Origin: Rhizobacter sp. AJA081-3
GTDB taxonomy: Bacteria; Pseudomonadota; Gammaproteobacteria; Burkholderiales; Burkholderiaceae_C
DNA length: 64,000 bases
Assembly (NCBI RefSeq): GCF_017795745.1
Contig: NZ_CP059067.1
Span: forward strand, 1,860,001-1,924,000
Direction of reading: 5' to 3'
Part shown: positions 1-64,000 of the stretch, in pieces
How the letters are laid out: every line of letters starts with the position of its first letter
Numbering within the stretch: position 1 is the stretch's first letter
The notes under the pieces: generated by a model
Databases searched by the model: none
What the model was told of the DNA's origin: nothing
Seen by the model: only the letters and a program-made list of their open reading frames with translations
Translations under genes and position numbers: made by a program

Positions 1-204
1 CAGGGACTTCTGCGCGACATCACCGAGGTCTTCGCCAAGGAGAAGATGAACGTCACCGGTGTGAAGACGCAGACGATCAAGGACGCGCGCGGCGGAACCG
101 CCTGGATGACCTTCACGGTGGAGCTGGGCGATGCCTCGCGGCTGGCCCACGTGCTGGGGCTGGTGTCGCGCGTGCCGGGCGTACGTGCCGCGCGGCGCAA
201 GTAG
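1..204 (+). CDS. relA: RelA-type (p)ppGpp synthetase, C-terminal fragment (5' end outside window)
   Basis: The window opens inside this gene and shows only its last 67 codons, ending at TAG 202-204. The residues form an ACT-domain pattern: a first helix QGLLRDITEVFAKEK, then MNVTGVKTQT, a strand AWMTFTVEL and a final LVSRVPGVRAARR. This is how RelA/SpoT proteins end; the ACT domain regulates synthesis of the alarmone (p)ppGpp from GTP or GDP plus ATP. RelA rather than bifunctional SpoT is inferred from the following tRNA-Val/phaR/rimO neighbourhood, a common Burkholderiales order. The catalytic domains cannot be seen. Confidence 0.8.
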   Translation, partial: QGLLRDITEVFAKEKMNVTGVKTQTIKDARGGTAWMTFTVELGDASRLAHVLGLVSRVPGVRAARRK

Positions 205-223
205 GGAGGCGTGCGGAGCCTGA

Positions 224-229
224 TATACT
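224..229 (+). promoter_or_regulatory. Candidate -10 box of tRNA-Val
   Basis: TATACT, a one-base variant of the sigma-70 -10 consensus, ends 13 bp before the mature tRNA 5' end. This spacing suits a start just upstream of the tRNA. No clear -35 hexamer is visible, and the site lies just past the relA stop codon. Confidence 0.45.
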
Positions 230-242
230 GCGAGGCTTCCGT

Positions 243-319
243 AGGCGCGTAGCTCAGCTGGTTAGAGCACCACCTTGACATGGTGGGGGTCGTTGGTTCG
301 AGTCCAATCGCGCCTACCA
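243..319 (+). tRNA. tRNA-Val (anticodon GAC)
   Basis: A complete 77-nt cloverleaf can be folded by eye. The acceptor stem AGGCGCG pairs perfectly with CGCGCCT. A D-arm (GCTC...GAGC) is followed by an anticodon stem CCACC/GGTGG enclosing loop TTGACAT, so the anticodon is GAC and reads GUC/GUU valine codons. The T-arm is GTTGG-TTCGAGT-CCAAT. The discriminator base is A and the CCA end is encoded (317-319). It lies between relA and phaR. Confidence 0.97.
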
Positions 320-456
320 CGATGCACACCGCACGCATCGTGAGTGCCCCGGAAGCAGGACCGCCCTTCAGGCGGGAAAACCCCTCCGAGGCCGTTTCGG
401 CCCCCTCACTAGAATCTTTGTGCCCTGCACAACAAGGTTCCTCTGGAGCGCACCAC

Positions 457-1056
457 ATGGCCGCAACCCGTCGCAATGCCAAGGCCTCGAGCGAGACGGC
501 GCAGGCCATGCAGCCCGACGAGGTCGCCCTGCGCGTGCTCAAGAAGTACCCGAACCGGCGCCTGTACGACACGCAGACGAGCAGCTACATCACGCTGACC
601 GACGTCAAGCAGATGGTGCTGTCGGGCGAGTCGTTCGTCGTGCGCGATGCCAAGAGCGGCGAGGACCTGACGCGCAGCATCCTGCTGCAGATCATCCTGG
701 AAGAAGAGACCGGCGGCGTGCCGATCTTCTCGACGCAGATGCTGTCGCAGATCATCCGCTTCTACGGCCATGCCATGCAGGGCATGATGGGCTCGTACCT
801 CGAGAAGAACCTGCAGACCTTCACCGACATCCAGGCGCGCATCGCCGAGCAGTCCAAGGGCCTGTACGACCCGAAGGCGATGAACCCCGAGTTGTGGGCC
901 CAGTTCCTCCAGGGCCAGGCGCCGGTGGTTCAGGGCCTGATGGGCAACTACCTCGAGCAGTCCAAGAGCATGTTCCTGCAGATGCAGGAGCAGATGGCCA
1001 AGCAGGCCGAGACGCTGTTCCCGGGCATGGCCGGCTTCGTTCCGCCCAAGCGCTGA
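457..1056 (+). CDS. phaR: Polyhydroxyalkanoate synthesis repressor PhaR
   Basis: 199-residue cytoplasmic regulator that represses phasin and PHA-granule genes until PHB is bound. The N-terminal PHB/PHA-accumulation DNA-binding domain is recognisable by [20 protein letters not shown] at about residues 24-43. It is followed by a PHB-accumulation regulatory domain rich in MQEQM/MFLQ helices. The reading frame is open back to 280, but that extension runs through the tRNA-Val 3' half, so the ATG at 457 is chosen; it gives the usual PhaR length. It points to a PHB-storing organism. Confidence 0.93.
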
Positions 1057-1099
1057 GCTGTTCGAGCGGGCACTTGCGGCATCGGCGAAAATCCGCCGC

Positions 1100-2485
1100 A
1101 TGACCCAAGACACCGTGACACCGCCGGCGGCGGCGCCGAAGATCGGCTTCGTCTCGCTCGGCTGCCCGAAGGCACTGACCGACTCCGAACTCATCCTCAC
1201 GCAGCTGCGCGCGGAAGGCTACGAGACCAGCAAGACCTTCGCCGGCGCCGACCTGGTGATCGTCAACACCTGCGGCTTCATCGACGATGCGGTGAAGGAA
1301 AGCCTCGACACCATCGGCGAGGCCTTGGCCGAGAACGGCAAGGTGATCGTCACCGGCTGCCTGGGCGCCAAGGCGGGCGACACCGGCGGCAACCTGGTGC
1401 GGCAAATGCACCCCAGCGTGCTCGCCGTCACCGGCCCGCACGCCACGCAGGAGGTGATGGACGCGGTGCATTTGCACGTGCCCAAGCCGCATGACCCCTT
1501 CGTCGACCTGGTGCCCGCGCAGGGCATCAAGCTCACGCCGCGGCACTACGCTTATCTCAAGATCAGCGAAGGCTGCAACCACCGCTGCAGTTTCTGCATC
1601 ATCCCGAGCATGCGCGGCGACCTGGTGTCGCGGCCGATCGGCGATGTCCTCTCTGAGGCGCAGCGCCTGTTCGAGTCCGGCGTGAAGGAACTGCTGGTGA
1701 TCAGCCAGGACACCAGCGCCTACGGCGTCGATGTCAAGTACCGCACCGGCTTCTGGGACGGCCAGCCGGTGAAGACGCGCATGACCGAGCTGTGCGAGAA
1801 GCTCGCGCTGCTGGCCGAGCGCCACGGCGCCTGGGTGCGGTTGCACTACGTCTACCCGTACCCGCACGTCGACGAGATCCTGCCGATGATGGCCGGCGGC
1901 CGCATCCTGCCCTACCTCGACGTGCCGTTCCAGCATTCGCACCCCGACGTGCTCAAGCGCATGAAGCGACCGGCCAGCGGCGAGAAGAACCTCGAGCGGC
2001 TTCAGCGCTGGCGTGAGGCCTGCCCCGAGCTCGTCGTGCGCAGCACCTTCATTGCCGGCTTCCCCGGCGAGACCGAAGTGGAGTTCGAGCACCTGCTCGA
2101 CTTCATGCGGGAGGCGCAGATCGACCGCGCCGGCTGCTTCGCCTACTCGCCGGTGAAGGGGGCGACCGCCAACGATCTTCCCGGCATGCTGCCGAGCGAA
2201 CTGCGCGAGGAGCGCCGCGTGCGTTTCATGGCGGTGGCCGAGCAGGTATCGGCCGCCAAGCTGGCCGGCCGTGTCGGCGCGACCATGCAGGTGCTGATCG
2301 ACGAGGCCCCGGCGCTGGGGCGCCGCGGTGGCGTCGGACGCAGTTATGCGGACGCGCCGGAGATCGATGGCCGCGTGCGGCTGCTGCCGCCGGAGAAGGC
2401 GTCCAAGACCTTGAAGGTGGGCGAGTTCACGCGCGCCCGCATCGTCGCGGCCGAAGGGCACGACCTGGTCGGCATTCCCCTCTGA
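1100..2485 (+). CDS. rimO: Ribosomal protein S12 methylthiotransferase RimO
   Basis: 461-residue radical-SAM enzyme that adds a methylthio group to the conserved aspartate of ribosomal protein S12. The N-terminal MTTase domain has cysteines at 22 (SLGCPK), 58 (NTCGF) and 87 (TGCLGA) for one [4Fe-4S] cluster. The radical-SAM triad is C159-x3-C163-x2-C166 (GCNHRCSFC). A C-terminal TRAM domain ends near residue 460. The SLGCPK form and the [12 protein letters not shown] signature favour RimO over MiaB. It starts 43 bp after phaR and is followed 7 bp later by metC. Confidence 0.95.
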
Positions 2486-2492
2486 GCACACC

Positions 2493-3683
2493 ATGACGCA
2501 GAAGAAGCCAGACCTCGCCACGGCACTGATCCACCACGCCTACGAGCCGCCGGCCGGATTTGTCGCGCCGCAGCCGGCGGTGCACAAGGCCTCGACGGTG
2601 ATCTTCCCGAACACCGCGGCGCTGCGCGCGCGCAACTGGAAGTCCAAGGCTGGCTACACCTACGGCCTGCACGGCACGCCGACCAGCTTCATGCTCGAGG
2701 AGCGCATCGCCACGCTGGAGGGCGGCCTGCAGACGCTGCTGGTGCCCAGCGGCCTGGCGGCGATCGCGCTGGTCGACATGGCCTTGCTGAAGTCGGGCGA
2801 CGAGGTGCTGATCCCCGACAACGCCTATGGCCCGGGCAAGGAACTGGCGCGCAACGAACTCGCCGGCTGGGGTGTCACTCATCGCTTCTACGATGCGATG
2901 GACCCGGGCTCGCTGACCGCGGCGATCGGCCCGGCCACGAAGCTCGTGTGGCTGGAGGCACCGGGCTCCGTGACGATGGAGTTCCCGGACCTGCCCGCGC
3001 TGCTGCGCGTTGCGCGCGAGCGCGGCGTGACCACGGCGCTGGACAACACCTGGGGCGCCGGCGTCGCCTTCGACGCCTTCGACCTGGCCGACGGGCAGGG
3101 CGTGGACATCTGCATGCAGGCGCTGACCAAGTACCCCTCGGGCGGCGGCGACGTGCTGATGGGCTCGGTGACCACGCGCGACGAGGCGCTGCATCTGAAG
3201 CTCAAGTTCACCCACATGCGCATGGGCTGGGGCGTCGGCGCCAACGACGCCGAGGCGCTGCTGCGCTCGTTGCCTTCGCTTCCTCTGCGCTACGCGGCGC
3301 ACGATGCCACAGCGCGCACGCTGGCGCAGTGGTGGGCAACGCAGCCGCAGGTCGTGCAGGTACTGCATCCGGCGCTGCCCGGATCGCCGGGCCATGCCCA
3401 CTGGAAGGCGGTCTGCACGCAGGCCGCAGGCCTGTTCTCGGTGGTGTTCGACGAGCGATTCACCGCGAAGCAGGTCGATGCCTTCGTCGATGCGCTGCGC
3501 CTGTTCAAGCTCGGCTACTCCTGGGCCGGGCCGGTGAGCCTGGTGGTGCCCTACGACCTGTCGTCGATGCGCGAGCACCCGGCATGGAAGGGCACGTTGG
3601 TGCGCTTCTCGATCGGCCTGGAATCGGCCGACGCGCTGATCACCGACTTCGAGCAGGCGCTCGCGGCATCAGGACTTGCTTGA
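2493..3683 (+). CDS. metC: Cystathionine beta-lyase (PLP-dependent)
   Basis: 396-residue Cys/Met-metabolism PLP enzyme. It cleaves cystathionine to homocysteine, pyruvate and ammonia in methionine biosynthesis. Family landmarks are the N-terminal [13 protein letters not shown] and [11 protein letters not shown] segments, the PLP-stacking region [12 protein letters not shown], the aspartate of ALDNTWGAG and the Schiff-base lysine in [12 protein letters not shown]. The aromatic-rich C-terminus [14 protein letters not shown] favours cystathionine beta-lyase over gamma-synthase. It lies 7 bp after rimO. Its 3' end overlaps the convergent smpB by 15 bp. Confidence 0.9.
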
Positions 3684-4127
3684 GACCTTGTGCCGCATCA
3701 GGCGGCCCTTTTCCCGGTCCCAGTCCTTCTGCTTCTCGGTGTGGCGCTTGTCGTGCTCGGCCTTGCCCTTGGCCAGCGCAAGCTCGGCCTTCACGCGGCC
3801 GCCCTTGAAGTGCAGGTCCAGCGGCACCAGGGTGAAGCCCTTCTGCTCCACCTTGCCGATCAGGCGCCGGATCTCCTCCTTGCGCATCAGCAGCTTCTTG
3901 GTGCGGTCGGCCTCGGGGTGCACGTGGGTCGAGGCGCTGCGCAGCGCGTTGATGCGGCAGCCGATCAGGTACAGCTCGCCGTCGCGGATCACGACGTAGC
4001 CGTCGGTCAGCTGCACCTGGCCGGCGCGGATGGCCTTGATCTCCCAGCCCTCCAGCACCATGCCGGCCTCGTAGCGCTCCTCGATGTGGTAGTCGTAGCG
4101 GGCGCGGCGGTTTTCGGCAATCGACAT
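3669..4127 (-). CDS. smpB: SsrA-binding protein SmpB
   Basis: 152-residue partner of tmRNA in trans-translation rescue of stalled ribosomes. Diagnostic segments include [17 protein letters not shown] near the start, [16 protein letters not shown], the beta-barrel core and the basic C-terminal tail [22 protein letters not shown]. The frame is open 10 codons further upstream to 4157, but MSIAENRRA at 4127 gives the normal SmpB start and length. It is convergent with metC and divergent from ratA. Confidence 0.95.
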
Positions 4128-4174
4128 GAAGATCCAGGTGAGGCCGGTGGCCGCCAATACAATCAGCGCATTGT

Positions 4175-4630
4175 ATGAAGCACGTGAAGAAGTCCGTCCT
4201 GCTGTGGTACTCGCCGCGCGAGATGTACACGCTGGTCACGGCCGTGCCCGATTACCCGAAGTTCCTGCCCTGGTGCGAGCGCGGCGAGGTGCTGGAGCAG
4301 CACGACGGCGGCATGACGGCGCGCCTGCACCTGGCCTACGCCGGGGTCCGCCATGCTTTCACGACGCGCAACGCGCACGTCGAGGACGCCAGCGTCCAGG
4401 TTGATCTGATCGACGGGCCGTTTTCCTTGCTCGAGGGCCACTGGCAATTCAACCCGCTGGCGATGCCGGGCGACGATGCGGCGCAGGCCTGCCGCATCGA
4501 GTTCGAGATGCGCTACGCATTCAGCAGCATGCCGCTCGAGGCCGTGCTCAGCCCGGTGTTCGACCGTGTTGCCAACACCTTCGTCGATTCCTTCGTGCGC
4601 CGCGCCGAGCAGGTCTATGGCCCGCGCTGA
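4175..4630 (+). CDS. ratA: RatA/Coq10-type START-domain protein
   Basis: 151-residue small START-fold protein: N-terminal [20 protein letters not shown], then [15 protein letters not shown], and a final helix [14 protein letters not shown]. Family members are called RatA (a ribosome-association toxin) or ubiquinone-binding Coq10-like proteins; the sequence alone does not decide between the two roles. It is divergent from smpB and overlaps rnfH by 14 bp, giving the conserved smpB-ratA-rnfH arrangement. Confidence 0.88.
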
Positions 4631-4937
4631 GGCGGTTCGTGTCAGCGTGGCCTTCAGCCCGCAAGCACGCGTCGTCGACGAGACCGAACTGAGCCTGCCC
4701 GCCGGCGCGACGCTTGCCGATGCGATCCGCGCCAGTGGCGTGCTCGACCGGCATCCGGATCTGGACCTCACTCAGGCGAAGTTCGGCATCTGGGGGCGCG
4801 CGCAGGCGCCTGACACCATGCTGCGCGAGCGCGACAGGGTAGAGGTGTATCGGGCGCTGCAGGTGGATCCGAAGGAAGCCCGGCGGCTGCGCTACCGCAA
4901 GGTGGGCCAGCGCGGGCAGGCGAAGCTGCGCGGCTGA
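4617..4937 (+). CDS. rnfH: RnfH family ubiquitin-like protein
   Basis: 106-residue beta-grasp protein of the RnfH (UPF0125) family. The ATG at 4617 lies inside the end of ratA, and the family core VSVAFSPQARVVDETELSLPAG follows at once. Family hallmarks are FGIWGRAQAPD and the RDRVEVYRALQVDPKEARRLRY segment. The family is regularly found beside ratA; its biochemical role is unsettled. The C-terminus is basic. Confidence 0.9.
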   Translation: MARAEAVRVSVAFSPQARVVDETELSLPAGATLADAIRASGVLDRHPDLDLTQAKFGIWGRAQAPDTMLRERDRVEVYRALQVDPKEARRLRYRKVGQRGQAKLRG

Positions 4938-4944
4938 CGACGGC

Positions 4945-5448
4945 TTACTTCGCGCAGTCGCTGGCGACCATGTCGCGGGCGCGCTTCATTTCGTCTTCGC
5001 GCATCTTGTCGTCGAGGATCTCGCGCTCGCCCTTCTCGTTGACACGGGCCATGCGCATGCCGCTTTCGAGCGAACGCATCTGCTCTCGCGCCCGCTTGCA
5101 GTTGTCCGCCTTGGCGGCGGCGATGCGCTGCTCGTCGGCCTTCTGCTTCTCGGCCTGCTCCTGCTCGGCCTTCTTGCGCTTGGCTTCGAGTTCGGGCTCC
5201 TGCGCCTTGGGATTGAGCAGCGGGGCGGATGCCGCCGAAGCGGCTGCCGCGGCGGCGACCGGGGCGCCGCGCAGGGCGGTGTTGCCGGGGCGCTGAAGGA
5301 TGTCCCTGTCGGCCACGCCGGGCGGCGGCGGCAGATCGCTGTACTGGATCTGGCCGTTGGTGCCGCGCCACTTCCATTGCGCAGCCGCCGGCAGCGCGAA
5401 CGTGGCGCCGAGCAGGGCGAGTGACAGGACAACGAGGCTACGGCGCAT
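4945..5448 (-). CDS. DUF4124 domain-containing secreted protein
   Basis: 167-residue predicted periplasmic protein. It starts with a signal peptide (MRRSLVVLSLALLGATFALPAAA, predicted cleavage before QWKW). A DUF4124 module follows: WRGTNGQIQYSDLPPPPGV. The C-terminal half is a charged Lys/Glu/Ala-rich helix, probably coiled coil, with two cysteines (DNCKRA and the penultimate C). The ATG at 5448 is preferred over an in-frame ATG 7 codons upstream because it places the basic n-region at the start. The role is unknown. Confidence 0.75.
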   Translation of the reverse strand: MRRSLVVLSLALLGATFALPAAAQWKWRGTNGQIQYSDLPPPPGVADRDILQRPGNTALRGAPVAAAAAASAASAPLLNPKAQEPELEAKRKKAEQEQAEKQKADEQRIAAAKADNCKRAREQMRSLESGMRMARVNEKGEREILDDKMREDEMKRARDMVASDCAK

Positions 5449-5546
5449 GGCGAAGTGAGGCAATGGCATCAGCCTTGCAGTTTACCGGCGCACCGCCGGC
5501 GTCAAGTGTCGATTCCGTCACAAAGCGTGGCTTCGTGCACGGTCCG

Positions 5547-5552
5547 TATAAT
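5547..5552 (+). promoter_or_regulatory. Candidate -10 box of guaB
   Basis: Perfect TATAAT 27 bp before the guaB ATG at 5579. The hexamer 17 bp upstream (AGCGTG) is a poor -35. A T-run (CCCTTTTG) lies between the box and the start codon. It is a plausible promoter for the guaB-MFS-guaA run. Confidence 0.45.
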
Positions 5553-5578
5553 TCCCTTTTGCGTCTGGAGCTTTCCTC

Positions 5579-7048
5579 ATGCGCCTTCTCGGCAAAGCGC
5601 TCACCTTCGACGATGTGTTGTTGGTGCCCGCCTTCTCCCAGGTCCTGCCGCGCGACACCTCGCTCGCCACCCGCCTTTCCCGAAACATCCGCCTGAACCT
5701 GCCGCTGGTGTCCGCCGCGATGGACACCGTCACCGAGGCGCGCCTGGCGATCGCCATCGCCCAGGAGGGTGGCATCGGCATCGTGCACAAGAACCTGTCG
5801 CCGATGCAGCAGGCCGCCGAGGTCGCGCGCGTCAAGCGCTACGAGTCGGGCCTGCTGAAGGACCCGATCACCATCTCGCCCGGCGTGCCCGTGCGCCACG
5901 TGATGGAGCTGTCCAAGCAGCACGGCATCTCCGGCTTCCCGGTGGTGGAAGACGGGCGCGTGGTCGGTATCGTCACCAATCGCGACCTGCGCTTCGAGAC
6001 CCGGCTTGACGTCCCGGTGCGCGAGATCATGACGCCGCGAGAGCGGCTCATCACGGTGCGCGAAGGTGCTTCGCTGGCGGACGGCAAGGCGCTGATGCAC
6101 AAGCACAAGCTCGAGCGTGTGCTGGTCGTCAACGAGGCCTTCGAGCTGCGCGGCCTGATGACGGTGAAAGACATCACCAAGCAGACCAGCTTCCCGAATG
6201 CCGCGCGCGATGCCTGGGGCAAGCTGCGCGTGGGCGCCGCGGTCGGCGTGGGAGAGGGCACCGAGGAGCGCGTCGACTTGCTGGCCAAGGCCGGCGTCGA
6301 CGTGCTCGTGGTCGACACCGCACACGGCCACAGCGCCGGCGTGATCGAACGCGTGCGCTGGGTGAAGCAGAATTACCCGCAGGTCGACGTGATCGGCGGC
6401 AACATCGCCACCGGCGCCGCCGCGCTGGCGCTGGCCGAGGCCGGCGCCGACGGCGTGAAGGTCGGCATCGGCCCCGGATCCATCTGCACCACGCGCATCG
6501 TCGCGGGTGTCGGTGTGCCGCAGATCACCGCGATCGAGAACGTCGCCAAGGCGCTGGCCGGCTCCGACGTGCCGCTGATCGCCGACGGCGGCATCCGCTA
6601 CTCGGGCGACGTGGCCAAGGCGATCGCCGCGGGCGCGCACACCGTGATGATGGGCGGCGTGTTCGCCGGCACCGAAGAGGCGCCGGGCGAGATCGTGCTG
6701 TTCCAGGGCCGCAGCTACAAGAGCTACCGTGGCATGGGCTCGATCGGCGCGATGCAGCAGGGCAGCGCCGACCGCTACTTCCAGGACAACACGGGTGCGA
6801 ATCCGAACGCGGACAAGCTTGTGCCCGAAGGCATCGAGGGCCGCGTGCCCTACAAGGGCTCGATGGTCACCATCGTCTTCCAGATGGCCGGTGGCCTGCG
6901 CGCCTCGATGGGCTACTGCGGTTGCGCGAGCATCGAAGACATGCGCAGCAAGGCCGAGTTCGTCGAGATCACTTCCGCCGGCATTCGCGAGAGCCACGTC
7001 CACGACGTGCAGATCACGAAAGAAGCGCCGAACTACCGGATGGAGTGA
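5579..7048 (+). CDS. guaB: Inosine-5'-monophosphate dehydrogenase
   Basis: 489-residue enzyme that oxidises IMP to XMP with NAD+, the first committed step to GMP. The TIM barrel is split by two CBS domains (about residues 95-205, with [13 protein letters not shown] and GLMTVKDI). The catalytic loop [16 protein letters not shown] carries the active-site cysteine. The phosphate-binding DGGIRYSGD and the flap with SVGMQQGS-like [16 protein letters not shown] are present. It is in one transcriptional direction with the MFS gene and guaA. Confidence 0.97.
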
Positions 7049-8331
7049 AGCCCACCGTGACCGAACCCACAGCGGCCGCACCGGCCGCGGGGCATCGCCA
7101 GGCGGCGATGCCCTTCATCATGCTGACGGTGCTGATCGACATGCTGTCGGTCGGCCTCATCATCCCCGTGCTGCCCACGCTGGTGGGCCGCTTCACGGCC
7201 TCGCCGTCGGAGCAGGTGTTCTGGTACGGCGTGATCGCCTTCACCTACGGCTTCGCGCAGTTCATTGCCTCGCCGATCCTCGGCGCGCTGTCCGACCGTT
7301 ACGGCCGGCGCCCGGTGCTGCTGCTGGGCTTCTGCGGTCTGGCCATCAATTTTTTCGTGACTGCGATCGCCGGCGCGATCTGGACACTGATCGCCTCACG
7401 GCTGATCGGCGGCGCGATGCAGGCCAATGCGGCGGTGGCCAACGCCTACGTGGCCGACATCAGCTCGCCGGAAGAGCGCGCCAAGCGCTTCGGCATGCTC
7501 GGCGCGATGTTCGGCATCGGCTTCATGCTCGGTCCGGTGCTCGGCGGCATCCTCGGCGCGATCGACCTGCAACTGCCGTTCTTCGTCGCCGGCACGCTGG
7601 CGCTGGCGAACCTGGTCTACGGCTGGCTGGTGCTGCCGGAGTCGCTGCCGCCGGAGCGTCGCCGTCCGGTGCAGGCCAAGTCGCTGAACCCGTTCGCGTC
7701 GCTGCGCGACCTGGCCCGGCTCAAGGGCGTGGGCCTGCTGGTCGCGGTGATCGCCTGCAGCGGGCTGGCGCAGTTCGTCCTCTACTCGGTGTGGGTGCTG
7801 CACGGCAGCTTCAAGTTCGGCTGGGGGCCGCGCGAGAGCGGCTGGTCGCTGTTCGTCATCGGCGTGATGTCGGTGCTGGTTCAGGGCTTCCTGCTCGGCA
7901 AGCTGCTCAAGGTGTTCACGCCGCAGCGCCTGGCCATCCTCGGCCTGATGTCGTCGACGGTCGCCTACCTGCTGTGGGGCGCGGCGTCGCAAAGCTGGAT
8001 GGTCTACGCGGTGATCGTCGTCAACGTGTTCGGCTTCACCACCGCCTCGGCCATCCAGAGCATCGTGTCCACCGCGGCCAATGCCAGCCAGCAGGGCGAA
8101 GCGATGGGCGCCGTCAGTTCGCTGAACAGCCTGATGGCCGTGCTCGCGCCGATGATCGCCACGCCGCTGCTCGGCGCTTTCTCGCACCATCCACAGGGCG
8201 ACTGGCGCATCGGTGCGCCGCTGTACTTCTGCGCCGCGCTGCAGGGCGTGTCGCTGCTGCTGGCCTGGCTGCACTTCCGCTCGGCCGGTCGGGCTCAGCC
8301 CGGCCTTCCGGCCGCGCCCGCTTCCTCCTGA
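7045..8331 (+). CDS. MFS transporter, TCR/Tet-like
   Basis: 428-residue inner-membrane transporter with about 12 hydrophobic segments. Helix 1 contains [19 protein letters not shown], and the helix 2-3 loop has the MFS motif [16 protein letters not shown], typical of DHA1 drug:H+ antiporters such as TetA. The frame is open further upstream, but GTG 7045 overlaps the guaB stop as GTGA and gives a short N-terminus; GTG 7057 is an alternative. The substrate is unknown. The position between guaB and guaA suggests co-transcription but need not imply a purine substrate. Confidence 0.85.
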
Positions 8332-8344
8332 TCCGCCTTCTGTC

Positions 8345-9928
8345 ATGCACGACAAGATCCTCATCCTCGACTTCGGCTCCCAGGTCACGCAACTGATCGC
8401 GCGGCGCGTGCGCGAGGCTCACGTGTACTGCGAGATCCATCCGAACGACGTCTCGGACGCGTTCATCCGCGAGTTCGCGCCCAAGGGCATCATCCTGTCG
8501 GGCAGCCATGCCAGCACCTACGAGGAGCACGACCTGCGCGCCCCGCAGGCGGTGTGGGACCTGGGCGTGCCGGTGCTGGGCATCTGCTACGGCATGTTCA
8601 CCATGACCGTGCAGCAGGGCGGCAAGGTCGAGGCGAGCGCGCACCGCGAGTTCGGTTATGCCGAGGTGCGTGCCCATGGCCACACCAAGCTGCTCGAAGG
8701 CATCCAGGACTTCACCACGCCCGAAGGCCACGGCATGCTCAAGGTCTGGATGAGCCACGGCGACAAGGTCACCGAACTGCCGCCCGGCTTCAAGCTGATG
8801 GCGTCCACGCCGAGCTGCCCGGTCGCCGGCATGGCCGACGAAGCACGCGGCTACTACGCGGTGCAATTCCACCCCGAGGTGACGCACACGGTGCAGGGCC
8901 GGGCGCTGCTCGAGCGCTTCGTGCTGCAGATCGCCAAGGCGAAGCCCGACTGGATCATGCGCGACCACATCGCCGAGGCCGTGGTGCGTATCCGCGAGCA
9001 GGTGGGCGACGAGGAGGTGATCCTCGGCCTGTCCGGCGGTGTCGATTCGAGCGTGGCCGCGGCGCTGATCCACCGCGCCATCGGCGAGCAACTCACCTGC
9101 GTGTTCGTCGACCACGGCCTGCTGCGCCTGGACGAAGGCCGGCTGGTGATGGAGATGTTCGCCGGCCGCCTGCACGCGAAGGTGATCCACGTCGATGCGA
9201 CCGCCGAGTTCATGGGCGCGCTGGCCGGTGTCAGCGATCCCGAGGCCAAGCGCAAGATCATCGGCCGCGAGTTCGTCGAGGTGTTCCAGCGCGAGGCGAA
9301 GAAGCTGGCGCGCGCCAAGTGGCTGGCGCAAGGGACGATCTATCCGGACGTGATCGAATCCGGCGGCGCCAAGACCAAGAAGGCGACCACGATCAAGAGC
9401 CATCACAACGTCGGCGGGCTGCCCGAGACGCTGGGCCTGAAACTGCTGGAGCCGTTGCGCGACCTGTTCAAGGACGAAGTGCGCGAACTCGGCGTGGCGC
9501 TCGGCCTGCCGCACGACATGGTCTACCGCCACCCGTTCCCCGGGCCGGGCCTGGGCGTGCGCATCCTCGGCGAGGTGAAGAAGGACTATGCCGACCTGCT
9601 GCGCCGCGCCGATGCGATCTTCATCGAGGAACTGCGTGCCTTCAAGGACGAGGCCACCGGCAAGAGCTGGTACGACCTGACCAGCCAGGCCTTCGCCGTG
9701 TTCCTGCCAGTGAAGAGCGTGGGCGTGATGGGCGATGGCCGCACCTACGACTACGTGGTGGCATTGCGCGCGGTGCAGACCAGCGACTTCATGACCGCCG
9801 ACTGGGCCGAGTTGCCTTACGCGCTGCTCAAGAAGGTCTCCAGCCGCATCATCAACGAGGTGCGCGGCATCAACCGCGTCACCTACGACGTGAGCAGCAA
9901 GCCGCCGGCCACCATCGAGTGGGAATAG
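8345..9928 (+). CDS. guaA: GMP synthase (glutamine-hydrolysing)
   Basis: 527-residue two-domain enzyme converting XMP to GMP with ATP and glutamine. The class I amidotransferase domain has nucleophile C81 (GICYGM) and the His176/Glu178 pair (FHPEVT). The ATP-pyrophosphatase P-loop SGGVDSS is at 230-236. The C-terminal dimerisation domain ends KPPATIEWE. The frame is open 44 codons upstream inside the MFS gene; the ATG at 8345 gives the standard [13 protein letters not shown] start. Confidence 0.97.
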
Positions 9929-10323
9929 GAGTGATGAGAAGTCGTTCTGAATAGGGGACTTGCGACTCTCGTTGATGATCCCGAGCAGATCGCCGACAAG
10001 TTCGAGTTCGCCTATTCGGATGGACCTGTCGGATTCTCCTGGCTCACCCCGTTGGCAATGTCCCGAGCGCCGCACTTGCCTGTCGCGGCCAGACTCAACT
10101 CGTACGTTCGCGGCAGCGCCCGCGACAGCCGCTTCCGACCCACAAGGGTCGTCCGCCGTTCCCATCTCGTTTCCTCAGAAGCCGCCGATCGGACTCGCAC
10201 GTAGGCCCCGTTGAATGATCCGCTGCCGAGTGCGCACTCTGGTCAGCGACATTCAGAGCGAATGAGGCACAGTGCGTGGACTGAGACCGCGCTGGCTCGG
10301 TTGCCCCTGCGCGATCTGACCGT
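9929..10323. other. Gene-free stretch after guaA
   Basis: About 395 bp with only short overlapping reading frames on both strands and no recognisable protein. No convincing rho-independent terminator or RNA was found by eye. It separates the housekeeping block from the accessory region and may be decayed coding sequence. Confidence 0.5.
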
Positions 10324-10758
10324 CTACAGCAGCACAGGCTTGCTGGGCTGCAGTGCGGGCCTCTGCAGCAGTGCCACCACCATCGCCGCCGGAACACCGT
10401 GGACAGCGACCACGGCCACGTAGCCCCAGCTGACTGTGCCGATCAGCACCTGGAACAGCGTCACCGCCGCAGTGGCGCCCAGCCCGGCCAGCGCGCCCAG
10501 GGCGGCCCGCCAGGGCCAGGTGGGTATGCGGCCTGCGCCGTGGTACCAGGTGGCGAACAGCAGCCCCGCCACCAGGGAGGCCGGGCCGCCCAGCACGTAG
10601 GCGAAGGGAATGGTCACCACCAGCCAGGCCCAGGGCAGCACGCCCACCAAGGGTCCCAGCCAGACGAAGCGCCACACCGTGCGCCAGGTTGCGCGCTGGC
10701 ACAGCACGGCGGGCAGCCAGTCCAGGCCTGGCCCGCGGACCCGCAGTGCGGCGCTCAC
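10324..10758 (-). CDS. Small membrane protein, unknown function
   Basis: 144-residue protein with about four hydrophobic helices (WFVWLGPLVGVLPWAWLV-like, YVLGGPASLVAGLLFATWY, ALGALAGLGATAAVTLFQVLIG and a last one ending in MVVALLQRP). I do not recognise the family. The frame is open far upstream, but GTG 10758 overlaps the stop of the preceding gene as GTGA, implying translational coupling, so that start is chosen. It is the last gene of a three-gene minus-strand group beginning with a DCC-family protein. Confidence 0.6.
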   Translation of the reverse strand: MSAALRVRGPGLDWLPAVLCQRATWRTVWRFVWLGPLVGVLPWAWLVVTIPFAYVLGGPASLVAGLLFATWYHGAGRIPTWPWRAALGALAGLGATAAVTLFQVLIGTVSWGYVAVVAVHGVPAAMVVALLQRPALQPSKPVLL

Positions 10759-11093
10759 GAGGCTTCCCCCGATTGGGCTGCCGGAATGGCGCGCCATACG
10801 CTGCTGGCCACCAGCACCACGGTGACGAAAACGCCGGCCAGCGCGAGACCCAGCACCAGGCGCAGCTGCTGCACCCAGTCCGCGCCCGGCAGAACCCCGC
10901 CGAAGGCCAGCACCAGGATCAGCGAACCGGCCAGCGCCAGTACGTCGGCGGCCCTCAGCCAGAACTCGGCGCCGGTGTCGGTGCCGCATTGCGCGACGAG
11001 CACGCGCCGCGTGATGCCGCGCAGATACAGCAGCGCGGCACCCACAGTGCCCAGCGTCACGACCAGGCACACGAGGAAGAGGTCAAGGCTCAT
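10755..11093 (-). CDS. Small membrane protein, unknown function
   Basis: 112-residue protein with three hydrophobic segments: an N-terminal one from MSLDLFLVCLVVTLG, a middle one ALAGSLILVLAFGGV and a last one LVLGLALAGVFVTVVLVASS. The ATG at 11093 follows GGAGAATCTC, a fair ribosome-binding site. The stop overlaps the GTG of the next gene by 4 bp, so the two probably act together. Function unknown. Confidence 0.6.
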   Translation of the reverse strand: MSLDLFLVCLVVTLGTVGAALLYLRGITRRVLVAQCGTDTGAEFWLRAADVLALAGSLILVLAFGGVLPGADWVQQLRLVLGLALAGVFVTVVLVASSVWRAIPAAQSGEAS

Positions 11094-11131
11094 GAGATTC
11101 TCCTTGCGGTTGTGAAAGAAGGGGCGTGGCC

Positions 11132-11620
11132 TCAGGCACGCGGCTCGAGGCTGTCCGGCCGGCAGCTGCCGTGCGCGCAATGCGGCACGTGGCGCTGCTG
11201 GTGGCGCTGGGCGAACAGGCGCAGCACGCGCGGCGCCACCAGGTCCAGACCCAGGCGGCTGAGGGTGTGGCGGTGCGCCACCACCCAGGGGTACAGGCGC
11301 CGCGTGACGGGGCGCGTGAGCGGGTGTGCCCAGGCGCGCGCCAACCAGGGCGCGCCCACGGTGGCGTAGAGCAGCGCAATGGCATCCACGCCCCGGTGCC
11401 AATCGCCCAGCACGTCGCGCACGTGCATGGCGCCCAGCAGGTCTTCGCGCGTGAGGCCGGCGCTATGCATAGCCTCGTCGGCAAAGTCCGGCGCCGAGCA
11501 GTCCACCAGCGCGATATCGCCTTGCACGTCCAGTGCGTGGATCTCGCGCATCTCAGCGCTGCACAGGCCGCACTGGCCGTCGTAGTAGGCCGTCAGCAGC
11601 GCGGTACTTCGATTGCTCAT
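11132..11620 (-). CDS. DCC-family thiol-disulfide oxidoreductase-like protein (DUF393)
   Basis: 162 residues. The N-terminus shows the DUF393 signature YDGQCGLCSAEM, a DxxCxxC motif after a beta strand, followed by IHALDVQGDIALVDCSAPD. The family is named for its DCC box and has a thioredoxin-like prediction; substrates are unknown. ATG 11620 is preceded by GGAAGGAGAAGAAATT, a strong ribosome-binding site. An inverted repeat matching the one before the gbsR-like gene lies 21 bp upstream of the start, so this gene is probably controlled by that regulator. Confidence 0.8.
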   Translation of the reverse strand: MSNRSTALLTAYYDGQCGLCSAEMREIHALDVQGDIALVDCSAPDFADEAMHSAGLTREDLLGAMHVRDVLGDWHRGVDAIALLYATVGAPWLARAWAHPLTRPVTRRLYPWVVAHRHTLSRLGLDLVAPRVLRLFAQRHQQRHVPHCAHGSCRPDSLEPRA

Positions 11621-11641
11621 AATTTCTTCTCCTTCCATAAG

Positions 11642-11657
11642 TTCTGTAGGCACAGAA
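11642..11657. promoter_or_regulatory. Inverted-repeat operator upstream of the DCC gene
   Basis: TTCTGT-AGGC-ACAGAA, followed by ACAGTG. It has the same half-sites and the same 4-bp spacer as the repeat at 12285-12298, and sits 21 bp before the DCC start codon. It is a likely binding site of the GbsR/MarR-type protein encoded at 11680-12258. Confidence 0.65.
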
Positions 11658-11679
11658 ACAGTGCGGCAAAAAAAGGAGT

Positions 11680-12258
11680 TCAGGGCTTGCCCTTGCCGCG
11701 CAACAGGCCCTGGATCTTCGCGCCCAGCTTCATGATCTTCACCAGCGTCTCGGGCGGCAGGCGCAGCATCTCGTCCACCCAGACGGATGTGGTCTCCATC
11801 AGCACCAGCGTCTCGTTGATTCGTTGCCGGGAAACGGCGCTCTCGCGGGCCAGTTCCGGGTGCGCCAGGCAGTCGCGGAGAGCCTGGATGGTGGGCTCGA
11901 ACTCGCGCTGCTTGCGCCCGCGCACGATGGTGCGCAGAAGCTCCCACACATCGCCGGAGGTCTCGAAGTGGTCTCGGCGGTCGCCCAGCAGGTGCACGAC
12001 CTTGACCAAGCCCCAGCCTTGCAGCTCGCGCAGCGAGGTGCTGACGTTGGACCGCGCCACGCCCAGCTGCTCGCACAGTTCGTCCGCGTTCATGGGCCTG
12101 CCCGTGACGAATAGAAGCGCGTGGATCTGCGACATGGTGCGGTTCACGCCCCAGCGAGAACCCATCTCGCCCCAGTGCAGCACGAAGCGTTCGGTCACGG
12201 CCGGGAGGCGGGGCGCGGCAGGGGCATCGTCAGCGGTGGCGTCGGTGCGAGGGTTCAT
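11680..12258 (-). CDS. GbsR/MarR-family transcriptional regulator
   Basis: 192-residue DNA-binding protein with a winged-helix domain: FVLHWGEMGSRWGVNRTMSQIHALLF, then NADELCEQLGVARSNVSTSLRELQGWGLV (recognition helix around SNVSTSLREL) and the wing VHLLGDRRDHFETSGDVWELL. The C-terminal half is a helical dimerisation region. GbsR itself controls glycine-betaine synthesis; the ligand here is unknown. The gene has an inverted repeat 24 bp before its own start and another before the DCC gene, so autorepression plus control of the downstream group is likely. Confidence 0.85.
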   Translation of the reverse strand: MNPRTDATADDAPAAPRLPAVTERFVLHWGEMGSRWGVNRTMSQIHALLFVTGRPMNADELCEQLGVARSNVSTSLRELQGWGLVKVVHLLGDRRDHFETSGDVWELLRTIVRGRKQREFEPTIQALRDCLAHPELARESAVSRQRINETLVLMETTSVWVDEMLRLPPETLVKIMKLGAKIQGLLRGKGKP

Positions 12259-12282
12259 GACTGAAAGATACGCCTTTGGACA

Positions 12283-12300
12283 TTTCTGTCAAGACAGAAA
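12283..12300. promoter_or_regulatory. Inverted-repeat operator upstream of the gbsR-like gene
   Basis: Perfect palindrome TTTCTGTC-AA-GACAGAAA, followed by CAGTG. The core TTCTGT-N4-ACAGAA is identical in arm and spacer length to the site at 11642-11657. It lies 24 bp before the regulator start codon, a position suited to autorepression. Confidence 0.7.
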
Positions 12301-12821
12301 CAGTGGAAAGTGCTGAGGCGCCCGGTCGCCGCGCTGCGGCCGCGGTCAGGCGCTGAAGCGGTCGCGCGCGGCGCTTGGGCTCGGTACTGGCACCGTGAAT
12401 CGCGCACCGTCGCAGGTAGCTGCCGTTGGCATGAGCCAGCAGTGGAACGACCGTACTCATCTGCGGTGGTCGGCGAGAGTCGATCCTGAAGCGACGTTCT
12501 CTGTCCTGATCTCGTCGTCGCAGAGCTGCCGGTCGAACCCTTCACCGGGTCACGGAAGACGGCGCCGCTGCGGAGCGGCATGCACCGGCAAGCAGGAGTC
12601 GGTGCGATCCAGGCGTGAGCTGCGGCCTGGCACCGCGCGCGCTCACCAGCTCGGGAGCCCATCGTGCAAACGACCGGCCGACTTGCGCACGCGCGCCGTG
12701 CACGAAGTCGCATGCACTCCCGCCAATCTTCATGTGCCGGCCACGATTGCCGATATCCGTGCAACCATGGCCTTGTGGCAATCCGGGACGAAGCCCGTCA
12801 GGGGTTGCCTGGTCTCTCTGC
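12301..12821. other. Largely gene-free stretch before the hybrid kinase
   Basis: About 520 bp between the regulator operator and the kinase start. Overlapping frames exist on both strands, but none gives a recognisable protein. The frame of the downstream kinase is open through part of it; that extension is Arg/Pro/Cys-rich and looks non-coding. Confidence 0.5.
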
Positions 12822-14648
12822 ATGACTTCGATTCCAGCCACGCCACCGATGAAATCACCGCGTCTGATCGACGCGGAGATCGCGTTTGCCCGAGTGAGCG
12901 CCATCTACCGACTGGCACCGCAGCCCCAGGCCGGTGCCGTCGTCTTCTCGCTGGTGGTGGCGTATGCCATGTGGGCGCACATCAGCCCGGCCTGGGTTCT
13001 CGGCTGGCTGCTGGCGCGGCTTGCCATCAGCGCCGTGCGGGTCACCGAGACTGGGCGCTTCGAGCGGGATCCTGTGCGAGCGCAGCGGCTGGGGTACTGG
13101 CAGGCGCGATTCGATGTGCTGATCACGCTCGACAACTTGTGCTGGTGCGTGATTGCGCTGGTGTTCGTGCCGGCCGTGCGGGACACCATGCTGGGCGCGC
13201 TGCTGTTCGCCAGCGTGCTTTGCATCACGGCGATCGGCGTGTTCATCCTGGTCAGCAGCATGCGCACGGCGATGCTGAATTTTCTGACGATTCTGCTGCC
13301 GGTCATGGGGCACGCGCTCTGGTCGGGACACGAGGACGCTTGGATCGTGGTGGCCTGCTTGCTCGTCTATGGCGCGGTGCTCACGCAAGAAAGCTGGCGC
13401 AGCTGCCGCGACTGGACGGACATGACCCGCCTGCGCCTCGAGGCCTCGTCGGTTGCGGCCGCGCGCGAGCAGGCGCGCCAGGTGGCAGTGGAGGCGAGCC
13501 AAGCCAAGAGCCGCTTCCTGGCCAACATGAGCCACGAGATCCGTACGCCCATGAACGGCATCCTCGGAATGTCGGAACTGCTGCAGGCCACCCGGCTGGA
13601 TGCCACTCAAGCGCGGTACGCCCAGGCCCTCTCGACGGCGGCCCATGCCTTGCACGACCTGCTGGGCGACATCCTCGACCTGTCCAAGATCGAGGAGGGC
13701 AAGGTCGGGCTCGAGCGCGTGGACTTCGACCCGGCGCAATTGCTCGCGGGCGTGGCGGCGATCTACCGTGAGCTCGGCCTGGCGCGCGGCGTGTCGGTTC
13801 AGACCGCGATCGCGTTCGACGCACTGCCAAGGGTCAGCGGTGACCCCACGCGGCTGAGGCAGGTCGTGACGAACCTGCTGGGCAATGCGCTCAAGTTCAC
13901 GAGCACCGGGAGCGTCACCTTGCGCGCCGAGCCCGCAGCGCGGCCCGACGGGGACGGCCGCCCTTGGATCCGGGTGTCGGTGCAGGACTCCGGGATCGGC
14001 ATGACGTCCGAGCAGATGGCCCAGCTCTTCCAGCGCTTCTCGCAGGCCGATAGTTCCACCACCCGCCGGTTCGGCGGCAGCGGGCTCGGTCTCGTGATCT
14101 GCAAGCACCTGGTAGAGCTGATGGGCGGCTCGATCCATGCCGACAGTGCGCCAGGGCGCGGCAGCACCTTCTGGTTCGACGTGCCGCTGGAAGCGGCGCT
14201 CGACCCCGTATCCACTGCGGTAGCGACTACCGCGTCGCCTGTGGCTGAAACCAGCCCGGTCGAGCCGCGTCCGGCGCGCGTTCTTGTCGTAGAGGACAAC
14301 CCCGTCAACTGCATGGTGGTGCAGGCCATGCTCGAGCGGCTGGGCATGACGGTGACGCTGGCCAACGACGGCGCCCAGGCGGTGGCGGCCATTCAGGCGC
14401 AGGAGATCGACGTGGTGCTCATGGATTGCCAGATGCCGGTCATGGATGGCTACGAGGCGACGCGACGGATTCGATCGTCAGGGCACCCGCGCGCTCAGGT
14501 GCCCATCATCGCGTTGACGGCGCACGCGCTCGCGGAGGACCGTCAGCGCTGCGACGTGGCAGGAATGAATGACTACCTGCCCAAGCCGGTCACCGGTGAA
14601 GCGCTGGCCCGTGTTCTGCAGCGGCATCTGGGCTCCCGCTGTCCCTGA
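12822..14648 (+). CDS. Hybrid sensor histidine kinase/response regulator
   Basis: About 608 residues. The N-terminal 190 residues hold some six hydrophobic segments in pairs ([47 protein letters not shown]), a membrane sensor of MASE-like appearance. A HisKA domain follows with phospho-acceptor H238 ([15 protein letters not shown]). The HATPase domain has the N box NLLGNALKF and G boxes DSGIGM and GGSGLGL. The C-terminal receiver domain has acceptor D535 ([11 protein letters not shown]) and PKPV. ATG 12822 or 12849 could start translation; neither has a good ribosome-binding site. No HPt domain or partner is adjacent. Confidence 0.85.
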
Positions 14649-14783
14649 TCCCTGCAGCGTGCGGCAGCTCCGCTGGCCGCGTCCTGCATCAAGTACGTCA
14701 CGCCACTCACGCCGAGTCCGCCTTCGCCGACGCCGCCGGCTGCCCAACGCGACGGTTCCGGCGTGCGACGTCGCCTCGGCCGC

Positions 14784-15152
14784 TCAAGCCTTCACTTCGA
14801 CCACCGGTTCGAAGCCGCCGAAGATCATGCGCTTGCCGTCGAAGGGCATGGGCGGGTTGCCGGGCGTGGACGGATCCATGCGCGGGTCTTCCATCATCTT
14901 CTTCATGGCGGCGTCGCGCGTGGCCTTGTCCGGCCATTCGACCCACGAAAAGGCCACCGTCTCCTCGGCCGTGGCCTGGACTGCGCGGCGGAAATCGGTG
15001 ACTTTGCCGTCGGGGACGTCGTCGCCCCAGCCCTCGATCACACGGATCGCGCCCAGCTCGATGAATATCGGGTCGAGTTGGCGCGCGTGCTCGATGAACT
15101 TCTGCTTGTTGGCCGTGGGAACCGCGATCACGAAACCGTCTATGTAGGACAT
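14784..15152 (-). CDS. DUF1428 domain-containing protein
   Basis: 122-residue small protein of the dimeric alpha/beta-barrel type: MSYIDGFVIAVPTANKQKFIEHA, EGWGDDVPDGKVTDFRRAV, FSWVEWPDKATRDAAMKKMMED and FDGKRMIFGGFEPVVE. These segments fit DUF1428 (YbaA-like) proteins, whose function is unknown. Start ATG 15152 follows CAGGAGTGAAGAC, a good ribosome-binding site. Confidence 0.85.
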   Translation of the reverse strand: MSYIDGFVIAVPTANKQKFIEHARQLDPIFIELGAIRVIEGWGDDVPDGKVTDFRRAVQATAEETVAFSWVEWPDKATRDAAMKKMMEDPRMDPSTPGNPPMPFDGKRMIFGGFEPVVEVKA

Positions 15153-15451
15153 GTCTTCACTCCTGTGGGGTCGACCGGTCGGCGCGCCCGCCTGAGGGCG
15201 CCTCGCATGCCATCGACGAACGAGCGTACGCCAGATCGACAGGCCTTTACGGCAGGAGGAAATGCGCCCCCTGGCGGCGCTGGACGGCGATGGTGTCGAA
15301 CGGGGGATCAAGGCCGCCGGCAGGACCTCCGATGCCCTTGGTCTCAGGCCGAGGGACGCTGCCTCCGGGAGTGGGCGGGTCGGCGAAGCTGTATGTTCAA
15401 GTGGCCAGGGAATGGCGCCCGAAAGCGGCCTGGCGGAGCCGTGTCGAGTGC
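15153..15451. other. Intergenic stretch, nothing recognised
   Basis: 299 bp between the DUF1428 start and the DUF202 stop. Open frames on both strands are low-complexity shadows. No RNA gene or repeat was seen. Confidence 0.4.
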
Positions 15452-15820
15452 TTACCCGCTGGTCACGAAGTGGATGGCCAAGGCGAGCGCCACCAGCGCC
15501 AGCAGAAAATTCAGCCACACCCCCATGCCCGTCCAGTAGCCGCGCGGTATCTCCTTCTCGCCCAGGCCGCGAACGACAGTTCGGAACTGCAGTGCGGACG
15601 TGACCGCAACGAGGGCGCCGATCAGCAGCAGTCCGACACCCAGCCACAGCGAGAAGCCTCGCTGAGACAGGCTCAAGGGCTGGTTGCCGACCATGCGCAG
15701 GAACAGGCCGAAACGTTCGACCACGAAGCCGAAGCCCATCAGGGCGATGGCCGTGCGCTGCCAGGCCAGCAGGGTGCGCTCCGCGGCGAACAGCACGCGG
15801 GGGTCGTCGAGGTAGGACAT
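15452..15820 (-). CDS. DUF202 family small membrane protein
   Basis: 122 residues. The DUF202 signature DPRVLFAAERTLLAWQRTAIALMGFGFVVERF is at the N-terminus. Three hydrophobic helices follow the family pattern (ALMGFGFVV, LWLGVGLLLIGALVAV, WLNFLLALVALALAIHFV). The role is unknown. It lies 61 bp downstream of the HdrD-like gene and in the same direction, so it may be the last gene of the soe operon. Confidence 0.8.
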   Translation of the reverse strand: MSYLDDPRVLFAAERTLLAWQRTAIALMGFGFVVERFGLFLRMVGNQPLSLSQRGFSLWLGVGLLLIGALVAVTSALQFRTVVRGLGEKEIPRGYWTGMGVWLNFLLALVALALAIHFVTSG

Positions 15821-15881
15821 GCAGGCGCTTCCCGGGCGGGTGACGCGCCTGCGTCCCTCGGGGATCGCGAGCGCGTCGTGG

Positions 15882-17189
15882 CTAGTCGGCCAGATTGTCG
15901 GCGACCAGCTCGAGCAGGCTTTCGGGGCGCTTTTGCCACGACGCGTGCTTGGCACCCATCTCTAGCGTGATGCGGCACTGCCCGCAACTGGTGACGAAGC
16001 GCTGGGCTCCGGTCGCCTCGACCTGCTGGCGCTTGAGCTCGAAGACCTTGTGGCGCAGCGGCGTGGCGCGCTGGTTCGACACCACGCCTCCACCGCCGCC
16101 GCAGCACAGGCCCGCGGTGCCGTGGTCCTGCAGCTCGCGAAGCTCGAAGCCGAGTGCGGCGAGAACTCGCCGCGCCGCCGCTTCCAGCCCGCCGCGGCGC
16201 ACGATCTGGCAGGGGTCGTGGAAGGTCGCCGTCTCGCCGATCGGATGGACACGGATGCGCCCGTCGGCGAGCAGTTCGTCGAGGAACTCGGTCATGTGGA
16301 TGATGCGCACCGGCAAGGCCTGCCCGTACCACTTGGCCGCTTCCCAGCGCGCCGCCCCGTAGGCATGGCCGCATTCGGGCAGCAGCACGGTCTTCGCGCC
16401 GATCTTCACCGCGGTGTCGATCAGCGAGCGGGTGAGCCGCTCCTGCAGTTCGAGGTCGCCGTTGTTGAAGCCGATGTTCGAGGCGTCGAAGCCGGCCTGG
16501 TGCATGGTCCAGCTGGCGCCGATGCGATTCAGGATCTTCGCCGCGTCGGCCAGCGACTTGGTGTGTTCGCCCAGCTCGGCCGGCGCCGCCGTGACCAGGA
16601 TGTCGGCGCGCGCCAGGTCGCAGGGGATCGGCACGCCATGCTCGTCAGCCACCTCGGCCAGGATGTCCGGCAGATCTTCGCCCGGCGTGGCGGTGCTGCC
16701 CCACTGGCGTGCCGTACGGTCCATCAGCGCCATGCGCTCGGGCACCAGGCCGGCCTTGAACATGCCGTGCCGCGCCACCTTCACCAGCTCGGCGATGTCG
16801 ATGCCCATCGGGCAGGCCGTCGTGCAGCGCCCGCACATCGTGCAGGAGTCGTAGAGCAGCTCCTGCCACTGCTCCAGCTCGTCGATGGTCGGCTTCTTGG
16901 CGATCCCGAGTGCGCGCCACAGCGGCGCGAACGGGCTGACCTCGTGCAGGTAGGCGCGGCGCAGCGGCTCGAGCTTGCGGATGGGCGTGTACTTCGGGTC
17001 GCCGGTGGTGATGCGGAAGTGGCAGGCATCGGCGCACAGGCCGCAGCGCACGCAGGACTCCAGATGCAGCGAGGCGGTGACGCCGAACTCGCGCACGAAG
17101 CTGCCGATGGCGGCATCGACGCGGGCCGCATCGTCCTGCTCGCCCTGGCGATCGAAGGCCGGCGTCGCCGTGGCGGTCGTGGCGCTCAT
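15882..17189 (-). CDS. HdrD/DsrK-like iron-sulfur protein with CCG domain
   Basis: 435-residue cytoplasmic electron-transfer protein. Two [4Fe-4S] motifs lie at C46/C49/C52/C56 (CVRCGLCADAC) and C116/C119/C122/C126 (CTMCGRCTTAC). The C-terminal half has the heterodisulfide-reductase CCG arrangement (HDPC ... LCCGGGGG ... SCGQC) that in HdrD and DsrK binds the catalytic [4Fe-4S] cluster, plus PECGHAYG. ATG 17189 overlaps the stop of the upstream membrane subunit as TGATG. Together they resemble a second DsrMK-type quinone-linked module beside SQR, distinct from dsrK at 37570. Substrate unknown. Confidence 0.85.
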   Translation of the reverse strand: MSATTATATPAFDRQGEQDDAARVDAAIGSFVREFGVTASLHLESCVRCGLCADACHFRITTGDPKYTPIRKLEPLRRAYLHEVSPFAPLWRALGIAKKPTIDELEQWQELLYDSCTMCGRCTTACPMGIDIAELVKVARHGMFKAGLVPERMALMDRTARQWGSTATPGEDLPDILAEVADEHGVPIPCDLARADILVTAAPAELGEHTKSLADAAKILNRIGASWTMHQAGFDASNIGFNNGDLELQERLTRSLIDTAVKIGAKTVLLPECGHAYGAARWEAAKWYGQALPVRIIHMTEFLDELLADGRIRVHPIGETATFHDPCQIVRRGGLEAAARRVLAALGFELRELQDHGTAGLCCGGGGGVVSNQRATPLRHKVFELKRQQVEATGAQRFVTSCGQCRITLEMGAKHASWQKRPESLLELVADNLAD

Positions 17190-17869
17190 CACTGCACCCC
17201 GCGATGGCTGAAGCGCACGCCTGTGGCGCCGCGCGAGAAGGCGAACAGCACCGCATGCATCAGCTTGCCGAACGGAAACCACAGCAGCAGCAGCTCCAGC
17301 GTCAGCAGGTGAACTGCCAGCGGGACGTCGTACAGCACGCGATGGCGCGCCAGGATTGCCTCGGAAGGCTCGCCAGCCACTGCCATGCCGGTGATGAAGG
17401 GCAGGAAGGTGATCGTCCAGGTGATGTAGTCGTCGGCGATCGAGATGCGGCGGCGGACCGGGTCGTTGATGCGCATCGCCAGCGCCATCAGCAGCGCGAC
17501 GATGGTGATGCTGGCCGACAGGTACATCACCGGGTCGGGCAGGGCCGGCCAGGACAGGCCGGTCAGCCGCTCGACGAAGGCGATGTGCGGCGCATAGCCG
17601 AAGAACACCACGGCCAAGCCGACGTGGAAGACGTAGCCGTTCACGGCGATGAAGCGTGCGCCGTGCAGGAACTCGGGCCGCGGCCACATGGCGCGCAGGT
17701 TGGCGTGCAGCGCGCCGGCCAGTCGGGACGGCGCACCTTCGCGCGCCGGCGAGAGATCCGGCAGGCGAGGGCGCATCAGGATGCCCACCAGCCGCCACAG
17801 CGTGCCGGCCACGAACACCGCCAGCGAGGCGTAGAGCGCCGGGCCGCGAGCGAACTCGAGCAAGGTCAT
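17189..17869 (-). CDS. NarI/DsrM-like membrane subunit
   Basis: 226-residue inner-membrane protein with about five helices. Histidines in or near helices (FHVGLAVVFFGYAPHI, VHLLTLELLLLWFPFGKLMHA) fit the haem-b ligands of NarI/DsrM-type subunits that exchange electrons with quinone. It is coupled by TGATG overlap to the HdrD-like gene and follows the SQR gene by 16 bp. The pair probably moves electrons between quinone and a cytoplasmic thiol or disulfide partner. Confidence 0.8.
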   Translation of the reverse strand: MTLLEFARGPALYASLAVFVAGTLWRLVGILMRPRLPDLSPAREGAPSRLAGALHANLRAMWPRPEFLHGARFIAVNGYVFHVGLAVVFFGYAPHIAFVERLTGLSWPALPDPVMYLSASITIVALLMALAMRINDPVRRRISIADDYITWTITFLPFITGMAVAGEPSEAILARHRVLYDVPLAVHLLTLELLLLWFPFGKLMHAVLFAFSRGATGVRFSHRGVQ

Positions 17870-17885
17870 GGCATGGCCCTCGCGC

Positions 17886-19166
17886 CTAGCGGTGGTCGGT
17901 CAGGCGCACGATGCCAAGCGCCTTGAGCACGTACTTCTCGTAGACCGGGTCGGTGTTGCCGGTCTTCATCTTGCGAATGAAGTACTTCTCGAAGGCGATC
18001 TTGGCGTAGTGCACCCACTTGCCCTTCTTGAACCAGTTGACGTTGCGCGGCGGGATCTGCGGCAGCGCCACGAAGGCCGCGCCGGTGTCGCCCATGTCGG
18101 CCAGGCAGATCGCGTTCCAGGTGCCCTTGGCGGTGGCGGGCTTGCCAGCGAGTTCGTCGGCGATGTTGTGGGCGATGGCGGTCACCATCGTCTCGATCAT
18201 GTAGCCGGTCTTGGGCGCGCCGCTGGCCACCGGCGTCACTTCCACCGGCGGGATCGCCACGCACACGCCGGCCGAGAAGATGTTGCGGTACTTCTTGCTG
18301 CGCTGGTGCTCGTCGATCAGCACGAAGCCGCGCGGGTTGCACATGTCGGCCACCGCAGCCACCGGGTCGACGCCCTTGAAGGCGGGCAGCATCATGGCCA
18401 GCTTGAAGGCGACCTCGTGCTCCTTGTAGACCTGGCCGTGGTCGTCGAGCTGCGTGGTGAACAGCTTGCCGGCCTCCACCTTGGTGGTCTTGGCGTTGGT
18501 GATCCACTTGATGTCGTGGCCGCGCAGCTCGCTCTCGAGCATCGACTTGCTGTCGCCCACGCCGCCCAAGCCGAGGTGGCCGATGTAGGGTTCCGCCGTC
18601 ACGAAGGTCATCGGCACCTTGTGGCGCAGCTTTCGCTTGCGCAGGTCCGCGTCGAGGATGAAGGCGAACTCGTAGGCCGGGCCGAAGCAGCTCGCGCCAG
18701 GCATGGCGCCGACCACGATCGGCCCGGGCGCCTCGAGGAATTTCTGGTAGTCCTGCCAGAACATCTCGGCGTGGCCGACGGTGCACACCGAGTGCGTGTG
18801 TCCGCCGTGCGGGCCGGCGCCGGGCACCTCGTCGAAGCTGAGCTTCGGGCCGGTGGTGATGACCAGGTAGTCGTAGTCCAGGGTCTGGCCACCCTCCATC
18901 GTCAGCCGGTTCGCTGCAGGGTCGATCGCCGCCACCGGCTTGCCGACGAACGCGATGCCCTTGCGCTCGAGCAGCGGAGCGATCGGCAGCGTGATCGATT
19001 CGCGGTCGCGCCAGCCCACCGCCACCCAGGGGTTGGATGGCGTGAACTGGAAGAAGTCGGTGGCGTTCACCACGGTGACCTGGTGCTCCTTGGGCAGGAG
19101 CGAGCGCAGCTCGTAGGCCGCGGGCATCCCGCCGATGCCCGCACCCATGACGACGACATGTGCCAT
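17886..19166 (-). CDS. sqr: Sulfide:quinone oxidoreductase-like flavoprotein
   Basis: 426-residue FAD protein. The Rossmann motif VVMGAGIGGMPAAYEL is at the N-terminus, and the three redox cysteines expected of SQR are at C128 (HSVCTVGH), C160 (GASCFGPAYEF) and C302 (AGVCVAIPP). The first two match the numbering I recall for Acidithiobacillus SQR. The C-terminal stretch GYMIETMVTAIAHNIADEL and a basic helix suit membrane association. SQR oxidises sulfide to polysulfide or sulfane sulfur and reduces quinone. It sits between a FadL-like porin and the NarI/HdrD-like pair. Confidence 0.85.
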   Translation of the reverse strand: MAHVVVMGAGIGGMPAAYELRSLLPKEHQVTVVNATDFFQFTPSNPWVAVGWRDRESITLPIAPLLERKGIAFVGKPVAAIDPAANRLTMEGGQTLDYDYLVITTGPKLSFDEVPGAGPHGGHTHSVCTVGHAEMFWQDYQKFLEAPGPIVVGAMPGASCFGPAYEFAFILDADLRKRKLRHKVPMTFVTAEPYIGHLGLGGVGDSKSMLESELRGHDIKWITNAKTTKVEAGKLFTTQLDDHGQVYKEHEVAFKLAMMLPAFKGVDPVAAVADMCNPRGFVLIDEHQRSKKYRNIFSAGVCVAIPPVEVTPVASGAPKTGYMIETMVTAIAHNIADELAGKPATAKGTWNAICLADMGDTGAAFVALPQIPPRNVNWFKKGKWVHYAKIAFEKYFIRKMKTGNTDPVYEKYVLKALGIVRLTDHR

Positions 19167-19206
19167 GACTTGTCTCCTTGGCGTCCGATGCGCGACGCGA
19201 GTCGGT

Positions 19207-20502
19207 TCAGAACTTGTGGCTCCAGGCCAGGCCGATGGCGGTCTGGCGCATGCGCACGGTTTCGTTGCCGCCGGCGCCGGGGCCCAGCACCGCATTGAAC
19301 AGCGACGAGCCGGCCACGGATTGACGCGGCGCAAGCATCAGGGAACCACTGATCTCGTCGGAGGCGCTCATCGCCCAGCTGAAGCCGCCGGTGTAGTGCT
19401 GCTTCATCACGCCGGGGGCGAGGATGTTGAAGGTAACGTCTTCTCCGTGCACCGGGTTGTCGCCGCGGTTGTAGCCGGCGCGCAGCGTCCATGAACTCGT
19501 CGCACGCCATTGCACGCCAAGCTTGACGACGTTGATGTCCTTCCAGCCGAAGCCGGGGCCGCCGGGTGCGCCCAGCGGTGCCTGCACCGAGCTCGGGTTG
19601 CCCACCGAGCCGACGCCGCTGTAGTTGATGCGCTGGTAGTCCAGCGCCACGGTGACGGCCGGCGTGGGCGTGAAGGCCAGGCCGATCGTGTAGTGCGAGG
19701 GGATGTCGAAGTCGCCGTTGTCGGCGAACAGGCCCTTGTATTCCTCGAAGCGGCTCATGTTCATCTTCGGCGCGAAGGCCGCGCCGACGGTCAGCGAGTC
19801 GCTCAGGCGGCCGAGGTAGCCCAGGCGGATGCCCACGCCGTTCGAGTGCGCATAGCCGTTGTTGGTGACGCTGCCCGGCGCGCCGGTGAACGCCGGGAAA
19901 CCGGGGGCGTTGTCAAAGGCCTGCAGGCCGTAGGCCTTGAACTGCTGGAAGCCCAGCAGCAGCGAGGCGCCGACCGAGTGCTGGCTGTTGAGCTTGTAGG
20001 ACAGCGTCGGCGCGACGATGAGCTGCATCAGGTCGACGCCGAGGTTGCCGCTGCCGCACAGCATGTTGGCCGGCCCGCCGCCGCAGTTGAAGTCGCCCTG
20101 CGGGTAGTTGGTGTTCATGCCGCCGTTGCCGTAGACGGTGACCCCGAGCGACATGTCGCTGCCGAGCATGCGGTTGTAGCCGAACTCCGGCACCAGGAAG
20201 GTCTTGCTCTGGCTGTCGACGCTGCCGTTGAGCGTCGGGAAGCCGGCGTCGCTGCGCGTCGCATCGCGGCGCGGAGAGAACAGGTCCATGCCCACGTCGA
20301 GGCGCGAGCCGACCCACACCATGCCGGCGGGGTTGTTCGCACCGCCCATGCTGTCTTCGGTCATCGCCACCGAGGCGCCGCCCATGCCCTTGGCACGGAT
20401 GCCGTAGCCATGCGGGAAGTAGCCGTTGGTGGCGAAGGCGGACGAAGCCAGCAGCAGCGCGGCCAGCGGGGTGAGTTTGAAGGTGCGGTTCCAGCGGGTC
20501 AT
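19207..20502 (-). CDS. FadL/OmpP1-family outer-membrane channel
   Basis: 431 residues with signal peptide (FKLTPLAALLLASSAFA). The mature N-terminus TNGYFPHGYGIRAKGMGGASVA is the FadL hatch signature (the GxGxxAxGMGGA type with NPAGM downstream). Alternating aromatic strands follow to a C-terminal phenylalanine (WSHKF), as in beta-barrels. FadL proteins admit hydrophobic compounds. Here the gene lies inside a sulfide and sulfite oxidation operon, so uptake of zero-valent sulfur or polysulfide is a reasonable but untested idea; fatty or aromatic substrates remain possible. Confidence 0.88.
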   Translation of the reverse strand: MTRWNRTFKLTPLAALLLASSAFATNGYFPHGYGIRAKGMGGASVAMTEDSMGGANNPAGMVWVGSRLDVGMDLFSPRRDATRSDAGFPTLNGSVDSQSKTFLVPEFGYNRMLGSDMSLGVTVYGNGGMNTNYPQGDFNCGGGPANMLCGSGNLGVDLMQLIVAPTLSYKLNSQHSVGASLLLGFQQFKAYGLQAFDNAPGFPAFTGAPGSVTNNGYAHSNGVGIRLGYLGRLSDSLTVGAAFAPKMNMSRFEEYKGLFADNGDFDIPSHYTIGLAFTPTPAVTVALDYQRINYSGVGSVGNPSSVQAPLGAPGGPGFGWKDINVVKLGVQWRATSSWTLRAGYNRGDNPVHGEDVTFNILAPGVMKQHYTGGFSWAMSASDEISGSLMLAPRQSVAGSSLFNAVLGPGAGGNETVRMRQTAIGLAWSHKF

Positions 20503-20555
20503 GGTTTGTCTCCTGTCGTCATGTGATCGGTGATCTGTGCTCTCGTCGGGATCGG

Positions 20556-21182
20556 TCACCAGCGGGCCATCACGCGCCCCTGTTCGAGCTTGCTCGGCCA
20601 GCGCCGCAGAGGGGTGTTGCCCTTGGCCGTGCACTCACCGCTGCGGATGTCGAAGGCCCACTGGTGTTTCGGGCAGGTCAGCGTGTGGCCTTCCAGCGCG
20701 AGGTGCGGGATGTCGGTGGTCTGGTGCGGGCAGCGGCTGTCGTAGACACGCCAGTCGTCGCCGGCACGGTGCACGAACAGCGCGCGGCCGTCGCAGTCGA
20801 CGCGCTTCGTTTCGCCGCTGGCGAGCTCGCCGCTGCCGATGACGTCGTGCCACGCCGTCTCGCCGTGCAGTGCCTCGGGGCTGAAGCCCGGCAGGTTCAT
20901 CTCGAGGATGATGTCCACTGCCCAGACGATCTTCGCCAGGCCCAGCGCCGGGAAGGCCATCAGCAGCGCGTCCAGCACCTCCATCGGCGTGCAGCCGTCG
21001 CGCAGCGCCCGGTTGAGGTACTGGCGGAAGCCGCGCTCGGTCTGCGCATGCACCTTGGTGATCACCGAGATGAGGTCGCGTGTCTTCGGGTCGAGGTGCT
21101 TGCCGCATTCCTTGAGGAACTGGAAGTAGTGGCCCACTGCATCGGGGCGGGCCTTGACGAGGTAGGCGAGCGCGTCGCTCAT
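20556..21182 (-). CDS. Fusion of a carboxymuconolactone-decarboxylase-like domain and a Rieske ferredoxin domain
   Basis: 208 residues. Residues 1-110 are all-helical and resemble the CMD/AhpD fold (VGHYFQFLKEC, RGFRQYLNRALRDG, LDALLMAFPALGLAKIVWAVDIIL), but the AhpD CxxC redox pair is absent. Residues 115-208 form a Rieske [2Fe-2S] domain with ligands CPH and CPKH (CPHQTTDIPH ... LTCPKHQW), of the soluble dioxygenase-ferredoxin type. The stop-start overlap with the upstream stress-protein gene is ATGA. No signal peptide is seen. Function unknown; probably a redox or sensing accessory of the operon. Confidence 0.78.
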   Translation of the reverse strand: MSDALAYLVKARPDAVGHYFQFLKECGKHLDPKTRDLISVITKVHAQTERGFRQYLNRALRDGCTPMEVLDALLMAFPALGLAKIVWAVDIILEMNLPGFSPEALHGETAWHDVIGSGELASGETKRVDCDGRALFVHRAGDDWRVYDSRCPHQTTDIPHLALEGHTLTCPKHQWAFDIRSGECTAKGNTPLRRWPSKLEQGRVMARW

Positions 21183-22030
21183 GCATTGGCTCCTGGAGGA
21201 GAGATGGAAGTCACCGCGACGAGCACCGGCTCCTCGGCCAGGCCGATGACCTTCTGCGCCACGCCGCCCAGCCAGGCGCGCGACAGGCTGTCGCCGCCGT
21301 GGCGGCCGATGACGATCAGGTCGGCGCCGAGCTGCTGCGCGGCGCCAACGATCTGCTCGTGCGGCCGGCCCACCCGCGTCACCGCATCGACGGCGACGCC
21401 GAAGGCGCGGCCGGTCGACCAGGCTTTCTGCAGCGCCCGTTCGGCGAGCTGCATCGCGTCGGCGGCCGGCTCGGTGACGCACAGCACCGACAACGGCAAC
21501 CCGCACTCGGCGGCGATGGCGGCCGCCGTGGCCACCGGTGTCATGTCGGCGGTGGACGGGTCCAGCGCGACCAGCACGCGGCGCGTCCACATCCGCGAAG
21601 CGCGCGGCACCACCAGCACGCTGCAGGGCGAATGCGTCACCACGTTGCGCACCATGTCGCCCACCAGCAGGTTGGCGAGCAGGCCGCGCTTGCCGCGACG
21701 GCGGATCACCAGCAGGTCCGCCGCGCGCGCTCGGGCCTCGTCGACGATCTCGCGGTAGGGCTCCGGCCCGCGGCGCGCCTGCAGCTCGAGCACGATGCCG
21801 GCGCGCTGCGCGTCGGCGAGCAGCGCCTGGATGCGCTGCCCGGCCTGCGCTTCGGTGTGCGCGGCCAGCTGTGGCGCCAGGGCCTCGTACTCCGGGTTGC
21901 TGACGATCGGCAGCACTGCGGCCAGCGGCAGCCCGCAGCGCTGGGCCATCGCGAAGGCCAGTGCCTCGGCGCCGGCGTCCTGCTCCGAATGTTCGGTGGC
22001 CAGCAGCAACTGCATGAAGGCGTGCGTCAT
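21179..22030 (-). CDS. Tandem universal stress protein (two UspA domains)
   Basis: 283 residues with two Usp domains. The first covers about residues 7-142 (LLLATEHSEQD ... LLVIRRRGKRG ... SPCSVLVVP). The second covers about 150-275 (RVLVALDPSTAD ... DLIVIGRHGGDSLSRAWLGGVAQKV ... EPVLVAV) and carries the nucleotide-binding GxxG-type loop GRHGGDS. Usp proteins bind ATP or AMP and respond to stress or energy state. The end overlaps the CMD-Rieske gene by 4 bp. Confidence 0.87.
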   Translation of the reverse strand: MTHAFMQLLLATEHSEQDAGAEALAFAMAQRCGLPLAAVLPIVSNPEYEALAPQLAAHTEAQAGQRIQALLADAQRAGIVLELQARRGPEPYREIVDEARARAADLLVIRRRGKRGLLANLLVGDMVRNVVTHSPCSVLVVPRASRMWTRRVLVALDPSTADMTPVATAAAIAAECGLPLSVLCVTEPAADAMQLAERALQKAWSTGRAFGVAVDAVTRVGRPHEQIVGAAQQLGADLIVIGRHGGDSLSRAWLGGVAQKVIGLAEEPVLVAVTSISPPGANA

Positions 22031-22043
22031 CGCTGTCGGGCCT

Positions 22044-22490
22044 TCAGTGGCCCGCCGTCAGCACGCCGGAGGCGGCCAGCAGCAGCACGGCGATCTGCGC
22101 CAGCCCGAGGCCGACGTAGATACGGTCGCCGCGCCGGGCGTACAGGGGCAGCATCGCCAGCAGCGCGAGCAGCGAACTGCCGGTGAGCAGCGCGATGCCG
22201 ATCAGGTTGGCAATGTCGCCGCGGTGCGCATGGGCGAGCCAGCCCCACCCGGTGGGCAGACCGGTGGCGACGAGGAACTCGCTCACCGGCAGGTTCCAGA
22301 CTTCGGGCAGGCGCGAGTGCGGCACGTGCGGCGTGGTCAGCCCCACGCCGTAGGCGAGGAACACCAGCACCAGTACGGCCAGACCGACTCGGGTGCCCCA
22401 GTCGAGCCAGAGTGCGTAGCGCAGCTGCTCGGCCGGCTGCGTGACGACGCTCGGGTCGTAGCCGGTCACGCCTTGCTCGACCGGCTTCAT
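22044..22490 (-). CDS. Small multi-helix membrane protein (DUF1634-like)
   Basis: 148 residues with about three helices (VGLAVLVLVFLAYGVGL, IANLIGIALLTGSSLLALLAMLPLY, IYVGLGLAQIAVLLLAASGVL). ATG 22490 overlaps the stop of the TauE/SafE gene by 4 bp (ATGA). The layout recalls DUF1634 proteins, which often sit beside TauE/SafE exporters, but I am not certain of the family. It may be an accessory of the exporter or of the SoeC membrane subunit. Confidence 0.65.
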   Translation of the reverse strand: MKPVEQGVTGYDPSVVTQPAEQLRYALWLDWGTRVGLAVLVLVFLAYGVGLTTPHVPHSRLPEVWNLPVSEFLVATGLPTGWGWLAHAHRGDIANLIGIALLTGSSLLALLAMLPLYARRGDRIYVGLGLAQIAVLLLAASGVLTAGH

Positions 22491-23434
22491 GCCCACACCC
22501 CCGTGCCCTTGAGCAGCGCGCGCAGCCCGGCGAACAGCAGCACGGTGATCACCATGCGGCGGATCACCACGCCCTTGAGCACGTTGAGCAGCCGCGCGCC
22601 GATCTTTGCGCCGAGCATCATGCCCACGACGGAGGGCACCGCGATCATTGGCAGCACCGCGCCCTTGTTCACGTAGACCCAGGCGGCCGAGGAGTCGACC
22701 AGCGAGAGCACCAGCCCCGAGGTGCCCGCGGAGACCTTCAGCGGCGCACCCATCAGCAGGTTGAGTGCCGGCACGTTAGCCCAGCCGGCGCCGATGCCGA
22801 ACATGCCGGCCAGCACGCCGATACCGAGGAACACGACCAGCCCGGCCGGCGTGTGATGCACCTGCCAGTCGACTCGCCGGCCGCTGGCGCCGTCGACGAA
22901 CACACCGTTGAGCGCCAGTGCGCTGGACAGGCGGTCGGGTGCGGTGACCAATGGGAACTCCGACTTCTTCGACACCGCCATCAGCGCGACGATGGAGAGC
23001 ACCGTCACGCCCAACGCCGTCTGCACCGCCGCCACCGGCAGCGCCAGACCGAGCAGTGCGCCGCCGATCGAACTGGCCGAGGCGAGCAGCGCCAGCGGCA
23101 GGGCCAGGCGCAGGCTGGCCAGGCCCCCGCGCAGCAGCATGGGTGCGGCGGCCAGCGCGCTGGCCAGCGCCACCAGCAGACCTGCGCCGCGCACGAAGTC
23201 GAGGTGGAAGGGAAAGAATCCGCCGACGATGGGCACGAACAGCGTGCCGCCGCCGATGCCCGCAGGCACCGCGACGATGCCCATCAGGAAGCAGGCACCG
23301 AACAGCGCCATCGGCCAGAACCACCAGGGCATGGCTGACGTGTCGGCACCCGCGGCGTGCGCCGGCGCGGCCACGCACAGCAGCAGGAGCAGGCCGAACA
23401 GGCGGGCTGGAGCGGGCAGGTGCAGGCGTCTCAT
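22487..23434 (-). CDS. TauE/SafE family sulfite/organosulfonate exporter-like permease
   Basis: 315-residue inner-membrane protein starting with a hydrophobic leader (LFGLLLLLCVAAPAHA). Two repeat halves carry the family glycine motifs AVPAGIGGGTLFVPIV and FGIGAGWANVPALNLLMGAP. TauE/SafE proteins are proposed to export sulfite or sulfonates. ATG 23434 overlaps the soeC stop as TGATG. In this operon the obvious substrate would be sulfite or sulfate produced by Dsr and Soe. Confidence 0.85.
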   Translation of the reverse strand: MRRLHLPAPARLFGLLLLLCVAAPAHAAGADTSAMPWWFWPMALFGACFLMGIVAVPAGIGGGTLFVPIVGGFFPFHLDFVRGAGLLVALASALAAAPMLLRGGLASLRLALPLALLASASSIGGALLGLALPVAAVQTALGVTVLSIVALMAVSKKSEFPLVTAPDRLSSALALNGVFVDGASGRRVDWQVHHTPAGLVVFLGIGVLAGMFGIGAGWANVPALNLLMGAPLKVSAGTSGLVLSLVDSSAAWVYVNKGAVLPMIAVPSVVGMMLGAKIGARLLNVLKGVVIRRMVITVLLFAGLRALLKGTGVWA

Positions 23435-24360
23435 CAGGAGATGGCCTGGTAGTACAGGTTCTGCGGGTGATTGGCCTGCGCGAGGAAGAACCAGCGCTCG
23501 GCGAGCAGGCCGGCGAGCTGGACCAGCACGGCGGCCAGCAGCACCGTGCCCGAGGGCGGCAGCGCCAGCAGCATGGCCGCCGGCAGCACGAAGCCCGCGG
23601 CGAGGAAGAACCACTTCACCGAGCGCAGCACGCCGGCGCTGCGGCCGTGGAAGAACTCTCGCGTGTTGAACGAGCCGCCCATGAAGCCCTGGGCGCGCTG
23701 CACGATGACCGGGTGCTTGATGCCGATGGCCGTCTGCAGCGTCGAGCGCGGCTTGAGGGCGGCGTTGCGCAGCAGCGCGGCGGCACGGCCGATCAGCGCC
23801 GCCAGCGTCAGCAGCAACGCAGCCAGGGCCAGCGGATCCACCAGCGAAGGCGCCGCGAAGCTCGCCAGCGCGGCGGCCAGCGTGCTGCCGCTGGCACAGC
23901 CGATCAGCAGGTAGTTCACCAGCGTCAGCGGGCTGGCCCATTCCTGCAGGAAGCGCACCGAGGCGTAGACCATCGCGGTGCAGACGTACAGCGCGAGGCA
24001 CAGCACGGCGGCCAGCGCACCGAGCCAGCGCGTTCCGGGGGCGCCGAGCGCATGCGCCAGACCCCAGGCGAACAGCCCGGCCATGAACAGCGGCAGCGCG
24101 ATCACCTCGCGCGACAGCCACGACGTGCGCCACATCGCCGCGGCACGCCAGGCGCGCTCCGGATGGCCGAGGTGGAAGAACGAAGCGAGCAGGCCGAGAC
24201 CGCTGAACACCAGCGCGACGGCGGCGCCGCCGGCCAGCATCGTGCGGTCCCCGGCGGCCGCGCCGAAGCCGGCCAGCTCGCAGGCATACAGCGCCAGGAA
24301 CAGGCCCTGGCCGGCGCCGATCAGCACGGTGAGGAAGATGACGGAGTAGGCAGGTTGCAT
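23434..24360 (-). CDS. soeC: Sulfite-oxidising complex membrane subunit SoeC (NrfD/DmsC type)
   Basis: 308-residue membrane anchor with about eight helices. It begins PAYSVIFLTVLIGAGQGLFLALY and contains the DmsC-like FFHLGHPERAWRA loop. In DmsABC-type enzymes this subunit passes electrons to quinone. Together with soeA and soeB it makes the cytoplasmic membrane-bound sulfite dehydrogenase known from Allochromatium. Frame extensions into soeB are shadows; ATG 24360 is 8 bp after the soeB stop. Confidence 0.88.
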   Translation of the reverse strand: MQPAYSVIFLTVLIGAGQGLFLALYACELAGFGAAAGDRTMLAGGAAVALVFSGLGLLASFFHLGHPERAWRAAAMWRTSWLSREVIALPLFMAGLFAWGLAHALGAPGTRWLGALAAVLCLALYVCTAMVYASVRFLQEWASPLTLVNYLLIGCASGSTLAAALASFAAPSLVDPLALAALLLTLAALIGRAAALLRNAALKPRSTLQTAIGIKHPVIVQRAQGFMGGSFNTREFFHGRSAGVLRSVKWFFLAAGFVLPAAMLLALPPSGTVLLAAVLVQLAGLLAERWFFLAQANHPQNLYYQAIS

Positions 24361-24368
24361 GGCGGCGT

Positions 24369-25097
24369 TCAGGTCGCGAAGTCTTCGCGCCCGGGCTCGA
24401 GGTGCGCGGGCTCGGGCTGCTTGCCGTCGAGCTTCAGCGGGTTGGCCTGGCGCTGCAGGTCTTCGGCGTGCAGCGTGATCTGCGTGCGCCGGCGCGGCAG
24501 GTAGTGGTTGGCCGGCCGCGTGCCCCACTCGGGCATCAGCGGGTAGCCGCCCCGCTCGGTGATGGCCACCGACACGTTGGACTGCGGGTCGTGGATGTCG
24601 CCGAACAGCCGCGCGCCGCTCGGGCAGGCGAGCACGCAGGCCGGCTTGCGCTGCGCCTCGGGCAGGGCCTTGTCGGTGACGCGGTCCACGCACAGCGTGC
24701 ACTTGGTCATCACCTTGCGGTCCTCGTCGAACTCGCGCGCGCCGTAGGGGCAGGCCCAGCTGCAGTACTTGCAGCCGATGCACTTGTCGTAGTCGACCAG
24801 CACGATGCCGTCTTCCGCGCGCTTGTAGCTGGCGCCCGTGGGGCACACCGGCACGCAGGGCGGGTCTTCGCAGTGCAGGCAGCTCTTCGGGAAATGCACC
24901 GTCTGCGTGGCCGGGTACTGGCCGACCTCGAAGGTCTGCACGCGGTTGAAGAAGGTGCCGTTCGGGTCGGCGGCGTAGGGGTTGTCGTCGGTCAGCGGGC
25001 CGGCCGAGCCGGAGGTGTTCCACTGCTTGCAGCTCGTCACGCAGGCGTGGCAACCGACGCAGACGTTCAGGTCGATCACGAGCGCCAGTTGCGTCAT
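24369..25097 (-). CDS. soeB: Sulfite-oxidising complex iron-sulfur subunit SoeB
   Basis: 242-residue ferredoxin-type subunit with four [4Fe-4S] motifs: CVGCHACVTSC at about residues 13-23, CLHCEDPPCVPVCP, CIGCKYCSWACP and CTLCVDRV...CVLACP. There is no signal sequence, in line with a cytoplasmic location. ATG 25097 overlaps the soeA stop as ATGA. It carries electrons from the SoeA molybdenum site to SoeC and quinone. Confidence 0.92.
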   Translation of the reverse strand: MTQLALVIDLNVCVGCHACVTSCKQWNTSGSAGPLTDDNPYAADPNGTFFNRVQTFEVGQYPATQTVHFPKSCLHCEDPPCVPVCPTGASYKRAEDGIVLVDYDKCIGCKYCSWACPYGAREFDEDRKVMTKCTLCVDRVTDKALPEAQRKPACVLACPSGARLFGDIHDPQSNVSVAITERGGYPLMPEWGTRPANHYLPRRRTQITLHAEDLQRQANPLKLDGKQPEPAHLEPGREDFAT

Positions 25098-28006
25098 GGC
25101 TTGCTCCGCATGCGGCCGGCCATCCAGCCCTGGCGCTTCTTCGGCGTAGCGCCCATGCCGGGCACGGCACGCAGGGTGTCGAACTGCGGCCAGCTCTCCT
25201 CGGGCTCGCCGGCCTGCGCCGGGTAGATGCGCACGCGCACGTCGTACCAGGCGGCCTGGCCGGTGATCGGGTCGCTGTTCGACAGCGCGGTGCCGCCGGC
25301 GGCCGCGGGCAGCTCCTCGCTGATCAGGTGGTTGAGCAGGAAGCCCTTGCGCGACTCGTTCGCGCCGGGCTCCAGGTGCCAGGCGCCGGACTGCTTGCCG
25401 ATGGCGTTCCAGGTCCACACCGTGCCGGGCTCGACGGCCTCGCTGTGCCGGCACATGCAGCGCACCTTGCCCCAGGGCGACTCGACCCACATCCAGCCGC
25501 CGTCGGCGATGCCGGCGGCGCAGGCGGTGCGCGTGTTGACGAACAGGTAGTTGTGCGTATGGATCTGCCGCAGCCAGGCGTTCTGCGAGTCCCACGAGTG
25601 GTACATCGCCATCGGCCGCTGCGTCACCGCGTTGAGCGGGTACTTGGTGGTGTCGGTGGCCTGCTGCTCCAGCGGCGCGTAGAAGAAGGGCAGCGGGTCG
25701 AAGTAGGTCTGCACGCGCGCTCGCAGTCGGTCGGGCGGCTGCTTGCCCTTGTGCTTGCCCTGCGCCGCGAGGCGGAATCGCTGCAGGAACTCCGAGTAGA
25801 TGTGGATGACGATGGGATCGCGGTCGCGTCGCAGGCCGGCCTGCTGCGCCCAGTCCATGTAGCCCTGGTTCCAGTTGCGCATGTACTGCAGCGAGGGCGG
25901 CAGGTGGTGTTGGAAGACGCAGTTGTTCTTCTCGTACATCTCCCACTGCCGCGGGTTCGGCTCGCCGCGCATCGCCTTCTCGCCGCCCTTGCCGCGCCAG
26001 CCGGCGAGGAAGCCGATGCCCGAGCCCGGCGCGGTCTCGTAGTTGACGATGAAGTCGGGGTAGTTGCGGTACTTGCGCGAGCCGTCGGCGTTGACGAAGG
26101 CGGGTAACTTCAGGCGCCCGGCCACCTCGACCAGCACCTCCTGGAAGGGCTTGCACTGGCCCGTGGGTGGCAGCACCGGGATGCGCACCGAGTCGACCGG
26201 CCCGTCGAACTCGCTGATCGGCCGGTCCAGCATCGACATGCAGTCGTGCCGCTCGAGGTAGGTGGTGTCGGGCAGCAGCAGGTCGGCAAAGGCCGTCATC
26301 TCGCTGTGGAACGCATCGCACACGACCAGGAACGGGATCTTGTATTCGCCGTCCTCGCCCTTGTCGTTGAGCATCTTGCGGACCTCCGACGTGTTCATCG
26401 TCGAGTTCCAGGCCATGTTGGCCATGAAGATCAGCAGCGTGTCGATGCGGTACGGGTCGCCGCGCCAGGCGTTGGTGATGACGTTGTGCATCAGCCCGTG
26501 CGCCGACAGCGGGTGCTCCCAGGAGAAGCCCTTGTCGATGCGCACCGGCTCGCCCTTGGCATCGACGAACAGGTCGTCGGGGCTCTCCGGCCAGCCCAGC
26601 GGTGCGCCGTTCAGTGGCGTGTCCGGCTTGACCGCCTCGGGACCTTTCGGCGGCCGCGCGTTCGGCGGCACCGCGCGCGGGTAGGGCGCCTTGTGGCGGA
26701 AGCCGCCGGGACGGTCGATCGTGCCCAGCAGGCTCATCAGGATGGCCAGCGAGCGGATCGTCTGGAAGCCGTTGCTGTGCGCCGCCAACCCGCGCATGGC
26801 GTGGAAGGCCACCGGGTTGCCCGTCACCGTGTCGTGCTTCTTGCCCCAGCAGTCGGTCCAGGCGATCGGCAGCTCGATCTTCTGGTCGCGCGCGGTGATG
26901 CCCATCTCCTGCGCGAGGCGGCGGATGGTCGACGCCGGGATGCCGGTGATGCCCGCGGCCCACTCGGGCGTGTAGGGCTTGACGCGTTCTTCGAGCAGCT
27001 GGAACGCCGGCACCGCGCTCGTGCCGTCGGGCATCGCGAAGCGGCCGAGCAGCGCCGGGTCGGCGCCTTCCGCGTGGTCGGCCACCGGCTTCTGGGCGTG
27101 CCGGTCCCACCACCAGAAGTTGGCCGGTCGCAGCGGGTTGACCAGGTCGCCCTCGGCGTTGCGCAGCATCAGGCCGAAGTCGTCGCTGGCCTCGTCCTGG
27201 TTCACCAGTTGCCCGGCGTTGGTGTAGCGCGCGAGGAAGTCGCGGTCGTACAGGCCCAGCGCGATGATCTCGTGGATGAGTGCCAGCAGCAGCGCGCCGT
27301 CGGTGCCCGGCTTGATCGGCACCCATTCGTCGGCGATAGCGGCATAGCCGGTGCGGATCGGGTTGATGGCGATGAACTTGCCGCCCTGGCGCTTGAACTT
27401 CGACAGCGCCGTCTTCATCGGGTTGCTGTGGTGGTCCTCGGCCGTGCCGATCATCACGAACAGCTTGGCGCGGTCGAGGTCGGGGCCGCCGAACTCCCAG
27501 AACGAGCCGCCGATCGTGTAGATCATGCCGGCGGCCATGTTCACCGAGCAGAAGCCGCCATGCGCCGCGTAGTTGGGCGTGCCGAACTGGCGCGCGAACA
27601 GGCCGGTCAGCGCCTGCATCTGGTCGCGCCCGGTGAACAGCGCGAACTTCTTCGGGTCGGTGGCGCGCAGGTGGCGCAGCCGCTCCTCGAGCATCGAGAA
27701 GGCCTCGTCCCAGTCGATCTCGACGAACTCGCCGGCGCCGCGTTCGGTGCCGGGCTTGCGCTTGAGTGGCTGGGTCAGGCGCGCCGGCGAGTACTGCTTC
27801 ATGATCCCCGACGAACCCTTGGCGCAGATGACGCCCTTGTTCAGCGGGTGCTCGGGGTTGCCCTCGATGTAGCGCACCTCGCCGTTGCGCAGGTGCACGC
27901 GGATGCCGCAGCGGCACGCGCACATGTAGCACGTGGTGGTCTTGACCTGCGTGCGTGCATCCGCAATGGGAGGGGCGGTCGGATCGTGAAGCGGTTGGGC
28001 CGGCAT
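25094..28006 (-). CDS. soeA: Sulfite-oxidising complex molybdopterin subunit SoeA
   Basis: 970-residue catalytic subunit of the DMSO-reductase family. The N-terminal [4Fe-4S] motif is C26-x2-C29-x3-C33 and C61, followed by KGSSGIMKQYSPARLTQPLKR. Molybdopterin-guanine-dinucleotide motifs appear along the chain (FVMIGTAEDHHSNP, KFIAINPIRTGYA). No Tat signal is present, so the enzyme is cytoplasmic, as in SoeABC, which oxidises sulfite to sulfate. PsrA/PhsA paralogues are periplasmic with Tat signals, so they fit less well. It is the first gene of the minus-strand operon and has a bipartite regulatory element about 116 bp upstream. Confidence 0.9.
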   Translation of the reverse strand: MPAQPLHDPTAPPIADARTQVKTTTCYMCACRCGIRVHLRNGEVRYIEGNPEHPLNKGVICAKGSSGIMKQYSPARLTQPLKRKPGTERGAGEFVEIDWDEAFSMLEERLRHLRATDPKKFALFTGRDQMQALTGLFARQFGTPNYAAHGGFCSVNMAAGMIYTIGGSFWEFGGPDLDRAKLFVMIGTAEDHHSNPMKTALSKFKRQGGKFIAINPIRTGYAAIADEWVPIKPGTDGALLLALIHEIIALGLYDRDFLARYTNAGQLVNQDEASDDFGLMLRNAEGDLVNPLRPANFWWWDRHAQKPVADHAEGADPALLGRFAMPDGTSAVPAFQLLEERVKPYTPEWAAGITGIPASTIRRLAQEMGITARDQKIELPIAWTDCWGKKHDTVTGNPVAFHAMRGLAAHSNGFQTIRSLAILMSLLGTIDRPGGFRHKAPYPRAVPPNARPPKGPEAVKPDTPLNGAPLGWPESPDDLFVDAKGEPVRIDKGFSWEHPLSAHGLMHNVITNAWRGDPYRIDTLLIFMANMAWNSTMNTSEVRKMLNDKGEDGEYKIPFLVVCDAFHSEMTAFADLLLPDTTYLERHDCMSMLDRPISEFDGPVDSVRIPVLPPTGQCKPFQEVLVEVAGRLKLPAFVNADGSRKYRNYPDFIVNYETAPGSGIGFLAGWRGKGGEKAMRGEPNPRQWEMYEKNNCVFQHHLPPSLQYMRNWNQGYMDWAQQAGLRRDRDPIVIHIYSEFLQRFRLAAQGKHKGKQPPDRLRARVQTYFDPLPFFYAPLEQQATDTTKYPLNAVTQRPMAMYHSWDSQNAWLRQIHTHNYLFVNTRTACAAGIADGGWMWVESPWGKVRCMCRHSEAVEPGTVWTWNAIGKQSGAWHLEPGANESRKGFLLNHLISEELPAAAGGTALSNSDPITGQAAWYDVRVRIYPAQAGEPEESWPQFDTLRAVPGMGATPKKRQGWMAGRMRSKP

Positions 28007-28113
28007 CGATGTCTCTTCACCCGGAGGCCGAACCGCCGGATTGATCGGGTCCGATACACCTGTCGTGAATCGGGTTTTGACTGCCGGTCGATTAGGCGCA
28101 AGGGGCCCCGCGA

Positions 28114-28160
28114 GCGTCTATAGCCGGGACGGGTAATGACCACCTACCCATATGGGGGAT
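28114..28160 (+). promoter_or_regulatory. Bipartite inverted-repeat element, copy 1 (soeA / kinase)
   Basis: Box A (28123-28134, GCCG-GGAC-GGGT) is preceded by GCGTCTATA. Box B (28146-28157, ACCC-ATAT-GGGG) follows with centres 23 bp apart. The same two boxes in the same order and nearly the same spacing occur before dsrA and before soxY/tusA. Box A faces soeA and box B faces the kinase. It is a likely binding site for a dimeric activator, for which the NarL-family protein at 29524 is the nearest candidate. Confidence 0.7.
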
Positions 28161-28218
28161 GCCGGCGCGGGCGCTGCGCCGGGGGCGCGACATCGCCTTG
28201 CATTGCGATTCGTCACAT

Positions 28219-28230
28219 ACCATACAGGGT
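28219..28230 (+). promoter_or_regulatory. Single related box upstream of the kinase gene
   Basis: ACCA-TACA-GGGT inside ATACCATACAGGGTATAG, an imperfect palindrome of the same ACCN-N4-GGGT type as the bipartite elements. It lies 98 bp before the kinase start codon and has no second box 23 bp away. Confidence 0.4.
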
Positions 28231-28328
28231 ATAGGGTGAGGCCCGATGGCGCAGGCCTTGCAAAAGCGCTTCAATCGGCCCACTTTCGACAACGTGGCGC
28301 CAGCGCAGTCGGGCTCGCCGCGGTACCC

Positions 28329-29531
28329 ATGACCCTGTCTCGAACGCCCTCATCGACTGCCACGGCCGAGTTCGCCCGGCCCGCCGGCACGGACCTGCTC
28401 GTGCAGATCACGGCCGGTCTGTCGGAAGGCCAGGACCTGCGTGCGCTGCTCGAGCGCTTTCTCGATCCCATCGTCACGCTGGCCGGCGCGCAGGCCGGTG
28501 CGGTGCGCCTGCTGTCGGACAGCGGCGAGCGGCTGCAGATGGTCAGCGCCATCGGCCTGCCCGACGCGGTGTGCCGCGCCGAGCAGTCGGTGGACCGCCA
28601 TTGCGGCGTGTGCGGCACCGCCGCCGACGGGCACCGCATCGTCTGGGCCACCGAGCTGGGCGCCTGCGCGGCCCGCGGCGCCACGGCCTTCTTCGGCCAG
28701 GAGTGCCACCGCCTGCTCGCGGTGCCGCTGCAACACCGCGGCCGCGTGCTCGGCGTCTACAACCTGTTCTTCGCCGGCGAGGCCGAGCCATCGCCGCAGG
28801 TGATGGCGCTGCTCAAGTCGGTGGGCGAACTGCTCGGCCTGGCGCTGGACAACGCGCGGCTCGAGGCCGAGAGCCTGCGCGCCACCGTCATGCACGAGCG
28901 GCAGATGATGGCCGCGGAGATCCACGACTCGATCGCGCAGACCCTGACCTTCGTCAAGATGCGCCTGCCGCTGCTGCAGGACGCGCTGCTCGTGCACGAC
29001 GACCCGCATGCGATGAAGTACCTGGGCGACGTGCGGCAGGCGGTCGGCGAGGCCCATGCCAGCCTGCGCGAGATCGTGACCCACTTCCGCACCCGCATCG
29101 ACTCGCGCGGCTTGGCGCGCGCGCTCGAATCGCTGGTGGCGCGCTTTCGCGAGCGCAACGCGATCGAACTGAGCTATGTCAAGCGGGGGGCGGCGCTGAG
29201 CCTGTCCACTGAGGTCGAGACGGAGGTGTTCCACATCGTGCAGGAAGCCCTGGCCAACATCGAGCGGCACTCGCGCGCACGGCACGCCTGGATCAGCCTG
29301 GAAGGCGGGCCGGTGGGTTTCGAGCTGCGCGTCGAAGACGACGGCATCGGGCCGCGGCTCGCCGACGAACAATGCGACGAAGGCTCGCACTTCGGCATCG
29401 GCATCATGGGCGAGCGGGCCGTGCGAATGGGTGGCGAGCTGAGCGTGGAGGCGCGGCCGGGCGGTGGCACGCGGGTTCGGCTGGCCTGGAACACCTCCAC
29501 GCCTGCCACTTCGGGATCCGGCCATGACTGA
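28329..29531 (+). CDS. NarX-like cytoplasmic sensor histidine kinase with GAF domain
   Basis: 400 residues. There is no transmembrane segment. A GAF domain spans about residues 20-180 and contains a cysteine cluster (C81, C91, C94 in CRAEQSVDRHCGVC, then GACAARG and GQECHRLL). A HisKA_3 dimerisation domain follows with the phospho-acceptor in MAAEIHDSIAQTLTFVKMRL, then an HATPase domain (EALANIERHS, DDGIG, FGIGIMGERA). It resembles the cytoplasmic half of NarX. The Cys cluster could sense sulfane sulfur or redox, or bind a cofactor; this is inference. The stop overlaps the response-regulator start by 8 bp. Confidence 0.88.
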   Translation: MTLSRTPSSTATAEFARPAGTDLLVQITAGLSEGQDLRALLERFLDPIVTLAGAQAGAVRLLSDSGERLQMVSAIGLPDAVCRAEQSVDRHCGVCGTAADGHRIVWATELGACAARGATAFFGQECHRLLAVPLQHRGRVLGVYNLFFAGEAEPSPQVMALLKSVGELLGLALDNARLEAESLRATVMHERQMMAAEIHDSIAQTLTFVKMRLPLLQDALLVHDDPHAMKYLGDVRQAVGEAHASLREIVTHFRTRIDSRGLARALESLVARFRERNAIELSYVKRGAALSLSTEVETEVFHIVQEALANIERHSRARHAWISLEGGPVGFELRVEDDGIGPRLADEQCDEGSHFGIGIMGERAVRMGGELSVEARPGGGTRVRLAWNTSTPATSGSGHD

Positions 29532-30222
29532 GCCGCGCCTGAAGATCGTGCTGGTCGACGACCACTCGCTGTGCCGCAACGGCCTGACCGACCTGCTGCA
29601 GCATCGCGGCCAGATGACCGTGGCCGCCTCCACCGGCGACCCGGGCGCGGTGGTCGGCCTGCTGCGCGAGCACCAGCCCGACCTGGTGGTGCTCGACCTG
29701 CGCATGCCCACCACCGACGGCCTGAGCCTGCTGCGCCACATCCGCAGCGAGGGTGTGCAGACGCCGGCGGTGATCCTGACCATGAGCGACGCGCAGGACG
29801 ACCTGGCCGCGGCGCTGCGCGCCGGCGTGAGGGGCTACCTGCTGAAGGACATGGAACCCGAGGACGTGATCGCCGCCATCGGCCGCGCCGCCCGCGGCGA
29901 GCTGTCGGTGGCGCCGGCTTTGACGCTCAAGCTCGCGCAGATGCTGCAGGCCGGCCCGGGCGACCCGGAGCGCCGCGACCTGCTGTCGTCGCTGACGGAG
30001 CGCGAGCGCCAGATCCTCGACCACCTGGCGCGCGGCGAGAGCAACAAGACGATCGCGCGCGCGCTCGAGATCAGCCATGACACCGTCAAGCTGCATGTGC
30101 GGCACATCCTCACCAAGCTGAACCTCAACTCGCGGGTCGAAGCGGCGGTGTTCGCAGTCGAGCAGCGCGCCTCGCCGCAGGCCACCAGCCTGGTCGAATC
30201 GGCTAGGCGAACGCCTCGCTGA
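29524..30222 (+). CDS. NarL/FixJ-family response regulator
   Basis: 232 residues. The receiver domain has the acidic pair VDDHS and the acceptor aspartate in [12 protein letters not shown], with K in YLLKDM. The C-terminal LuxR-type HTH shows [40 protein letters not shown]. It is co-transcribed with the NarX-like kinase (8-bp overlap) and ends 20 bp into the convergent methyltransferase gene. Its position between soe and dsr operons makes it the prime candidate to bind the repeated ACCC-N4-GGGT elements. Confidence 0.92.
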
Positions 30223-31027
30223 CCAGCGCTTCGGCCGGCGCCTGCTGCGCCGCCGTCTCGAACCACTCGAGCGATTCGCGCAGGCGCACCACTTCGCCAA
30301 CGATGGTCAGGCAGGGTGACGAGAGCCCGGCTGCCTCGACGCGCGCGGCCAGGTCGGCCAGCGTGCCGCTGACGATGCGCTGCGACTGGGTCGTGCCCTG
30401 CTGCACCACGGCGGCGGGCTGGCTGGGCGGCAGGCCGTGTTCGATCAGGCGCGCGCAGATCTGCGCCAGCGCAGTCAGGCCCATGTAGATCACCACCGTC
30501 TGGTTCGGCCGCGCCAGGCCGGCCCAGTCGAGCTCGGCCGCACCGTCCTTCAGGTGGCCGGTGACGAAGGTGCACGACTGCGCGTGGTCGCGGTGCGTGA
30601 GCGGGATGCCCGCATAGGCCGACACGCCGCAGGCGGCGGTGATGCCCGGCACCACCTCGAAGGGCACGCCGGCGGCAGCCAGCGCCTGCATCTCCTCGCC
30701 GCCGCGGCCGAAGATGAACGGGTCGCCGCCCTTGAGCCGCACCACGTTCTTGCCTTGCCGTGCCAGGCGCACCAGCAGCGCATTGATCTCGTGCTGCTTC
30801 AGGGTGTGGTGGTTGCGCTGCTTGCCGGCGTCGATGCGCCGCGCCTGCGCGCCGATCAGCGCGAGCACGCCGGGCGAGACCAGGTGGTCGACCACCACCA
30901 CCTCGGCGTGGGCCAGCAGCCGCGCCGCCTTCAGCGTGAGCAGTTCCGGGTCGCCCGGGCCGGCGCCGACGAGATGGACCTTGCCCACGGGCAGCAGCGG
31001 GAAGGGGAGATCGGTGCGGGCGTTCAT
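30203..31027 (-). CDS. cobA: Uroporphyrinogen-III C-methyltransferase (siroheme branch)
   Basis: 274-residue SUMT that methylates uroporphyrinogen III twice to give precorrin-2, the precursor of siroheme. Signature segments are [47 protein letters not shown] and [22 protein letters not shown]. It lacks the CysG oxidase/chelatase domain. As the last gene of the dsr operon it would raise siroheme supply for DsrAB. Confidence 0.92.
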
Positions 31028-31052
31028 GGTGAAGGCTCCTGGAAGGATGTTC

Positions 31053-31400
31053 TCAGCAGGTCGCGCAGCCGCCGCTGCTGCAGCTGCCGCAGCCCGACTT
31101 GCCGCGTGGTGCCGCGGCCTGCGGCACGAAGATGAAGTTGAACTCGCCGGGCTCGAGCTCGACGAAATCGAGCTGCGTGTCCTGCAGCAGCGGCCGGCTG
31201 CTGCTGGCGATCAGCACGGTCACGCCGTCGGACTGCAGCGAAGGCTGCTCGCCCTCGCCAGGCTCGTCGAAGCCCATGCCGTAGGTGATGGAGCCGTCGT
31301 TCTCGCGGCGCGCCGCGACGCGCAGCGCGAGTTCGGCCATGCCGCCCTCGACGGCGGCTTGACGGATGCGTGCGGCGGCCGCCGCGGTCAGCGTGAACAT
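31053..31400 (-). CDS. dsrR: DsrR, A-type iron-sulfur carrier-like protein
   Basis: 115 residues with the IscA fold ([51 protein letters not shown]). The C-terminus is [16 protein letters not shown]. The first of the three classical A-type cysteines is missing, as described for DsrR. In Allochromatium DsrR affects post-transcriptional expression of dsr genes. ATG 31400 follows AAGGAGATTGGGC; an ATT two codons upstream is not a likely start. It lies between the RspA-like gene and cobA. Confidence 0.82.
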
Positions 31401-31413
31401 GCCCAATCTCCTT

Positions 31414-31767
31414 TCAGTGTTCGCCCTTGGTGCGCAGCAGGCCGGCCAGCCGGTTGCCCTGCTTTTGCGGCCCGCCGCGCGGGAACATCTCGTGCAGGTG
31501 GTGGTTGCTGCCGCGCTGCGGCCCCCACACCTCGGTGAAGTGGCGGATCATCACGCGCACCTGCGCCTGCACGCCATGCTCCGCGTAGTACTGGCGCAGG
31601 AAGCGGATCAGCTCCCAGTGCGCCTCGGTGAGTGCCAGCCCCTCTCGCTGCGCGAGGGCGCGGGCGAAGTCCTCCGACCAGTCGGACAGGCGCCGCAGGT
31701 AGCCCTCCGAGTCGATCTCGATCTCGCGATTCCCCACGCGGATCGTGTCCTTCAGCGTGTCGACCAT
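31414..31767 (-). CDS. DsrC-family paralogue lacking both C-terminal cysteines (RspA-like), copy 1
   Basis: 117 residues with the DsrC/TusE fold: REIEIDSEGYLRRLSDWSEDFARALA, LTEAHWELIRFLRQYYAEHG, VRVMIRHF. The C-terminal arm ends GNRLAGLLRTKGEH and has neither of the two redox cysteines seen in DsrC. Cysteine-less DsrC relatives have been named RspA and proposed to be regulatory. ATG 31767 overlaps the dsrN stop by 16 bp, so it is coupled to the dsr operon. It cannot form the DsrC trisulfide and may bind DsrC partners competitively. Confidence 0.83.
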   Translation of the reverse strand: MVDTLKDTIRVGNREIEIDSEGYLRRLSDWSEDFARALAQREGLALTEAHWELIRFLRQYYAEHGVQAQVRVMIRHFTEVWGPQRGSNHHLHEMFPRGGPQKQGNRLAGLLRTKGEH

Positions 31768-33203
31768 GCGGGCTCCTCCTGAGGCTGCGGCCGCAGCCGG
31801 GCGAGCTGTGCGCCCTCGCTGTGCTTCACCTCGCGCACGAAGGCCATGAAGCGCCTCGGCCAGTCGTTGCCGCCGGTGTGGCGAAGGTGCGCATACGAGG
31901 CCAGCACGTTGTGCACGAGCACACCGTCGCGGCAGCCACCGATGCCGTGGCCGCGCTGTACGCGGTAGGCAAAAGGCACCGAGGGGTCGAGGTTCTCCAG
32001 GCTGGAGTGGTGGAACTCGTGGCCCAGGCGCACCGCGCCGGCCGGCGCCGCGGCGTCGCGCGGCCAGGGAAAATCGGCGGTCTCCTGCAGCCGCACGTAG
32101 CCGCGGCCCACCGGCCGCTCGTGCATCACCGCGTCGCCGGGGATGGCGCCGACCATCTGCGCGCTGCGGCCGTTCCAGTTCAGCGTGCGCGCCAGGTACA
32201 TCAGCCCGCCGCATTCGGCGTAGACCGGCAGGCCGTCGGCGATGGCGCGGTGCAGCTGCGTGCGCAGTGAGACGTTGGCTTCCAGCTCGGCCATGAACAG
32301 CTCCGGGAAGCCCCCACCGATGAACAAGCCGTCGAGCGCCGGCAGCTGCGCGTCACGCAGCGTGTCGATGGGCACCAGCGTCGCGCCCTCGGCTTCGAGC
32401 GCGGCCAGGTCGTCGGGGTAGTAGAAGCCGAAGGCCTTGTCGCGGGCGATGCCGATGCGCAGGCCGCCGCGCTGCTGCATTCCGGGCTGAGTCGTCACCG
32501 GCAGCGAAGCGGTGGTCGCCGTGGCGGCCAGCGCCAGGATGCGCGGCAGGTCCACCTGCGCTGCGATCACTTCGCCCATCGCGCGAACCCGCGCCGACGC
32601 GTCATCGATCTCGCGGTCGGGCATCAGGCCGAGGTGGCGCTCGACGAGCTCCAGCCGGGAGTCGTTCTGCACCGCGCCGAGCACCGGCACTTCGGTGTAG
32701 TGCTCGATCACCGCGCGCAGCTTGGCCTCGTGGCGCGAGCCGCCGAGGCGGTTGAGGATCACGCCGCCGATGCGGATGTCGCGGTCGAAGGCCTGGTAGC
32801 CCAGGATCAGCGGCGCGATGCCGCGCGTCATGCCGCGCGCGTCGAGCACCAGCAGCACCGGCAGGCCGAGCTGCTTGGCCAGCGCCGCATTGCTGTTGCT
32901 GCCGTCCAGCGCCAGGCCGTCGTACAGGCCCTTGTTGCCCTCGACCAGGCGCAGTCCGGCGCCGGCACCGTGCTGCGCGAAGCAGCTGTCGATCTCGGCA
33001 TGCGCCATCAGCATCGGGTCGAGGTTCACGCAGGCGCGGCCAGCGGCCAGCGACAGCCACATCGGGTCGATGTAGTCCGGCCCCTTCTTGAAGGGCTGCA
33101 CGAGGTGGCCGCGCAGCGCCAGCGCGGCGGCCAGGCCGAGCGTCACCGTCGTCTTGCCCGACGACTTGTGCGCAGCGGAGACGAGCAGGCCGGGCGTTCC
33201 CAT
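31752..33203 (-). CDS. dsrN: DsrN, cobyrinate a,c-diamide synthase-like siroheme amidase
   Basis: 483 residues. The N-terminal P-loop-like amidoligase domain starts GLLVSAAHKSSGKTTVTLGL and has KKGPDYIDPMW and EGNKGLYDG. The C-terminal glutamine amidotransferase domain carries the nucleophile cysteine in YAECGGLMYL and GHEFHHS. It resembles CbiA. DsrN converts siroheme to the siroheme amide used by the reverse-type sulfite reductase. The gene starts 4 bp after dsrP. Confidence 0.92.
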   Translation of the reverse strand: MGTPGLLVSAAHKSSGKTTVTLGLAAALALRGHLVQPFKKGPDYIDPMWLSLAAGRACVNLDPMLMAHAEIDSCFAQHGAGAGLRLVEGNKGLYDGLALDGSNSNAALAKQLGLPVLLVLDARGMTRGIAPLILGYQAFDRDIRIGGVILNRLGGSRHEAKLRAVIEHYTEVPVLGAVQNDSRLELVERHLGLMPDREIDDASARVRAMGEVIAAQVDLPRILALAATATTASLPVTTQPGMQQRGGLRIGIARDKAFGFYYPDDLAALEAEGATLVPIDTLRDAQLPALDGLFIGGGFPELFMAELEANVSLRTQLHRAIADGLPVYAECGGLMYLARTLNWNGRSAQMVGAIPGDAVMHERPVGRGYVRLQETADFPWPRDAAAPAGAVRLGHEFHHSSLENLDPSVPFAYRVQRGHGIGGCRDGVLVHNVLASYAHLRHTGGNDWPRRFMAFVREVKHSEGAQLARLRPQPQEEPAWSTR

Positions 33204-33207
33204 CGGC

Positions 33208-34416
33208 TCAGTCCGCGACCTTGACGCCGGGCGTTGCGAAATCGTCCTGCGGCAGGAAGTCCAGGGCCCGGATGCCGGTCGCCGTGAGCACGAAGGCGGC
33301 GCCCAGCCCCCCGATACCGAGCAGCCACTCGGGCCAGCGCGGCCGGTACAGCTCGACCGTGCCATCGGCGAAGCTGCTCGTCACCTCGTGGCCAGGGAAG
33401 ATCTCCAGCGGGAACGACTGCCCGCCGACGATGAAGACGAACAGCAGCGCAAAGGCGCCGGCCACCACCAGCACGCTGGCCACCAGCATGCCGTTGTGAC
33501 CCGCGCCGCGCGGCATGAACAGCAGCAGCATCGGCAGCAGCGCACCGACCACCACGTAACCACCCCAGAACAGCGCCGGGAAGACGCCGAGCTCGTCGCC
33601 GCGGCCGAGCAGGATGAAGGCCTCGAAGGCCGTCTGCCGCGCGAAGTACAGGTTGGTGCCGTGGTAGACGGCGACCAGGTAGAGCGAGGCCGCCACGAAC
33701 ACGCCGAGCAGCCGCGCCATGCGCCGGCGCACCTCTTCGGGCAGGGTGTGGCCGTTCCAGGCGTACATCACCGACTGCACGATCAGGAACACCGCCAGCC
33801 CCCAGGCGAACGACAGCACGATGAACAGCGGCGCCAGCAGCGCCGACTGGTAGGCCTGGCGTGCTACGAGAAAGCCGAAGATCGAGCCGGTGCCGGTGGT
33901 CAGCGCAAAGCGCCACACCAGCGCGGCGATGCCGGCGGCCTTCGAGTAGCGGTTCAGGCTGCGCTCGAACATCGTCCAGAGGTAGATCGCGATGATCGCG
34001 GCCATGCCCGAGTAGAGGAACACGTTCCAGGCGAACACCGACGTGAAGTTGTAGTGCGTGGCCGCGACGATCACGCGATCGGGCCGGCCGAGGTCGAGCA
34101 TCAGCACCATCAGGCCGCCGGCGAGCAGCGCCAGCGACAACAGGCCCGACAGCGGCGCGCGCGGCTTGTAGGCGGTCTGGCCGAACACCGAGCCGATCGA
34201 GGCGACGTTCAGCACGCCGGAGGCCGCCACGATCATGAAGATCGCGAACACGTGCGGCAGGCCCCACACCACCTGGTTGGTCATGCCGGTGACGGCGTGG
34301 CCGTGCACTTCCATGTAGTGGGCGGCGCCCAGGCCGGCGGCGGTGACCCCACCGCCGAGCAGCAGCAGGGCGTAGAAGGCGCGGCTCTCGATGGCGTGGA
34401 AGCCGGTGTTCGTCAT
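33208..34416 (-). CDS. dsrP: DsrP, NrfD-type integral membrane subunit
   Basis: 402-residue inner-membrane protein with about ten helices, of the NrfD/HybB family: FYALLLLGGGVTAAGLG, MTNQVVWGLPHVFAIFMIV, LDLGRPDRVIVA. In DsrMKJOP it exchanges electrons with quinone on the periplasmic-side module (DsrJOP). It is 2 bp downstream of dsrO and 4 bp upstream of dsrN. Confidence 0.92.
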   Translation of the reverse strand: MTNTGFHAIESRAFYALLLLGGGVTAAGLGAAHYMEVHGHAVTGMTNQVVWGLPHVFAIFMIVAASGVLNVASIGSVFGQTAYKPRAPLSGLLSLALLAGGLMVLMLDLGRPDRVIVAATHYNFTSVFAWNVFLYSGMAAIIAIYLWTMFERSLNRYSKAAGIAALVWRFALTTGTGSIFGFLVARQAYQSALLAPLFIVLSFAWGLAVFLIVQSVMYAWNGHTLPEEVRRRMARLLGVFVAASLYLVAVYHGTNLYFARQTAFEAFILLGRGDELGVFPALFWGGYVVVGALLPMLLLFMPRGAGHNGMLVASVLVVAGAFALLFVFIVGGQSFPLEIFPGHEVTSSFADGTVELYRPRWPEWLLGIGGLGAAFVLTATGIRALDFLPQDDFATPGVKVAD

Positions 34417-34418
34417 CG

Positions 34419-35159
34419 TCACAGCCCCTGGTAGCGAACGCCGGGATCGAGCCGCAGGTCGGCACGCAGCTGCCGGCTCGCCACCGCCTTGACACGTTGC
34501 GAGATCTCGCTGGCCGCGTCGTTCAGGTCGCCGAACAGCATCGCGTGGTGGCCGGCCTTGGCGCAGGCTTCCACGCAGGCCGGCGTGCCGCCCTTGTCGA
34601 CGCGGTGCACGCACAGCGTGCAGCCCTCCACGCAGCCCTTGCCGCGCGGCACGTCGGGTTTCTGGTCGCTGACCGGTTCGTGCACGAAGCTGCGCGCCTT
34701 GTACGGGCAGGCCATCACGCAGTAGCGGCAGCCGATGCAGCTGTGCCGGTCGACCAGCACGATGCCGTCGGCGCGCTTGAACGAGGCGCCCGTCGGGCAC
34801 ACGTCGACGCAGGGCGGCTCGGCGCAGTGCTGGCACATCACCGGCACCGAGGACGCGCGGCCGGTCTTGATCTCCTTGATCTCGACCTTGCGGATCCACT
34901 GCGCCGAGGTTGGCGAAGGGCGCGGGTCGAGGCCGTTCTCGGTGTTGCAGGCGCTCACGCAATCGGTGCAGCCGCTGGCGCACTTGGTGGTATCGATCAG
35001 CAGGCCCCAGCGCACGCTGCTGCGCGCGCCCGGCGTGGCCGCCTGCGCGACCTCGATCAGGTGAATGCCCGGCGCGAGCAGCACGCCGCCCATGCCGGCG
35101 GCGGCCAGGCCGAGGAACTTGCGGCGGCCGGCGAGGCCCTGCTCGGCGCCCGTCTTCAT
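34419..35159 (-). CDS. dsrO: DsrO, periplasmic ferredoxin-like subunit
   Basis: 246 residues with a Tat signal (GRRKFLGLAAAGMGGVLLAPG). At least three complete four-cysteine [4Fe-4S] motifs follow (KCASGCTDCVSAC, CQHCAEPPCVDVCP, CIGCRYCVMACP) plus CVEGCTLC/CVEACA. It is the electron-transfer link between the triheme DsrJ and DsrP. Its ATG overlaps the dsrJ stop by 4 bp (ATGA). Confidence 0.93.
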   Translation of the reverse strand: MKTGAEQGLAGRRKFLGLAAAGMGGVLLAPGIHLIEVAQAATPGARSSVRWGLLIDTTKCASGCTDCVSACNTENGLDPRPSPTSAQWIRKVEIKEIKTGRASSVPVMCQHCAEPPCVDVCPTGASFKRADGIVLVDRHSCIGCRYCVMACPYKARSFVHEPVSDQKPDVPRGKGCVEGCTLCVHRVDKGGTPACVEACAKAGHHAMLFGDLNDAASEISQRVKAVASRQLRADLRLDPGVRYQGL

Positions 35160-35584
35160 GGCCGGCCCGTCCCGGCCAGCGCCGTCGTGCGCTGCGCCTT
35201 GCTCGAATGGCACTCGAAACAGTCGATCTGAACCGCCGCGTAGCTGTGGCAGCTGCTGCAGAAATCGGTTCTCGCCTGCGCCACGCTGCCGGTGGCCGCG
35301 CTCGCATGGCAGCCGATGCAGCCCTTCAGGCTGGACTTCGCCTCGCGCACGCCGCGGTGCACGGTCTCGTCGCGCTGGTGCTTGAGCATCGAAGGGTGGT
35401 CGCGCCGCATCACCTCCGGCGCGGCCACGCACTGCGTGCCGGCCGTGGCCGGCTCGATGGCGGGCTTGGGCGTGCGGCCGTCCGGCTCGGCGGCCATGGC
35501 CGCGCCTGTGGCGATCAGCAGCACGAGGGTGAGCGCCACCGCCAGCGGGTGGCGCATCACTTGGCACGACAGGCCGCAGTGCAC
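35156..35584 (-). CDS. dsrJ: DsrJ, triheme cytochrome c
   Basis: 142 residues. Three CxxCH haem-c sites are visible (CIGCH, CSSCH, CFECH) after a signal or anchor segment (AVALTLVLLIATGAAMAA). GTG 35584 has a good ribosome-binding site (GGGGGAG, 7-8 bp before it); ATG 35557 would give a more conventional signal peptide and may be the true start. DsrJ is the periplasmic redox subunit of DsrMKJOP. It begins 4 bp after dsrL. Confidence 0.9.
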   Translation of the reverse strand: MHCGLSCQVMRHPLAVALTLVLLIATGAAMAAEPDGRTPKPAIEPATAGTQCVAAPEVMRRDHPSMLKHQRDETVHRGVREAKSSLKGCIGCHASAATGSVAQARTDFCSSCHSYAAVQIDCFECHSSKAQRTTALAGTGRP

Positions 35585-35588
35585 CGTG

Positions 35589-37547
35589 CTACTCCCCCAG
35601 GCCCATCTGGATGTAGCCGGTCGGGCACACGTCCTTGCAGATGTGGCAGCCGATGCACTTGCTGTAGTCGGTGTCGACGTAGCGGCCGGTGGTCGACTTC
35701 GACTTCGGCACCTTGAACACCGCCGTCTGCGGGCAGTAGACGACGCAGTTGTCGCACTCGAAGCACAGGCCGCAGCTCATGCAGCGCTTGGCCTCCGAGA
35801 TCGCCTCGGCCTCGGTGAGCGGCAGCACCCGCTCCTCGAAGTTGTTCAGCGCCTGCTCGGCGTTGAGCGTGACGATCTTGCGGCGGTGCCGCTCGGTGTA
35901 CTGGAAGTGGCCGAGGAACAGCTCCTCGTGCGGGATGATGTAGCGGTCGGAGCGGTTGTCGAAGTTGTGGATCGCCACGTTGCTGCTGTCGGTGCCGTGG
36001 ATCGGCTCGTGCACCTCGCTGACGGTCAGCCCCTTCTCGACCAGCTTGCGCTGGATGTCCCAGGTGTGCACGTCGATCTTCGGCCGCTTGTCGAGCGCCT
36101 CGCCGGCCAGGTGTCGGTCGATGCCGTCGGCGGCGATGTTGCCGTGGCCGATCGCCGTGGTCAGCAGGTGCGGGCGCACCACGTCGCCGCCGACGAACAT
36201 GCCGGGCTGGCCCTGCACCTGGTAGTTCTTGTCCGCGGCGATGCCGCCCTTGCCGTTGTTCAGCGACTCCAGGCCGGTGAAATCCACCGCCTGGCCGATT
36301 GCCGAGACGATCAGGTCGGCCTCGAGGTCTTCCTCGGTGCCTTCGATGTTCTTGATCTCGAGCCGGCCGCCGACGATCTTCGCCTCGCAGCGGATCACCC
36401 GCAGCCCGGTGGCGCGGCCGCTGGCGTCGCGCAGCACCTTCACCGGCGCCAGGCCGCCGCGGATCGCGATGCCTTCGGCCAGCGCGTGCTCCACCTCGTG
36501 GCGGCTGGCCTGCATCTTGTCGACGGCGAAGATCGAGGTCAGGGTCACGTCGGCACCCTGGCGCGCCGTCACCTCGGCGACGTCGTGCGCCACCTGGCCG
36601 GCGATGGCGTGCTCGGGGCGGTCGCTCTCGCGGGCCTGCTCGATGTGGCCCAGGCGCCGTGCCACCGTGGCCACGTCGATCGAGGTGTCGCCGCCGCCGA
36701 CCACCACCACGCGCTTGCCGACATGGCGCAGCCGCCCATCGTTGAAGGCCTTCAGGTAGGCGGTGGCGGTGACGCAGTTCGGTGCGTCCGAACCTTCCAC
36801 CGGCAGCGGCCGGCCGGACTGCGCGCCGAGGCCCAGGAACACCGCGTCGTGCTCGGCGCGGATCTGCTCCATCGTGATGTCGGTGCCGATGCGCGTGTTC
36901 ATGCGCGCCGTGACGCCGAGGTCGAGGATGCGCTGGATCTCGGCGTCGAGCACCGCGCGCGGCGTGCGGAAGCCCGGGATGCCGTAGCGCATCATGCCGC
37001 CGAGCTCGGTGCGCTCGTCGAAGATCGTCACCGCGTGGCCCTTGCGCGCCAGCTGGTAGGCGGCCGACAGGCCGGCCGGGCCGCCGCCGATGACGGCCAC
37101 TTTCTTGCCGGTCTGCTTCGCCGGCTTCGGGAAGGCCAGCTTGTTCGCGATCGCGTACTCGCCGAGGAAATGCTCGACCGAGTTGATGCCGACGAAGTCT
37201 TCCACCTCGTTGCGGTTGCAGCCCGACTCGCAGGGCGCCGGGCAGACGCGGCCCATCACCGAGGGCAGCGGGTTGGCCTCGGTCAGGCGCCGCCAGGCGT
37301 ACTCCTGCCAGGGCACGCCGGCGGGCGGCTTCTCGATGCCGCGCACGATGTTCAGGTAGCTGCGGATGTCCTCACCCGAGGGGCACGAGCCCTGGCAGGG
37401 CGGCGTGCTCTGGATGTAGGTCGGGCACTTGTGCGAATGGTCGGCGTCGAAGATCTCCTGCTGCCAGGGCAGCGGCTTCGCGTCGCCGTCCTTGTAGCGG
37501 CGGAAGTTCAGCGGCTGGGCCTTCACCGATTGCGATGGACCGGACAT
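35589..37547 (-). CDS. dsrL: DsrL, NAD(P)H-dependent flavoprotein oxidoreductase
   Basis: 652-residue iron-sulfur flavoprotein related to the glutamate synthase small subunit. N-terminal cysteines (CPTYIQSTPPCQGSC, CPAPCESGC) resemble GltD. Two dinucleotide-binding folds follow (VAVIGGGPAGLSAAYQLAR and VVVVGGGDTSIDVATVARR). A C-terminal two-cluster ferredoxin domain has CMSCGLCFECDNC and CIGCHICKDVCP. DsrL passes electrons released by reverse DsrAB to NAD(P)+ and is essential for sulfur oxidation in Allochromatium. The order dsrK-dsrL-dsrJ is as in purple sulfur bacteria. Confidence 0.93.
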   Translation of the reverse strand: MSGPSQSVKAQPLNFRRYKDGDAKPLPWQQEIFDADHSHKCPTYIQSTPPCQGSCPSGEDIRSYLNIVRGIEKPPAGVPWQEYAWRRLTEANPLPSVMGRVCPAPCESGCNRNEVEDFVGINSVEHFLGEYAIANKLAFPKPAKQTGKKVAVIGGGPAGLSAAYQLARKGHAVTIFDERTELGGMMRYGIPGFRTPRAVLDAEIQRILDLGVTARMNTRIGTDITMEQIRAEHDAVFLGLGAQSGRPLPVEGSDAPNCVTATAYLKAFNDGRLRHVGKRVVVVGGGDTSIDVATVARRLGHIEQARESDRPEHAIAGQVAHDVAEVTARQGADVTLTSIFAVDKMQASRHEVEHALAEGIAIRGGLAPVKVLRDASGRATGLRVIRCEAKIVGGRLEIKNIEGTEEDLEADLIVSAIGQAVDFTGLESLNNGKGGIAADKNYQVQGQPGMFVGGDVVRPHLLTTAIGHGNIAADGIDRHLAGEALDKRPKIDVHTWDIQRKLVEKGLTVSEVHEPIHGTDSSNVAIHNFDNRSDRYIIPHEELFLGHFQYTERHRRKIVTLNAEQALNNFEERVLPLTEAEAISEAKRCMSCGLCFECDNCVVYCPQTAVFKVPKSKSTTGRYVDTDYSKCIGCHICKDVCPTGYIQMGLGE

Positions 37548-37569
37548 GGATGGTCTCCTGATGTTCTGT

Positions 37570-39102
37570 TCAGTGCGGCTCGCCGAGCCGGATCGACTTG
37601 CTGACGAGCTGGTGCACGCCGCCGACCATGCCCATGTCGAAGCCGTAGTAGGGCAGCACCTTGCTGAACTGCGCCTTGCAGATCGCGCAGATCGTCGCCA
37701 TGAAGTTCACGCCGTGCTGGTCGACGACGTTCTTCAGCGCCTCCATGCGCGGCAGCGCCCCCTTGACGCGCAGCTCGATCAGGTCGTCGGTCAGCAGGCC
37801 GCCGCCGCCTCCGCAGCAGAAGGTGCTCTCGTGGATGGTTTCCGGCGCCATGTCGTGGAACCGGTTTGCCACCGCCTTGATGATCTCGCGCGGGATCACG
37901 AATTGCCCGCCGGGCATGTCGCCCATGCGCGAGGCGCGCGCCACGTTGCACGAGTCGTGGAAGGTGATGATGCGGTCGTCGTTCTTCTCTTTGTCGAACT
38001 TCAGTGCGCCGCGCTGGATCAGGTCGTAGGTGAGCTCGCAGATGTGCATCGGCTGCTTGTAGCGGCCGTCGAGCTGGCTCTGCAGCTGGATCGCGAAGGG
38101 GTCGGTGCCGCCCGCGCCGATGCCCACCAGCGTGTTCCAGAAGCTGTAGGCCACGCGCCAGGCATGGCCGCATTCACCGACCACGATGCGCTTGACGCCG
38201 AGCTCCAGCGCCGCCTCGCGGATGCGCAGCGCGATCTTGCGCAGCTGCTCGTAGTTGCCGATGAACATGCCGAAGTTGCCGGCCTCGCTGGCCTTCGAGC
38301 TGAGCGTCCAGCTGATGCCGGCGGCGTGGAACACCTTGCCGTAGCCGATAAGGCTCTCGACGTGCGGCTCGGCGAAGAAGTCGGCGCTGGGCGTGACCAG
38401 CAGCACCTCGGCGCCCTGCACGTCCAGCGGGTAGCGCACGTCGACGCCGGTGTCTTCCTTGACGTCTTCCTCCAGCCCCAGCAGCGTGTCTTCCAGCGCC
38501 GGGCCGGGCAGGCCGAGGTTGTTGCCGATGCGGTGGACCTTGCCGATGATCTCGTTGCTGTACTTCTGGCCCAGGCCCACCGCGTCCATGATCTCGCGCG
38601 CGGCCATGGTGATCTCGGCGGTGTCGATGCCGTAGGGGCAGAACACCGAGCAGCGGCGGCACTCCGAGCACTGGTGGTAGTAGGCGTACCAGTCGTCCAG
38701 CACGTCCTTCGTCATGTCGACCGCGCCGACCAGCTTCGGGAAATGCTTGCCGGCGAAGGTGAAGTAGCGCCGGTACACCGCGCGCATCAGGTCCTGGCGC
38801 GCCACCGGCATGTTCTTCGGGTCGCCGGTGCCCAGGAAGTAGTGGCACTTGTCGGAGCAGGCGCCGCAATGCACGCAGGCGTCCATGTAGACGCGCAAGG
38901 ACCGGTACTTGCCCAGCAGCTCGCCCATCTTGGCGATGGCACGCTGCTCCCAGCCTTCGGCCAGTTCGCCGGGGAAGCCGATGTTCTGCTGGATCGCCGA
39001 CGAAGCGACGTAGGGCTTGCTGTGCGCCATCGAGCCCTCGGCGATCAGCGGGATCACCGGGTAGGGCTTGAGCTTGGGCGTCTCGAAGGCGGCGGTGGCC
39101 AT
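37570..39102 (-). CDS. dsrK: DsrK, HdrD-like iron-sulfur subunit
   Basis: 510 residues, cytoplasmic. Two [4Fe-4S] motifs (CVHCGACSDKC and CSECRRCSVFCP) precede a heterodisulfide-reductase CCG domain (DSCNVARASRMGD, FCCGGGGGLL, ICAICK) with VGECGHAW. DsrK is proposed to interact with DsrC trisulfide and pass electrons to or from DsrM. It starts 4 bp after dsrM. A shorter homologue occurs at 15882. Confidence 0.94.
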   Translation of the reverse strand: MATAAFETPKLKPYPVIPLIAEGSMAHSKPYVASSAIQQNIGFPGELAEGWEQRAIAKMGELLGKYRSLRVYMDACVHCGACSDKCHYFLGTGDPKNMPVARQDLMRAVYRRYFTFAGKHFPKLVGAVDMTKDVLDDWYAYYHQCSECRRCSVFCPYGIDTAEITMAAREIMDAVGLGQKYSNEIIGKVHRIGNNLGLPGPALEDTLLGLEEDVKEDTGVDVRYPLDVQGAEVLLVTPSADFFAEPHVESLIGYGKVFHAAGISWTLSSKASEAGNFGMFIGNYEQLRKIALRIREAALELGVKRIVVGECGHAWRVAYSFWNTLVGIGAGGTDPFAIQLQSQLDGRYKQPMHICELTYDLIQRGALKFDKEKNDDRIITFHDSCNVARASRMGDMPGGQFVIPREIIKAVANRFHDMAPETIHESTFCCGGGGGLLTDDLIELRVKGALPRMEALKNVVDQHGVNFMATICAICKAQFSKVLPYYGFDMGMVGGVHQLVSKSIRLGEPH

Positions 39103-39106
39103 GGTT

Positions 39107-39835
39107 CTACTTGTCGAGTGCGGCCGCCCAGGCCGCGACGTGGCGCACTTCGCGCGGGTTGTCGACCTGGTTGCGGGACGGGCTGAAGAACAGGCCCGGC
39201 GCGTGCAGCAGCTTGCTGATCGGGAACACGAACATCAGCAGCGCCACCAGCGTGAGGTGCAGCAGCAGCAGCGGGTCGCCGGGCAGCGGCTGCCAGTCGA
39301 ATCGCATCAGCCCGAGCATGAAGGCCTTCAGCGCGACGATGTCGGTGTGCGCCACGAAGCGCATCGTCAGGCCCGACAGGCCGATCGCCAGCAGCAGCGC
39401 CAGGTGCAGGTGGTCCGAGGGCGTGGAGATGTAGCGCACGCGATCGACCAGGAAGCGCCGCGCCCACAGGCCGGCCAGGCCGGCCACCATCGCGAAGCCG
39501 GCATAGGTGCCGAAGAACTGCACCCACAGCACCGGCGTCCACACCGGTTCCTGGAAGTAGCGCAGGTGGCGCAGCAGCACCAGCAGCAGCGCGGCATGGA
39601 ACATCCAGCCGAAGATCCAGGTCCACTTGCTGGACTTGAACAGGCTCTCGAACAGCACCACCTCGCGCGCCAGCCGCAGCGCCACGCCGCCTTGCGTGGT
39701 TGGCGCTGGCGTGGTCGGGATCTTCAGCGGCGCGGGCGTGCGCAGGTAGCTGCGGATCTTCAGCGCGACGCCGATCACCAGCATCGCGGTGGCCGCATAG
39801 AACAGCAGCGCGTAGGCGATCGTGAGGGCTGACAT
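39107..39835 (-). CDS. dsrM: DsrM, NarI-like haem b membrane subunit
   Basis: 242-residue membrane protein with about six hydrophobic segments and histidines placed like those of NarI (FHAALLLVLLRHLRYF, DHLHLALLLAIGLS, LLHLTLVALLMFVFPISKLLHA). It anchors DsrK and exchanges electrons with quinone. It lies 34 bp downstream of dsrC in the core dsr order. Confidence 0.93.
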   Translation of the reverse strand: MSALTIAYALLFYAATAMLVIGVALKIRSYLRTPAPLKIPTTPAPTTQGGVALRLAREVVLFESLFKSSKWTWIFGWMFHAALLLVLLRHLRYFQEPVWTPVLWVQFFGTYAGFAMVAGLAGLWARRFLVDRVRYISTPSDHLHLALLLAIGLSGLTMRFVAHTDIVALKAFMLGLMRFDWQPLPGDPLLLLHLTLVALLMFVFPISKLLHAPGLFFSPSRNQVDNPREVRHVAAWAAALDK

Positions 39836-39869
39836 GCGAATCGCTTCCGCGCGCGGTGGGCTCGCTGTA

Positions 39870-40202
39870 TCAGACGCAGCCGGTCGGCTTGGGCAGGCCG
39901 GCGATCTTGCAGGCCTGCTTGGCCGGGCCGTAGGGGAACAGCTCGTAGAGGTACTTGCTGTTGCCCTTGTCCGGCCCGAGCTGCTTGCCGATCGCCTTGG
40001 TCAGCACGCGCACGGCCGGGGCGATCTGGTACTCGTTGTAGTAGTCGCGCAGGAAGTTGACGACTTCCCAGTGGCTGGGCGTCATCTCGACGTTTTCGGT
40101 CTTGGCGATGACGTTGGCGACCGCCTCGTCCCACTCGGCGAGGTTGATGAGGTAACCCTCTTCGTCGGTTTCGTAGTTCTTGCCGTTGATTTCGATGCCC
40201 AT
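39870..40202 (-). CDS. dsrC: DsrC, sulfur-carrier protein with both redox cysteines
   Basis: 110 residues. The flexible C-terminal arm reads KQACKIAGLPKPTGCV, giving CysB at C98 and the penultimate CysA at C109, the complete DsrC signature. The core has EEGYLINLAEWDEAVA and PSHWEVVNFLRDYYNEY. DsrC receives persulfide from DsrEFH and forms the substrate of DsrAB and DsrMK. Two cysteine-less paralogues are in the window (31414 and 44655). Confidence 0.95.
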   Translation of the reverse strand: MGIEINGKNYETDEEGYLINLAEWDEAVANVIAKTENVEMTPSHWEVVNFLRDYYNEYQIAPAVRVLTKAIGKQLGPDKGNSKYLYELFPYGPAKQACKIAGLPKPTGCV

Positions 40203-40219
40203 GTCGATCTCCTTGAAAT

Positions 40220-40519
40220 TCAGAGCCAGGTCTGGTTGTTGGTGTGCTCGGCGACGAGGTCGACGAAGCCGGTGTAGTCGACGGCGGTGACGCCCTCGGC
40301 CAGGGCCGCGGCGACGCCGCGGGCTTCGAGATCGGGTCGCAGTGCGTAGACCTTCAGGCGCTTGAGCGCTTCGGCCAGCCCGGCCGACGCGGCGCCGGCC
40401 TGGGTGGCGGCGTAGACGCCGTCCTCGATGAGCAGCAGCGCGTGGCCGTCCTGGGCCAGGCGCAGGCAGCTCGCGAGCGAACTGGTCTGGCGGTGCGACT
40501 TGTTGACGATGTGCAGCAT
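40220..40519 (-). CDS. dsrH: DsrH (TusB-like) sulfurtransferase subunit
   Basis: 99 residues: LHIVNKSHRQTSSLASCLRLAQDG, ALLLIEDGVYAAT, TAVDYTGFVDLVAEH. One cysteine, C18, is near the position of the conserved cysteine in DsrH. ATG 40519 has GAGGAG 5 bp upstream and is preferred to an in-frame GTG two codons earlier. It forms DsrE2F2H2 with the next two genes. Confidence 0.9.
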   Translation of the reverse strand: MLHIVNKSHRQTSSLASCLRLAQDGHALLLIEDGVYAATQAGAASAGLAEALKRLKVYALRPDLEARGVAAALAEGVTAVDYTGFVDLVAEHTNNQTWL

Positions 40520-40528
40520 GGCCACTCC

Positions 40529-40885
40529 TCAGAAGCTCAGGACCACGTCCTGCTCGGCCATCAGCGCGGCCATCTCGGTGCTCGAGAGCACCTCGACATC
40601 GACGATCAGGTCGTCTTCGCCGAGGCCGCGAGCCTCCATGGACTCGCGCTCGACATAGAGTTTCTCGACGTCGTAACCGTCCAGGGCGCGATAGGTCTTG
40701 GAGTGGTTCTTGATGCCGATGCCCTTCGTGTCCTGGCCCTTGGTCAGCTCGTAGACGCCGTCGTCGACGAACACCAGGCTGACGTCCTGGTCGAAGGTGG
40801 CGGCGATCAGCACCACCTCCAGGCTCTCGAGCGCGTAGATCGTCCCGTAGGGGGCCTTGCGGTTGACGAACATGAACTTCTTCAT
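40529..40885 (-). CDS. dsrF: DsrF (TusC-like) sulfurtransferase subunit
   Basis: 118 residues of the DsrE/F fold: KKFMFVNRKAPYGTIYALESLEVVLI, VSLVFVDDGVYELTKGQ. No cysteine is present, in accord with DsrF being a structural partner. It is 9 bp upstream of the dsrH start. Confidence 0.92.
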   Translation of the reverse strand: MKKFMFVNRKAPYGTIYALESLEVVLIAATFDQDVSLVFVDDGVYELTKGQDTKGIGIKNHSKTYRALDGYDVEKLYVERESMEARGLGEDDLIVDVEVLSSTEMAALMAEQDVVLSF

Positions 40886-40897
40886 CGATCGCTCCGT

Positions 40898-41257
40898 TCA
40901 GTCGCCGAAGGTGACCATGCGGTCCGCCTTGATGCCGCTGTCCACCAGCTGGCCGAGGCCGCTGATGCGGAAGCCCGGCGCCAGCACCTCGTCCTTGATG
41001 CCGCGGCGCAGCGCCGCGGCCACGCACACCACCAAGTCGACCTTGTGCTCGGCGTTCAGCGCCGACCAGCGGTTGACGATGTGGCGGTCGTCCTGCGGCG
41101 GCTCGGTGAGGCGGGTCGCGTTGTAGACGCCGTCATGATAGAAGAAGACGCGGTGGATCTCATGCCCCTTGGCGATGGCGGCCTGGCAGAACTGCCAGGC
41201 GCTGTCCGCCGCCTGATGGGTGTACGGTCCTTCGCTGAGCAGGATGCCGAACTTCAT
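40898..41257 (-). CDS. dsrE: DsrE (TusD-like) sulfurtransferase catalytic subunit
   Basis: 119 residues: KFGILLSEGPYTHQAADSAW, HRVFFYHDGVYNA. The catalytic cysteine is C78 (DLVVCVAAALRRGI), the same number as in Allochromatium DsrE. It accepts sulfur from TusA and hands it to DsrC. It starts 1 bp after the dsrB stop. Confidence 0.94.
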   Translation of the reverse strand: MKFGILLSEGPYTHQAADSAWQFCQAAIAKGHEIHRVFFYHDGVYNATRLTEPPQDDRHIVNRWSALNAEHKVDLVVCVAAALRRGIKDEVLAPGFRISGLGQLVDSGIKADRMVTFGD

Positions 41258-41258
41258 C

Positions 41259-42329
41259 TCAGAACCTGATGTGCGTCGACGCGTTCAGGTTGGCCCGCGA
41301 GCCGCGCCAGTCGTCGATCAGGTACTTGGTGAAGGGCAGGTCGCACTTCTCGAAAAAGCGCGGCCAGCCGATGCGCTCCACCCAGTCGGCGATGCGCTCC
41401 CACGAGCGGGCGTCTTCCTTGTAGGTGTAGAGGATCTTCTTGACGATCTCCGACACCTCGGGCCAGCGCGGCGGGTTGTTCGGCAACCCGGAGGCGACCA
41501 TCTTCATGAAGGTCGGCTTGCCGCGCGCGTTGGAGTTCTTGCCGCCCACCCAGATGGCCAGCTTGGAGTACTCCGGGTCGTTGATCTGCATTGGCGGGCA
41601 CGGGGGGTAGCAGGCGCCGCAGCAGATGCACTTCTTCTCGTCGACTTCCAGCGAAGGCTTGCCGTTGACCAGCGCCGGGCGGATCGCCGCCACCGGGCAG
41701 CGCGCCACCACCGCGGGGCGCTCGCAGACGTTGGCCACCAGGTCGTGGTTGATCTTCGGCGGCTTGGTGTGCTGCACGATGATCGCGATATCGGCCTGGC
41801 CGCCGCAGTTGATCTCGCAGCAGCTGGTGGACAGGTGCACGCGGTTGGGCATGTCCTCCTTGATGAACTCGGTGTAGAGGTCGTCCATCAGCGCCTTCAC
41901 CGCGCCCGAGGCATCGGTGCCGGGGATGTCGCAGTGCAGCCAGCCCTGGGTGTGGGCGATCATCGACACCGAGTTGCCGGTGCCGCCCACGGGGAAGCCG
42001 GCTTCGGTGAGCGCGCCGATCAGCGGGTCGACCTTGGCCGGGTCGGACACCATGAACTCGATGTTGCTGCGGATCGTGAAGCGCACATGCCCTTCGGCGT
42101 ACGTGTCGGCGATGTCGCAGAGCTTGCGGATGGTGTAGACGTCCATCTGCCGTTGCGTGCCGGCGCGCACGCTCCACACCTCGTCGCCGCTGTGCGAGAC
42201 GTGGTGCAGCACACCGGGGCGCGGCCGGTCGTGGTAGCGCCAGTTGCCGTAGTTCTTCAGCAGGGCAGGGTGCAGGTAGGGCCGGTTGTCCGGCACGCCG
42301 CTTTCGATGGGGGTGCGCATCGTGGCCAT
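41259..42329 (-). CDS. dsrB: Dissimilatory sulfite reductase (reverse type) beta subunit DsrB
   Basis: 356 residues. The sirohaem/[4Fe-4S] region includes HLSTSCCEINCGG and CERPAVVARC. An inserted ferredoxin domain has CICCGACYPPCPP. ATG 42329 is preceded by GAGGAG at 9-bp spacing and matches usual DsrB length; a frame extension to 42392 overlaps dsrA. With DsrA it oxidises DsrC-bound sulfur to sulfite in the cytoplasm. Confidence 0.96.
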   Translation of the reverse strand: MATMRTPIESGVPDNRPYLHPALLKNYGNWRYHDRPRPGVLHHVSHSGDEVWSVRAGTQRQMDVYTIRKLCDIADTYAEGHVRFTIRSNIEFMVSDPAKVDPLIGALTEAGFPVGGTGNSVSMIAHTQGWLHCDIPGTDASGAVKALMDDLYTEFIKEDMPNRVHLSTSCCEINCGGQADIAIIVQHTKPPKINHDLVANVCERPAVVARCPVAAIRPALVNGKPSLEVDEKKCICCGACYPPCPPMQINDPEYSKLAIWVGGKNSNARGKPTFMKMVASGLPNNPPRWPEVSEIVKKILYTYKEDARSWERIADWVERIGWPRFFEKCDLPFTKYLIDDWRGSRANLNASTHIRF

Positions 42330-42342
42330 GGTCTCGGGCTCC

Positions 42343-43635
42343 TCAGGCGGTCTTCTTCGCGTTGATGCGGGCGACTTCGTCGTCCCAGCCATCCATGCGA
42401 ACGTAGGGGTTGGTGCGCGGCGTGGCGACCATGTTCGGGTCGATGTCCACGCCGATGCCTTCGAGGAAATTGACCAGGCCGATGCGCTCGATCATCTCGC
42501 CGGTGCGCTCGTGCTCGAGCGCGTTCTCGGCGAAGAAGTCGATCACCTTCTGGCCGAGCTCGACCAGCGCCTCGTAGTCTTCCTCGGTCTTCAGCGGCAG
42601 GAAAGGCACGACCACGGTGCCCATCAGGTCGCCGATCTTCAGCGTGCGCTTGCCGCCGATCAGGATGGTGGCGCCGGTGTCGGTGCCCTTGGCCAGCGCG
42701 CCGGTCATCACGTTGACGCAGTGCATGCAGCGCACGCAGTTGCTGTTGTCGATCTCCAGCGCGTGGCTGTCGCTGATCTTCACGCTGGAGATGGTCGGGC
42801 CCTGGGCGACGTCCTTGACCTCCTTGAGCAGGATGGTCTTGGTCGGGCAGCGCGAGATCACGTTGTTGACCAGCTCGTTCATGCCGTGGGCATCGAACCA
42901 CTTGCGCGCCAGGCCTTCGTCGGTGCGCATGTTGTCGCGCCAGGTGCCGATGACGGCCATGTCCGAGCGCTGGATCGAGTTCATGCAGTCGTTCGGGCAG
43001 CCCGAGAACTTGAACTTGAACTTGTAGGGCAGCGCCGGGCGGTGGATGTCGTCGAGGAAGGTGTTGATCACCTGCCGGTGCGCCTTGGCCTCGTCGTAGC
43101 AGCTCTGCTCGCAGCGCGCCGCGCCGACGCAGCTCATCGAGGTGCGCACCGCCGGGCCGGCGCCGCCGAGGTCGAATCCGAGCTCGTTGAGCTCGTCGAA
43201 GGCGTCCTGCACCTTGTCGGTCTTGGCGCCCTGGAACATGATGTCCCCGGACTGGCCGTGGAAGGCGATCAGGCCCGAGCCGTGGCGCTCCCAGATGTCG
43301 CACATCTTGCGCAGCACCTCGGTGTTGTAGTGCATGCCGGCGGGCGGCTGCACGCGCAGCGTGTGGAACTCGGCGGCGTCGGGGAACACCGGCTTGTCGT
43401 TCTCGTCCTTCAGCTCGGTGAAGCGCGGGATCACGCCGCCGCCGTAGCCGAACACGCCGACCGTGCCGCCCTTCCAGTAGCCCTTCTTGGTGCGGTAGGA
43501 CGTCTCCAGCTGACCCATCAGGTCGACCATGTAGTCCTTGTCCTTGGCCAGCCGCTTCAGGCCGGTCACGAAACTGGGCCAGGGTCCGCTCTCGAGCTGG
43601 TCGAGCATCGGCGTGTCGTGCATCTTCTTGGCCAT
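42343..43635 (-). CDS. dsrA: Dissimilatory sulfite reductase (reverse type) alpha subunit DsrA
   Basis: 430 residues. The sirohaem-[4Fe-4S] ligands are the C-x5-C of SCVGAARC and the C-x3-C of SGCPNDC. The ferredoxin domain has NCVRCMHC. The accompanying dsrEFH, dsrL and dsrN genes identify the oxidative (reverse) type. ATG 43635 has AAGGAG at 8 bp; an ATG two codons upstream is too close to it. First gene of a roughly 13-kb operon. Confidence 0.97.
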   Translation of the reverse strand: MAKKMHDTPMLDQLESGPWPSFVTGLKRLAKDKDYMVDLMGQLETSYRTKKGYWKGGTVGVFGYGGGVIPRFTELKDENDKPVFPDAAEFHTLRVQPPAGMHYNTEVLRKMCDIWERHGSGLIAFHGQSGDIMFQGAKTDKVQDAFDELNELGFDLGGAGPAVRTSMSCVGAARCEQSCYDEAKAHRQVINTFLDDIHRPALPYKFKFKFSGCPNDCMNSIQRSDMAVIGTWRDNMRTDEGLARKWFDAHGMNELVNNVISRCPTKTILLKEVKDVAQGPTISSVKISDSHALEIDNSNCVRCMHCVNVMTGALAKGTDTGATILIGGKRTLKIGDLMGTVVVPFLPLKTEEDYEALVELGQKVIDFFAENALEHERTGEMIERIGLVNFLEGIGVDIDPNMVATPRTNPYVRMDGWDDEVARINAKKTA

Positions 43636-43711
43636 GGTCATGTCTCCTTGGGTGGACGGATCCTAGGCAGCCCCCCCGGCGCGCGCCATCACTCTGGTTG
43701 GGTGCCGAGGC

Positions 43712-43759
43712 ATTACCCAAAAGGGTTATGCGGGGCTTACCCGTCGCGGTGATAGACGC
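43712..43759 (-). promoter_or_regulatory. Bipartite inverted-repeat element, copy 2 (dsrA / orf43804)
   Basis: Box B (43715-43726, ACCC-AAAA-GGGT, within ATTACCC...GGGTTAT) and box A (43739-43750, read on the minus strand as ACCG-CGAC-GGGT, preceded by GCGTCTATC). The centres are 24 bp apart. Box B is 79 bp from the dsrA start and box A 53 bp from the start at 43804. The same element occurs at 28114 and 53472. Confidence 0.72.
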
Positions 43760-43803
43760 CCCGTGCCCCTGCCGCGCTCAATGGCGAGGCATTGGAGAGC
43801 GTC

Positions 43804-44019
43804 ATGACCCGTGTGACACCGCTGGACAAGCTGCGCGTGCCCCTGGGCGGACAGGAGATCGAGCTGCAGCAGATCGACTTCGAGGCCGGCGGCATGAGCC
43901 TGCTGCGCACCCGCATCCGCGAGAAGAGCCGCTTCACCGTGTTCGAGATCGACGCGCAGACGGCGGCGGCGTGGGGGCAGGCCCTGCTGCGCTGGGCAGA
44001 TTCGCAGCAGGCGCGATGA
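43804..44019 (+). CDS. Small conserved-looking protein, first gene of the divergent operon
   Basis: 71 residues: TPLDKLRVPLGGQEIELQQIDFEAGGMSLLRTRIREKSRFTVFEID then a short helix. It has no signal, membrane segment or cysteine. I recall similar short DUF proteins beside sulfur genes but cannot name the family with confidence. ATG 43804 is preceded by GGAGAGCGTC. Its stop overlaps the next ATG by 4 bp, so it is coupled to the Cas6-like gene. Confidence 0.7.
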   Translation: MTRVTPLDKLRVPLGGQEIELQQIDFEAGGMSLLRTRIREKSRFTVFEIDAQTAAAWGQALLRWADSQQAR

Positions 44020-44627
44020 ACACCGCTGCAGCCGCACGCGTCGACGTGGCCTTCCCCCTGCAAGGCCACGCTCTGCCTCGCGACCACCGTCTCGCGCTCG
44101 CGCAGGCTGTCGCGGCGGTGCTGCCCTGGCTCGCCGACGACCCGCAGGCCGCGGTGCACCCGGTGAAGCTGGTGCACGGCAGCGGCGAGCCGGCGCTGCT
44201 GTCGGCCCGCTCGCGGCTGATGCTGCGCGTGGCGCGAGAGCGGGCCGCCGAGCTGCACGCACTGGCCGGCCGCACGCTGCGCGTGGCCGGTCACGAGCTC
44301 ACACTCGGCGAACCGCAACTGCGCGAGCTGCTGCCGCACACCACGCTGTACGCGCATTTCGTCGACGCGGGCGAGGCCGACGAGGCTGCCTTCCTCGACG
44401 CCGTCGGCGCCGAGTTGCAGCAGCTCGACGTGAGCTGTCACCGCGTCTGCGGGCGCGAACAGGAATGGCGCGGCCCGCAGCGGCCGCTGCACGGCTTCAG
44501 CCTGATGTTGCACGGCCTGCGCGCCGCGGCGGCGCTGCGGGTGCTGGAGCAGGGCCTGGGGGCGCACCGGCTGCTGGGCTGCGGCGTGTTCGTGCCGCAC
44601 AAGTCGGCCGCCGCCGTGGGCGATTGA
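44016..44627 (+). CDS. Cas6/Cmx6-like protein (type I-MYXAN Cas6 family) outside a CRISPR locus
   Basis: 203 residues. The pattern matches what I know of the Cmx6 family: VDVAFPLQGHALPRDHRLAL at the N-terminus, an AVHPVKL strand, LSARSRLMLRV, LAGRTLRVAGHELTLG, TLYAHFV, and a C-terminal FSLMLHGL ... LEQGLGAHRLLGCGVFVPHK, a RAMP-like glycine-rich loop. Cas6 proteins cut CRISPR repeat RNA. No repeat array or other cas gene is visible in the window. It is translationally coupled (ATGA) to the 71-residue gene and precedes a DsrC paralogue, so it may have been recruited to bind or process another RNA, or may be a non-catalytic relative. Confidence 0.72.
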   Translation: MNTAAAARVDVAFPLQGHALPRDHRLALAQAVAAVLPWLADDPQAAVHPVKLVHGSGEPALLSARSRLMLRVARERAAELHALAGRTLRVAGHELTLGEPQLRELLPHTTLYAHFVDAGEADEAAFLDAVGAELQQLDVSCHRVCGREQEWRGPQRPLHGFSLMLHGLRAAAALRVLEQGLGAHRLLGCGVFVPHKSAAAVGD

Positions 44628-44654
44628 GTGACCTGAACGAGGAGATCCTGAACG

Positions 44655-44984
44655 ATGAGCTACACCGTGAACGGCGCCGAACTCGAGACCGACGGCGAGG
44701 GCTACCTGCTCGAACCCGACTACAGCGACGAGGTGGTGCGCGTGATCGCCGCCGCCGAGAACATCACGCTGACCGACGAGCACTGGAAGGTCGTCAACTA
44801 CCTGCGCGACGAGTACCGCGAGCACGGCCACACGCCCAACTTCCGCAACATGCTCAAGGGCCTGGGCGCGGTGATGCCCGGCTGCGACAGCAAGGCGCTG
44901 TACGACCTGTTCCCCACCGGCCCGGCCAAGCAGGGCGCCAAGGTGGCCGGCCTGCCGCAGCCGCTGGGCAAGGGCGGGTACTGA
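44655..44984 (+). CDS. DsrC-family paralogue lacking both C-terminal cysteines, copy 2
   Basis: 109 residues, closer to true DsrC than copy 1: GAELETDGEGYLLEPDYSDEVV, TDEHWKVVNYLRDEYREHG, LYDLFPTGPAKQGAKVAGLP. The C-terminal arm ends PQPLGKGGY. At the CysB position there is glycine (KQGAK instead of KQACK), and CysA is absent. The only cysteine is internal (PGCDS). It therefore cannot carry sulfur as DsrC or TusE does. It follows the Cas6-like gene by 27 bp. Confidence 0.87.
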   Translation: MSYTVNGAELETDGEGYLLEPDYSDEVVRVIAAAENITLTDEHWKVVNYLRDEYREHGHTPNFRNMLKGLGAVMPGCDSKALYDLFPTGPAKQGAKVAGLPQPLGKGGY

Positions 44985-44993
44985 GCCCACATC

Positions 44994-45605
44994 ATGGCCA
45001 CCAACCTGCGCATCAAGGCCCACTGGTTCAAGGCCGAGCAGCCGAAGAGCCCGGAGCAGACCGCCAGCGCGATGGCCTTCATCGCCTGGCGCGTGGCGAT
45101 CAACATGCTCAAGCGCATGCGCGAGGCGGGTTTCGACATCGACGCCGGGCCGGCCTACTTCGGCTTCGTGCGCGAGGTGCTGGTGTTCCTCCTGTGCGGC
45201 ATCGACCGCATGGCCTATGCGCAGCTGGGCGCCGAGGCACGCACGCCGTTCACCACCGCGCTGGTGCTGCGGGTGGCGGAGATCCTGCGCGAGAACGAGG
45301 CCGACCTGCTCGGCCCGGTCGAAGGCGACGACTACCGCGAGCGCTTCATCGACCAGTTCAATGCGCTGTCCTCGCACTACGCCGAGTTCGGCTGGAGCGA
45401 GCCCGATGGCCCCGACTTCGCCTTCGTGCGCTATCTCGGCAGCCGGCTCGAGGCCACCGTGCCGGAGAAGGATCGCCACTGGGTCATCGACCAGGTGATG
45501 GCGGCCGAGGTGCCCGAGGCCGTGGGCATGCTGCAGCGTTCGATGCAGGGTGTGTTCTCGACCGAGCCGCGCAGCGCGCGGCGCGGCTCGCTGAGTGGAG
45601 ACTGA
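44994..45605 (+). CDS. Uncharacterised helical protein
   Basis: 203 residues, mostly predicted helix: HWFKAEQPKSPEQTASAMAFIAWRVAINMLKRMREAG, FVREVLVFLLCGIDRMAYA, FRERFIDQFNAL-type segments and RHWVIDQVMAAEVP. No known motif, signal or clear transmembrane segment is seen. It lies 9 bp after the DsrC paralogue and 2 bp before the dioxygenase gene, so co-translation is likely. Family not recognised. Confidence 0.72.
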   Translation: MATNLRIKAHWFKAEQPKSPEQTASAMAFIAWRVAINMLKRMREAGFDIDAGPAYFGFVREVLVFLLCGIDRMAYAQLGAEARTPFTTALVLRVAEILRENEADLLGPVEGDDYRERFIDQFNALSSHYAEFGWSEPDGPDFAFVRYLGSRLEATVPEKDRHWVIDQVMAAEVPEAVGMLQRSMQGVFSTEPRSARRGSLSGD

Positions 45606-45607
45606 CG

Positions 45608-46531
45608 ATGAACGCCATGCCGGCCCCGATCACGCCACGCACCGGCGGCGTCGCGGGCAACCCGTTCGACCTCGACGACGACCGTGCCTGGCGCGACTGG
45701 CGCGAGGCCAAGCTGGCCGACCTGCCGCGCAGCGCCGAGTTGCTCACGGTGAGCCTGCGCGACCCGCTGGCGCTCACCCCGGCGGAGCGCACGGCGCTGC
45801 TCGATCGCTGCGCGCGCCACAACATGGTCCTCTATCGCAGCCCGGCCACGGGCGAAGACAAGGCGCTGACCCGCGAGCTCGGCCGCCAGCTCGGCCTGCA
45901 GCGGCTCGATGCCAACTGGCTGGCCGACGAGGACGGCATCTCGCCGATCACCGTGCGCGAGGGTGCCGGCCCGGCGGCGGCCTTCATCCCGTACACCAAC
46001 CGCGCCATCAGGTGGCACACCGACGGCTACTACCACCCGCCGCAGCGCGCCATCCGCGGCATGATCCTGCACTGCGTGCGACCCGCCGCCAGCGGCGGCA
46101 GCAACCACCTGCTCGACCACGAGCTCGCCTACCTGATGCTGCGCGACGCCGACCCGGCCCATGTGCACGCACTGATGGCCGACGACGCGATGACCATCCC
46201 GGCGCGCACCGATGAAGCGGGCGTGGCCCGGCCGGCGCAGTCCGGCCCGGTGTTCAGCGTCGATGCGCTGGGCCAGCTGCACATGCGCTACACGGCGCGC
46301 ACGCGCAGCATCGAGTGGAAGGACGACGCCGCCACGCGCGCGGCGGTGGCCTGCCTGGAGGCGCTGCTGGCCAGCCCGTCGGCGCCGGTGCTGTGCGTGC
46401 ACCTGGAACCCGGCATGGGCCTGGTGTCGAACAACGTGCTGCACGACCGCGACGCCTTCATCGACGACCCGCAGCGCCCGCGCCTTCTCTATCGAGCGCG
46501 CTACCTCGATCGTGTCGCCGAGCCGGACTGA
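45608..46531 (+). CDS. TauD/TfdA-like Fe(II)/2-oxoglutarate dioxygenase
   Basis: 307 residues. The metal-binding HxD is in RWHTDGYYHPP, the distal histidine in SNNVLHDRDAF, and a candidate 2-oxoglutarate-binding arginine in LLYRARYLD; these fit the TauD/gamma-butyrobetaine hydroxylase group. TauD releases sulfite from taurine; the substrate here is unknown, but a sulfonate or another sulfur-containing compound would suit the context. It starts 2 bp after the 203-residue gene. Confidence 0.82.
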   Translation: MNAMPAPITPRTGGVAGNPFDLDDDRAWRDWREAKLADLPRSAELLTVSLRDPLALTPAERTALLDRCARHNMVLYRSPATGEDKALTRELGRQLGLQRLDANWLADEDGISPITVREGAGPAAAFIPYTNRAIRWHTDGYYHPPQRAIRGMILHCVRPAASGGSNHLLDHELAYLMLRDADPAHVHALMADDAMTIPARTDEAGVARPAQSGPVFSVDALGQLHMRYTARTRSIEWKDDAATRAAVACLEALLASPSAPVLCVHLEPGMGLVSNNVLHDRDAFIDDPQRPRLLYRARYLDRVAEPD

Positions 46532-46543
46532 GACGAGCCGCTC

Positions 46544-48025
46544 ATGTCCCGATGGCTCACCGTCTGGCGCGCCGCCCACCTCGTGGGCGTGCCCCGCGGC
46601 GTGCTGCAGCAGCGCGTGCGCAACGGCGAGCTGCCGCTGTCCGACGGCATGGTCTCCACCGATGCACTGCTGCGCCTGTACCCGCAGGCCCAGCTCGAGG
46701 ACGGCGGCCTGCTCGAGCGTGTCGTTCAGATCAAGGACGAGGCCTTCGGCCGGCGCGTGCGCGAGCGCATCCTGCCCAGCCAGGAGGTGCTGGCGCAGCG
46801 GCTGTTCCGCCAGAGCCAGGAGCTGGCCAACCTGCGCCGCCACCTGCAGTGCTACCACGCGCTGGTGCTGGAGTTGCGCGACGCCGCGCGTGCGCAGTCC
46901 GAAGCGGCGCCGCAGGACGAGGGGCTGCGCCGCCTCCTCGCCCAGGCGAGCTCGGGCCTGGCCCGCGCGCTCGCCACCGAACCCGTCGACAGGCTGGACG
47001 TGATGGACGACATGCTCAAGGTGATGTGTGCCCAGGTGACGGTGCGCCCGAGCGGCCACCAGTTCAGCGTGGAGGGCCACGACACGCTGCTGCAGGCGGG
47101 GCTGCGCGCCGGCCTGAAGCTCAACTACGGCTGCGGCAACGGCACCTGCGGCATGTGCAAGGTGCGTGTCATCGACGGCGAGGTGGCGCGCGTGCAGCAC
47201 ACCGACTACCCGCTGTCCGAGGCCGAGAAGGCGCAGGGCTACACGCTGATGTGCGCCCACACGGCAGCCAGCAGCGAGCTGACGCTGGAGACGCTGGAGG
47301 CCGGTGGCCCGCGTGACATCGCGCCGCAGCAGATCGTCACCACCGTGCGCCAGGTGCGCGAACTGGGCGCCGACACGCGCATGCTGCACCTGCAGACGCC
47401 CCGCACGCACCGGCTGCGCTTCCTCGCCGGCCAGTCGGTGACGCTCGGCCTGAGCGGCGGCAACTCGGGCAAGGACGACACGCACCTCACGCTGCCGGTG
47501 GCGAGCTGCCCCTGCGACGACCGCAATCTGCTCTTCCTGGTCGCCCGCGAGGCCGACGATTCGTTCTCTCGCCAGGTGTTCGACGGCGGCCTGCAGCCCG
47601 GCGCATCGATCGACCTGTGGGGGCCGGTGGGCGAGTTCGTGCTGGACAGCGACGAGCGGCCGCTGGTGTTCGCAGCCTGCGACCTCGGCTTCGCGCCGGT
47701 GAAGAGCCTCATCGAGCATGCCCTGGCGCGCGACGAGGCGCCCTCGCTGTCGCTGTTCTGGCTGGCCACGCGGCCCGACGGCCACTTCCTGGCCAACCAG
47801 TGCCGTGCCTGGTCGTCGGCGCTGGACGGTTTCGAGCACCACCTCGCGTACCACAGCGACGTCTCCGCCGGCGCACGGCAGCTCGCGCAGGCGATGCGTG
47901 CCGACCTGTTCGACATCGCCTGCGACTTCTACCTCGCTGGGCCCGAAGCTTTCGTGCACAGGCTGCACGATGAACTGCGCGCCGCCGGCGTCGCGGCCGG
48001 GCAGATCCGCACGGAGGTGCTGTGA
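46544..48025 (+). CDS. HTH-like N-terminus fused to [2Fe-2S] ferredoxin and FNR-type flavoreductase
   Basis: 493 residues in three parts. Residues 1-45 look like a MerR-type HTH (TVWRAAHLVGVPRGVLQQRVRNG), followed by a helical, probably coiled-coil stretch to about 160. Residues 165-265 form a plant-type [2Fe-2S] ferredoxin (NYGCGNGTCGMCKV, MCAH). Residues 270-493 form a ferredoxin-NADP+ reductase-like FAD and NAD(P)H domain (AGQSVTLGL, FAACDLGFAPVKSLIEHAL, FYLAGPEAFV). It resembles oxygenase reductases with an added N-terminus and may donate electrons to the neighbouring dioxygenase or act as a redox-responsive regulator. It begins 12 bp after the dioxygenase. Confidence 0.8.
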   Translation: MSRWLTVWRAAHLVGVPRGVLQQRVRNGELPLSDGMVSTDALLRLYPQAQLEDGGLLERVVQIKDEAFGRRVRERILPSQEVLAQRLFRQSQELANLRRHLQCYHALVLELRDAARAQSEAAPQDEGLRRLLAQASSGLARALATEPVDRLDVMDDMLKVMCAQVTVRPSGHQFSVEGHDTLLQAGLRAGLKLNYGCGNGTCGMCKVRVIDGEVARVQHTDYPLSEAEKAQGYTLMCAHTAASSELTLETLEAGGPRDIAPQQIVTTVRQVRELGADTRMLHLQTPRTHRLRFLAGQSVTLGLSGGNSGKDDTHLTLPVASCPCDDRNLLFLVAREADDSFSRQVFDGGLQPGASIDLWGPVGEFVLDSDERPLVFAACDLGFAPVKSLIEHALARDEAPSLSLFWLATRPDGHFLANQCRAWSSALDGFEHHLAYHSDVSAGARQLAQAMRADLFDIACDFYLAGPEAFVHRLHDELRAAGVAAGQIRTEVL

Positions 48026-48339
48026 TGAGCGGCTGCGACAGCGGCAGCGAGTCGTTCGCGCTGATGGTGCTGGGCGACAGCATGGTGCCGGAGTTCAACG
48101 AGGGCGAGATCATCGTCGTCGAGCCCGATGGCGCCACCCGCGACGGCTCCTTCGTGCTCGCCTTCGTCGGCGAGGAGTGGACCTTCCGCCAGCTGCGCCG
48201 CGAGGGCGAGGGCTGGCGACTGCAGCCGCTCAACCCCGCCTACGCCGCCACGCCGCTGCCCGACCTCGCCGCCTTGCGCGGCGTGGTCATCCAGAAGGCG
48301 CTGCCCGGGCGGCGCCGCGCCTCCAAGCGCTACGTGTGA
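48025..48339 (+). CDS. LexA/S24-like domain protein without DNA-binding domain
   Basis: 104 residues. FALMVLGDSMVPEFNEGEIIVVEP carries the S24 nucleophile motif GDSM. At the place where LexA-type peptidases have the catalytic lysine (usually xVKRL) the sequence reads WTFRQL, so lysine appears to be replaced by arginine. No HTH is attached. It probably acts as a binding or sensor module rather than an autoprotease. ATG 48025 overlaps the preceding stop as TGATG. Confidence 0.78.
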   Translation: MSGCDSGSESFALMVLGDSMVPEFNEGEIIVVEPDGATRDGSFVLAFVGEEWTFRQLRREGEGWRLQPLNPAYAATPLPDLAALRGVVIQKALPGRRRASKRYV

Positions 48340-48355
48340 ACCGGAGATTCATCCC

Positions 48356-48574
48356 GTGCCCTATTACCTGTACCGCGTCATGCCGCTGGGCGTGCTGAAG
48401 AAGCTGAACCAGTTCGAGCGCTTCCGCGAGGCGTCCGCCGAGGCCAAGGCACTGCGTGCGACAGACCCACCGGGCACGCCGGGCAAGGTGAAGGTCATGT
48501 TCGCCGACAACGAACTGCAGGCCGAAGACCTGCTCGGCCAGGTCCGCGAAGCCGGGCCGAGCGGTGACGACTGA
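48356..48574 (+). CDS. Small uncharacterised protein
   Basis: 72 residues: VPYYLYRVMPLGVLKKLNQFERFREASAEAKALRA, KVKVMFADNELQAEDLLGQV. It starts with GTG 48356, 9 bp after GGAG. The Tyr-rich start and the EASAEAKALR and ADNELQAEDLL segments look conserved to me, but I cannot name the family. It follows the S24-like gene by 16 bp. Confidence 0.7.
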   Translation: MPYYLYRVMPLGVLKKLNQFERFREASAEAKALRATDPPGTPGKVKVMFADNELQAEDLLGQVREAGPSGDD

Positions 48575-48584
48575 GGGCCACGGG

Positions 48585-49028
48585 ATGGACGACCGGGGTT
48601 CCGCGGCCTCGTCGTGCTGCCACGGGCCATCGGCCTGCGTGTTCACCAAGGCCTTGATGGCGCGCTCGGCCAGTTGCGAGCTGGCCACTCGCCATGCGAT
48701 GGGCGAGACGGATGCCATGACCTGCGGCTCGCCGGTCGCGCATGCCAACTGCACGACGCTGTCCGCCTTGCTGCGTGAACGTGCCGGTTTCGTGCTGCGG
48801 CTGCCGCGCCCGCCTTCGCCGCTGACGCACGTCAAGGCGCTGCAGCTGCAATGCGGCGGCCTGATCGCCCTGCAGCACATCCTGGAAGCACCGGGAGACG
48901 ACGTGCACCGCATGATCGGCCTGGCGCACGAGCGCCACGGCAGCCTGCTCGACCTGCCCTGGAGAGCGATGGTCGATGCCATCGCGGCCTGGCAGCCGCG
49001 CCGGCGTCGCCCTGGCCCCGTCGCATGA
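48585..49028 (+). CDS. Cysteine-rich uncharacterised protein
   Basis: 147 residues. The N-terminal half has cysteines in SCCHGPSAC, SASCELA, MTCGSP and HANCTTL, then a hydrophobic-basic part LLRERAGFVLRLPRP and LQLQCGGLIALQHIL. The spacing suggests metal or iron-sulfur binding, but no standard motif is complete. ATG 48585 is chosen; GTG 48564, inside the previous gene, is an alternative. The stop overlaps the next ATG by 4 bp. Confidence 0.68.
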   Translation: MDDRGSAASSCCHGPSACVFTKALMARSASCELATRHAMGETDAMTCGSPVAHANCTTLSALLRERAGFVLRLPRPPSPLTHVKALQLQCGGLIALQHILEAPGDDVHRMIGLAHERHGSLLDLPWRAMVDAIAAWQPRRRRPGPVA

Positions 49029-50080
49029 AGCTTCAGCCCCTCATCGAGGCGGTGCAGACCAACTGCCACATCGCCGATGCGCGCCACGCCGCCGACCTGA
49101 GCCTGTGCACCTTCCTGCTGCAGATGCGCGAGTTCTACCGCTGGGAGAAGGGCCTGCCGCTGGGTGCGGCGCTGTCGCGAGAGGCGGTGGGGCAGTGGCT
49201 GGCGCGTCGTGAGGCACACTGGGCCGACCTGGAAGACCGCGACTTCGTGCGCCTGCCCGTGGGCGAGGGCAGCGAATTCGATGCGTTCGACGTGGCGGCG
49301 CTGAACGCGCTGCTGCAGCCGCACGGCCTGGTCTACGGGGCGGGCCTGGTCGGGCCGCAGCGGCCGGTCTTCTTCATCGCCGAGCTCGACCACCTGCAGA
49401 CCCTGGATGACGGTGTCACGCTGCAGGTGTGCGGCCGCGAGTTTGCCCGCAGCCTGCTGGCGCCGCCCGCGGCGCTGCAGGGCGAGCGCATCGTGTTGCG
49501 CCGCGAATCGATGGCGCGTTGGTTGTGGGAGAAGTTCGAAGCGCTGGGCCTGAAGAAGCTCGACGGGCCGTTCCGTGCCGTGTCGCGCGCCTACGGCCTC
49601 GAGGAGGATTTCCACGCCGCGCTGCCACGCCTGCTCGACGAGCAGAGCCGCACCCTGGTGCTGCACGAGCTCGGTGAGCACCGCGCCGGCCGCTGGCTGG
49701 AACCCGGCTGGGCGGCCATGCGCCTGGCGCTGCAGGATCGGCGCACCGAGTTGCTGGTGCGCGCCGTGCGCGACCACATCGCCGACTTCACGCACACCCT
49801 GCCCACGCTGCTGGCCGAGGGCTCGGCCGCGTCGATCCACTTCTGGTTCGCCGGCTTCGACGGATTGCGGCGCCAGCTGTTCCCCACGCTGGTCGATGCC
49901 TACCAGGCCTGGTGTGCGGGCGATGCGGGCAGGGCGTTGCAGGCCCACACCGGGCGCGGTGCGCTGCACTTCACGCGGCTGGCCGAGCAGGTGCTGGCCT
50001 TGCATGCGCAGCATGCGGCGGCCGCCGAAACGCACATCGAGGCGCTGCTCTCGTCGTCGCAGGCGGTCTGCCGCGGCTAG
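49025..50080 (+). CDS. Uncharacterised protein, possibly Sfum_1244-like
   Basis: 351 residues, soluble, mainly helical. The N-terminus KLQPLIEAVQTNCHIADARHA followed by LCTFLLQMREFYRWEKGLPL recalls proteins named after Sfum_1244, though this is from memory. The C-terminal half is helical with RVLARHAQHA-like segments and no catalytic motif I can identify. It is the last gene of the plus-strand operon and ends 7 bp before a convergent gene. Confidence 0.7.
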   Translation: MKLQPLIEAVQTNCHIADARHAADLSLCTFLLQMREFYRWEKGLPLGAALSREAVGQWLARREAHWADLEDRDFVRLPVGEGSEFDAFDVAALNALLQPHGLVYGAGLVGPQRPVFFIAELDHLQTLDDGVTLQVCGREFARSLLAPPAALQGERIVLRRESMARWLWEKFEALGLKKLDGPFRAVSRAYGLEEDFHAALPRLLDEQSRTLVLHELGEHRAGRWLEPGWAAMRLALQDRRTELLVRAVRDHIADFTHTLPTLLAEGSAASIHFWFAGFDGLRRQLFPTLVDAYQAWCAGDAGRALQAHTGRGALHFTRLAEQVLALHAQHAAAAETHIEALLSSSQAVCRG

Positions 50081-50087
50081 TTCTTGT

Positions 50088-50657
50088 TCACTGCGGCTTC
50101 TTGATCGTCATCGCGCCGCGGATCTGGCCGAGTCCGTAGCCCACCGCCTTGTCGTCGGGGTAGAGCGCGGCCAGCCGCGCCTTCACGGCGGGGCTGAGCC
50201 GGTCGTCCGTGCCGTGGCAGCCCAGGCAGAGCTCCTGCGTGGGCAGTGCGCGCATGTAGCGGTACACCGCGCGGCCGTCTTCCTGCACCAGTTCGGCCCG
50301 CTCCAACGTGGCCGGCTTCTCGCCGGCCGCGGCCCGGCGGTCGAAATCCAGCAGCGCGGCCTGCTCCCAGGCGTCGGGCACGGCCTTCGGGTTGCGGTTG
50401 CGCAGGCTCACGCGGCGTACCGCCCAGCCGGTCTCCTGCGAGGCCGCGCGAGCCAGCCTGGGGGCCTCGTCGCGGCACATGGCGATCGCGCCTTCGGGGC
50501 CCGACTGCTTGATCTCCTCGGTCAGCACCGACAGCAGCTTGGGCGGCACCGAGCCGGCCACGGCCCGCGCTTCGGCGACCCAGGCCTCTTCTGCGGCCAG
50601 CGCCGGCAGCGCGAGCAATGCGGAAGGTGCCAGCAGGGCGATGATCAGTTTCTTCAT
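50088..50657 (-). CDS. Periplasmic Tll0287-like haem-domain protein (DUF3365)
   Basis: 189 residues with signal peptide (KKLIIALLAPSALLALPALA). One c-type haem site, CLGCHG, lies near residue 150. The upstream part (AIAMCRDEAPRLA, WAVRRVSLRNRNPKAVPDAWEQ, RYMRAL) fits DUF3365/Tll0287-like redox-sensor domains. It is the last gene of the tusA group and presumably acts as a periplasmic electron carrier or sensor. Confidence 0.85.
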   Translation of the reverse strand: MKKLIIALLAPSALLALPALAAEEAWVAEARAVAGSVPPKLLSVLTEEIKQSGPEGAIAMCRDEAPRLARAASQETGWAVRRVSLRNRNPKAVPDAWEQAALLDFDRRAAAGEKPATLERAELVQEDGRAVYRYMRALPTQELCLGCHGTDDRLSPAVKARLAALYPDDKAVGYGLGQIRGAMTIKKPQ

Positions 50658-50684
50658 GGTGCGGCTCCTCGGCCGGACGGCGGG

Positions 50685-51806
50685 TCAGGCCTCGCGCTCG
50701 GCCCGCCAGGTGATGTACTTGAGCGTGGCCGCGGCGCCGCCGACGATGCCCGCCAGCGCGACGAATGAGCCGAGTGCCAGAGTCGACACGCCGGTGAGCC
50801 CCTGGCCCACCGTGCAGCCCATCGCGGTGACACCGCCGAAGCCCATCAGCATGGCGCCGATCAGCTGGTCACGCAGGTCCTGCAGCGAGGCGAAGCCTTC
50901 CCAGCGGAAGCTGCGCGTGGCCAGCGCCCAGGCCGCGGAGCCGAGCACCACGCCCAGCGCGGTGGCGATGCCGAAGCTCAGGTGCAGCGACTTGTCGGTC
51001 CACATCAGCAGCAGCTCCAGGCTGTAGGCCAGCGGCGCGACGAAGCTGAGCGACTCGATGGTGCGCGTGTTGGTGGCGAAGTAGACCGTCTCCAGCGTGT
51101 CCGGGTTCTCGCCGAAGCCCAGGTTCCCCGATACGTACCAGCCGCCGGTGACGATGGCGCCGATGGTCAGGCCCGCGAGCCACTGCGTCGGGTTGGCGCG
51201 GAAGCGCCGGTCCATGAAGACGAACAGCAGCAGCGGCACGGCGACGGCGGCCATCACCGCGAGCAGGGCGGTCTTCGGCGCCAGGCCGCTGGCGTTCGCG
51301 AGCATAGACGCCAGGCTCTGGTCCTTCAGCCCGAAGCGGGCGAGGTCGAGCGACACCGGGTCCAGCCAGCTGGCTCGCCACTGGCCGAACAGGCCCTTGA
51401 GCGTCATGTAGGCCGAGATGGCCAGGAAGGTCAGCACCACCAGCGAGCGCACGCTGCCGCCGCCGACGCGGATCAGGTTCTTGTTGGCGCAGCCGCCGGC
51501 CAGCGACATGCCCACGCCGAACACCGCGCCGCCGAGCAGCAGCGACAGCCAGTTGAGCGTCGGGCGCTGGTAGATGCTCTTGGACAGGTCGATCAGCCCG
51601 GCATGGCCGAGCAGGTTGGCGCCGACGATGGCCACCGCGATGGCCAGCAGCCACATGCGCATGCGCCCCCAGTGGCCCATGTTGACGACATCGGATACCG
51701 CGCCCATGGTGCAGAAGTTGGCGCGGTTGGCGACCGCCCCGAAGATGAAGGCGAGGGCGAAGCCGCCCCAGATCACCACGGTGGCGGGTTGGGTGGCCAG
51801 CTCCAT
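50685..51806 (-). CDS. YeeE/YedE-family membrane transporter (TsuA-like)
   Basis: 373-residue membrane protein with about nine helices in two halves. The family cysteine motifs are RANFCTMGAVSD, SLAGGCANKNLIRVGGGS and GVTAMGCTVGQGLTG. TsuA, the studied member, imports thiosulfate, and small relatives often accompany TusA. Linked here to tusA and dsrE2, it probably moves a sulfur compound across the inner membrane. Confidence 0.88.
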   Translation of the reverse strand: MELATQPATVVIWGGFALAFIFGAVANRANFCTMGAVSDVVNMGHWGRMRMWLLAIAVAIVGANLLGHAGLIDLSKSIYQRPTLNWLSLLLGGAVFGVGMSLAGGCANKNLIRVGGGSVRSLVVLTFLAISAYMTLKGLFGQWRASWLDPVSLDLARFGLKDQSLASMLANASGLAPKTALLAVMAAVAVPLLLFVFMDRRFRANPTQWLAGLTIGAIVTGGWYVSGNLGFGENPDTLETVYFATNTRTIESLSFVAPLAYSLELLLMWTDKSLHLSFGIATALGVVLGSAAWALATRSFRWEGFASLQDLRDQLIGAMLMGFGGVTAMGCTVGQGLTGVSTLALGSFVALAGIVGGAAATLKYITWRAEREA

Positions 51807-51830
51807 CGTCGTGCTCCTCGGGGGTCGTCG

Positions 51831-52715
51831 TCAGGGGGCCGGCGCGCCGGCGAGGCGCCCCATCGTGTGGTGGATGGCGTCGGGCGCGCGCACGATGCGC
51901 ATGAACTGCCCCATGCCCAGAGCCGGCCACGACAGCGCGATGCGGTAGCGGCCGTAGAGCGCGTAGACCTTGCCGCCGACGATGAAGATCTCGTAGGGCA
52001 GCGCCGCCACGTGGTCGGCACCGATGGTGCTCACCCACCAGCCTTCGCCGGACTCGGCGTCGTTCAACGCCACGCCGAACACGGCCAACTGTGCCTGCGG
52101 CATCACCACCTCGTAGACAGGCGCCGTCTGGCCCAGCCCCTTGGCGAGGTTGTCGCGCACCGTCCGCAGCGCCTCGTCGAAGCTGCCGAAGGCATTGAGC
52201 TCGTTGCGCGGCGAATCGATGCGCTCCATGCCGAACATGTAGCGGTAGTTCGCCAGCTCGGCCTCGGGCACGTCGCCGCCGAAGGCTGCGCCGGAGCCCA
52301 GCGCATGGGCGAGGCGCTCGCGCACCGAGCGGATCGCCGGCTGCGCGGCGTCGAACTGGCCGCGCAGGTAGGCGCGGCCCCAGTAGTCGGGGTTCATGTA
52401 CGACACCGTGCCGTCGCTCTTCACGCCGACGCGGATCGCCGCTGCCACGATGGCCGGCCCGCCGGCGGCACGCACCGCGTCGAGCAGCTTCGCATCGGTG
52501 ACGACGACGCTGCCCTGCTGGGGCAGCCCGCGCGGCAGGTGGCGGCCGACGACCTTGAAGCCATCGGACTGCAGCTTCTGCTCGACTTGCGCCATCAGCG
52601 CGGGCAGGTCGCCGGCCGGCAGGGCCGTGCCGGAAAGGTAGGGGCCGATCGCGAAGCAGGCGGGCGCGCCCAGCAACCCGAGCAGCGCGAGCAGCGCCGT
52701 CAGCAGGCGTTTCAT
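51831..52715 (-). CDS. Secreted protein of unknown family
   Basis: 294 residues with a signal peptide (KRLLTALLALLGLLGAPACFA). The mature part begins IGPYLSGTALPAGDLPALMAQVEQKL and has no cysteine, haem site or repeat that I can see. A segment VVGRHLPRGLPQQGSVVVTDAKLLDAV slightly recalls DUF302 domains, but I do not claim it. It lies between dsrE2 and the YeeE/YedE gene and would be periplasmic. Confidence 0.65.
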   Translation of the reverse strand: MKRLLTALLALLGLLGAPACFAIGPYLSGTALPAGDLPALMAQVEQKLQSDGFKVVGRHLPRGLPQQGSVVVTDAKLLDAVRAAGGPAIVAAAIRVGVKSDGTVSYMNPDYWGRAYLRGQFDAAQPAIRSVRERLAHALGSGAAFGGDVPEAELANYRYMFGMERIDSPRNELNAFGSFDEALRTVRDNLAKGLGQTAPVYEVVMPQAQLAVFGVALNDAESGEGWWVSTIGADHVAALPYEIFIVGGKVYALYGRYRIALSWPALGMGQFMRIVRAPDAIHHTMGRLAGAPAP

Positions 52716-52723
52716 GGTGCGCC

Positions 52724-53194
52724 TCAGATGAACAGGCAGACGTCGGTCTCGCCAGCGAACTTCATGAAGGTCGCCGCGCCGCCGTACTCGATGCCGTCGA
52801 TGAAGTCGGCCTTGTCGAACTCGAACAGGTCCACCGTCATCTGGCAGGCGATGAACTTGACCTCGGCTTCCTGGCACAGGTCGCGCAGCTCGGTCAGCGA
52901 GGCCACGCCCTTCTTCTTCATCTTCGCCTTCATCATCGAGGTCGCCATGGCCTGCATGCCGGGCAGCACCGAGACGATCACCGGCATGGGCACGGGCATC
53001 GGCATGGCCGGGTTGGCCAGCGGGCTGATGGCGATGCCGCTCAGGTCCTTGCGCAGCAGCTGCAGGCCGTAGAAGGTGAAGAACACCTGCACTTCCCAGC
53101 CCAGCGCTGCCGCGGTGGAGGCCAGGATCAGCGGCGGGTACGCCATGTCCAGCGCACCCTTGGTGGCGATGATCGCCATCTTCTTGGTGGCCAT
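52724..53194 (-). CDS. DsrE2-type (DsrE/F-like) sulfurtransferase
   Basis: 156 residues. The DsrE-like core begins KKMAIIATKGALDMAYPPLILASTAAALG. A Met/Pro-rich hydrophobic middle (ANPAMPMPVPMPVIVSVLPGM) and the cysteine in VKFIACQMTVDLFEF are typical of DsrE2 proteins, which accompany TusA and rhodanese in sulfur oxidisers. It probably passes sulfane sulfur to TusA. It starts 4 bp after tusA. Confidence 0.88.
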   Translation of the reverse strand: MATKKMAIIATKGALDMAYPPLILASTAAALGWEVQVFFTFYGLQLLRKDLSGIAISPLANPAMPMPVPMPVIVSVLPGMQAMATSMMKAKMKKKGVASLTELRDLCQEAEVKFIACQMTVDLFEFDKADFIDGIEYGGAATFMKFAGETDVCLFI

Positions 53195-53198
53195 GGGT

Positions 53199-53426
53199 TC
53201 AGGCCTTGCGCAGGAAGAACACGTACTTGCCGCCTTCGGAGCCCGATTCGAGCAGCGCGTTGCCGGTCTGTTCCGCAAAGGCTGCCATGTCGCACACCGA
53301 GCCCGGGTCGGTGGCGACGACGCGCAGCACCTGGCCCGGGGCCATGTCGGCGAGCGACTTCTTCGTCTTGACGATGGGCAACGGGCAGGCGAGGCCCGAG
53401 GCGTCGAATTCCTTGTCGAAGTTCAT
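53199..53426 (-). CDS. tusA: TusA-family sulfur carrier
   Basis: 75 residues: FDASGLACPLPIVKTKKSLADMAPGQVLRVVATDPGS. The sulfur-carrying cysteine is in the CPxP motif (ACPLP). TusA delivers persulfide sulfur to DsrEFH. It is the first gene of a minus-strand group and divergent from soxY; box A of a bipartite element lies 54 bp before its start. Confidence 0.93.
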   Translation of the reverse strand: MNFDKEFDASGLACPLPIVKTKKSLADMAPGQVLRVVATDPGSVCDMAAFAEQTGNALLESGSEGGKYVFFLRKA

Positions 53427-53471
53427 GCGTGTCTCCAGTGCGGAGCCTATTAGCGCGGCAAGCCCTCCCCA

Positions 53472-53518
53472 GCGTCTATTACCGCGATGGGTGAGGCCTG
53501 ATAGCCCATTTGGGTAAT
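53472..53518 (+). promoter_or_regulatory. Bipartite inverted-repeat element, copy 3 (tusA / soxY)
   Basis: Box A (53481-53492, ACCG-CGAT-GGGT, preceded by GCGTCTATT) and box B (53504-53515, GCCC-ATTT-GGGT, within ATAGCCC...GGGTAAT). The centres are 23 bp apart, as in copy 1. Box A is 54 bp from the tusA start and box B 72 bp from the soxY start, mirroring the dsrA region. Confidence 0.72.
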
Positions 53519-53587
53519 GGGGTTTCAGGGGGTGCCGGTTCACCATGCCGGCCAGGCTGAGCACATCCGCGCCGAGGAGGGCCCCCG

Positions 53588-54046
53588 ATGCAAACCCGTC
53601 GAGAAATGCTGACGCGCAGTGCGTCCGTGGCTGCCGCGCTGGCAGGGCTGGGGCTGCTGCCCCAGGCGGCGCAGGCGGCCTGGTCGCAGGCTGCGTTCGA
53701 TGCCAAGACCATGGGCGACCTGATGAAGGCGCTGGGCACCTCGGGCCCCGCCGAGAGCAAGGACGTCACCATCACCGGCCCCGACATCGCCGAGAACGGC
53801 GCCGTGGTGCCGGTGGGCGCGTCGACCACGCTGGCCGGCGCCAAGCGCATGCTGCTGCTGGTCGAGAAGAACCCGTCGATGCTGGCGGCGCTGTTCGACG
53901 TCACCGATGCGGTGGAGCCCAACATCTCCACCCGCGTGAAGATGGGCCAGTCGTCCAACGTGATCGCCGTGGTGATCACCGCCGACAACAAGGTGCTCTT
54001 CGCGCAGAAGGAAATCAAGGTCACGCTCGGCGGCTGCGGCGGCTGA
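53588..54046 (+). CDS. soxY: SoxY, thiosulfate-oxidation carrier protein
   Basis: 152 residues with a Tat signal (QTRREMLTRSASVAAALAGLG). The C-terminus GGCGG carries the cysteine that binds sulfur intermediates in the periplasm. SoxY with SoxZ presents the substrate to SoxXA, SoxB and SoxCD; none of those genes is in this window. It is divergent from tusA. Confidence 0.95.
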   Translation: MQTRREMLTRSASVAAALAGLGLLPQAAQAAWSQAAFDAKTMGDLMKALGTSGPAESKDVTITGPDIAENGAVVPVGASTTLAGAKRMLLLVEKNPSMLAALFDVTDAVEPNISTRVKMGQSSNVIAVVITADNKVLFAQKEIKVTLGGCGG

Positions 54047-54063
54047 CAAACAGGGAGCACGAC

Positions 54064-54375
54064 ATGGCAGATCCGATGCGCATCCGCGCCCAGGCCGCCG
54101 GTGACAAGACCACCGTACGCGTGCTGATGAGCCACGAGATGGAGACCGGCCAGCGCAAGGACGCCGCCGGCAAGGTGGTCCCCGCCTGGTTCATCCAGGA
54201 AATCACCGCCAGCCACAACGGCAAGCCGGTGATGACGGCCCAGTGGGGCCCGTCCGTCGCGAAGAACCCCTTCCTGCAGTTCGTCATCAAGGGCGCCAAG
54301 GCCGGCGACAAGGTGACGATCGGCTGGGTCGACAACCGCGGCGACAAGCGCAGCGACGAAGCCACGGTGTCCTGA
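54064..54375 (+). CDS. soxZ: SoxZ, SoxY partner
   Basis: 103 residues: MRIRAQAAGDKTTVRVLMSHEMETG, WFIQEITASHNGKPVMTAQWG, ISKNPF-like VAKNPFLQFVIKGAKAGDKV. It follows soxY by 17 bp with GGGAG before the ATG. It forms the SoxYZ heterodimer. Confidence 0.95.
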   Translation: MADPMRIRAQAAGDKTTVRVLMSHEMETGQRKDAAGKVVPAWFIQEITASHNGKPVMTAQWGPSVAKNPFLQFVIKGAKAGDKVTIGWVDNRGDKRSDEATVS

Positions 54376-54393
54376 GGAGTTCGCCGGCCTCGA

Positions 54394-55284
54394 TCAGTCC
54401 TGCTTGGCGGGCAAACAAGCCGCCTTGAGGAAGTCGACGAGCACGTCGGCTCGAGGCGCGAGCGTGGCGCTGAGGTCGTGATCGCCCTCGAGCGCCAGCA
54501 GCTCGGCACCCTGCGACACGGCTCGCAGCCGCAATGCATCGTCGAACGGCACCGTTCGGTCGTCGCGGCCATGCACGAGCAGGACCGGGCAAAGCACCCG
54601 AGGCAAGGTGGTCAGCGGGGCGATGGCATCGAACGAGGTGCCGATCACCCGCTGCACGTGACGCAGGACGTACCAGCCGATCGGGGTGAACGGGATGTGG
54701 TGCTGGGCGAGCAGCCTGCGCATCACCTCGCGCGGGTGCGCGAAGGCCGACAGACTCACGACCGCACGCACATCGTGCTGTCGCGAGGCATGCAGGATCG
54801 CCGCGCCGGCGCCCACCGAGTGGCCCAGCAGCGCGATGCGGTCGGGTGCGATCTCCGGCTGTTGCCGCAGCCATGCGAGGCCGGCGGCGATGTCCTCGGC
54901 GAAGCGTGGCAGCGAGCTGAAGTCCTCGTCGTCGCTGCGACCATGGCAGCGCGCGTCGAGCAGCAGCGTGGCGAATCCCGCGGCCCGCAGCGGCGGCACG
55001 ACCGGCCACATCAACCCCGCGTTGGCACCCCAGCCGTGCATCGCCAGCACCGCCGGCCAGGGGCCATGGCCGTGCTGCGCCGGCAGCACGAGACGGGCGA
55101 AAAGCCGCCTCCCGTTGGGCCCGGCGATGTGGAGTTCTCGCAGCGACGAGGGCAAGGCGCCCTGCGCCATCTCGCCCGCCGGGTGCGGAAGGCGCGGCGC
55201 GCGCAGGCCCCGAAGGATCGCCCAGTGGGCCAGTGCCCGCAGGGCGAAGACGCCGGCGGTTGCCGCGACCGCCGCGGCGATCAC
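54394..55284 (-). CDS. Alpha/beta hydrolase
   Basis: About 296 residues with an N-terminal hydrophobic segment (IAAAVAATAGVFALRALAHWAIL). The nucleophile elbow is GHSVGAG, an oxyanion HGWG lies upstream, and the C-terminal histidine is probably in LALEGDHDLS. GTG 55284 overlaps the upstream stop as GTGA and is preferred; in-frame codons upstream would make it longer. The substrate is unknown. It is convergent with soxZ. Confidence 0.78.
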   Translation of the reverse strand: MIAAAVAATAGVFALRALAHWAILRGLRAPRLPHPAGEMAQGALPSSLRELHIAGPNGRRLFARLVLPAQHGHGPWPAVLAMHGWGANAGLMWPVVPPLRAAGFATLLLDARCHGRSDDEDFSSLPRFAEDIAAGLAWLRQQPEIAPDRIALLGHSVGAGAAILHASRQHDVRAVVSLSAFAHPREVMRRLLAQHHIPFTPIGWYVLRHVQRVIGTSFDAIAPLTTLPRVLCPVLLVHGRDDRTVPFDDALRLRAVSQGAELLALEGDHDLSATLAPRADVLVDFLKAACLPAKQD

Positions 55285-55544
55285 GGGGTGGTGCGCGTCG
55301 AGCGTCCGGTCGGGCACAGCACGTTGCGCGGCTCGTCCCCGTGCAGGTACTGGCGCTCCTCCTCGTCGGTCGCCGGGCGGACGGCCACGATCTCCGCCTG
55401 GTGCGCGTAGAGATCCGCCAGCTCTGCCCGGGCAAGCTCGCGGGCATCGGCTTCGGCCGGGTAGGCCTTGAACCATCGCCGCGGGCGACCTTCGTATCGG
55501 TAGTCGACGACCCAGACCGTCGAGCTCCTGAACAGCTGGATCAT
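55281..55544 (-). CDS. Small uncharacterised protein
   Basis: 87 residues: MIQLFRSSTVWVVDYRYEGRPRRWFKAYPAEADARELARAELADLY. It is rich in Arg and aromatic residues with no motif I can name. It is coupled by ATGA to the rhodanese gene upstream and by GTGA to the hydrolase gene downstream. Confidence 0.65.
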   Translation of the reverse strand: MIQLFRSSTVWVVDYRYEGRPRRWFKAYPAEADARELARAELADLYAHQAEIVAVRPATDEEERQYLHGDEPRNVLCPTGRSTRTTP

Positions 55545-55984
55545 GCGGGCGGGGCGGCCTGCAGCTTCTTCCAGGCCTGGAATCCACCCGCCACCGAGAG
55601 CGCCTTCGGGTAACCCAGCGAGCGCAGCAGCGAGGCCGCCGTCACGCTGCGCCGCCCGCTGTTGCAGATGCACAGGAGCAGATGGTCCCTGCCGTGGTGC
55701 AGCTGGTTGATCATCGTGAAGAAGGTCTTCGCGTCGATGTCCTTCGGTTGCCCGGCGTCCAGGATGTCTTGTTCGTCCTCGGTCAGCGTGTGGCCGAGCA
55801 TCAGCTTCACCTCGAACATCGGGATGTGCACAGTATCGGGAATGGCGCCCTTCATCTCGATCTCGAACGATTGTCGGATGTCGATCATGGTGGCCAGCCC
55901 GAGCCTGCACAGCTCCAGCGACGTGGGCAGCGAGATCTCGAGCGCTGCCGGGTCCGCGGCCGGCGTGGCAGTGCCTGCGTTCAT
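55541..55984 (-). CDS. Rhodanese-domain sulfurtransferase
   Basis: 147 residues, single rhodanese domain. The active-site loop is CNSGRRS after LLLCI, followed by VTAASLLRSLGYPKALSVAGGFQAW, the usual rhodanese ending. It would transfer sulfane sulfur between thiol carriers. The ATGA overlaps on both sides tie it to the DUF302 gene and the 87-residue gene. Confidence 0.88.
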   Translation of the reverse strand: MNAGTATPAADPAALEISLPTSLELCRLGLATMIDIRQSFEIEMKGAIPDTVHIPMFEVKLMLGHTLTEDEQDILDAGQPKDIDAKTFFTMINQLHHGRDHLLLCICNSGRRSVTAASLLRSLGYPKALSVAGGFQAWKKLQAAPPA

Positions 55985-56376
55985 GCGCCACCCAGGCTGG
56001 CGCAGGCGCGGCGCAGGCGTGCTTCCGCCGCGTCGGCCACGGGCTTGATCTCGTCGCGGCCGACCAGGCCGACCATCGTCTGCGGATCCAGGAAACCCAC
56101 GACCACGGTGCCGGGCGACTGCTCGCGGACGATGACGTTGCAGGGCAGCAGCAGGCCGATGTCGGGCTCGGCCTGCAGGGCCTGATGGGCCAGGGGAGGG
56201 TTGCACGCGCCGAGGATGCGATAGGGTGGCATCTCGACCTGCAGTTTGTCCTTCATGGCACGCTGCACGTCGATGTCGCTCAGGACGCCGAAGCCTTCGA
56301 CCTTCAGCGCCTCGATGGTTCGCGCCAGCGCGGCGTCGAATGACAGACCCTTCAGGGTCGTGGTGAATCCATACAT
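55981..56376 (-). CDS. DUF302 domain protein
   Basis: 131 residues with the DUF302 hallmarks VEGFGVLSDIDVQRAMKDKL, YRILGACNPPLAHQALQ and IGLLLPCNVIV. The two cysteines are in the conserved places. Function unknown; members often accompany sulfur or heavy-metal genes. First gene of this small operon. Confidence 0.88.
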   Translation of the reverse strand: MYGFTTTLKGLSFDAALARTIEALKVEGFGVLSDIDVQRAMKDKLQVEMPPYRILGACNPPLAHQALQAEPDIGLLLPCNVIVREQSPGTVVVGFLDPQTMVGLVGRDEIKPVADAAEARLRRACASLGGA

Positions 56377-56640
56377 GCCTTGCTCCTGAGTTCGCCGCTG
56401 ATCACTCTCGCGCCATCATCGATTGTCCGCGCTCCTGGGCGCCGGGGCATGGCAGACACAGGAACGCATCCTGGGCTGCGCATCACCGAGCTTATTATCC
56501 AGATGCTCATGGACGCGCCAACGTACTGCGCGGCACGCCCGCCGCGCTTGCGCAGAATCAACGGGAGATGCAGCCATGCATCGAGGGGAGGTCCGCATGT
56601 TGCATGGCCCGCTGGCGCCGGCCGGCAGGGCCAGCAGCCG

Positions 56641-57351
56641 ATGAGAGGCGTCACCCTCGCCTCTGCCTTGCTCTGCACGTGTGTTGCGGCTCAGGCGCAG
56701 GCCGTGATCACGACCTCGCGTGCCACGGTCGATCTCGGCAGCGGCACGTGGGTGGAACTCGCACGCGGCAAGGACGTGGTGGCCAGGATCGAACGCTGGG
56801 GCGATCTCGTGGCCGAGGTGGTGACGAGTGCGAGGATCGAGGGGCGCCGCGTGCGCGCCGTGGTCACGCTGACTTCGACGCCGAGCAGCCCGGGGGGCCG
56901 GGTCAACTGGGGGCAAGAGTGCGCTGTCAGCACCGACACCGTGTGGTCGATGCCGCTGCGCGGCGGCCACCCGGAAGATGTCGAATGCACCGAGGCCACG
57001 GCCCCTGCCGACGTGGCGGCGATGCTGGAGCGCCAGCCCGAGGTGCGGGCGGCAGTCTCCGAGCGCTCGCTGCAGATGCCTGAGGAAATGGTCTCGATGT
57101 CGGCCAGGATCTTCACGCGGCACGGCAGGATGATGTCGATCGACGTGTGGGCCGACGAGGGCTTCATCGGCCTCGACGGCGGCAAGCCGGGCCTCCGGCC
57201 TGCACTCGTGGCCGCCTCCCATGCGGCCTACGCGGAGGAACTCGGTCGATGTCTGCGCGAGAGCATCTTCTCGATGCGGGGTCGCACGGGCCTTCCACCG
57301 ATCAGGTTCTCCAGCGACATCGCACCTGCCGCACCTCTGCGAGTGCCCTAG
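56641..57351 (+). CDS. Putative secreted protein, unknown function
   Basis: 236 residues. A signal peptide (GVTLASALLCTCVAAQAQA) is followed by a beta-rich part (ATVDLGSGTWVELARGKDVVARIERWG) and paired cysteines (QECAV, VECTEA, GRCLRE). Family not recognised. ATG 56641 is chosen because the hydrophobic leader starts there; the frame is open upstream to 56380. Confidence 0.6.
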   Translation: MRGVTLASALLCTCVAAQAQAVITTSRATVDLGSGTWVELARGKDVVARIERWGDLVAEVVTSARIEGRRVRAVVTLTSTPSSPGGRVNWGQECAVSTDTVWSMPLRGGHPEDVECTEATAPADVAAMLERQPEVRAAVSERSLQMPEEMVSMSARIFTRHGRMMSIDVWADEGFIGLDGGKPGLRPALVAASHAAYAEELGRCLRESIFSMRGRTGLPPIRFSSDIAPAAPLRVP

Positions 57352-57394
57352 CGCAGGCGCGAGAAGACTTGTCGGCGAGATGCGGGTGCCAGCC

Positions 57395-57787
57395 TCACTC
57401 CGACGTCTTGCCGTCGAAGTGCTCCGTGTCGGCCTCGGCATCCGACTTCGTGCGGTGCACCACCCCGTCCCGATGGTTCGGCGGCGCGTAGAGGGTGTAC
57501 AGCTTCAGCGGCACCGTGCCCGTGTTGATGATGTTGTGCCTGGCGCCGGCGGGCACGACCACGGCAAACCCGGACTGAATCGACGTACGAACCCCGTCGA
57601 GCACGGCTTCACCGCTCCCCGCCTCGACCCGGAAGAACTGGTCGAGATGGTGGACCTCGGCGCCGATGTCCTCTTCGGGCTTCAGCGACATGACGACGAG
57701 CTGGCAGTTATTCGCCGTGTACAGGACCCGGCGAAAGTCGCCGTTGCCTGTGGCGATGGCCTCGATGTTCTGAACGTAACCCTTCAT
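57395..57787 (-). CDS. Cupin-domain protein
   Basis: 130 residues. Cupin motif 1 is GAEVHHLDQFFRVEAGSGEAVLDG and motif 2 is VVPAGARHNIINTG, giving metal ligands His, His, Glu-like and His. The N-terminus FRRVLYTANNCQLVVMSLKP suits a single-domain cupin. The reaction is unknown. Confidence 0.85.
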   Translation of the reverse strand: MKGYVQNIEAIATGNGDFRRVLYTANNCQLVVMSLKPEEDIGAEVHHLDQFFRVEAGSGEAVLDGVRTSIQSGFAVVVPAGARHNIINTGTVPLKLYTLYAPPNHRDGVVHRTKSDAEADTEHFDGKTSE

Positions 57788-57951
57788 GGCGGCTCCCCTG
57801 GATAAATGGCCGGCGTCATCGCTCGACTCGCCGGCAGGCTCCTGCACGTGACCTTGCCCCCGCTCCCCGAAGCCCGTGGCCCGGACCTCGAGCATGGCGT
57901 CGCCATGCTCGAGGGTCGAGAGTCAGGGATGCGGAGGCGAGGCGCGGCGGC

Positions 57952-58362
57952 TCACTCGGCGGAATACGGCGTGCCGTAGAACTTGTGCACTCCGCTGGCC
58001 CAGGTCCTGTCCGACATCGCAGGCCAGTGGTCCTTATCGAAGCCCGGTGCGTCCTTCAGGGCGTCCTTCAAGACATTCAGCGTGAAGCGCTTGTTCGTCG
58101 TGTCCAGAGCCAGTGCCGCCCAAGGCACGGCGAACAGCTTGTCGCCCATGCCCAGCAGGCCGCCGAAGGACAAGACCGCGTAGGCAATCTTGCCGGAGGC
58201 CATGTCGATCATGAACTCCTTGATGTCGCCCAGATCCTCTCCGTCCTTGTTGTAGACGTCGTTGCCCAGAAGGGTGTCGGCACCCATGAGTGCCGGGCCC
58301 GGCCCCGACGCGCTGTTGGCGTACATGCCGAAGTTGTCGCGAGTGACGTAGTTGGTTTCCAT
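57952..58362 (-). CDS. PRC-barrel domain protein
   Basis: 136 residues. A PRC-barrel core (GADTLLGNDVYNKDGEDLGDIKEFMIDMASGKIAYAVLSFGG) is followed by FAVPWAALALD and an extended tail. Such soluble PRC-barrel proteins occur in stress-induced sets. ATG 58362 follows AGGAACCGAC. Confidence 0.85.
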   Translation of the reverse strand: METNYVTRDNFGMYANSASGPGPALMGADTLLGNDVYNKDGEDLGDIKEFMIDMASGKIAYAVLSFGGLLGMGDKLFAVPWAALALDTTNKRFTLNVLKDALKDAPGFDKDHWPAMSDRTWASGVHKFYGTPYSAE

Positions 58363-58656
58363 GTCGGTTCCTGGAAGTGAGGTGTGGGGCGGCAACCCGC
58401 TGCGTCGGGCCTTTCGGCGCGGACGGCGCGGGTGCCGATGAGTGGTCGAGGAGGGCGATCGAACTTCGCGACCACGGCACAGACCATAGGACCGGCGTGG
58501 CGCTGTGTCTGTGCGGAAACAAACCAAGAAGGCCTATGCGCAGTTCCGACAAGAGAGCCACGACATGGTTCGCCAGCGCACCGACCGGCAGCAGGGCCAT
58601 GCGTGCCAATGAGGGAGCGATCGGTCGGCGCTCGAACTCTGGAGGAGGACAAGGCA

Positions 58657-59628
58657 ATGACATCCGTCATGGACAGCGTGGTCTATCGCGATGGAGCGCG
58701 CATCAGCGACGTCGCCATCGACGACATCGGCGAAGTCATCAAGCAGCCCGGCACCTTCGTCTGGCTCGGCCTGCACGAACCGGACGACAAGGTGCTGCAA
58801 AGGATCCAGCACCTCTTCGGCTTGCATGAACTGGCCATCGAGGATGCCCACCATGCCCACCAGCGGCCCAAGATCGAGGCCTACAGCAACTCGCTCTTCA
58901 TCGTGCTGAAGACGGCGCAGCTCGAATCGAATCATGTCGTCTACGGCGAGACCCACCTCTTCGTCGGTCCGAACTTCCTGGTGTCGGTGCGCCACGGCGC
59001 CTCATCGAGCTATGCGCAGGTTCTCCAGCGCTGCGAGGACGGTACGAAGGGCCTGCCCAAGGGGCCCGGGTTTGCGCTGTACGCCGTCCTGGACTTCGTC
59101 GCCGACAACTACCAGCCCGTCGTGGCCCAGTTCGAAAGGGACTTCGATGCCATCGAGACCGACATCTTCAAGGATCGGTTCGACAGGCTCGTCATCGAGC
59201 GGCTGTACGCCTTGAAGCGCAATCTCCTCGAACTGCGCAATGCCGCGCTGCCGCTGGCGGAGATCAGCTCCGAACTCATGCGCCTGCACGAGGACCTGGT
59301 TCCGAAGGAGTTGCGTGCCTACTTCCGGGACATCCAGGACCATGTCTCGCGGTTGGTGGGTCTGATCGACGGCATGCGTGACATGCTGACCACCGCGATG
59401 CAGGTGAACCTGGCACTGGTGGCCAACAACCAGAACGAGGTGGTCAAGCGCCTGGCGGGCTGGGGTGCGATCCTGGCCATCCCCACGGTCGTCTTCAGCC
59501 TGTACGGCATGAACTTTCAATGGATGCCGGAGTTGAAGTGGAAGGCCGGCTATCCGATGGCTGTGGCCTTCACTGCGCTTTGCTGCATCCTTGTCTACCG
59601 TCGATTGCGGAGGGCCGGATGGGTGTAG
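58657..59628 (+). CDS. corA: CorA-family divalent cation channel
   Basis: 323-residue inner-membrane Mg2+/Co2+/Ni2+ channel. The long cytoplasmic N-terminal domain contains PKIEAYSNSLFIVL. Two C-terminal helices flank the invariant GMN motif (SLYGMNFQWMPEL). GGAGGAGG precedes ATG 58657. The 294 bp before the gene holds no recognised feature. Confidence 0.92.
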   Translation: MTSVMDSVVYRDGARISDVAIDDIGEVIKQPGTFVWLGLHEPDDKVLQRIQHLFGLHELAIEDAHHAHQRPKIEAYSNSLFIVLKTAQLESNHVVYGETHLFVGPNFLVSVRHGASSSYAQVLQRCEDGTKGLPKGPGFALYAVLDFVADNYQPVVAQFERDFDAIETDIFKDRFDRLVIERLYALKRNLLELRNAALPLAEISSELMRLHEDLVPKELRAYFRDIQDHVSRLVGLIDGMRDMLTTAMQVNLALVANNQNEVVKRLAGWGAILAIPTVVFSLYGMNFQWMPELKWKAGYPMAVAFTALCCILVYRRLRRAGWV

Positions 59629-59674
59629 CCCTGCCCGGGGTGCCCTCCGGGGGCGTCATGACCACGCAGGCGCC

Positions 59675-60664
59675 ATGAGGACCGCGAATCTCGCGATCTA
59701 TGGCGCCATCGCGGCCAACGTCGCCATCGCGACCACGAAGCTCGCGGTGGCGGGCATCACCGGCAGTTCGGCCATGCTCTCGGAAGGCATCCATTCGTCG
59801 GTCGACACCTTCAACGGCGTCCTTCTGCTGGTGGGCATCCGTCTCAGCCAGCGCCCCGCCACGCCCGAGCACCCCTTTGGCCATGGCAAGGAGTTGTACT
59901 TCTGGAGCCTGATCGTCGCCGTGCTGATCTTCGGACTGGGCGGCGGTGTCTCGTTCTACGAAGGCGTACAGCACATCCGGAATCCGCAGCCCCTGCACGA
60001 TCCGACATGGAACTTCGTCGTGCTGGGGGTGGCCGCCGTGTTCGAGAGCATCAGCTTCGCCATCGCGCTGCGGCAGTTCCTGCGCCAAGCCGGCAGCGAC
60101 CCGTTCTGGCAGGCCATCCACCGCAGCAAGGATCCGACCACCTATACCGTGCTGGCCGAGGATTCCGCCGCGCTTGCCGGCCTGGCCATCGCTGCGCTCG
60201 GCATCGGGCTCAGCCACCACTACGACCTGCCGGTGCTCGACGGGGTGGCGTCTCTCCTCATCGGCGTGCTGTTGGCGGTGGTGGCCGCCTTCCTGACCTG
60301 GCAGTCCCGCGACCTGCTCATCGGCGAAGGCATCCGGCCGGAAACGGCACGCGCCTTGCGCAGCATGGCCCTGACGGTGCCCCGCGTGCGCGATGTCGGG
60401 CGCATCTTGTCGATGTACCTCGGGCCCGACGATGCGCTGGTGACGATGGACCTCGATTTCGACGAAGGGACCGAGGCCGCCGATGCGGCGCTGGCGGTTG
60501 CCGACCTGGAGGTGCAGGTGCGACTACGGTTCCCGATGATCAAGCGGCTGTTCATCGAATCCGGCTCCGGGCCGCCACTGCAGCGTTGGTCCAGACCGGA
60601 TGCGATTCGCCCGCCCGCCGAGCGGACCACCCCACCTGAGCAGCTTGCGCGCCCGCCCACCTGA
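59675..60664 (+). CDS. Cation diffusion facilitator family transporter
   Basis: 329 residues with six helices. The helix-2 metal site is SEGIHSSVDTFNG and the helix-5 site is EDSAALAG. The HPFGHGKELYFWSL loop is typical of the CDF group related to FieF/ZitB. The C-terminal cytoplasmic domain contains MDLDFDEG. It lies 46 bp after corA and ends against the convergent katE. Confidence 0.92.
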   Translation: MRTANLAIYGAIAANVAIATTKLAVAGITGSSAMLSEGIHSSVDTFNGVLLLVGIRLSQRPATPEHPFGHGKELYFWSLIVAVLIFGLGGGVSFYEGVQHIRNPQPLHDPTWNFVVLGVAAVFESISFAIALRQFLRQAGSDPFWQAIHRSKDPTTYTVLAEDSAALAGLAIAALGIGLSHHYDLPVLDGVASLLIGVLLAVVAAFLTWQSRDLLIGEGIRPETARALRSMALTVPRVRDVGRILSMYLGPDDALVTMDLDFDEGTEAADAALAVADLEVQVRLRFPMIKRLFIESGSGPPLQRWSRPDAIRPPAERTTPPEQLARPPT

Positions 60665-63049
60665 TCAGCCGGACCGGTCCCTCATTACCGGGCCGCCGAT
60701 CTCTCGTTCGGGATGCCGGTGTTTGCCCAGCGCGGTGATGAAGTCCGCCACGGCGCGTTCCGATTTCGCGGCGGCGCCCACGAGGATGCCCGGATCCAGA
60801 TCACCGTTCGCGAGCGTCCCAGGCACGCCGGCCCGCTCGAGCAGTGCGTTCGAGGCACCGATGGCGAGGATGGTCTTGCCATGCCGGTACTGATTGGAGA
60901 TGAAGTCCATCACCTCGACGTGATGGCCAAGGGCTTTCACGCCGGCGGCTCCGTCCGGCAGGACGAGTCCGTCGAACAGCACGGCCGGCGAGTTCTCCAG
61001 CGTGCCCGTGGCATCGAACGGCTCCCGATTCGTCGGTTTCACCGGTCCGAGGCGAGGCGCGATCAGGTGCACGGTGGCGCCGGCGGCCTGCAGCGCCGCA
61101 CGGGCTGCGGCGATCGACTTGCCCTCCACGCCATCGGCCACCAGGATGGCCACGCTGCGCGAGCGAATGCCCCCGTCGCCCGGCAAACCCGTAAGCGACA
61201 GTGCCGCCGATGTGGTGACCTCGGGCTCAACGGGCTGCTCGAGAGCCTTCGGCATCGCAGCGGGGACGGCGATGCCGAGCCCCGCGGCGACGGTCGCGGC
61301 GAGTTCGGCCGACACGTTGACCAGCGACGACAGCATGCGTTCGCGGATCGCCGGCACCGTGAGCTTGCTCAGCTCGAAGCGGAATCCGCCAGCGATGTGC
61401 GCCTTCTCGACCGCGGTCTGGCTTTCGTAGAACAGCGAGGCCTGGGTGTAGTGGTCGGCAAACTTCTCGGGCTTGCCCCGCAGCTTGTCGCCATCGGCTG
61501 CTTGCGGGAACGAGACGAAACCCGCCGCGCCGGCCTGGAAAGGGCAGCCGCCGCCCAGCGAGTTGGGCTCGTACGCGACACGGCCACGTGGAATGGCCTG
61601 CCGGTGCAGCCCGTCGCGCTGGTTGTTGTGCACCGGTGCCAGCGGCGCGTTGATCGGAATCTCGTGAAAGTTGGCGCCGCCCAAACGCGTGATCTGGGTG
61701 TCGAGGTAGGAGTGGATGCGACCGGCGAGCAAGGGGTCGTTGCTGAAGTCGATGCCAGGGACGACGTGCGCGGTACAGAACGCGACCTGCTCGGTCTCGG
61801 CAAAGAAGTTGTCCGGGTTGCGGTTCAGCACCATGCGGCCCACCGGCGTCACCGGCACCAGTTCTTCGGGGATCAGCTTGGTGGCGTCGAGCACGTCGAA
61901 GCTGAAGCCCTCGGCCTGCGTCTCGGTGAAGATCTGCAGCCCCAGTTCCCACTCCGGGTACTCGCCGGACTCGATGGCCTCCCACAGATCGCGGCGATGG
62001 AAGTCCGAGTCAGCGCCGGAGATCTTGACGGCCTCGTCCCACACCAGCGAATGCGTACCGAGCTTCGGCTTCCAATGGAACTTGACGAAGTGCGACTCGC
62101 CTTTGGCGTTGACCAGGCGGTAGGTGTGCACGCCGAAGCCCTGCATCATGCGCAGGCTGCGCGGGATGCCGCGGTCCGACATCACCCACATCAGGGTGTG
62201 TGTGGACTCGGGCATCAACGAGGCGAAATCCCAGAAGGTGTCGTGTGCCGATGCGGCCTGAGGCATGCCGTGGTGCGGCTCCGGCTTCACCGCGTGCACG
62301 AGGTCGGGGAACTTCATCGCATCCTGGATGAAGAACACCGGGATGTTGTTGCCCACCAGGTCCCAGTTGCCTTCGTCGGTGTAGAACTTGACGGCGAAGC
62401 CGCGGATGTCGCGCGCGGTGTCGGTCGAGCCGCGTTCGCCGGCGACCGTCGAGAAGCGTGTGAACACCGGCGTGATCTTGCCGGCGGCCTGGAACGGCGC
62501 GGCGCGCGTGAACGCCGTCATCGGCTCGTACGCCTCGAAGAACCCGTGGGCTGCGGAGCCTCGCGCATGCACGATGCGCTCGGGGATGCGCTCGTGGTCG
62601 AAGTGCGTGATCTTCTCGCGCAGGATGAAGTCTTCGAGCAGGGTCGGGCCGCGCAGCCCGGCCTTCAGCGAGTTCTGGTTGTCGCCGATCGCCACGCCCT
62701 GGTTCGTGGTCATCACCTGCGATGCCGCATCCGATCGCGCGGTGGCCAGCGATCCGGAGGATGCAGCGCGCCCGGCCGACGGTGGGCCATCGCCGGTCTT
62801 GTCCGAACCATTGGTCTCGCTCAGCGTGCTGGCCGAGGCCGCCGGTGACTCGATCGAGGGGGTGGTGCCGCGCGGCGGCGAGATGGCATTGTCCCGCCCC
62901 AGCTCGAGGGGCTTGTTGGCGTTGAATGGCATCGCGGCCGCCAACGCCTGCGCTTGCGCTTGCGCCTGTTGCGCTGCGACCAAGGGCAGGGGATCGTGAG
63001 TCGTCGTCGCCGCCGCGACGGGCCGGGCCGACTTGCTCGGCTTCTTCAT
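60665..63049 (-). CDS. katE: Large-subunit catalase HPII (clade 2)
   Basis: 794 residues. The catalase core starts near residue 95; the distal histidine is in [16 protein letters not shown], followed by [25 protein letters not shown]. The C-terminal 170 residues form a class I glutaminase-like (DJ-1/PfpI) domain ([21 protein letters not shown]), characteristic of KatE. The N-terminus is a long Ala/Gln-rich extension. It ends 1 bp from the CDF stop, and its start overlaps the upstream gene as ATGA. Confidence 0.95.
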
Positions 63050-63573
63050 GAACGGGCTCCTGCCTGGGCTGCAGCGTCCGACAACCCGGTGTGCGAACCA
63101 TGCTCACCCATCGCGACGGGCTTGCCTGCCACCATGGACGCGATCACACCGAAGGCGCGGACCATCTTGCTGTTCGGCGCATCCCAGTAGTCGGCGGCGT
63201 CCGGGATGAACTTCAGCAGGCCCAGGTTCGGCGAGTCCGGGCCATCCGGGAACCAGGGCTTGGCGAACGCCGTCCACAGCCGCTCGATGTGTTCGCGGTC
63301 GGTATCGATCTCGCCCCGGCCTGAAAGCGAGACGTAGGTTCCGTGGTCCGGGTCGATGAAGCTGAGGTTCACGACCCGCAAGTGCTCGAGCTTGGACGAC
63401 CGCAGGTCGGTGAAGAACCAGAGGGCGCCGCTGCTGTCCATCTCGAGCACTGCCATCGGCCGGCTGGCCAACGCGCCGTCGGCTTCGACCGTGGCGAGCA
63501 TGGCGATCGGAATGTCGTCGATCAGTTCGGCGACATGGGCGAGGCTGGCGTGGGCTTGGGTTGCTGTCTTCAT
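63046..63573 (-). CDS. Pyridoxamine-phosphate-oxidase-like stress protein (general stress protein 26 family)
   Basis: 175 residues with the split-barrel flavin-binding fold: VAELIDDIPIAMLATVEADGALASRPMAVLEMDSSGALWFFTD, LSFIDPDHGTYVSLSGRGEI, LWTAFAKPWFPDGPDSPNLGLLKFIPDAADYWD. It follows the pattern of GSP26-like flavoproteins. Its stop overlaps the katE start by 4 bp, an oxidative-stress pairing. Confidence 0.87.
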   Translation of the reverse strand: MKTATQAHASLAHVAELIDDIPIAMLATVEADGALASRPMAVLEMDSSGALWFFTDLRSSKLEHLRVVNLSFIDPDHGTYVSLSGRGEIDTDREHIERLWTAFAKPWFPDGPDSPNLGLLKFIPDAADYWDAPNSKMVRAFGVIASMVAGKPVAMGEHGSHTGLSDAAAQAGARS

Positions 63574-63616
63574 CGGTGATCCTGGTGTGGTGTGGGTGAG
63601 GCGCCGAGCGCTGCGC

Positions 63617-63910
63617 TCAAGTCCCGCTCGCTCGCCGGGCTGGCGGGAGCGGCGCGGAATGGTCGTTGTTCTGTCCGGGCAGGGGCATCGCGCCGGACTC
63701 CTGGGCGCGCGTCATGGCGCCGTTGGAGCGCCCGGCAGCCGGATCGGCCTTGGCTGCGTCGCCGGGTTTCAGGACAGACGCTGCATCGGGCACGGAAGTG
63801 TTGGAGCCGACGGCGGTGGCCGGCGCGGACCCGGCCTGCGGCGGCGTCGCCATGGGAGCCGAGCTTTCGACCGGCGCCTTGCTGCAGGCGCCCAGTGCCA
63901 ACGCCAGCAC
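63617..63910 (-). CDS. Putative lipoprotein (5' end uncertain, may extend beyond window)
   Basis: 97 residues from GTG 63910. A lipobox LALGACSK is at the start of the visible protein, and an Ala/Pro/Ser-rich low-complexity tail follows. The frame stays open to the window end, and GLAIVVLALALGAC would make a good lipoprotein signal, so the true start is probably further upstream. Function unknown. Confidence 0.5.
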   Translation of the reverse strand: MLALALGACSKAPVESSAPMATPPQAGSAPATAVGSNTSVPDAASVLKPGDAAKADPAAGRSNGAMTRAQESGAMPLPGQNNDHSAPLPPARRASGT

Positions 63911-64000
63911 GACGATGGCGAGCCCAGGCAGTGCAGGGGCGGCAGGTCTCGGCCCGCCTGTGGCAGACGGTTGCTGGACAAGGGCTGAAGCGGATGGGTT

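Follow-up and report, generated by a model that had tools for sequence, protein, structure and literature searches.

What does a relative of the CRISPR endonuclease Cas6 do in an operon that also encodes a second DsrC-like protein and an oxygenase, and does this operon, divergent from dsrA, belong to reverse (oxidative) dissimilatory sulfite reduction? In the window, i.e. the whole 64,000-nucleotide stretch of DNA analysed here, the list of open reading frames (ORFs) places ten closely packed frames on the + strand at 43804-50080 (Table 1). Their nine junctions are, in order, a 4-nt overlap, gaps of 27, 9, 2 and 12 nt, a 1-nt overlap, gaps of 16 and 10 nt, and a 4-nt overlap. These frames and the single gap separating them from dsrA bear out the ten-gene operon with a common control region proposed in the initial annotation. 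A sigma-70 promoter scan of 43500-50300 found none. The Cas6/Cmx6-like, TauD-like and S24-like assignments made there were matched by Pfam, for Cas6 also by TIGR02807 over its cut-off; the helix-turn-helix part ascribed to gene 6 was not confirmed, no such domain reaching E 0.1 in Pfam. For genes 4, 8 and 9, neither Pfam nor NCBIfam gave a match at E 0.1.

Table 1. Features of the dsrA-divergent operon and of its putative control elements (window coordinates).
Feature	Position	Strand	Basis
Palindrome copy 3 (2 mismatches), between soeA-like molybdoenzyme gene and NarL-type two-component system	28120..28137	.	window scan
dsrA, first gene of divergent dsr operon	42343..43641	-	TIGR02064 519.7 bits, ORF
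Control region shared by dsrA and operon	43642..43803	.	162 bp; compared with genus relatives
Palindrome ATTACCC-AAAA-GGGTTAT, likely operator	43712..43729	.	sole exact match in window
Gene 1, DUF6967, 71 aa	43804..44019	+	Pfam PF22295 E 1.2e-29
Gene 2 (cmx6), Cas6/Cmx6 family, without CRISPR	44016..44627	+	PF09559; TIGR02807 149.9 bits, cut-off 98.85
Gene 3, DsrC paralog, KGGY C-terminus, without redox cysteines	44655..44984	+	PF04358 E 5.4e-33; tail ...GLPQPLGKGGY
Gene 4, 203 aa, all-helical	44994..45605	+	no family; no PDB fold match
Gene 5, TauD-like 2-oxoglutarate oxygenase (DsrQ)	45608..46531	+	Pfam TauD E 7.7e-23
Gene 6, [2Fe-2S]-flavin reductase, N-terminal extension	46544..48025	+	Pfam Fer2, FAD_binding_6; NAD_binding_1 below cut-off
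Gene 7, S24/LexA-fold domain protein	48025..48339	+	Pfam Peptidase_S24 E 1.1e-18
Gene 8, 72 aa, GTG start	48356..48574	+	ORF only
Gene 9, Cys-rich, 147 aa	48585..49028	+	ORF only
Gene 10, Sfum_1244/DUF6866 family (DUF6866 N + C)	49025..50080	+	NF045620 404.7 bits, cut-off 150
Palindrome copy 2 (1 mismatch), between tusA-dsrE2 and soxY	53501..53518	.	window scan

The association with sulfur metabolism was examined in one draw of 370 genomes of the class, dsrA being scored with TIGR02064 and two low-scoring dsrA genomes (G201 and G241) being counted in by hand as contig-edge fragments. The cmx6 gene was found in 128 genomes and dsrA in 125, with 122 holding both, 6 cmx6 only, 3 dsrA only and 239 neither (Fisher p = 4.8e-86, a figure that ignores kinship). 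Seven of the nine mismatches lie at contig ends: the contigs of G117 and G286 (99-100% complete), where the module is present and dsrA/dsrB were not found, stop at tauD or cmx6. One genome (G270, 91% complete) holds the module without dsrA and with no contig-end excuse seen. Where cmx6 and dsrA share a contig, 91 of 98 pairs are divergent and less than 5 kb apart, and every one of the 91 pairs within this distance is divergent. The Sfum_1244 family also follows dsrA (78 of 83 genomes). These counts support the earlier suggestion that a module, perhaps regulatory or protective, is linked to reverse sulfite reduction. The search for the gene set in other genomes found it neither mainly in dsr-less genomes nor confined to this strain. 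Sulfur bacteria of the class nearly always keep a helper gene set beside dsrA. Outside the class, cmx6 was found in none of the 33 dsrA genomes of a 397-genome draw of the phylum.

Five of the genes (cmx6, the dsrC-like gene, the gene of the 203-residue protein, tauD and Sfum_1244) recur across the class as a wider dsr-linked island, and in this genome they stand in a single operon. This recurring core, together with the class-wide co-occurrence, rules out a chance cluster peculiar to the strain. All ten genes as a universal set are ruled out as well: among 161 loci, mostly chosen for holding cmx6, dsrA or Sfum_1244 and overlapping in part, relatives of gene 1 occur in 7, of gene 6 in 9, of gene 7 in 19, of gene 8 in 7 and of gene 9 in 6, a much narrower range than that of the core. 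The order gene 1-cmx6-dsrC-like-gene 4-tauD is seen in the four genus loci compared (L096-L099), and three loci from elsewhere in the taxonomic order (L215-L217) show it too. In L216, DUF6967 and Cmx6 form a single 322-codon open frame, and gene 1 is masked there by the frame that it has in common with cmx6. Island cluster c5 was rejected as the family of gene 1, as both stand side by side in loci outside the class. Three genomes of 1.0-1.1 Mb (G042, G132 and G232) retain tauD-c5-cmx6-KGGY DsrC-c9 next to dsrA.

Within the core, gene 3 also matches TIGR03342 (96.9 bits). With DsrC, the sulfur carrier and gamma subunit of sulfite reductase, it shares the Pfam family, the conserved Trp/Arg/Pro residues, the GLP arm and the position beside dsrA; unlike DsrC, it lacks both redox cysteines and ends in KGGY instead of GCV, on an arm that runs 8 rather than 6 residues past GLP. 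The penultimate cysteine, CysA, is missing from the tail, and CysB, the second arm cysteine, is missing from KQGAKVAGLP, which reads KQACKIAGLP in the window's own dsrC. The initial description of this DsrC as cysteine-less thus holds for the redox cysteines and not for the whole protein, which has one Cys (PGCDSK); no cysteine whatever is present in 75 of 94 KGGY ORFs. W44, R64, P87, P90, Q93, G99 and P101 are common to the KGGY type and canonical DsrC. Of the 86 DsrC-family ORFs that share a strand with cmx6 and lie no more than 1.5 kb from it, 85 carry the KGGY tail (near-duplicate loci included); the DsrC-like gene adjoining cluster c9 in L161 has a different end. When the tail is left out and the core domain alone is compared, the KGGY label requires 3 changes versus 29.4 when shuffled, a shuffle that ignores kinship, and a single KGGY clade is not rejected (p-AU 0.203). 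Judged by sequence, the KGGY DsrC-like proteins are a distinct family. Gene 3 lacks the single C-terminal cysteine of TusE, and the TusE-like matches in genomes without dsrA have SCI, RCM or RCL at the C-terminus. Phage copies of the KGGY type were sought and none was found; the four phage contigs recovered encode DsrC ending in GCI. RspA is a name for cysteine-free DsrC-like proteins. Gene 3 agrees with it in having the DsrC domain and lacking the two cysteines; among the papers listed in our literature search, none pairs RspA with DsrC in this sense.

The reach of the KGGY type was followed in a hand-picked sample. Of 10 dsrA genomes chosen from the 125 of the class, 9 contained it, as against none of 39 taken from the 245 class genomes without dsrA. 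Outside the class, 16 of the 33 dsrA genomes were taken, namely the 6 with the highest scores and 10 of the rest; 5 contained it, all of them among the 6. It was not found in G062, in G717 or in the ten lower-scoring outside-class genomes tested, and 13 of 103 cmx6 loci have no KGGY gene in the stretch retrieved, some stretches being incomplete. In the five outside-class loci compared, the KGGY gene is solitary, without cmx6 or any conserved neighbour. Because it stands alone there and is absent from the dsrA-negative sample, the KGGY type tracks dsr rather than its neighbourhood; because cmx6 is missing from those 33 dsrA genomes of other classes and some dsrA genomes and cmx6 loci have no KGGY gene, neither is required by every Dsr system.

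The reading that we favour, tentatively and as a real possibility rather than a probable one, is that the module is an accessory to reverse sulfite reduction in which the KGGY protein serves as a non-catalytic DsrC in the docking sites of DsrC. The sequences themselves establish that the module co-occurs with dsrA and diverges from it, that the KGGY tail is fixed, and that the palindrome described below is shared. In this genome the conserved accessory module would stand in a compact, single-transcript-like form. The KGGY protein would have kept the DsrC fold and partner-binding residues and lost sulfur carriage, and its longer arm with the terminal tyrosine could occupy the siroheme channel of DsrAB, or else the DsrEFH or DsrMKJOP site. 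In that position it might be a placeholder or gate, protecting or timing rDsrAB until persulfurated DsrC takes its place. The tail may instead be a modification or conjugation site, with the Lys or Tyr of RKGGY altered by an oxygenase or another island enzyme, or with the tail trimmed to end in Gly-Gly, making the protein a cofactor-bearing or conjugated DsrC. In favour of this, the four terminal residues are almost absolutely conserved, the operon's TauD is joined in the island by two further clusters of 2-oxoglutarate oxygenases (of the 80 loci L040-L119, 36 have c6 and 28 have c10), and the closest solved TauD relative, TmpA, acts on a quaternary amine. Against it, the KGGY gene has no constant partner in the five loci compared outside the class, and a Pfam scan of ten island sequences revealed no E1-like, JAB-like or radical-SAM protein; we consider it distinctly unlikely.

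The control region shared with dsrA contains a palindrome from which both the operon and dsrA may be governed. The window holds three copies, each between divergent sulfur or regulator genes (Table 1), and no site with up to 2 mismatches was found in 400 kb elsewhere in the genome. A related palindrome occurs in 45 of 85 dsrA-divergent spacers, near-duplicate loci included. With a strict pattern, built from the same spacers on which it was then tested, 35 copies turned up in 2.83 Mb of retrieved loci, 32 of them no more than 450 nt upstream of dsrA or tauD and three upstream of island genes. Two overlapping loci, L050 and L147, show identical sites. Such conservation, and the loss of redox cysteines from a protein that keeps its fold residues, could indicate that the KGGY DsrC itself regulates the dsr regulon, by binding DNA or by signalling, at the palindrome or close to it, in a mainly regulatory operon; DsrC is reported to be able to bind the dsr promoter in A. 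vinosum (Grimm et al. 2010). This seems unlikely to us, however, as conservation falls on the C-terminal arm, the part that DsrC inserts into DsrAB, and not on a DNA-binding face. The palindrome is more plausibly bound by the NarL-type two-component system at 28152-30222 (regulator gene at 29464-30222), the likely regulator, which adjoins another copy.

The presence of a true Cas6 relative could also mean that a CRISPR or defence remnant lies beside dsr by chance. The only clear solved relative of Cmx6 is indeed Cas6 of a type I-B CRISPR system (PDB 8fcj chain B; profile E 5.7e-29, near full-length alignment). H24 and S162 of Cmx6 are invariant in 18 of 18 sequences, the position of H24 being an Asn in 8fcj_B. 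Unlike its counterpart in 8fcj, however, Cmx6 is tied to dsr genes almost perfectly, and no CRISPR machinery was found in the genome: Cas1 (PF01867) and Cas3-HD (PF18019) have no match there, both matching in control genomes, and the 64-kb window contains no array. The one cmx6 genome of the draw without other module genes alongside, G362, has a shared 36-bp repeat at ~72-bp spacing on the same contig. We therefore reject the remnant as extremely improbable. In the reading of the module as a Dsr accessory, the Cas6 homologue would probably bind or cut structured RNA and so set dsr expression. No consistent hairpin target emerged in the module spacers (mean z -0.48 for cmx6/dsrC-like and -1.49 for dsrC-like/c9), and candidates in the dsr operons of 20 genomes and in the window were scattered and not recurrent. 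Rfam gave a single sub-threshold match over 30000-51000.

The initial annotation called the operon undescribed. This does not hold for gene 5: according to PMC7596348, Lenk et al. (2012) gave the name dsrQ to the tauD beside dsr. For the rest of the operon, our literature search found nothing in print. Among papers that name both dsrA and Cas6, those consulted deal, in the passages concerned, with CRISPR only. Gene 5 and DsrQ are both TauD-family genes divergent from the dsr cluster, but here the gene is the fifth of ten, together with cmx6 and the KGGY DsrC, which the section of PMC7596348 describing DsrQ does not mention. A TauD-like gene stands opposite the dsr cluster in most of the loci L040-L099 and in 4 of 5 outside the class (L200-L204), and its metal triad (H137, D139 and H279) is invariant in 14 of 14 sequences. 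The family and its intact metal ligands agree with a supply of sulfite by oxygenolytic cleavage of sulfonates, the other genes helping, a published speculation reported in that same section of PMC7596348. We find it very unlikely here, given that the nearest curated or solved relatives are trimethylamine-type hydroxylases and not taurine dioxygenase, and that Cas6, the KGGY DsrC and their retention in the genomes of 1.0-1.1 Mb would stay unexplained. The nearest solved relative is TmpA, a 2-trimethylaminoethylphosphonate hydroxylase (PDB 6npb, E 1.4e-7), although only about 160 residues align and the genomic role is unrelated. In the accessory reading, DsrQ would consume O2 and 2-oxoglutarate.

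The Sfum_1244 protein and the 203-residue helical protein may be further maturation or protection factors. Gene 10 scores far over the cut-off of its family model (NF045620), which has no functional name, whereas the family is seen here to track dsrA; its structure model reaches pLDDT 94. A PDB fold search with genes 4 and 10 gave no E under 0.7, and no convincing PDB sequence relatives were found. In gene 7 the GDSM serine is present and, by eye, the Lys position of the Ser-Lys dyad reads Arg.

In its most specific form, our proposal is a DsrAB gatekeeper in Proteobacteria, a redox-dead DsrC whose RKGGY arm plugs the siroheme channel and which, in this class, is made together with an exapted, dsr-RNA-processing Cas6; in this full form it is doubtful. 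Studies of the sulfur cycle have yet to settle how oxidative DsrAB is gated, how it is shielded from oxygen and how DsrC feeds it; a DsrC mimic presumably unable to carry sulfur, whose C-terminal motif is fixed and whose link with dsrA is near-perfect, offers a direct handle on this. If the proposal is true, the gatekeeper would supply a half of the reverse Dsr pathway that has been missing so far. A CRISPR RNase family would also have become fixed in an operon of energy metabolism, its member here being domesticated for a metabolic job. In these genomes, the annotations "type I-MYXAN CRISPR-associated protein Cas6/Cmx6" and "TusE/DsrC sulfur relay protein" mislead; cmx6 and KGGY genes mark oxidative dsr, and a count of functional DsrC should leave KGGY proteins out. 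For Ca. Thiodiazotropha endolucinida, PMC13137333 places a DsrC/TusE gene, peg.3252, in a set of 36 genes with high expression in all three hosts; it lies 11 numbers from dsrC (peg.3241), which adjoins tusB/dsrH, and from this numbering we infer that peg.3252 is the KGGY copy.

The plus-strand operon divergent from dsrA contains the ten genes that the initial annotation had assigned to it, apart from small corrections, and is real, widely conserved and for the most part undescribed in the literature searched. HMM searches of 161 loci (160 neighbourhoods, mostly picked for holding cmx6, dsrA or Sfum_1244, plus the window) gave wide relatives for five genes: gene 2 (Cas6/Cmx6) in 100 loci, gene 3 (DsrC family) in 97, a figure that counts canonical DsrC too, gene 4 (203 aa) in 93, gene 5 (TauD) in 75 and gene 10 (Sfum_1244/DUF6866) in 115. 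The others are narrow: gene 1 (DUF6967) was found in 7 loci, gene 6 ([2Fe-2S]-flavin reductase) in 9, gene 7 (S24) in 19, gene 8 (72 aa) in 7 and gene 9 (Cys-rich) in 6. The searched literature contained no mention of Sfum_1244, DUF6866 or DUF6967, nothing on Cmx6 paired with DsrC and nothing relevant on RspA with DsrC; its cmx6 matches were unrelated by their titles, and the texts with both dsrA and Cas6 whose passages were consulted concern CRISPR alone. The TauD-like gene is prior art, as dsrQ, in an excerpt of PMC7596348.

Positions of features in the window and in fetched loci (L numbers)
Position	Strand	Feature
25094-30222		soeA-like molybdoenzyme gene divergent from genes for a GAF histidine kinase and NarL-type response regulator, degenerate dsr palindrome between
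28120		Palindrome relative, between the molybdoenzyme gene and the GAF histidine kinase and NarL-like response regulator
31417-32352	-	Third DsrC-family domain, far end of dsr region; tail RTKGEH, no C-terminal cysteine
42343-43641	-	dsrA
43712		Palindrome ATTACCCAAAAGGGTTAT
43804-50080	+	Ten-gene operon
53501		Palindrome relative, between tusA-dsrE2 and soxY
53588-54046		soxY ORF
53625-53716		ARAGORN tRNA-Ser call inside the soxY ORF, same strand; probably a false positive
L114:1877-2134		Shared 36-bp repeat, four copies, spacing ~72 bp
L216:12731-13696	-	Open frame of 322 codons spanning DUF6967 and Cmx6
L136:9509, L139:9061, L141:2778, L148:2002, L154:1178, L164:8480		Further DsrC-like family near Sfum_1244; tail ...FGS(V/T)A
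L273:4865		Member of the ...FGS(V/T)A family, here near the KGGY gene

The suggested attachment of this gene set to dsr is borne out in other genomes of the class (Gammaproteobacteria). In a single draw of 370 genomes at least 90% complete, used for all three genes, we obtained cmx6 matches in 128, dsrA above cut-off in 123 and Sfum_1244 matches in 83. Both cmx6 and dsrA occurred in 122 genomes and neither in 239, with nine mismatches (six cmx6 only, three dsrA only), a table that takes in two genomes with only contig-edge dsrA fragments. The two genes are less than 5 kb apart in 91 of 98 same-contig pairs, all 91 divergent, and 78 of the 83 Sfum_1244 genomes also hold dsrA. Contig edges account for seven of the nine exceptions: the contig ends at dsrA or at its neighbour tauD in G101, G113 and G192, stops just past tauD in G066 (with a dsrB fragment at a contig end), G087 and G117, and just past cmx6 in G286; dsrB was looked for and not found in G087, G117, G270 and G286. 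Genome G362 is a CRISPR-type control, since its Cmx6 has the top score of the draw against the CRISPR model and the same contig (L114) carries the four repeat copies, a CRISPR-like array. G270 is the sole exception with neither explanation.

In most class loci, dsrA is divergent from tauD, which is followed by c5 (a 72-aa protein), sometimes cluster c11, cmx6, the DsrC-like gene and cluster c9. A few kb further, Sfum_1244 and gene 4 point apart in 75 of the 86 loci holding both, at a distance below 500 nt in 58 loci; small proteins and 2OG oxygenases (c6, c10) also belong to the island. These 2OG-Fe(II) oxygenases, c6 being PKHD-type, recur in L043, L044, L050, L128 and others, up to three oxygenases per island. 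In the genus (L096-L099) and order (L215-L217) of the window, the core genes are compacted into one operon, the stretches fetched for L215-L217 not including Sfum_1244. The long frame of L216 is, as judged from its sequence, an apparent gene fusion. The same set in two arrangements, together with this apparent fusion, is good evidence that the core genes work together.

Among 397 genomes drawn from the phylum, 38 had dsrA and five had cmx6; all five belong to the class and have dsrA, and the 33 outside-class genomes with dsrA yielded no cmx6. Thus, cmx6 is a class-level dsr partner, not required by every Dsr system. We examined 17 outside-class dsrA loci from 16 genomes. Five (L200-L204, probably from Alphaproteobacteria) have tauD, c5 and/or DUF6967 divergent from dsrA, tauD not being found in L201, unlike in the rest; c5 and DUF6967 occur there as neighbouring genes and are therefore separate families. 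Near dsrA in the other twelve (L205-L214, L218, L219) no core genes were seen; some of the genomes behind them have two dsrA copies, and in the ten genomes searched the best DsrC match is of the GCV type. These twelve loci may be reductive-type.

Neither redox cysteine is present in the DsrC-like protein, whose arm beyond GLP has eight residues versus six in DsrC. Among 111 DsrC-family ORFs in L040-L219 and the window, 85 of the 86 located within 1.5 kb of a same-strand cmx6 end exactly in KGGY, the single other being an extra copy in L051 ending in GCS. Overall, 94 of the 111 end in KGGY (75 of them without any cysteine), and the 17 others include seven canonical GCV/GCI ORFs away from cmx6 and nine with other tails, one of which, in L161, lies beside c9, where the KGGY gene is expected. 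The KGGY gene was found in 90 of 103 cmx6 loci, and not in the stretch fetched for the other 13. With a KGGY-only profile run on 65 chosen genomes, followed by inspection of the tails, the type was present in nine of ten class genomes with dsrA (G062 excepted) and in five of the six best-scoring outside-class dsrA genomes (G717 excepted). It was found neither in ten further outside-class dsrA genomes, where the best matches end in GCV, nor in any of 39 class genomes without dsrA, four of which gave TusE-like matches with a C-terminal cysteine. Across the five outside-class loci compared, no neighbour of the KGGY gene is conserved. On a tree built without the tail, the KGGY label requires 3 changes versus 29.4 when shuffled, and this alignment of 88 rows and few columns does not reject a single KGGY clade (p-AU 0.203). 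The KGGY family is a clear exception among DsrC-family proteins.

Expression data are available in excerpts of two studies. The 36 highly expressed symbiont genes include three DsrC/TusE genes (PMC13137333), and one of them, peg.3252 of Ca. Thiodiazotropha endolucinida, would occupy the expected place of the KGGY gene if dsrA lies near peg.3246. In Allochromatium vinosum on pyrite, Alvin_1508 goes down about 7-fold together with dsr genes and the other three of the four extra DsrC-family genes rise (PMC11267869). An excerpt of PMC3397948 discusses the ability of the DsrC arm to gain access to the siroheme pocket. As for the mechanism of the module, each biochemical step of which we infer, the KGGY protein most likely sits at the DsrC docking site of a Dsr partner; by taking this site it would be a plug or placeholder, a reading that fits its longer arm, lack of redox cysteines and fixed Tyr end.

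Cmx6, which would act on RNA, has as its sole clear solved relative the type I-B Cas6 8fcj_B (profile E 5.7e-29). Its H24 and S162 are invariant across 18 aligned sequences; its activity is putative, because the residue of 8fcj_B at the H24 position is Asn. Cas1 and Cas3-HD had no match in the host genome. DsrQ and the unnamed proteins would serve maturation or protection. The TauD metal ligands are invariant in 14 of 14 sequences, TmpA being the nearest solved relative. The predicted structures of gene 4 (helical, pLDDT 89) and gene 10 (pLDDT 94) have no match in the PDB; the invariant H214, E215, E218, D250, D254 and H272 of gene 10 look like a putative metal site.

From k-mers of 85 dsrA-divergent spacers we derived the palindrome TATCCC-N4-GGGATA. 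Some form of it is present in 45 of the 85, against 0.62 on average and at most 3 after shuffling. The strict form TATCYC-N4-GRGATA has 35 copies in 2.83 Mb (181 loci), of which 32 precede dsrA or tauD by no more than 450 nt and three precede the island genes c14 or c15. The window has one palindrome and two relatives in its 64 kb, and 400 kb sampled at 20 further sites in the host genome contained none at up to two mismatches. This distribution points, at the sequence level, to a regulatory signal that the operon shares with sulfur-oxidation genes. As a guess, a NarL-type regulator is a candidate binder because of the TACCC half-site, which we take to resemble the NarL consensus. The kinase/regulator pair beside the molybdoenzyme gene (Pfam Molybdopterin; 'soeA-like' is our label) is a possible sulfur-oxidation two-component system.

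Other DsrC-family genes were met. The third domain of the window is neither DsrC, TusE nor the KGGY type, and four IMG/VR phage contigs (L276-L279) carry a DsrC with both cysteines and the tail GCI.
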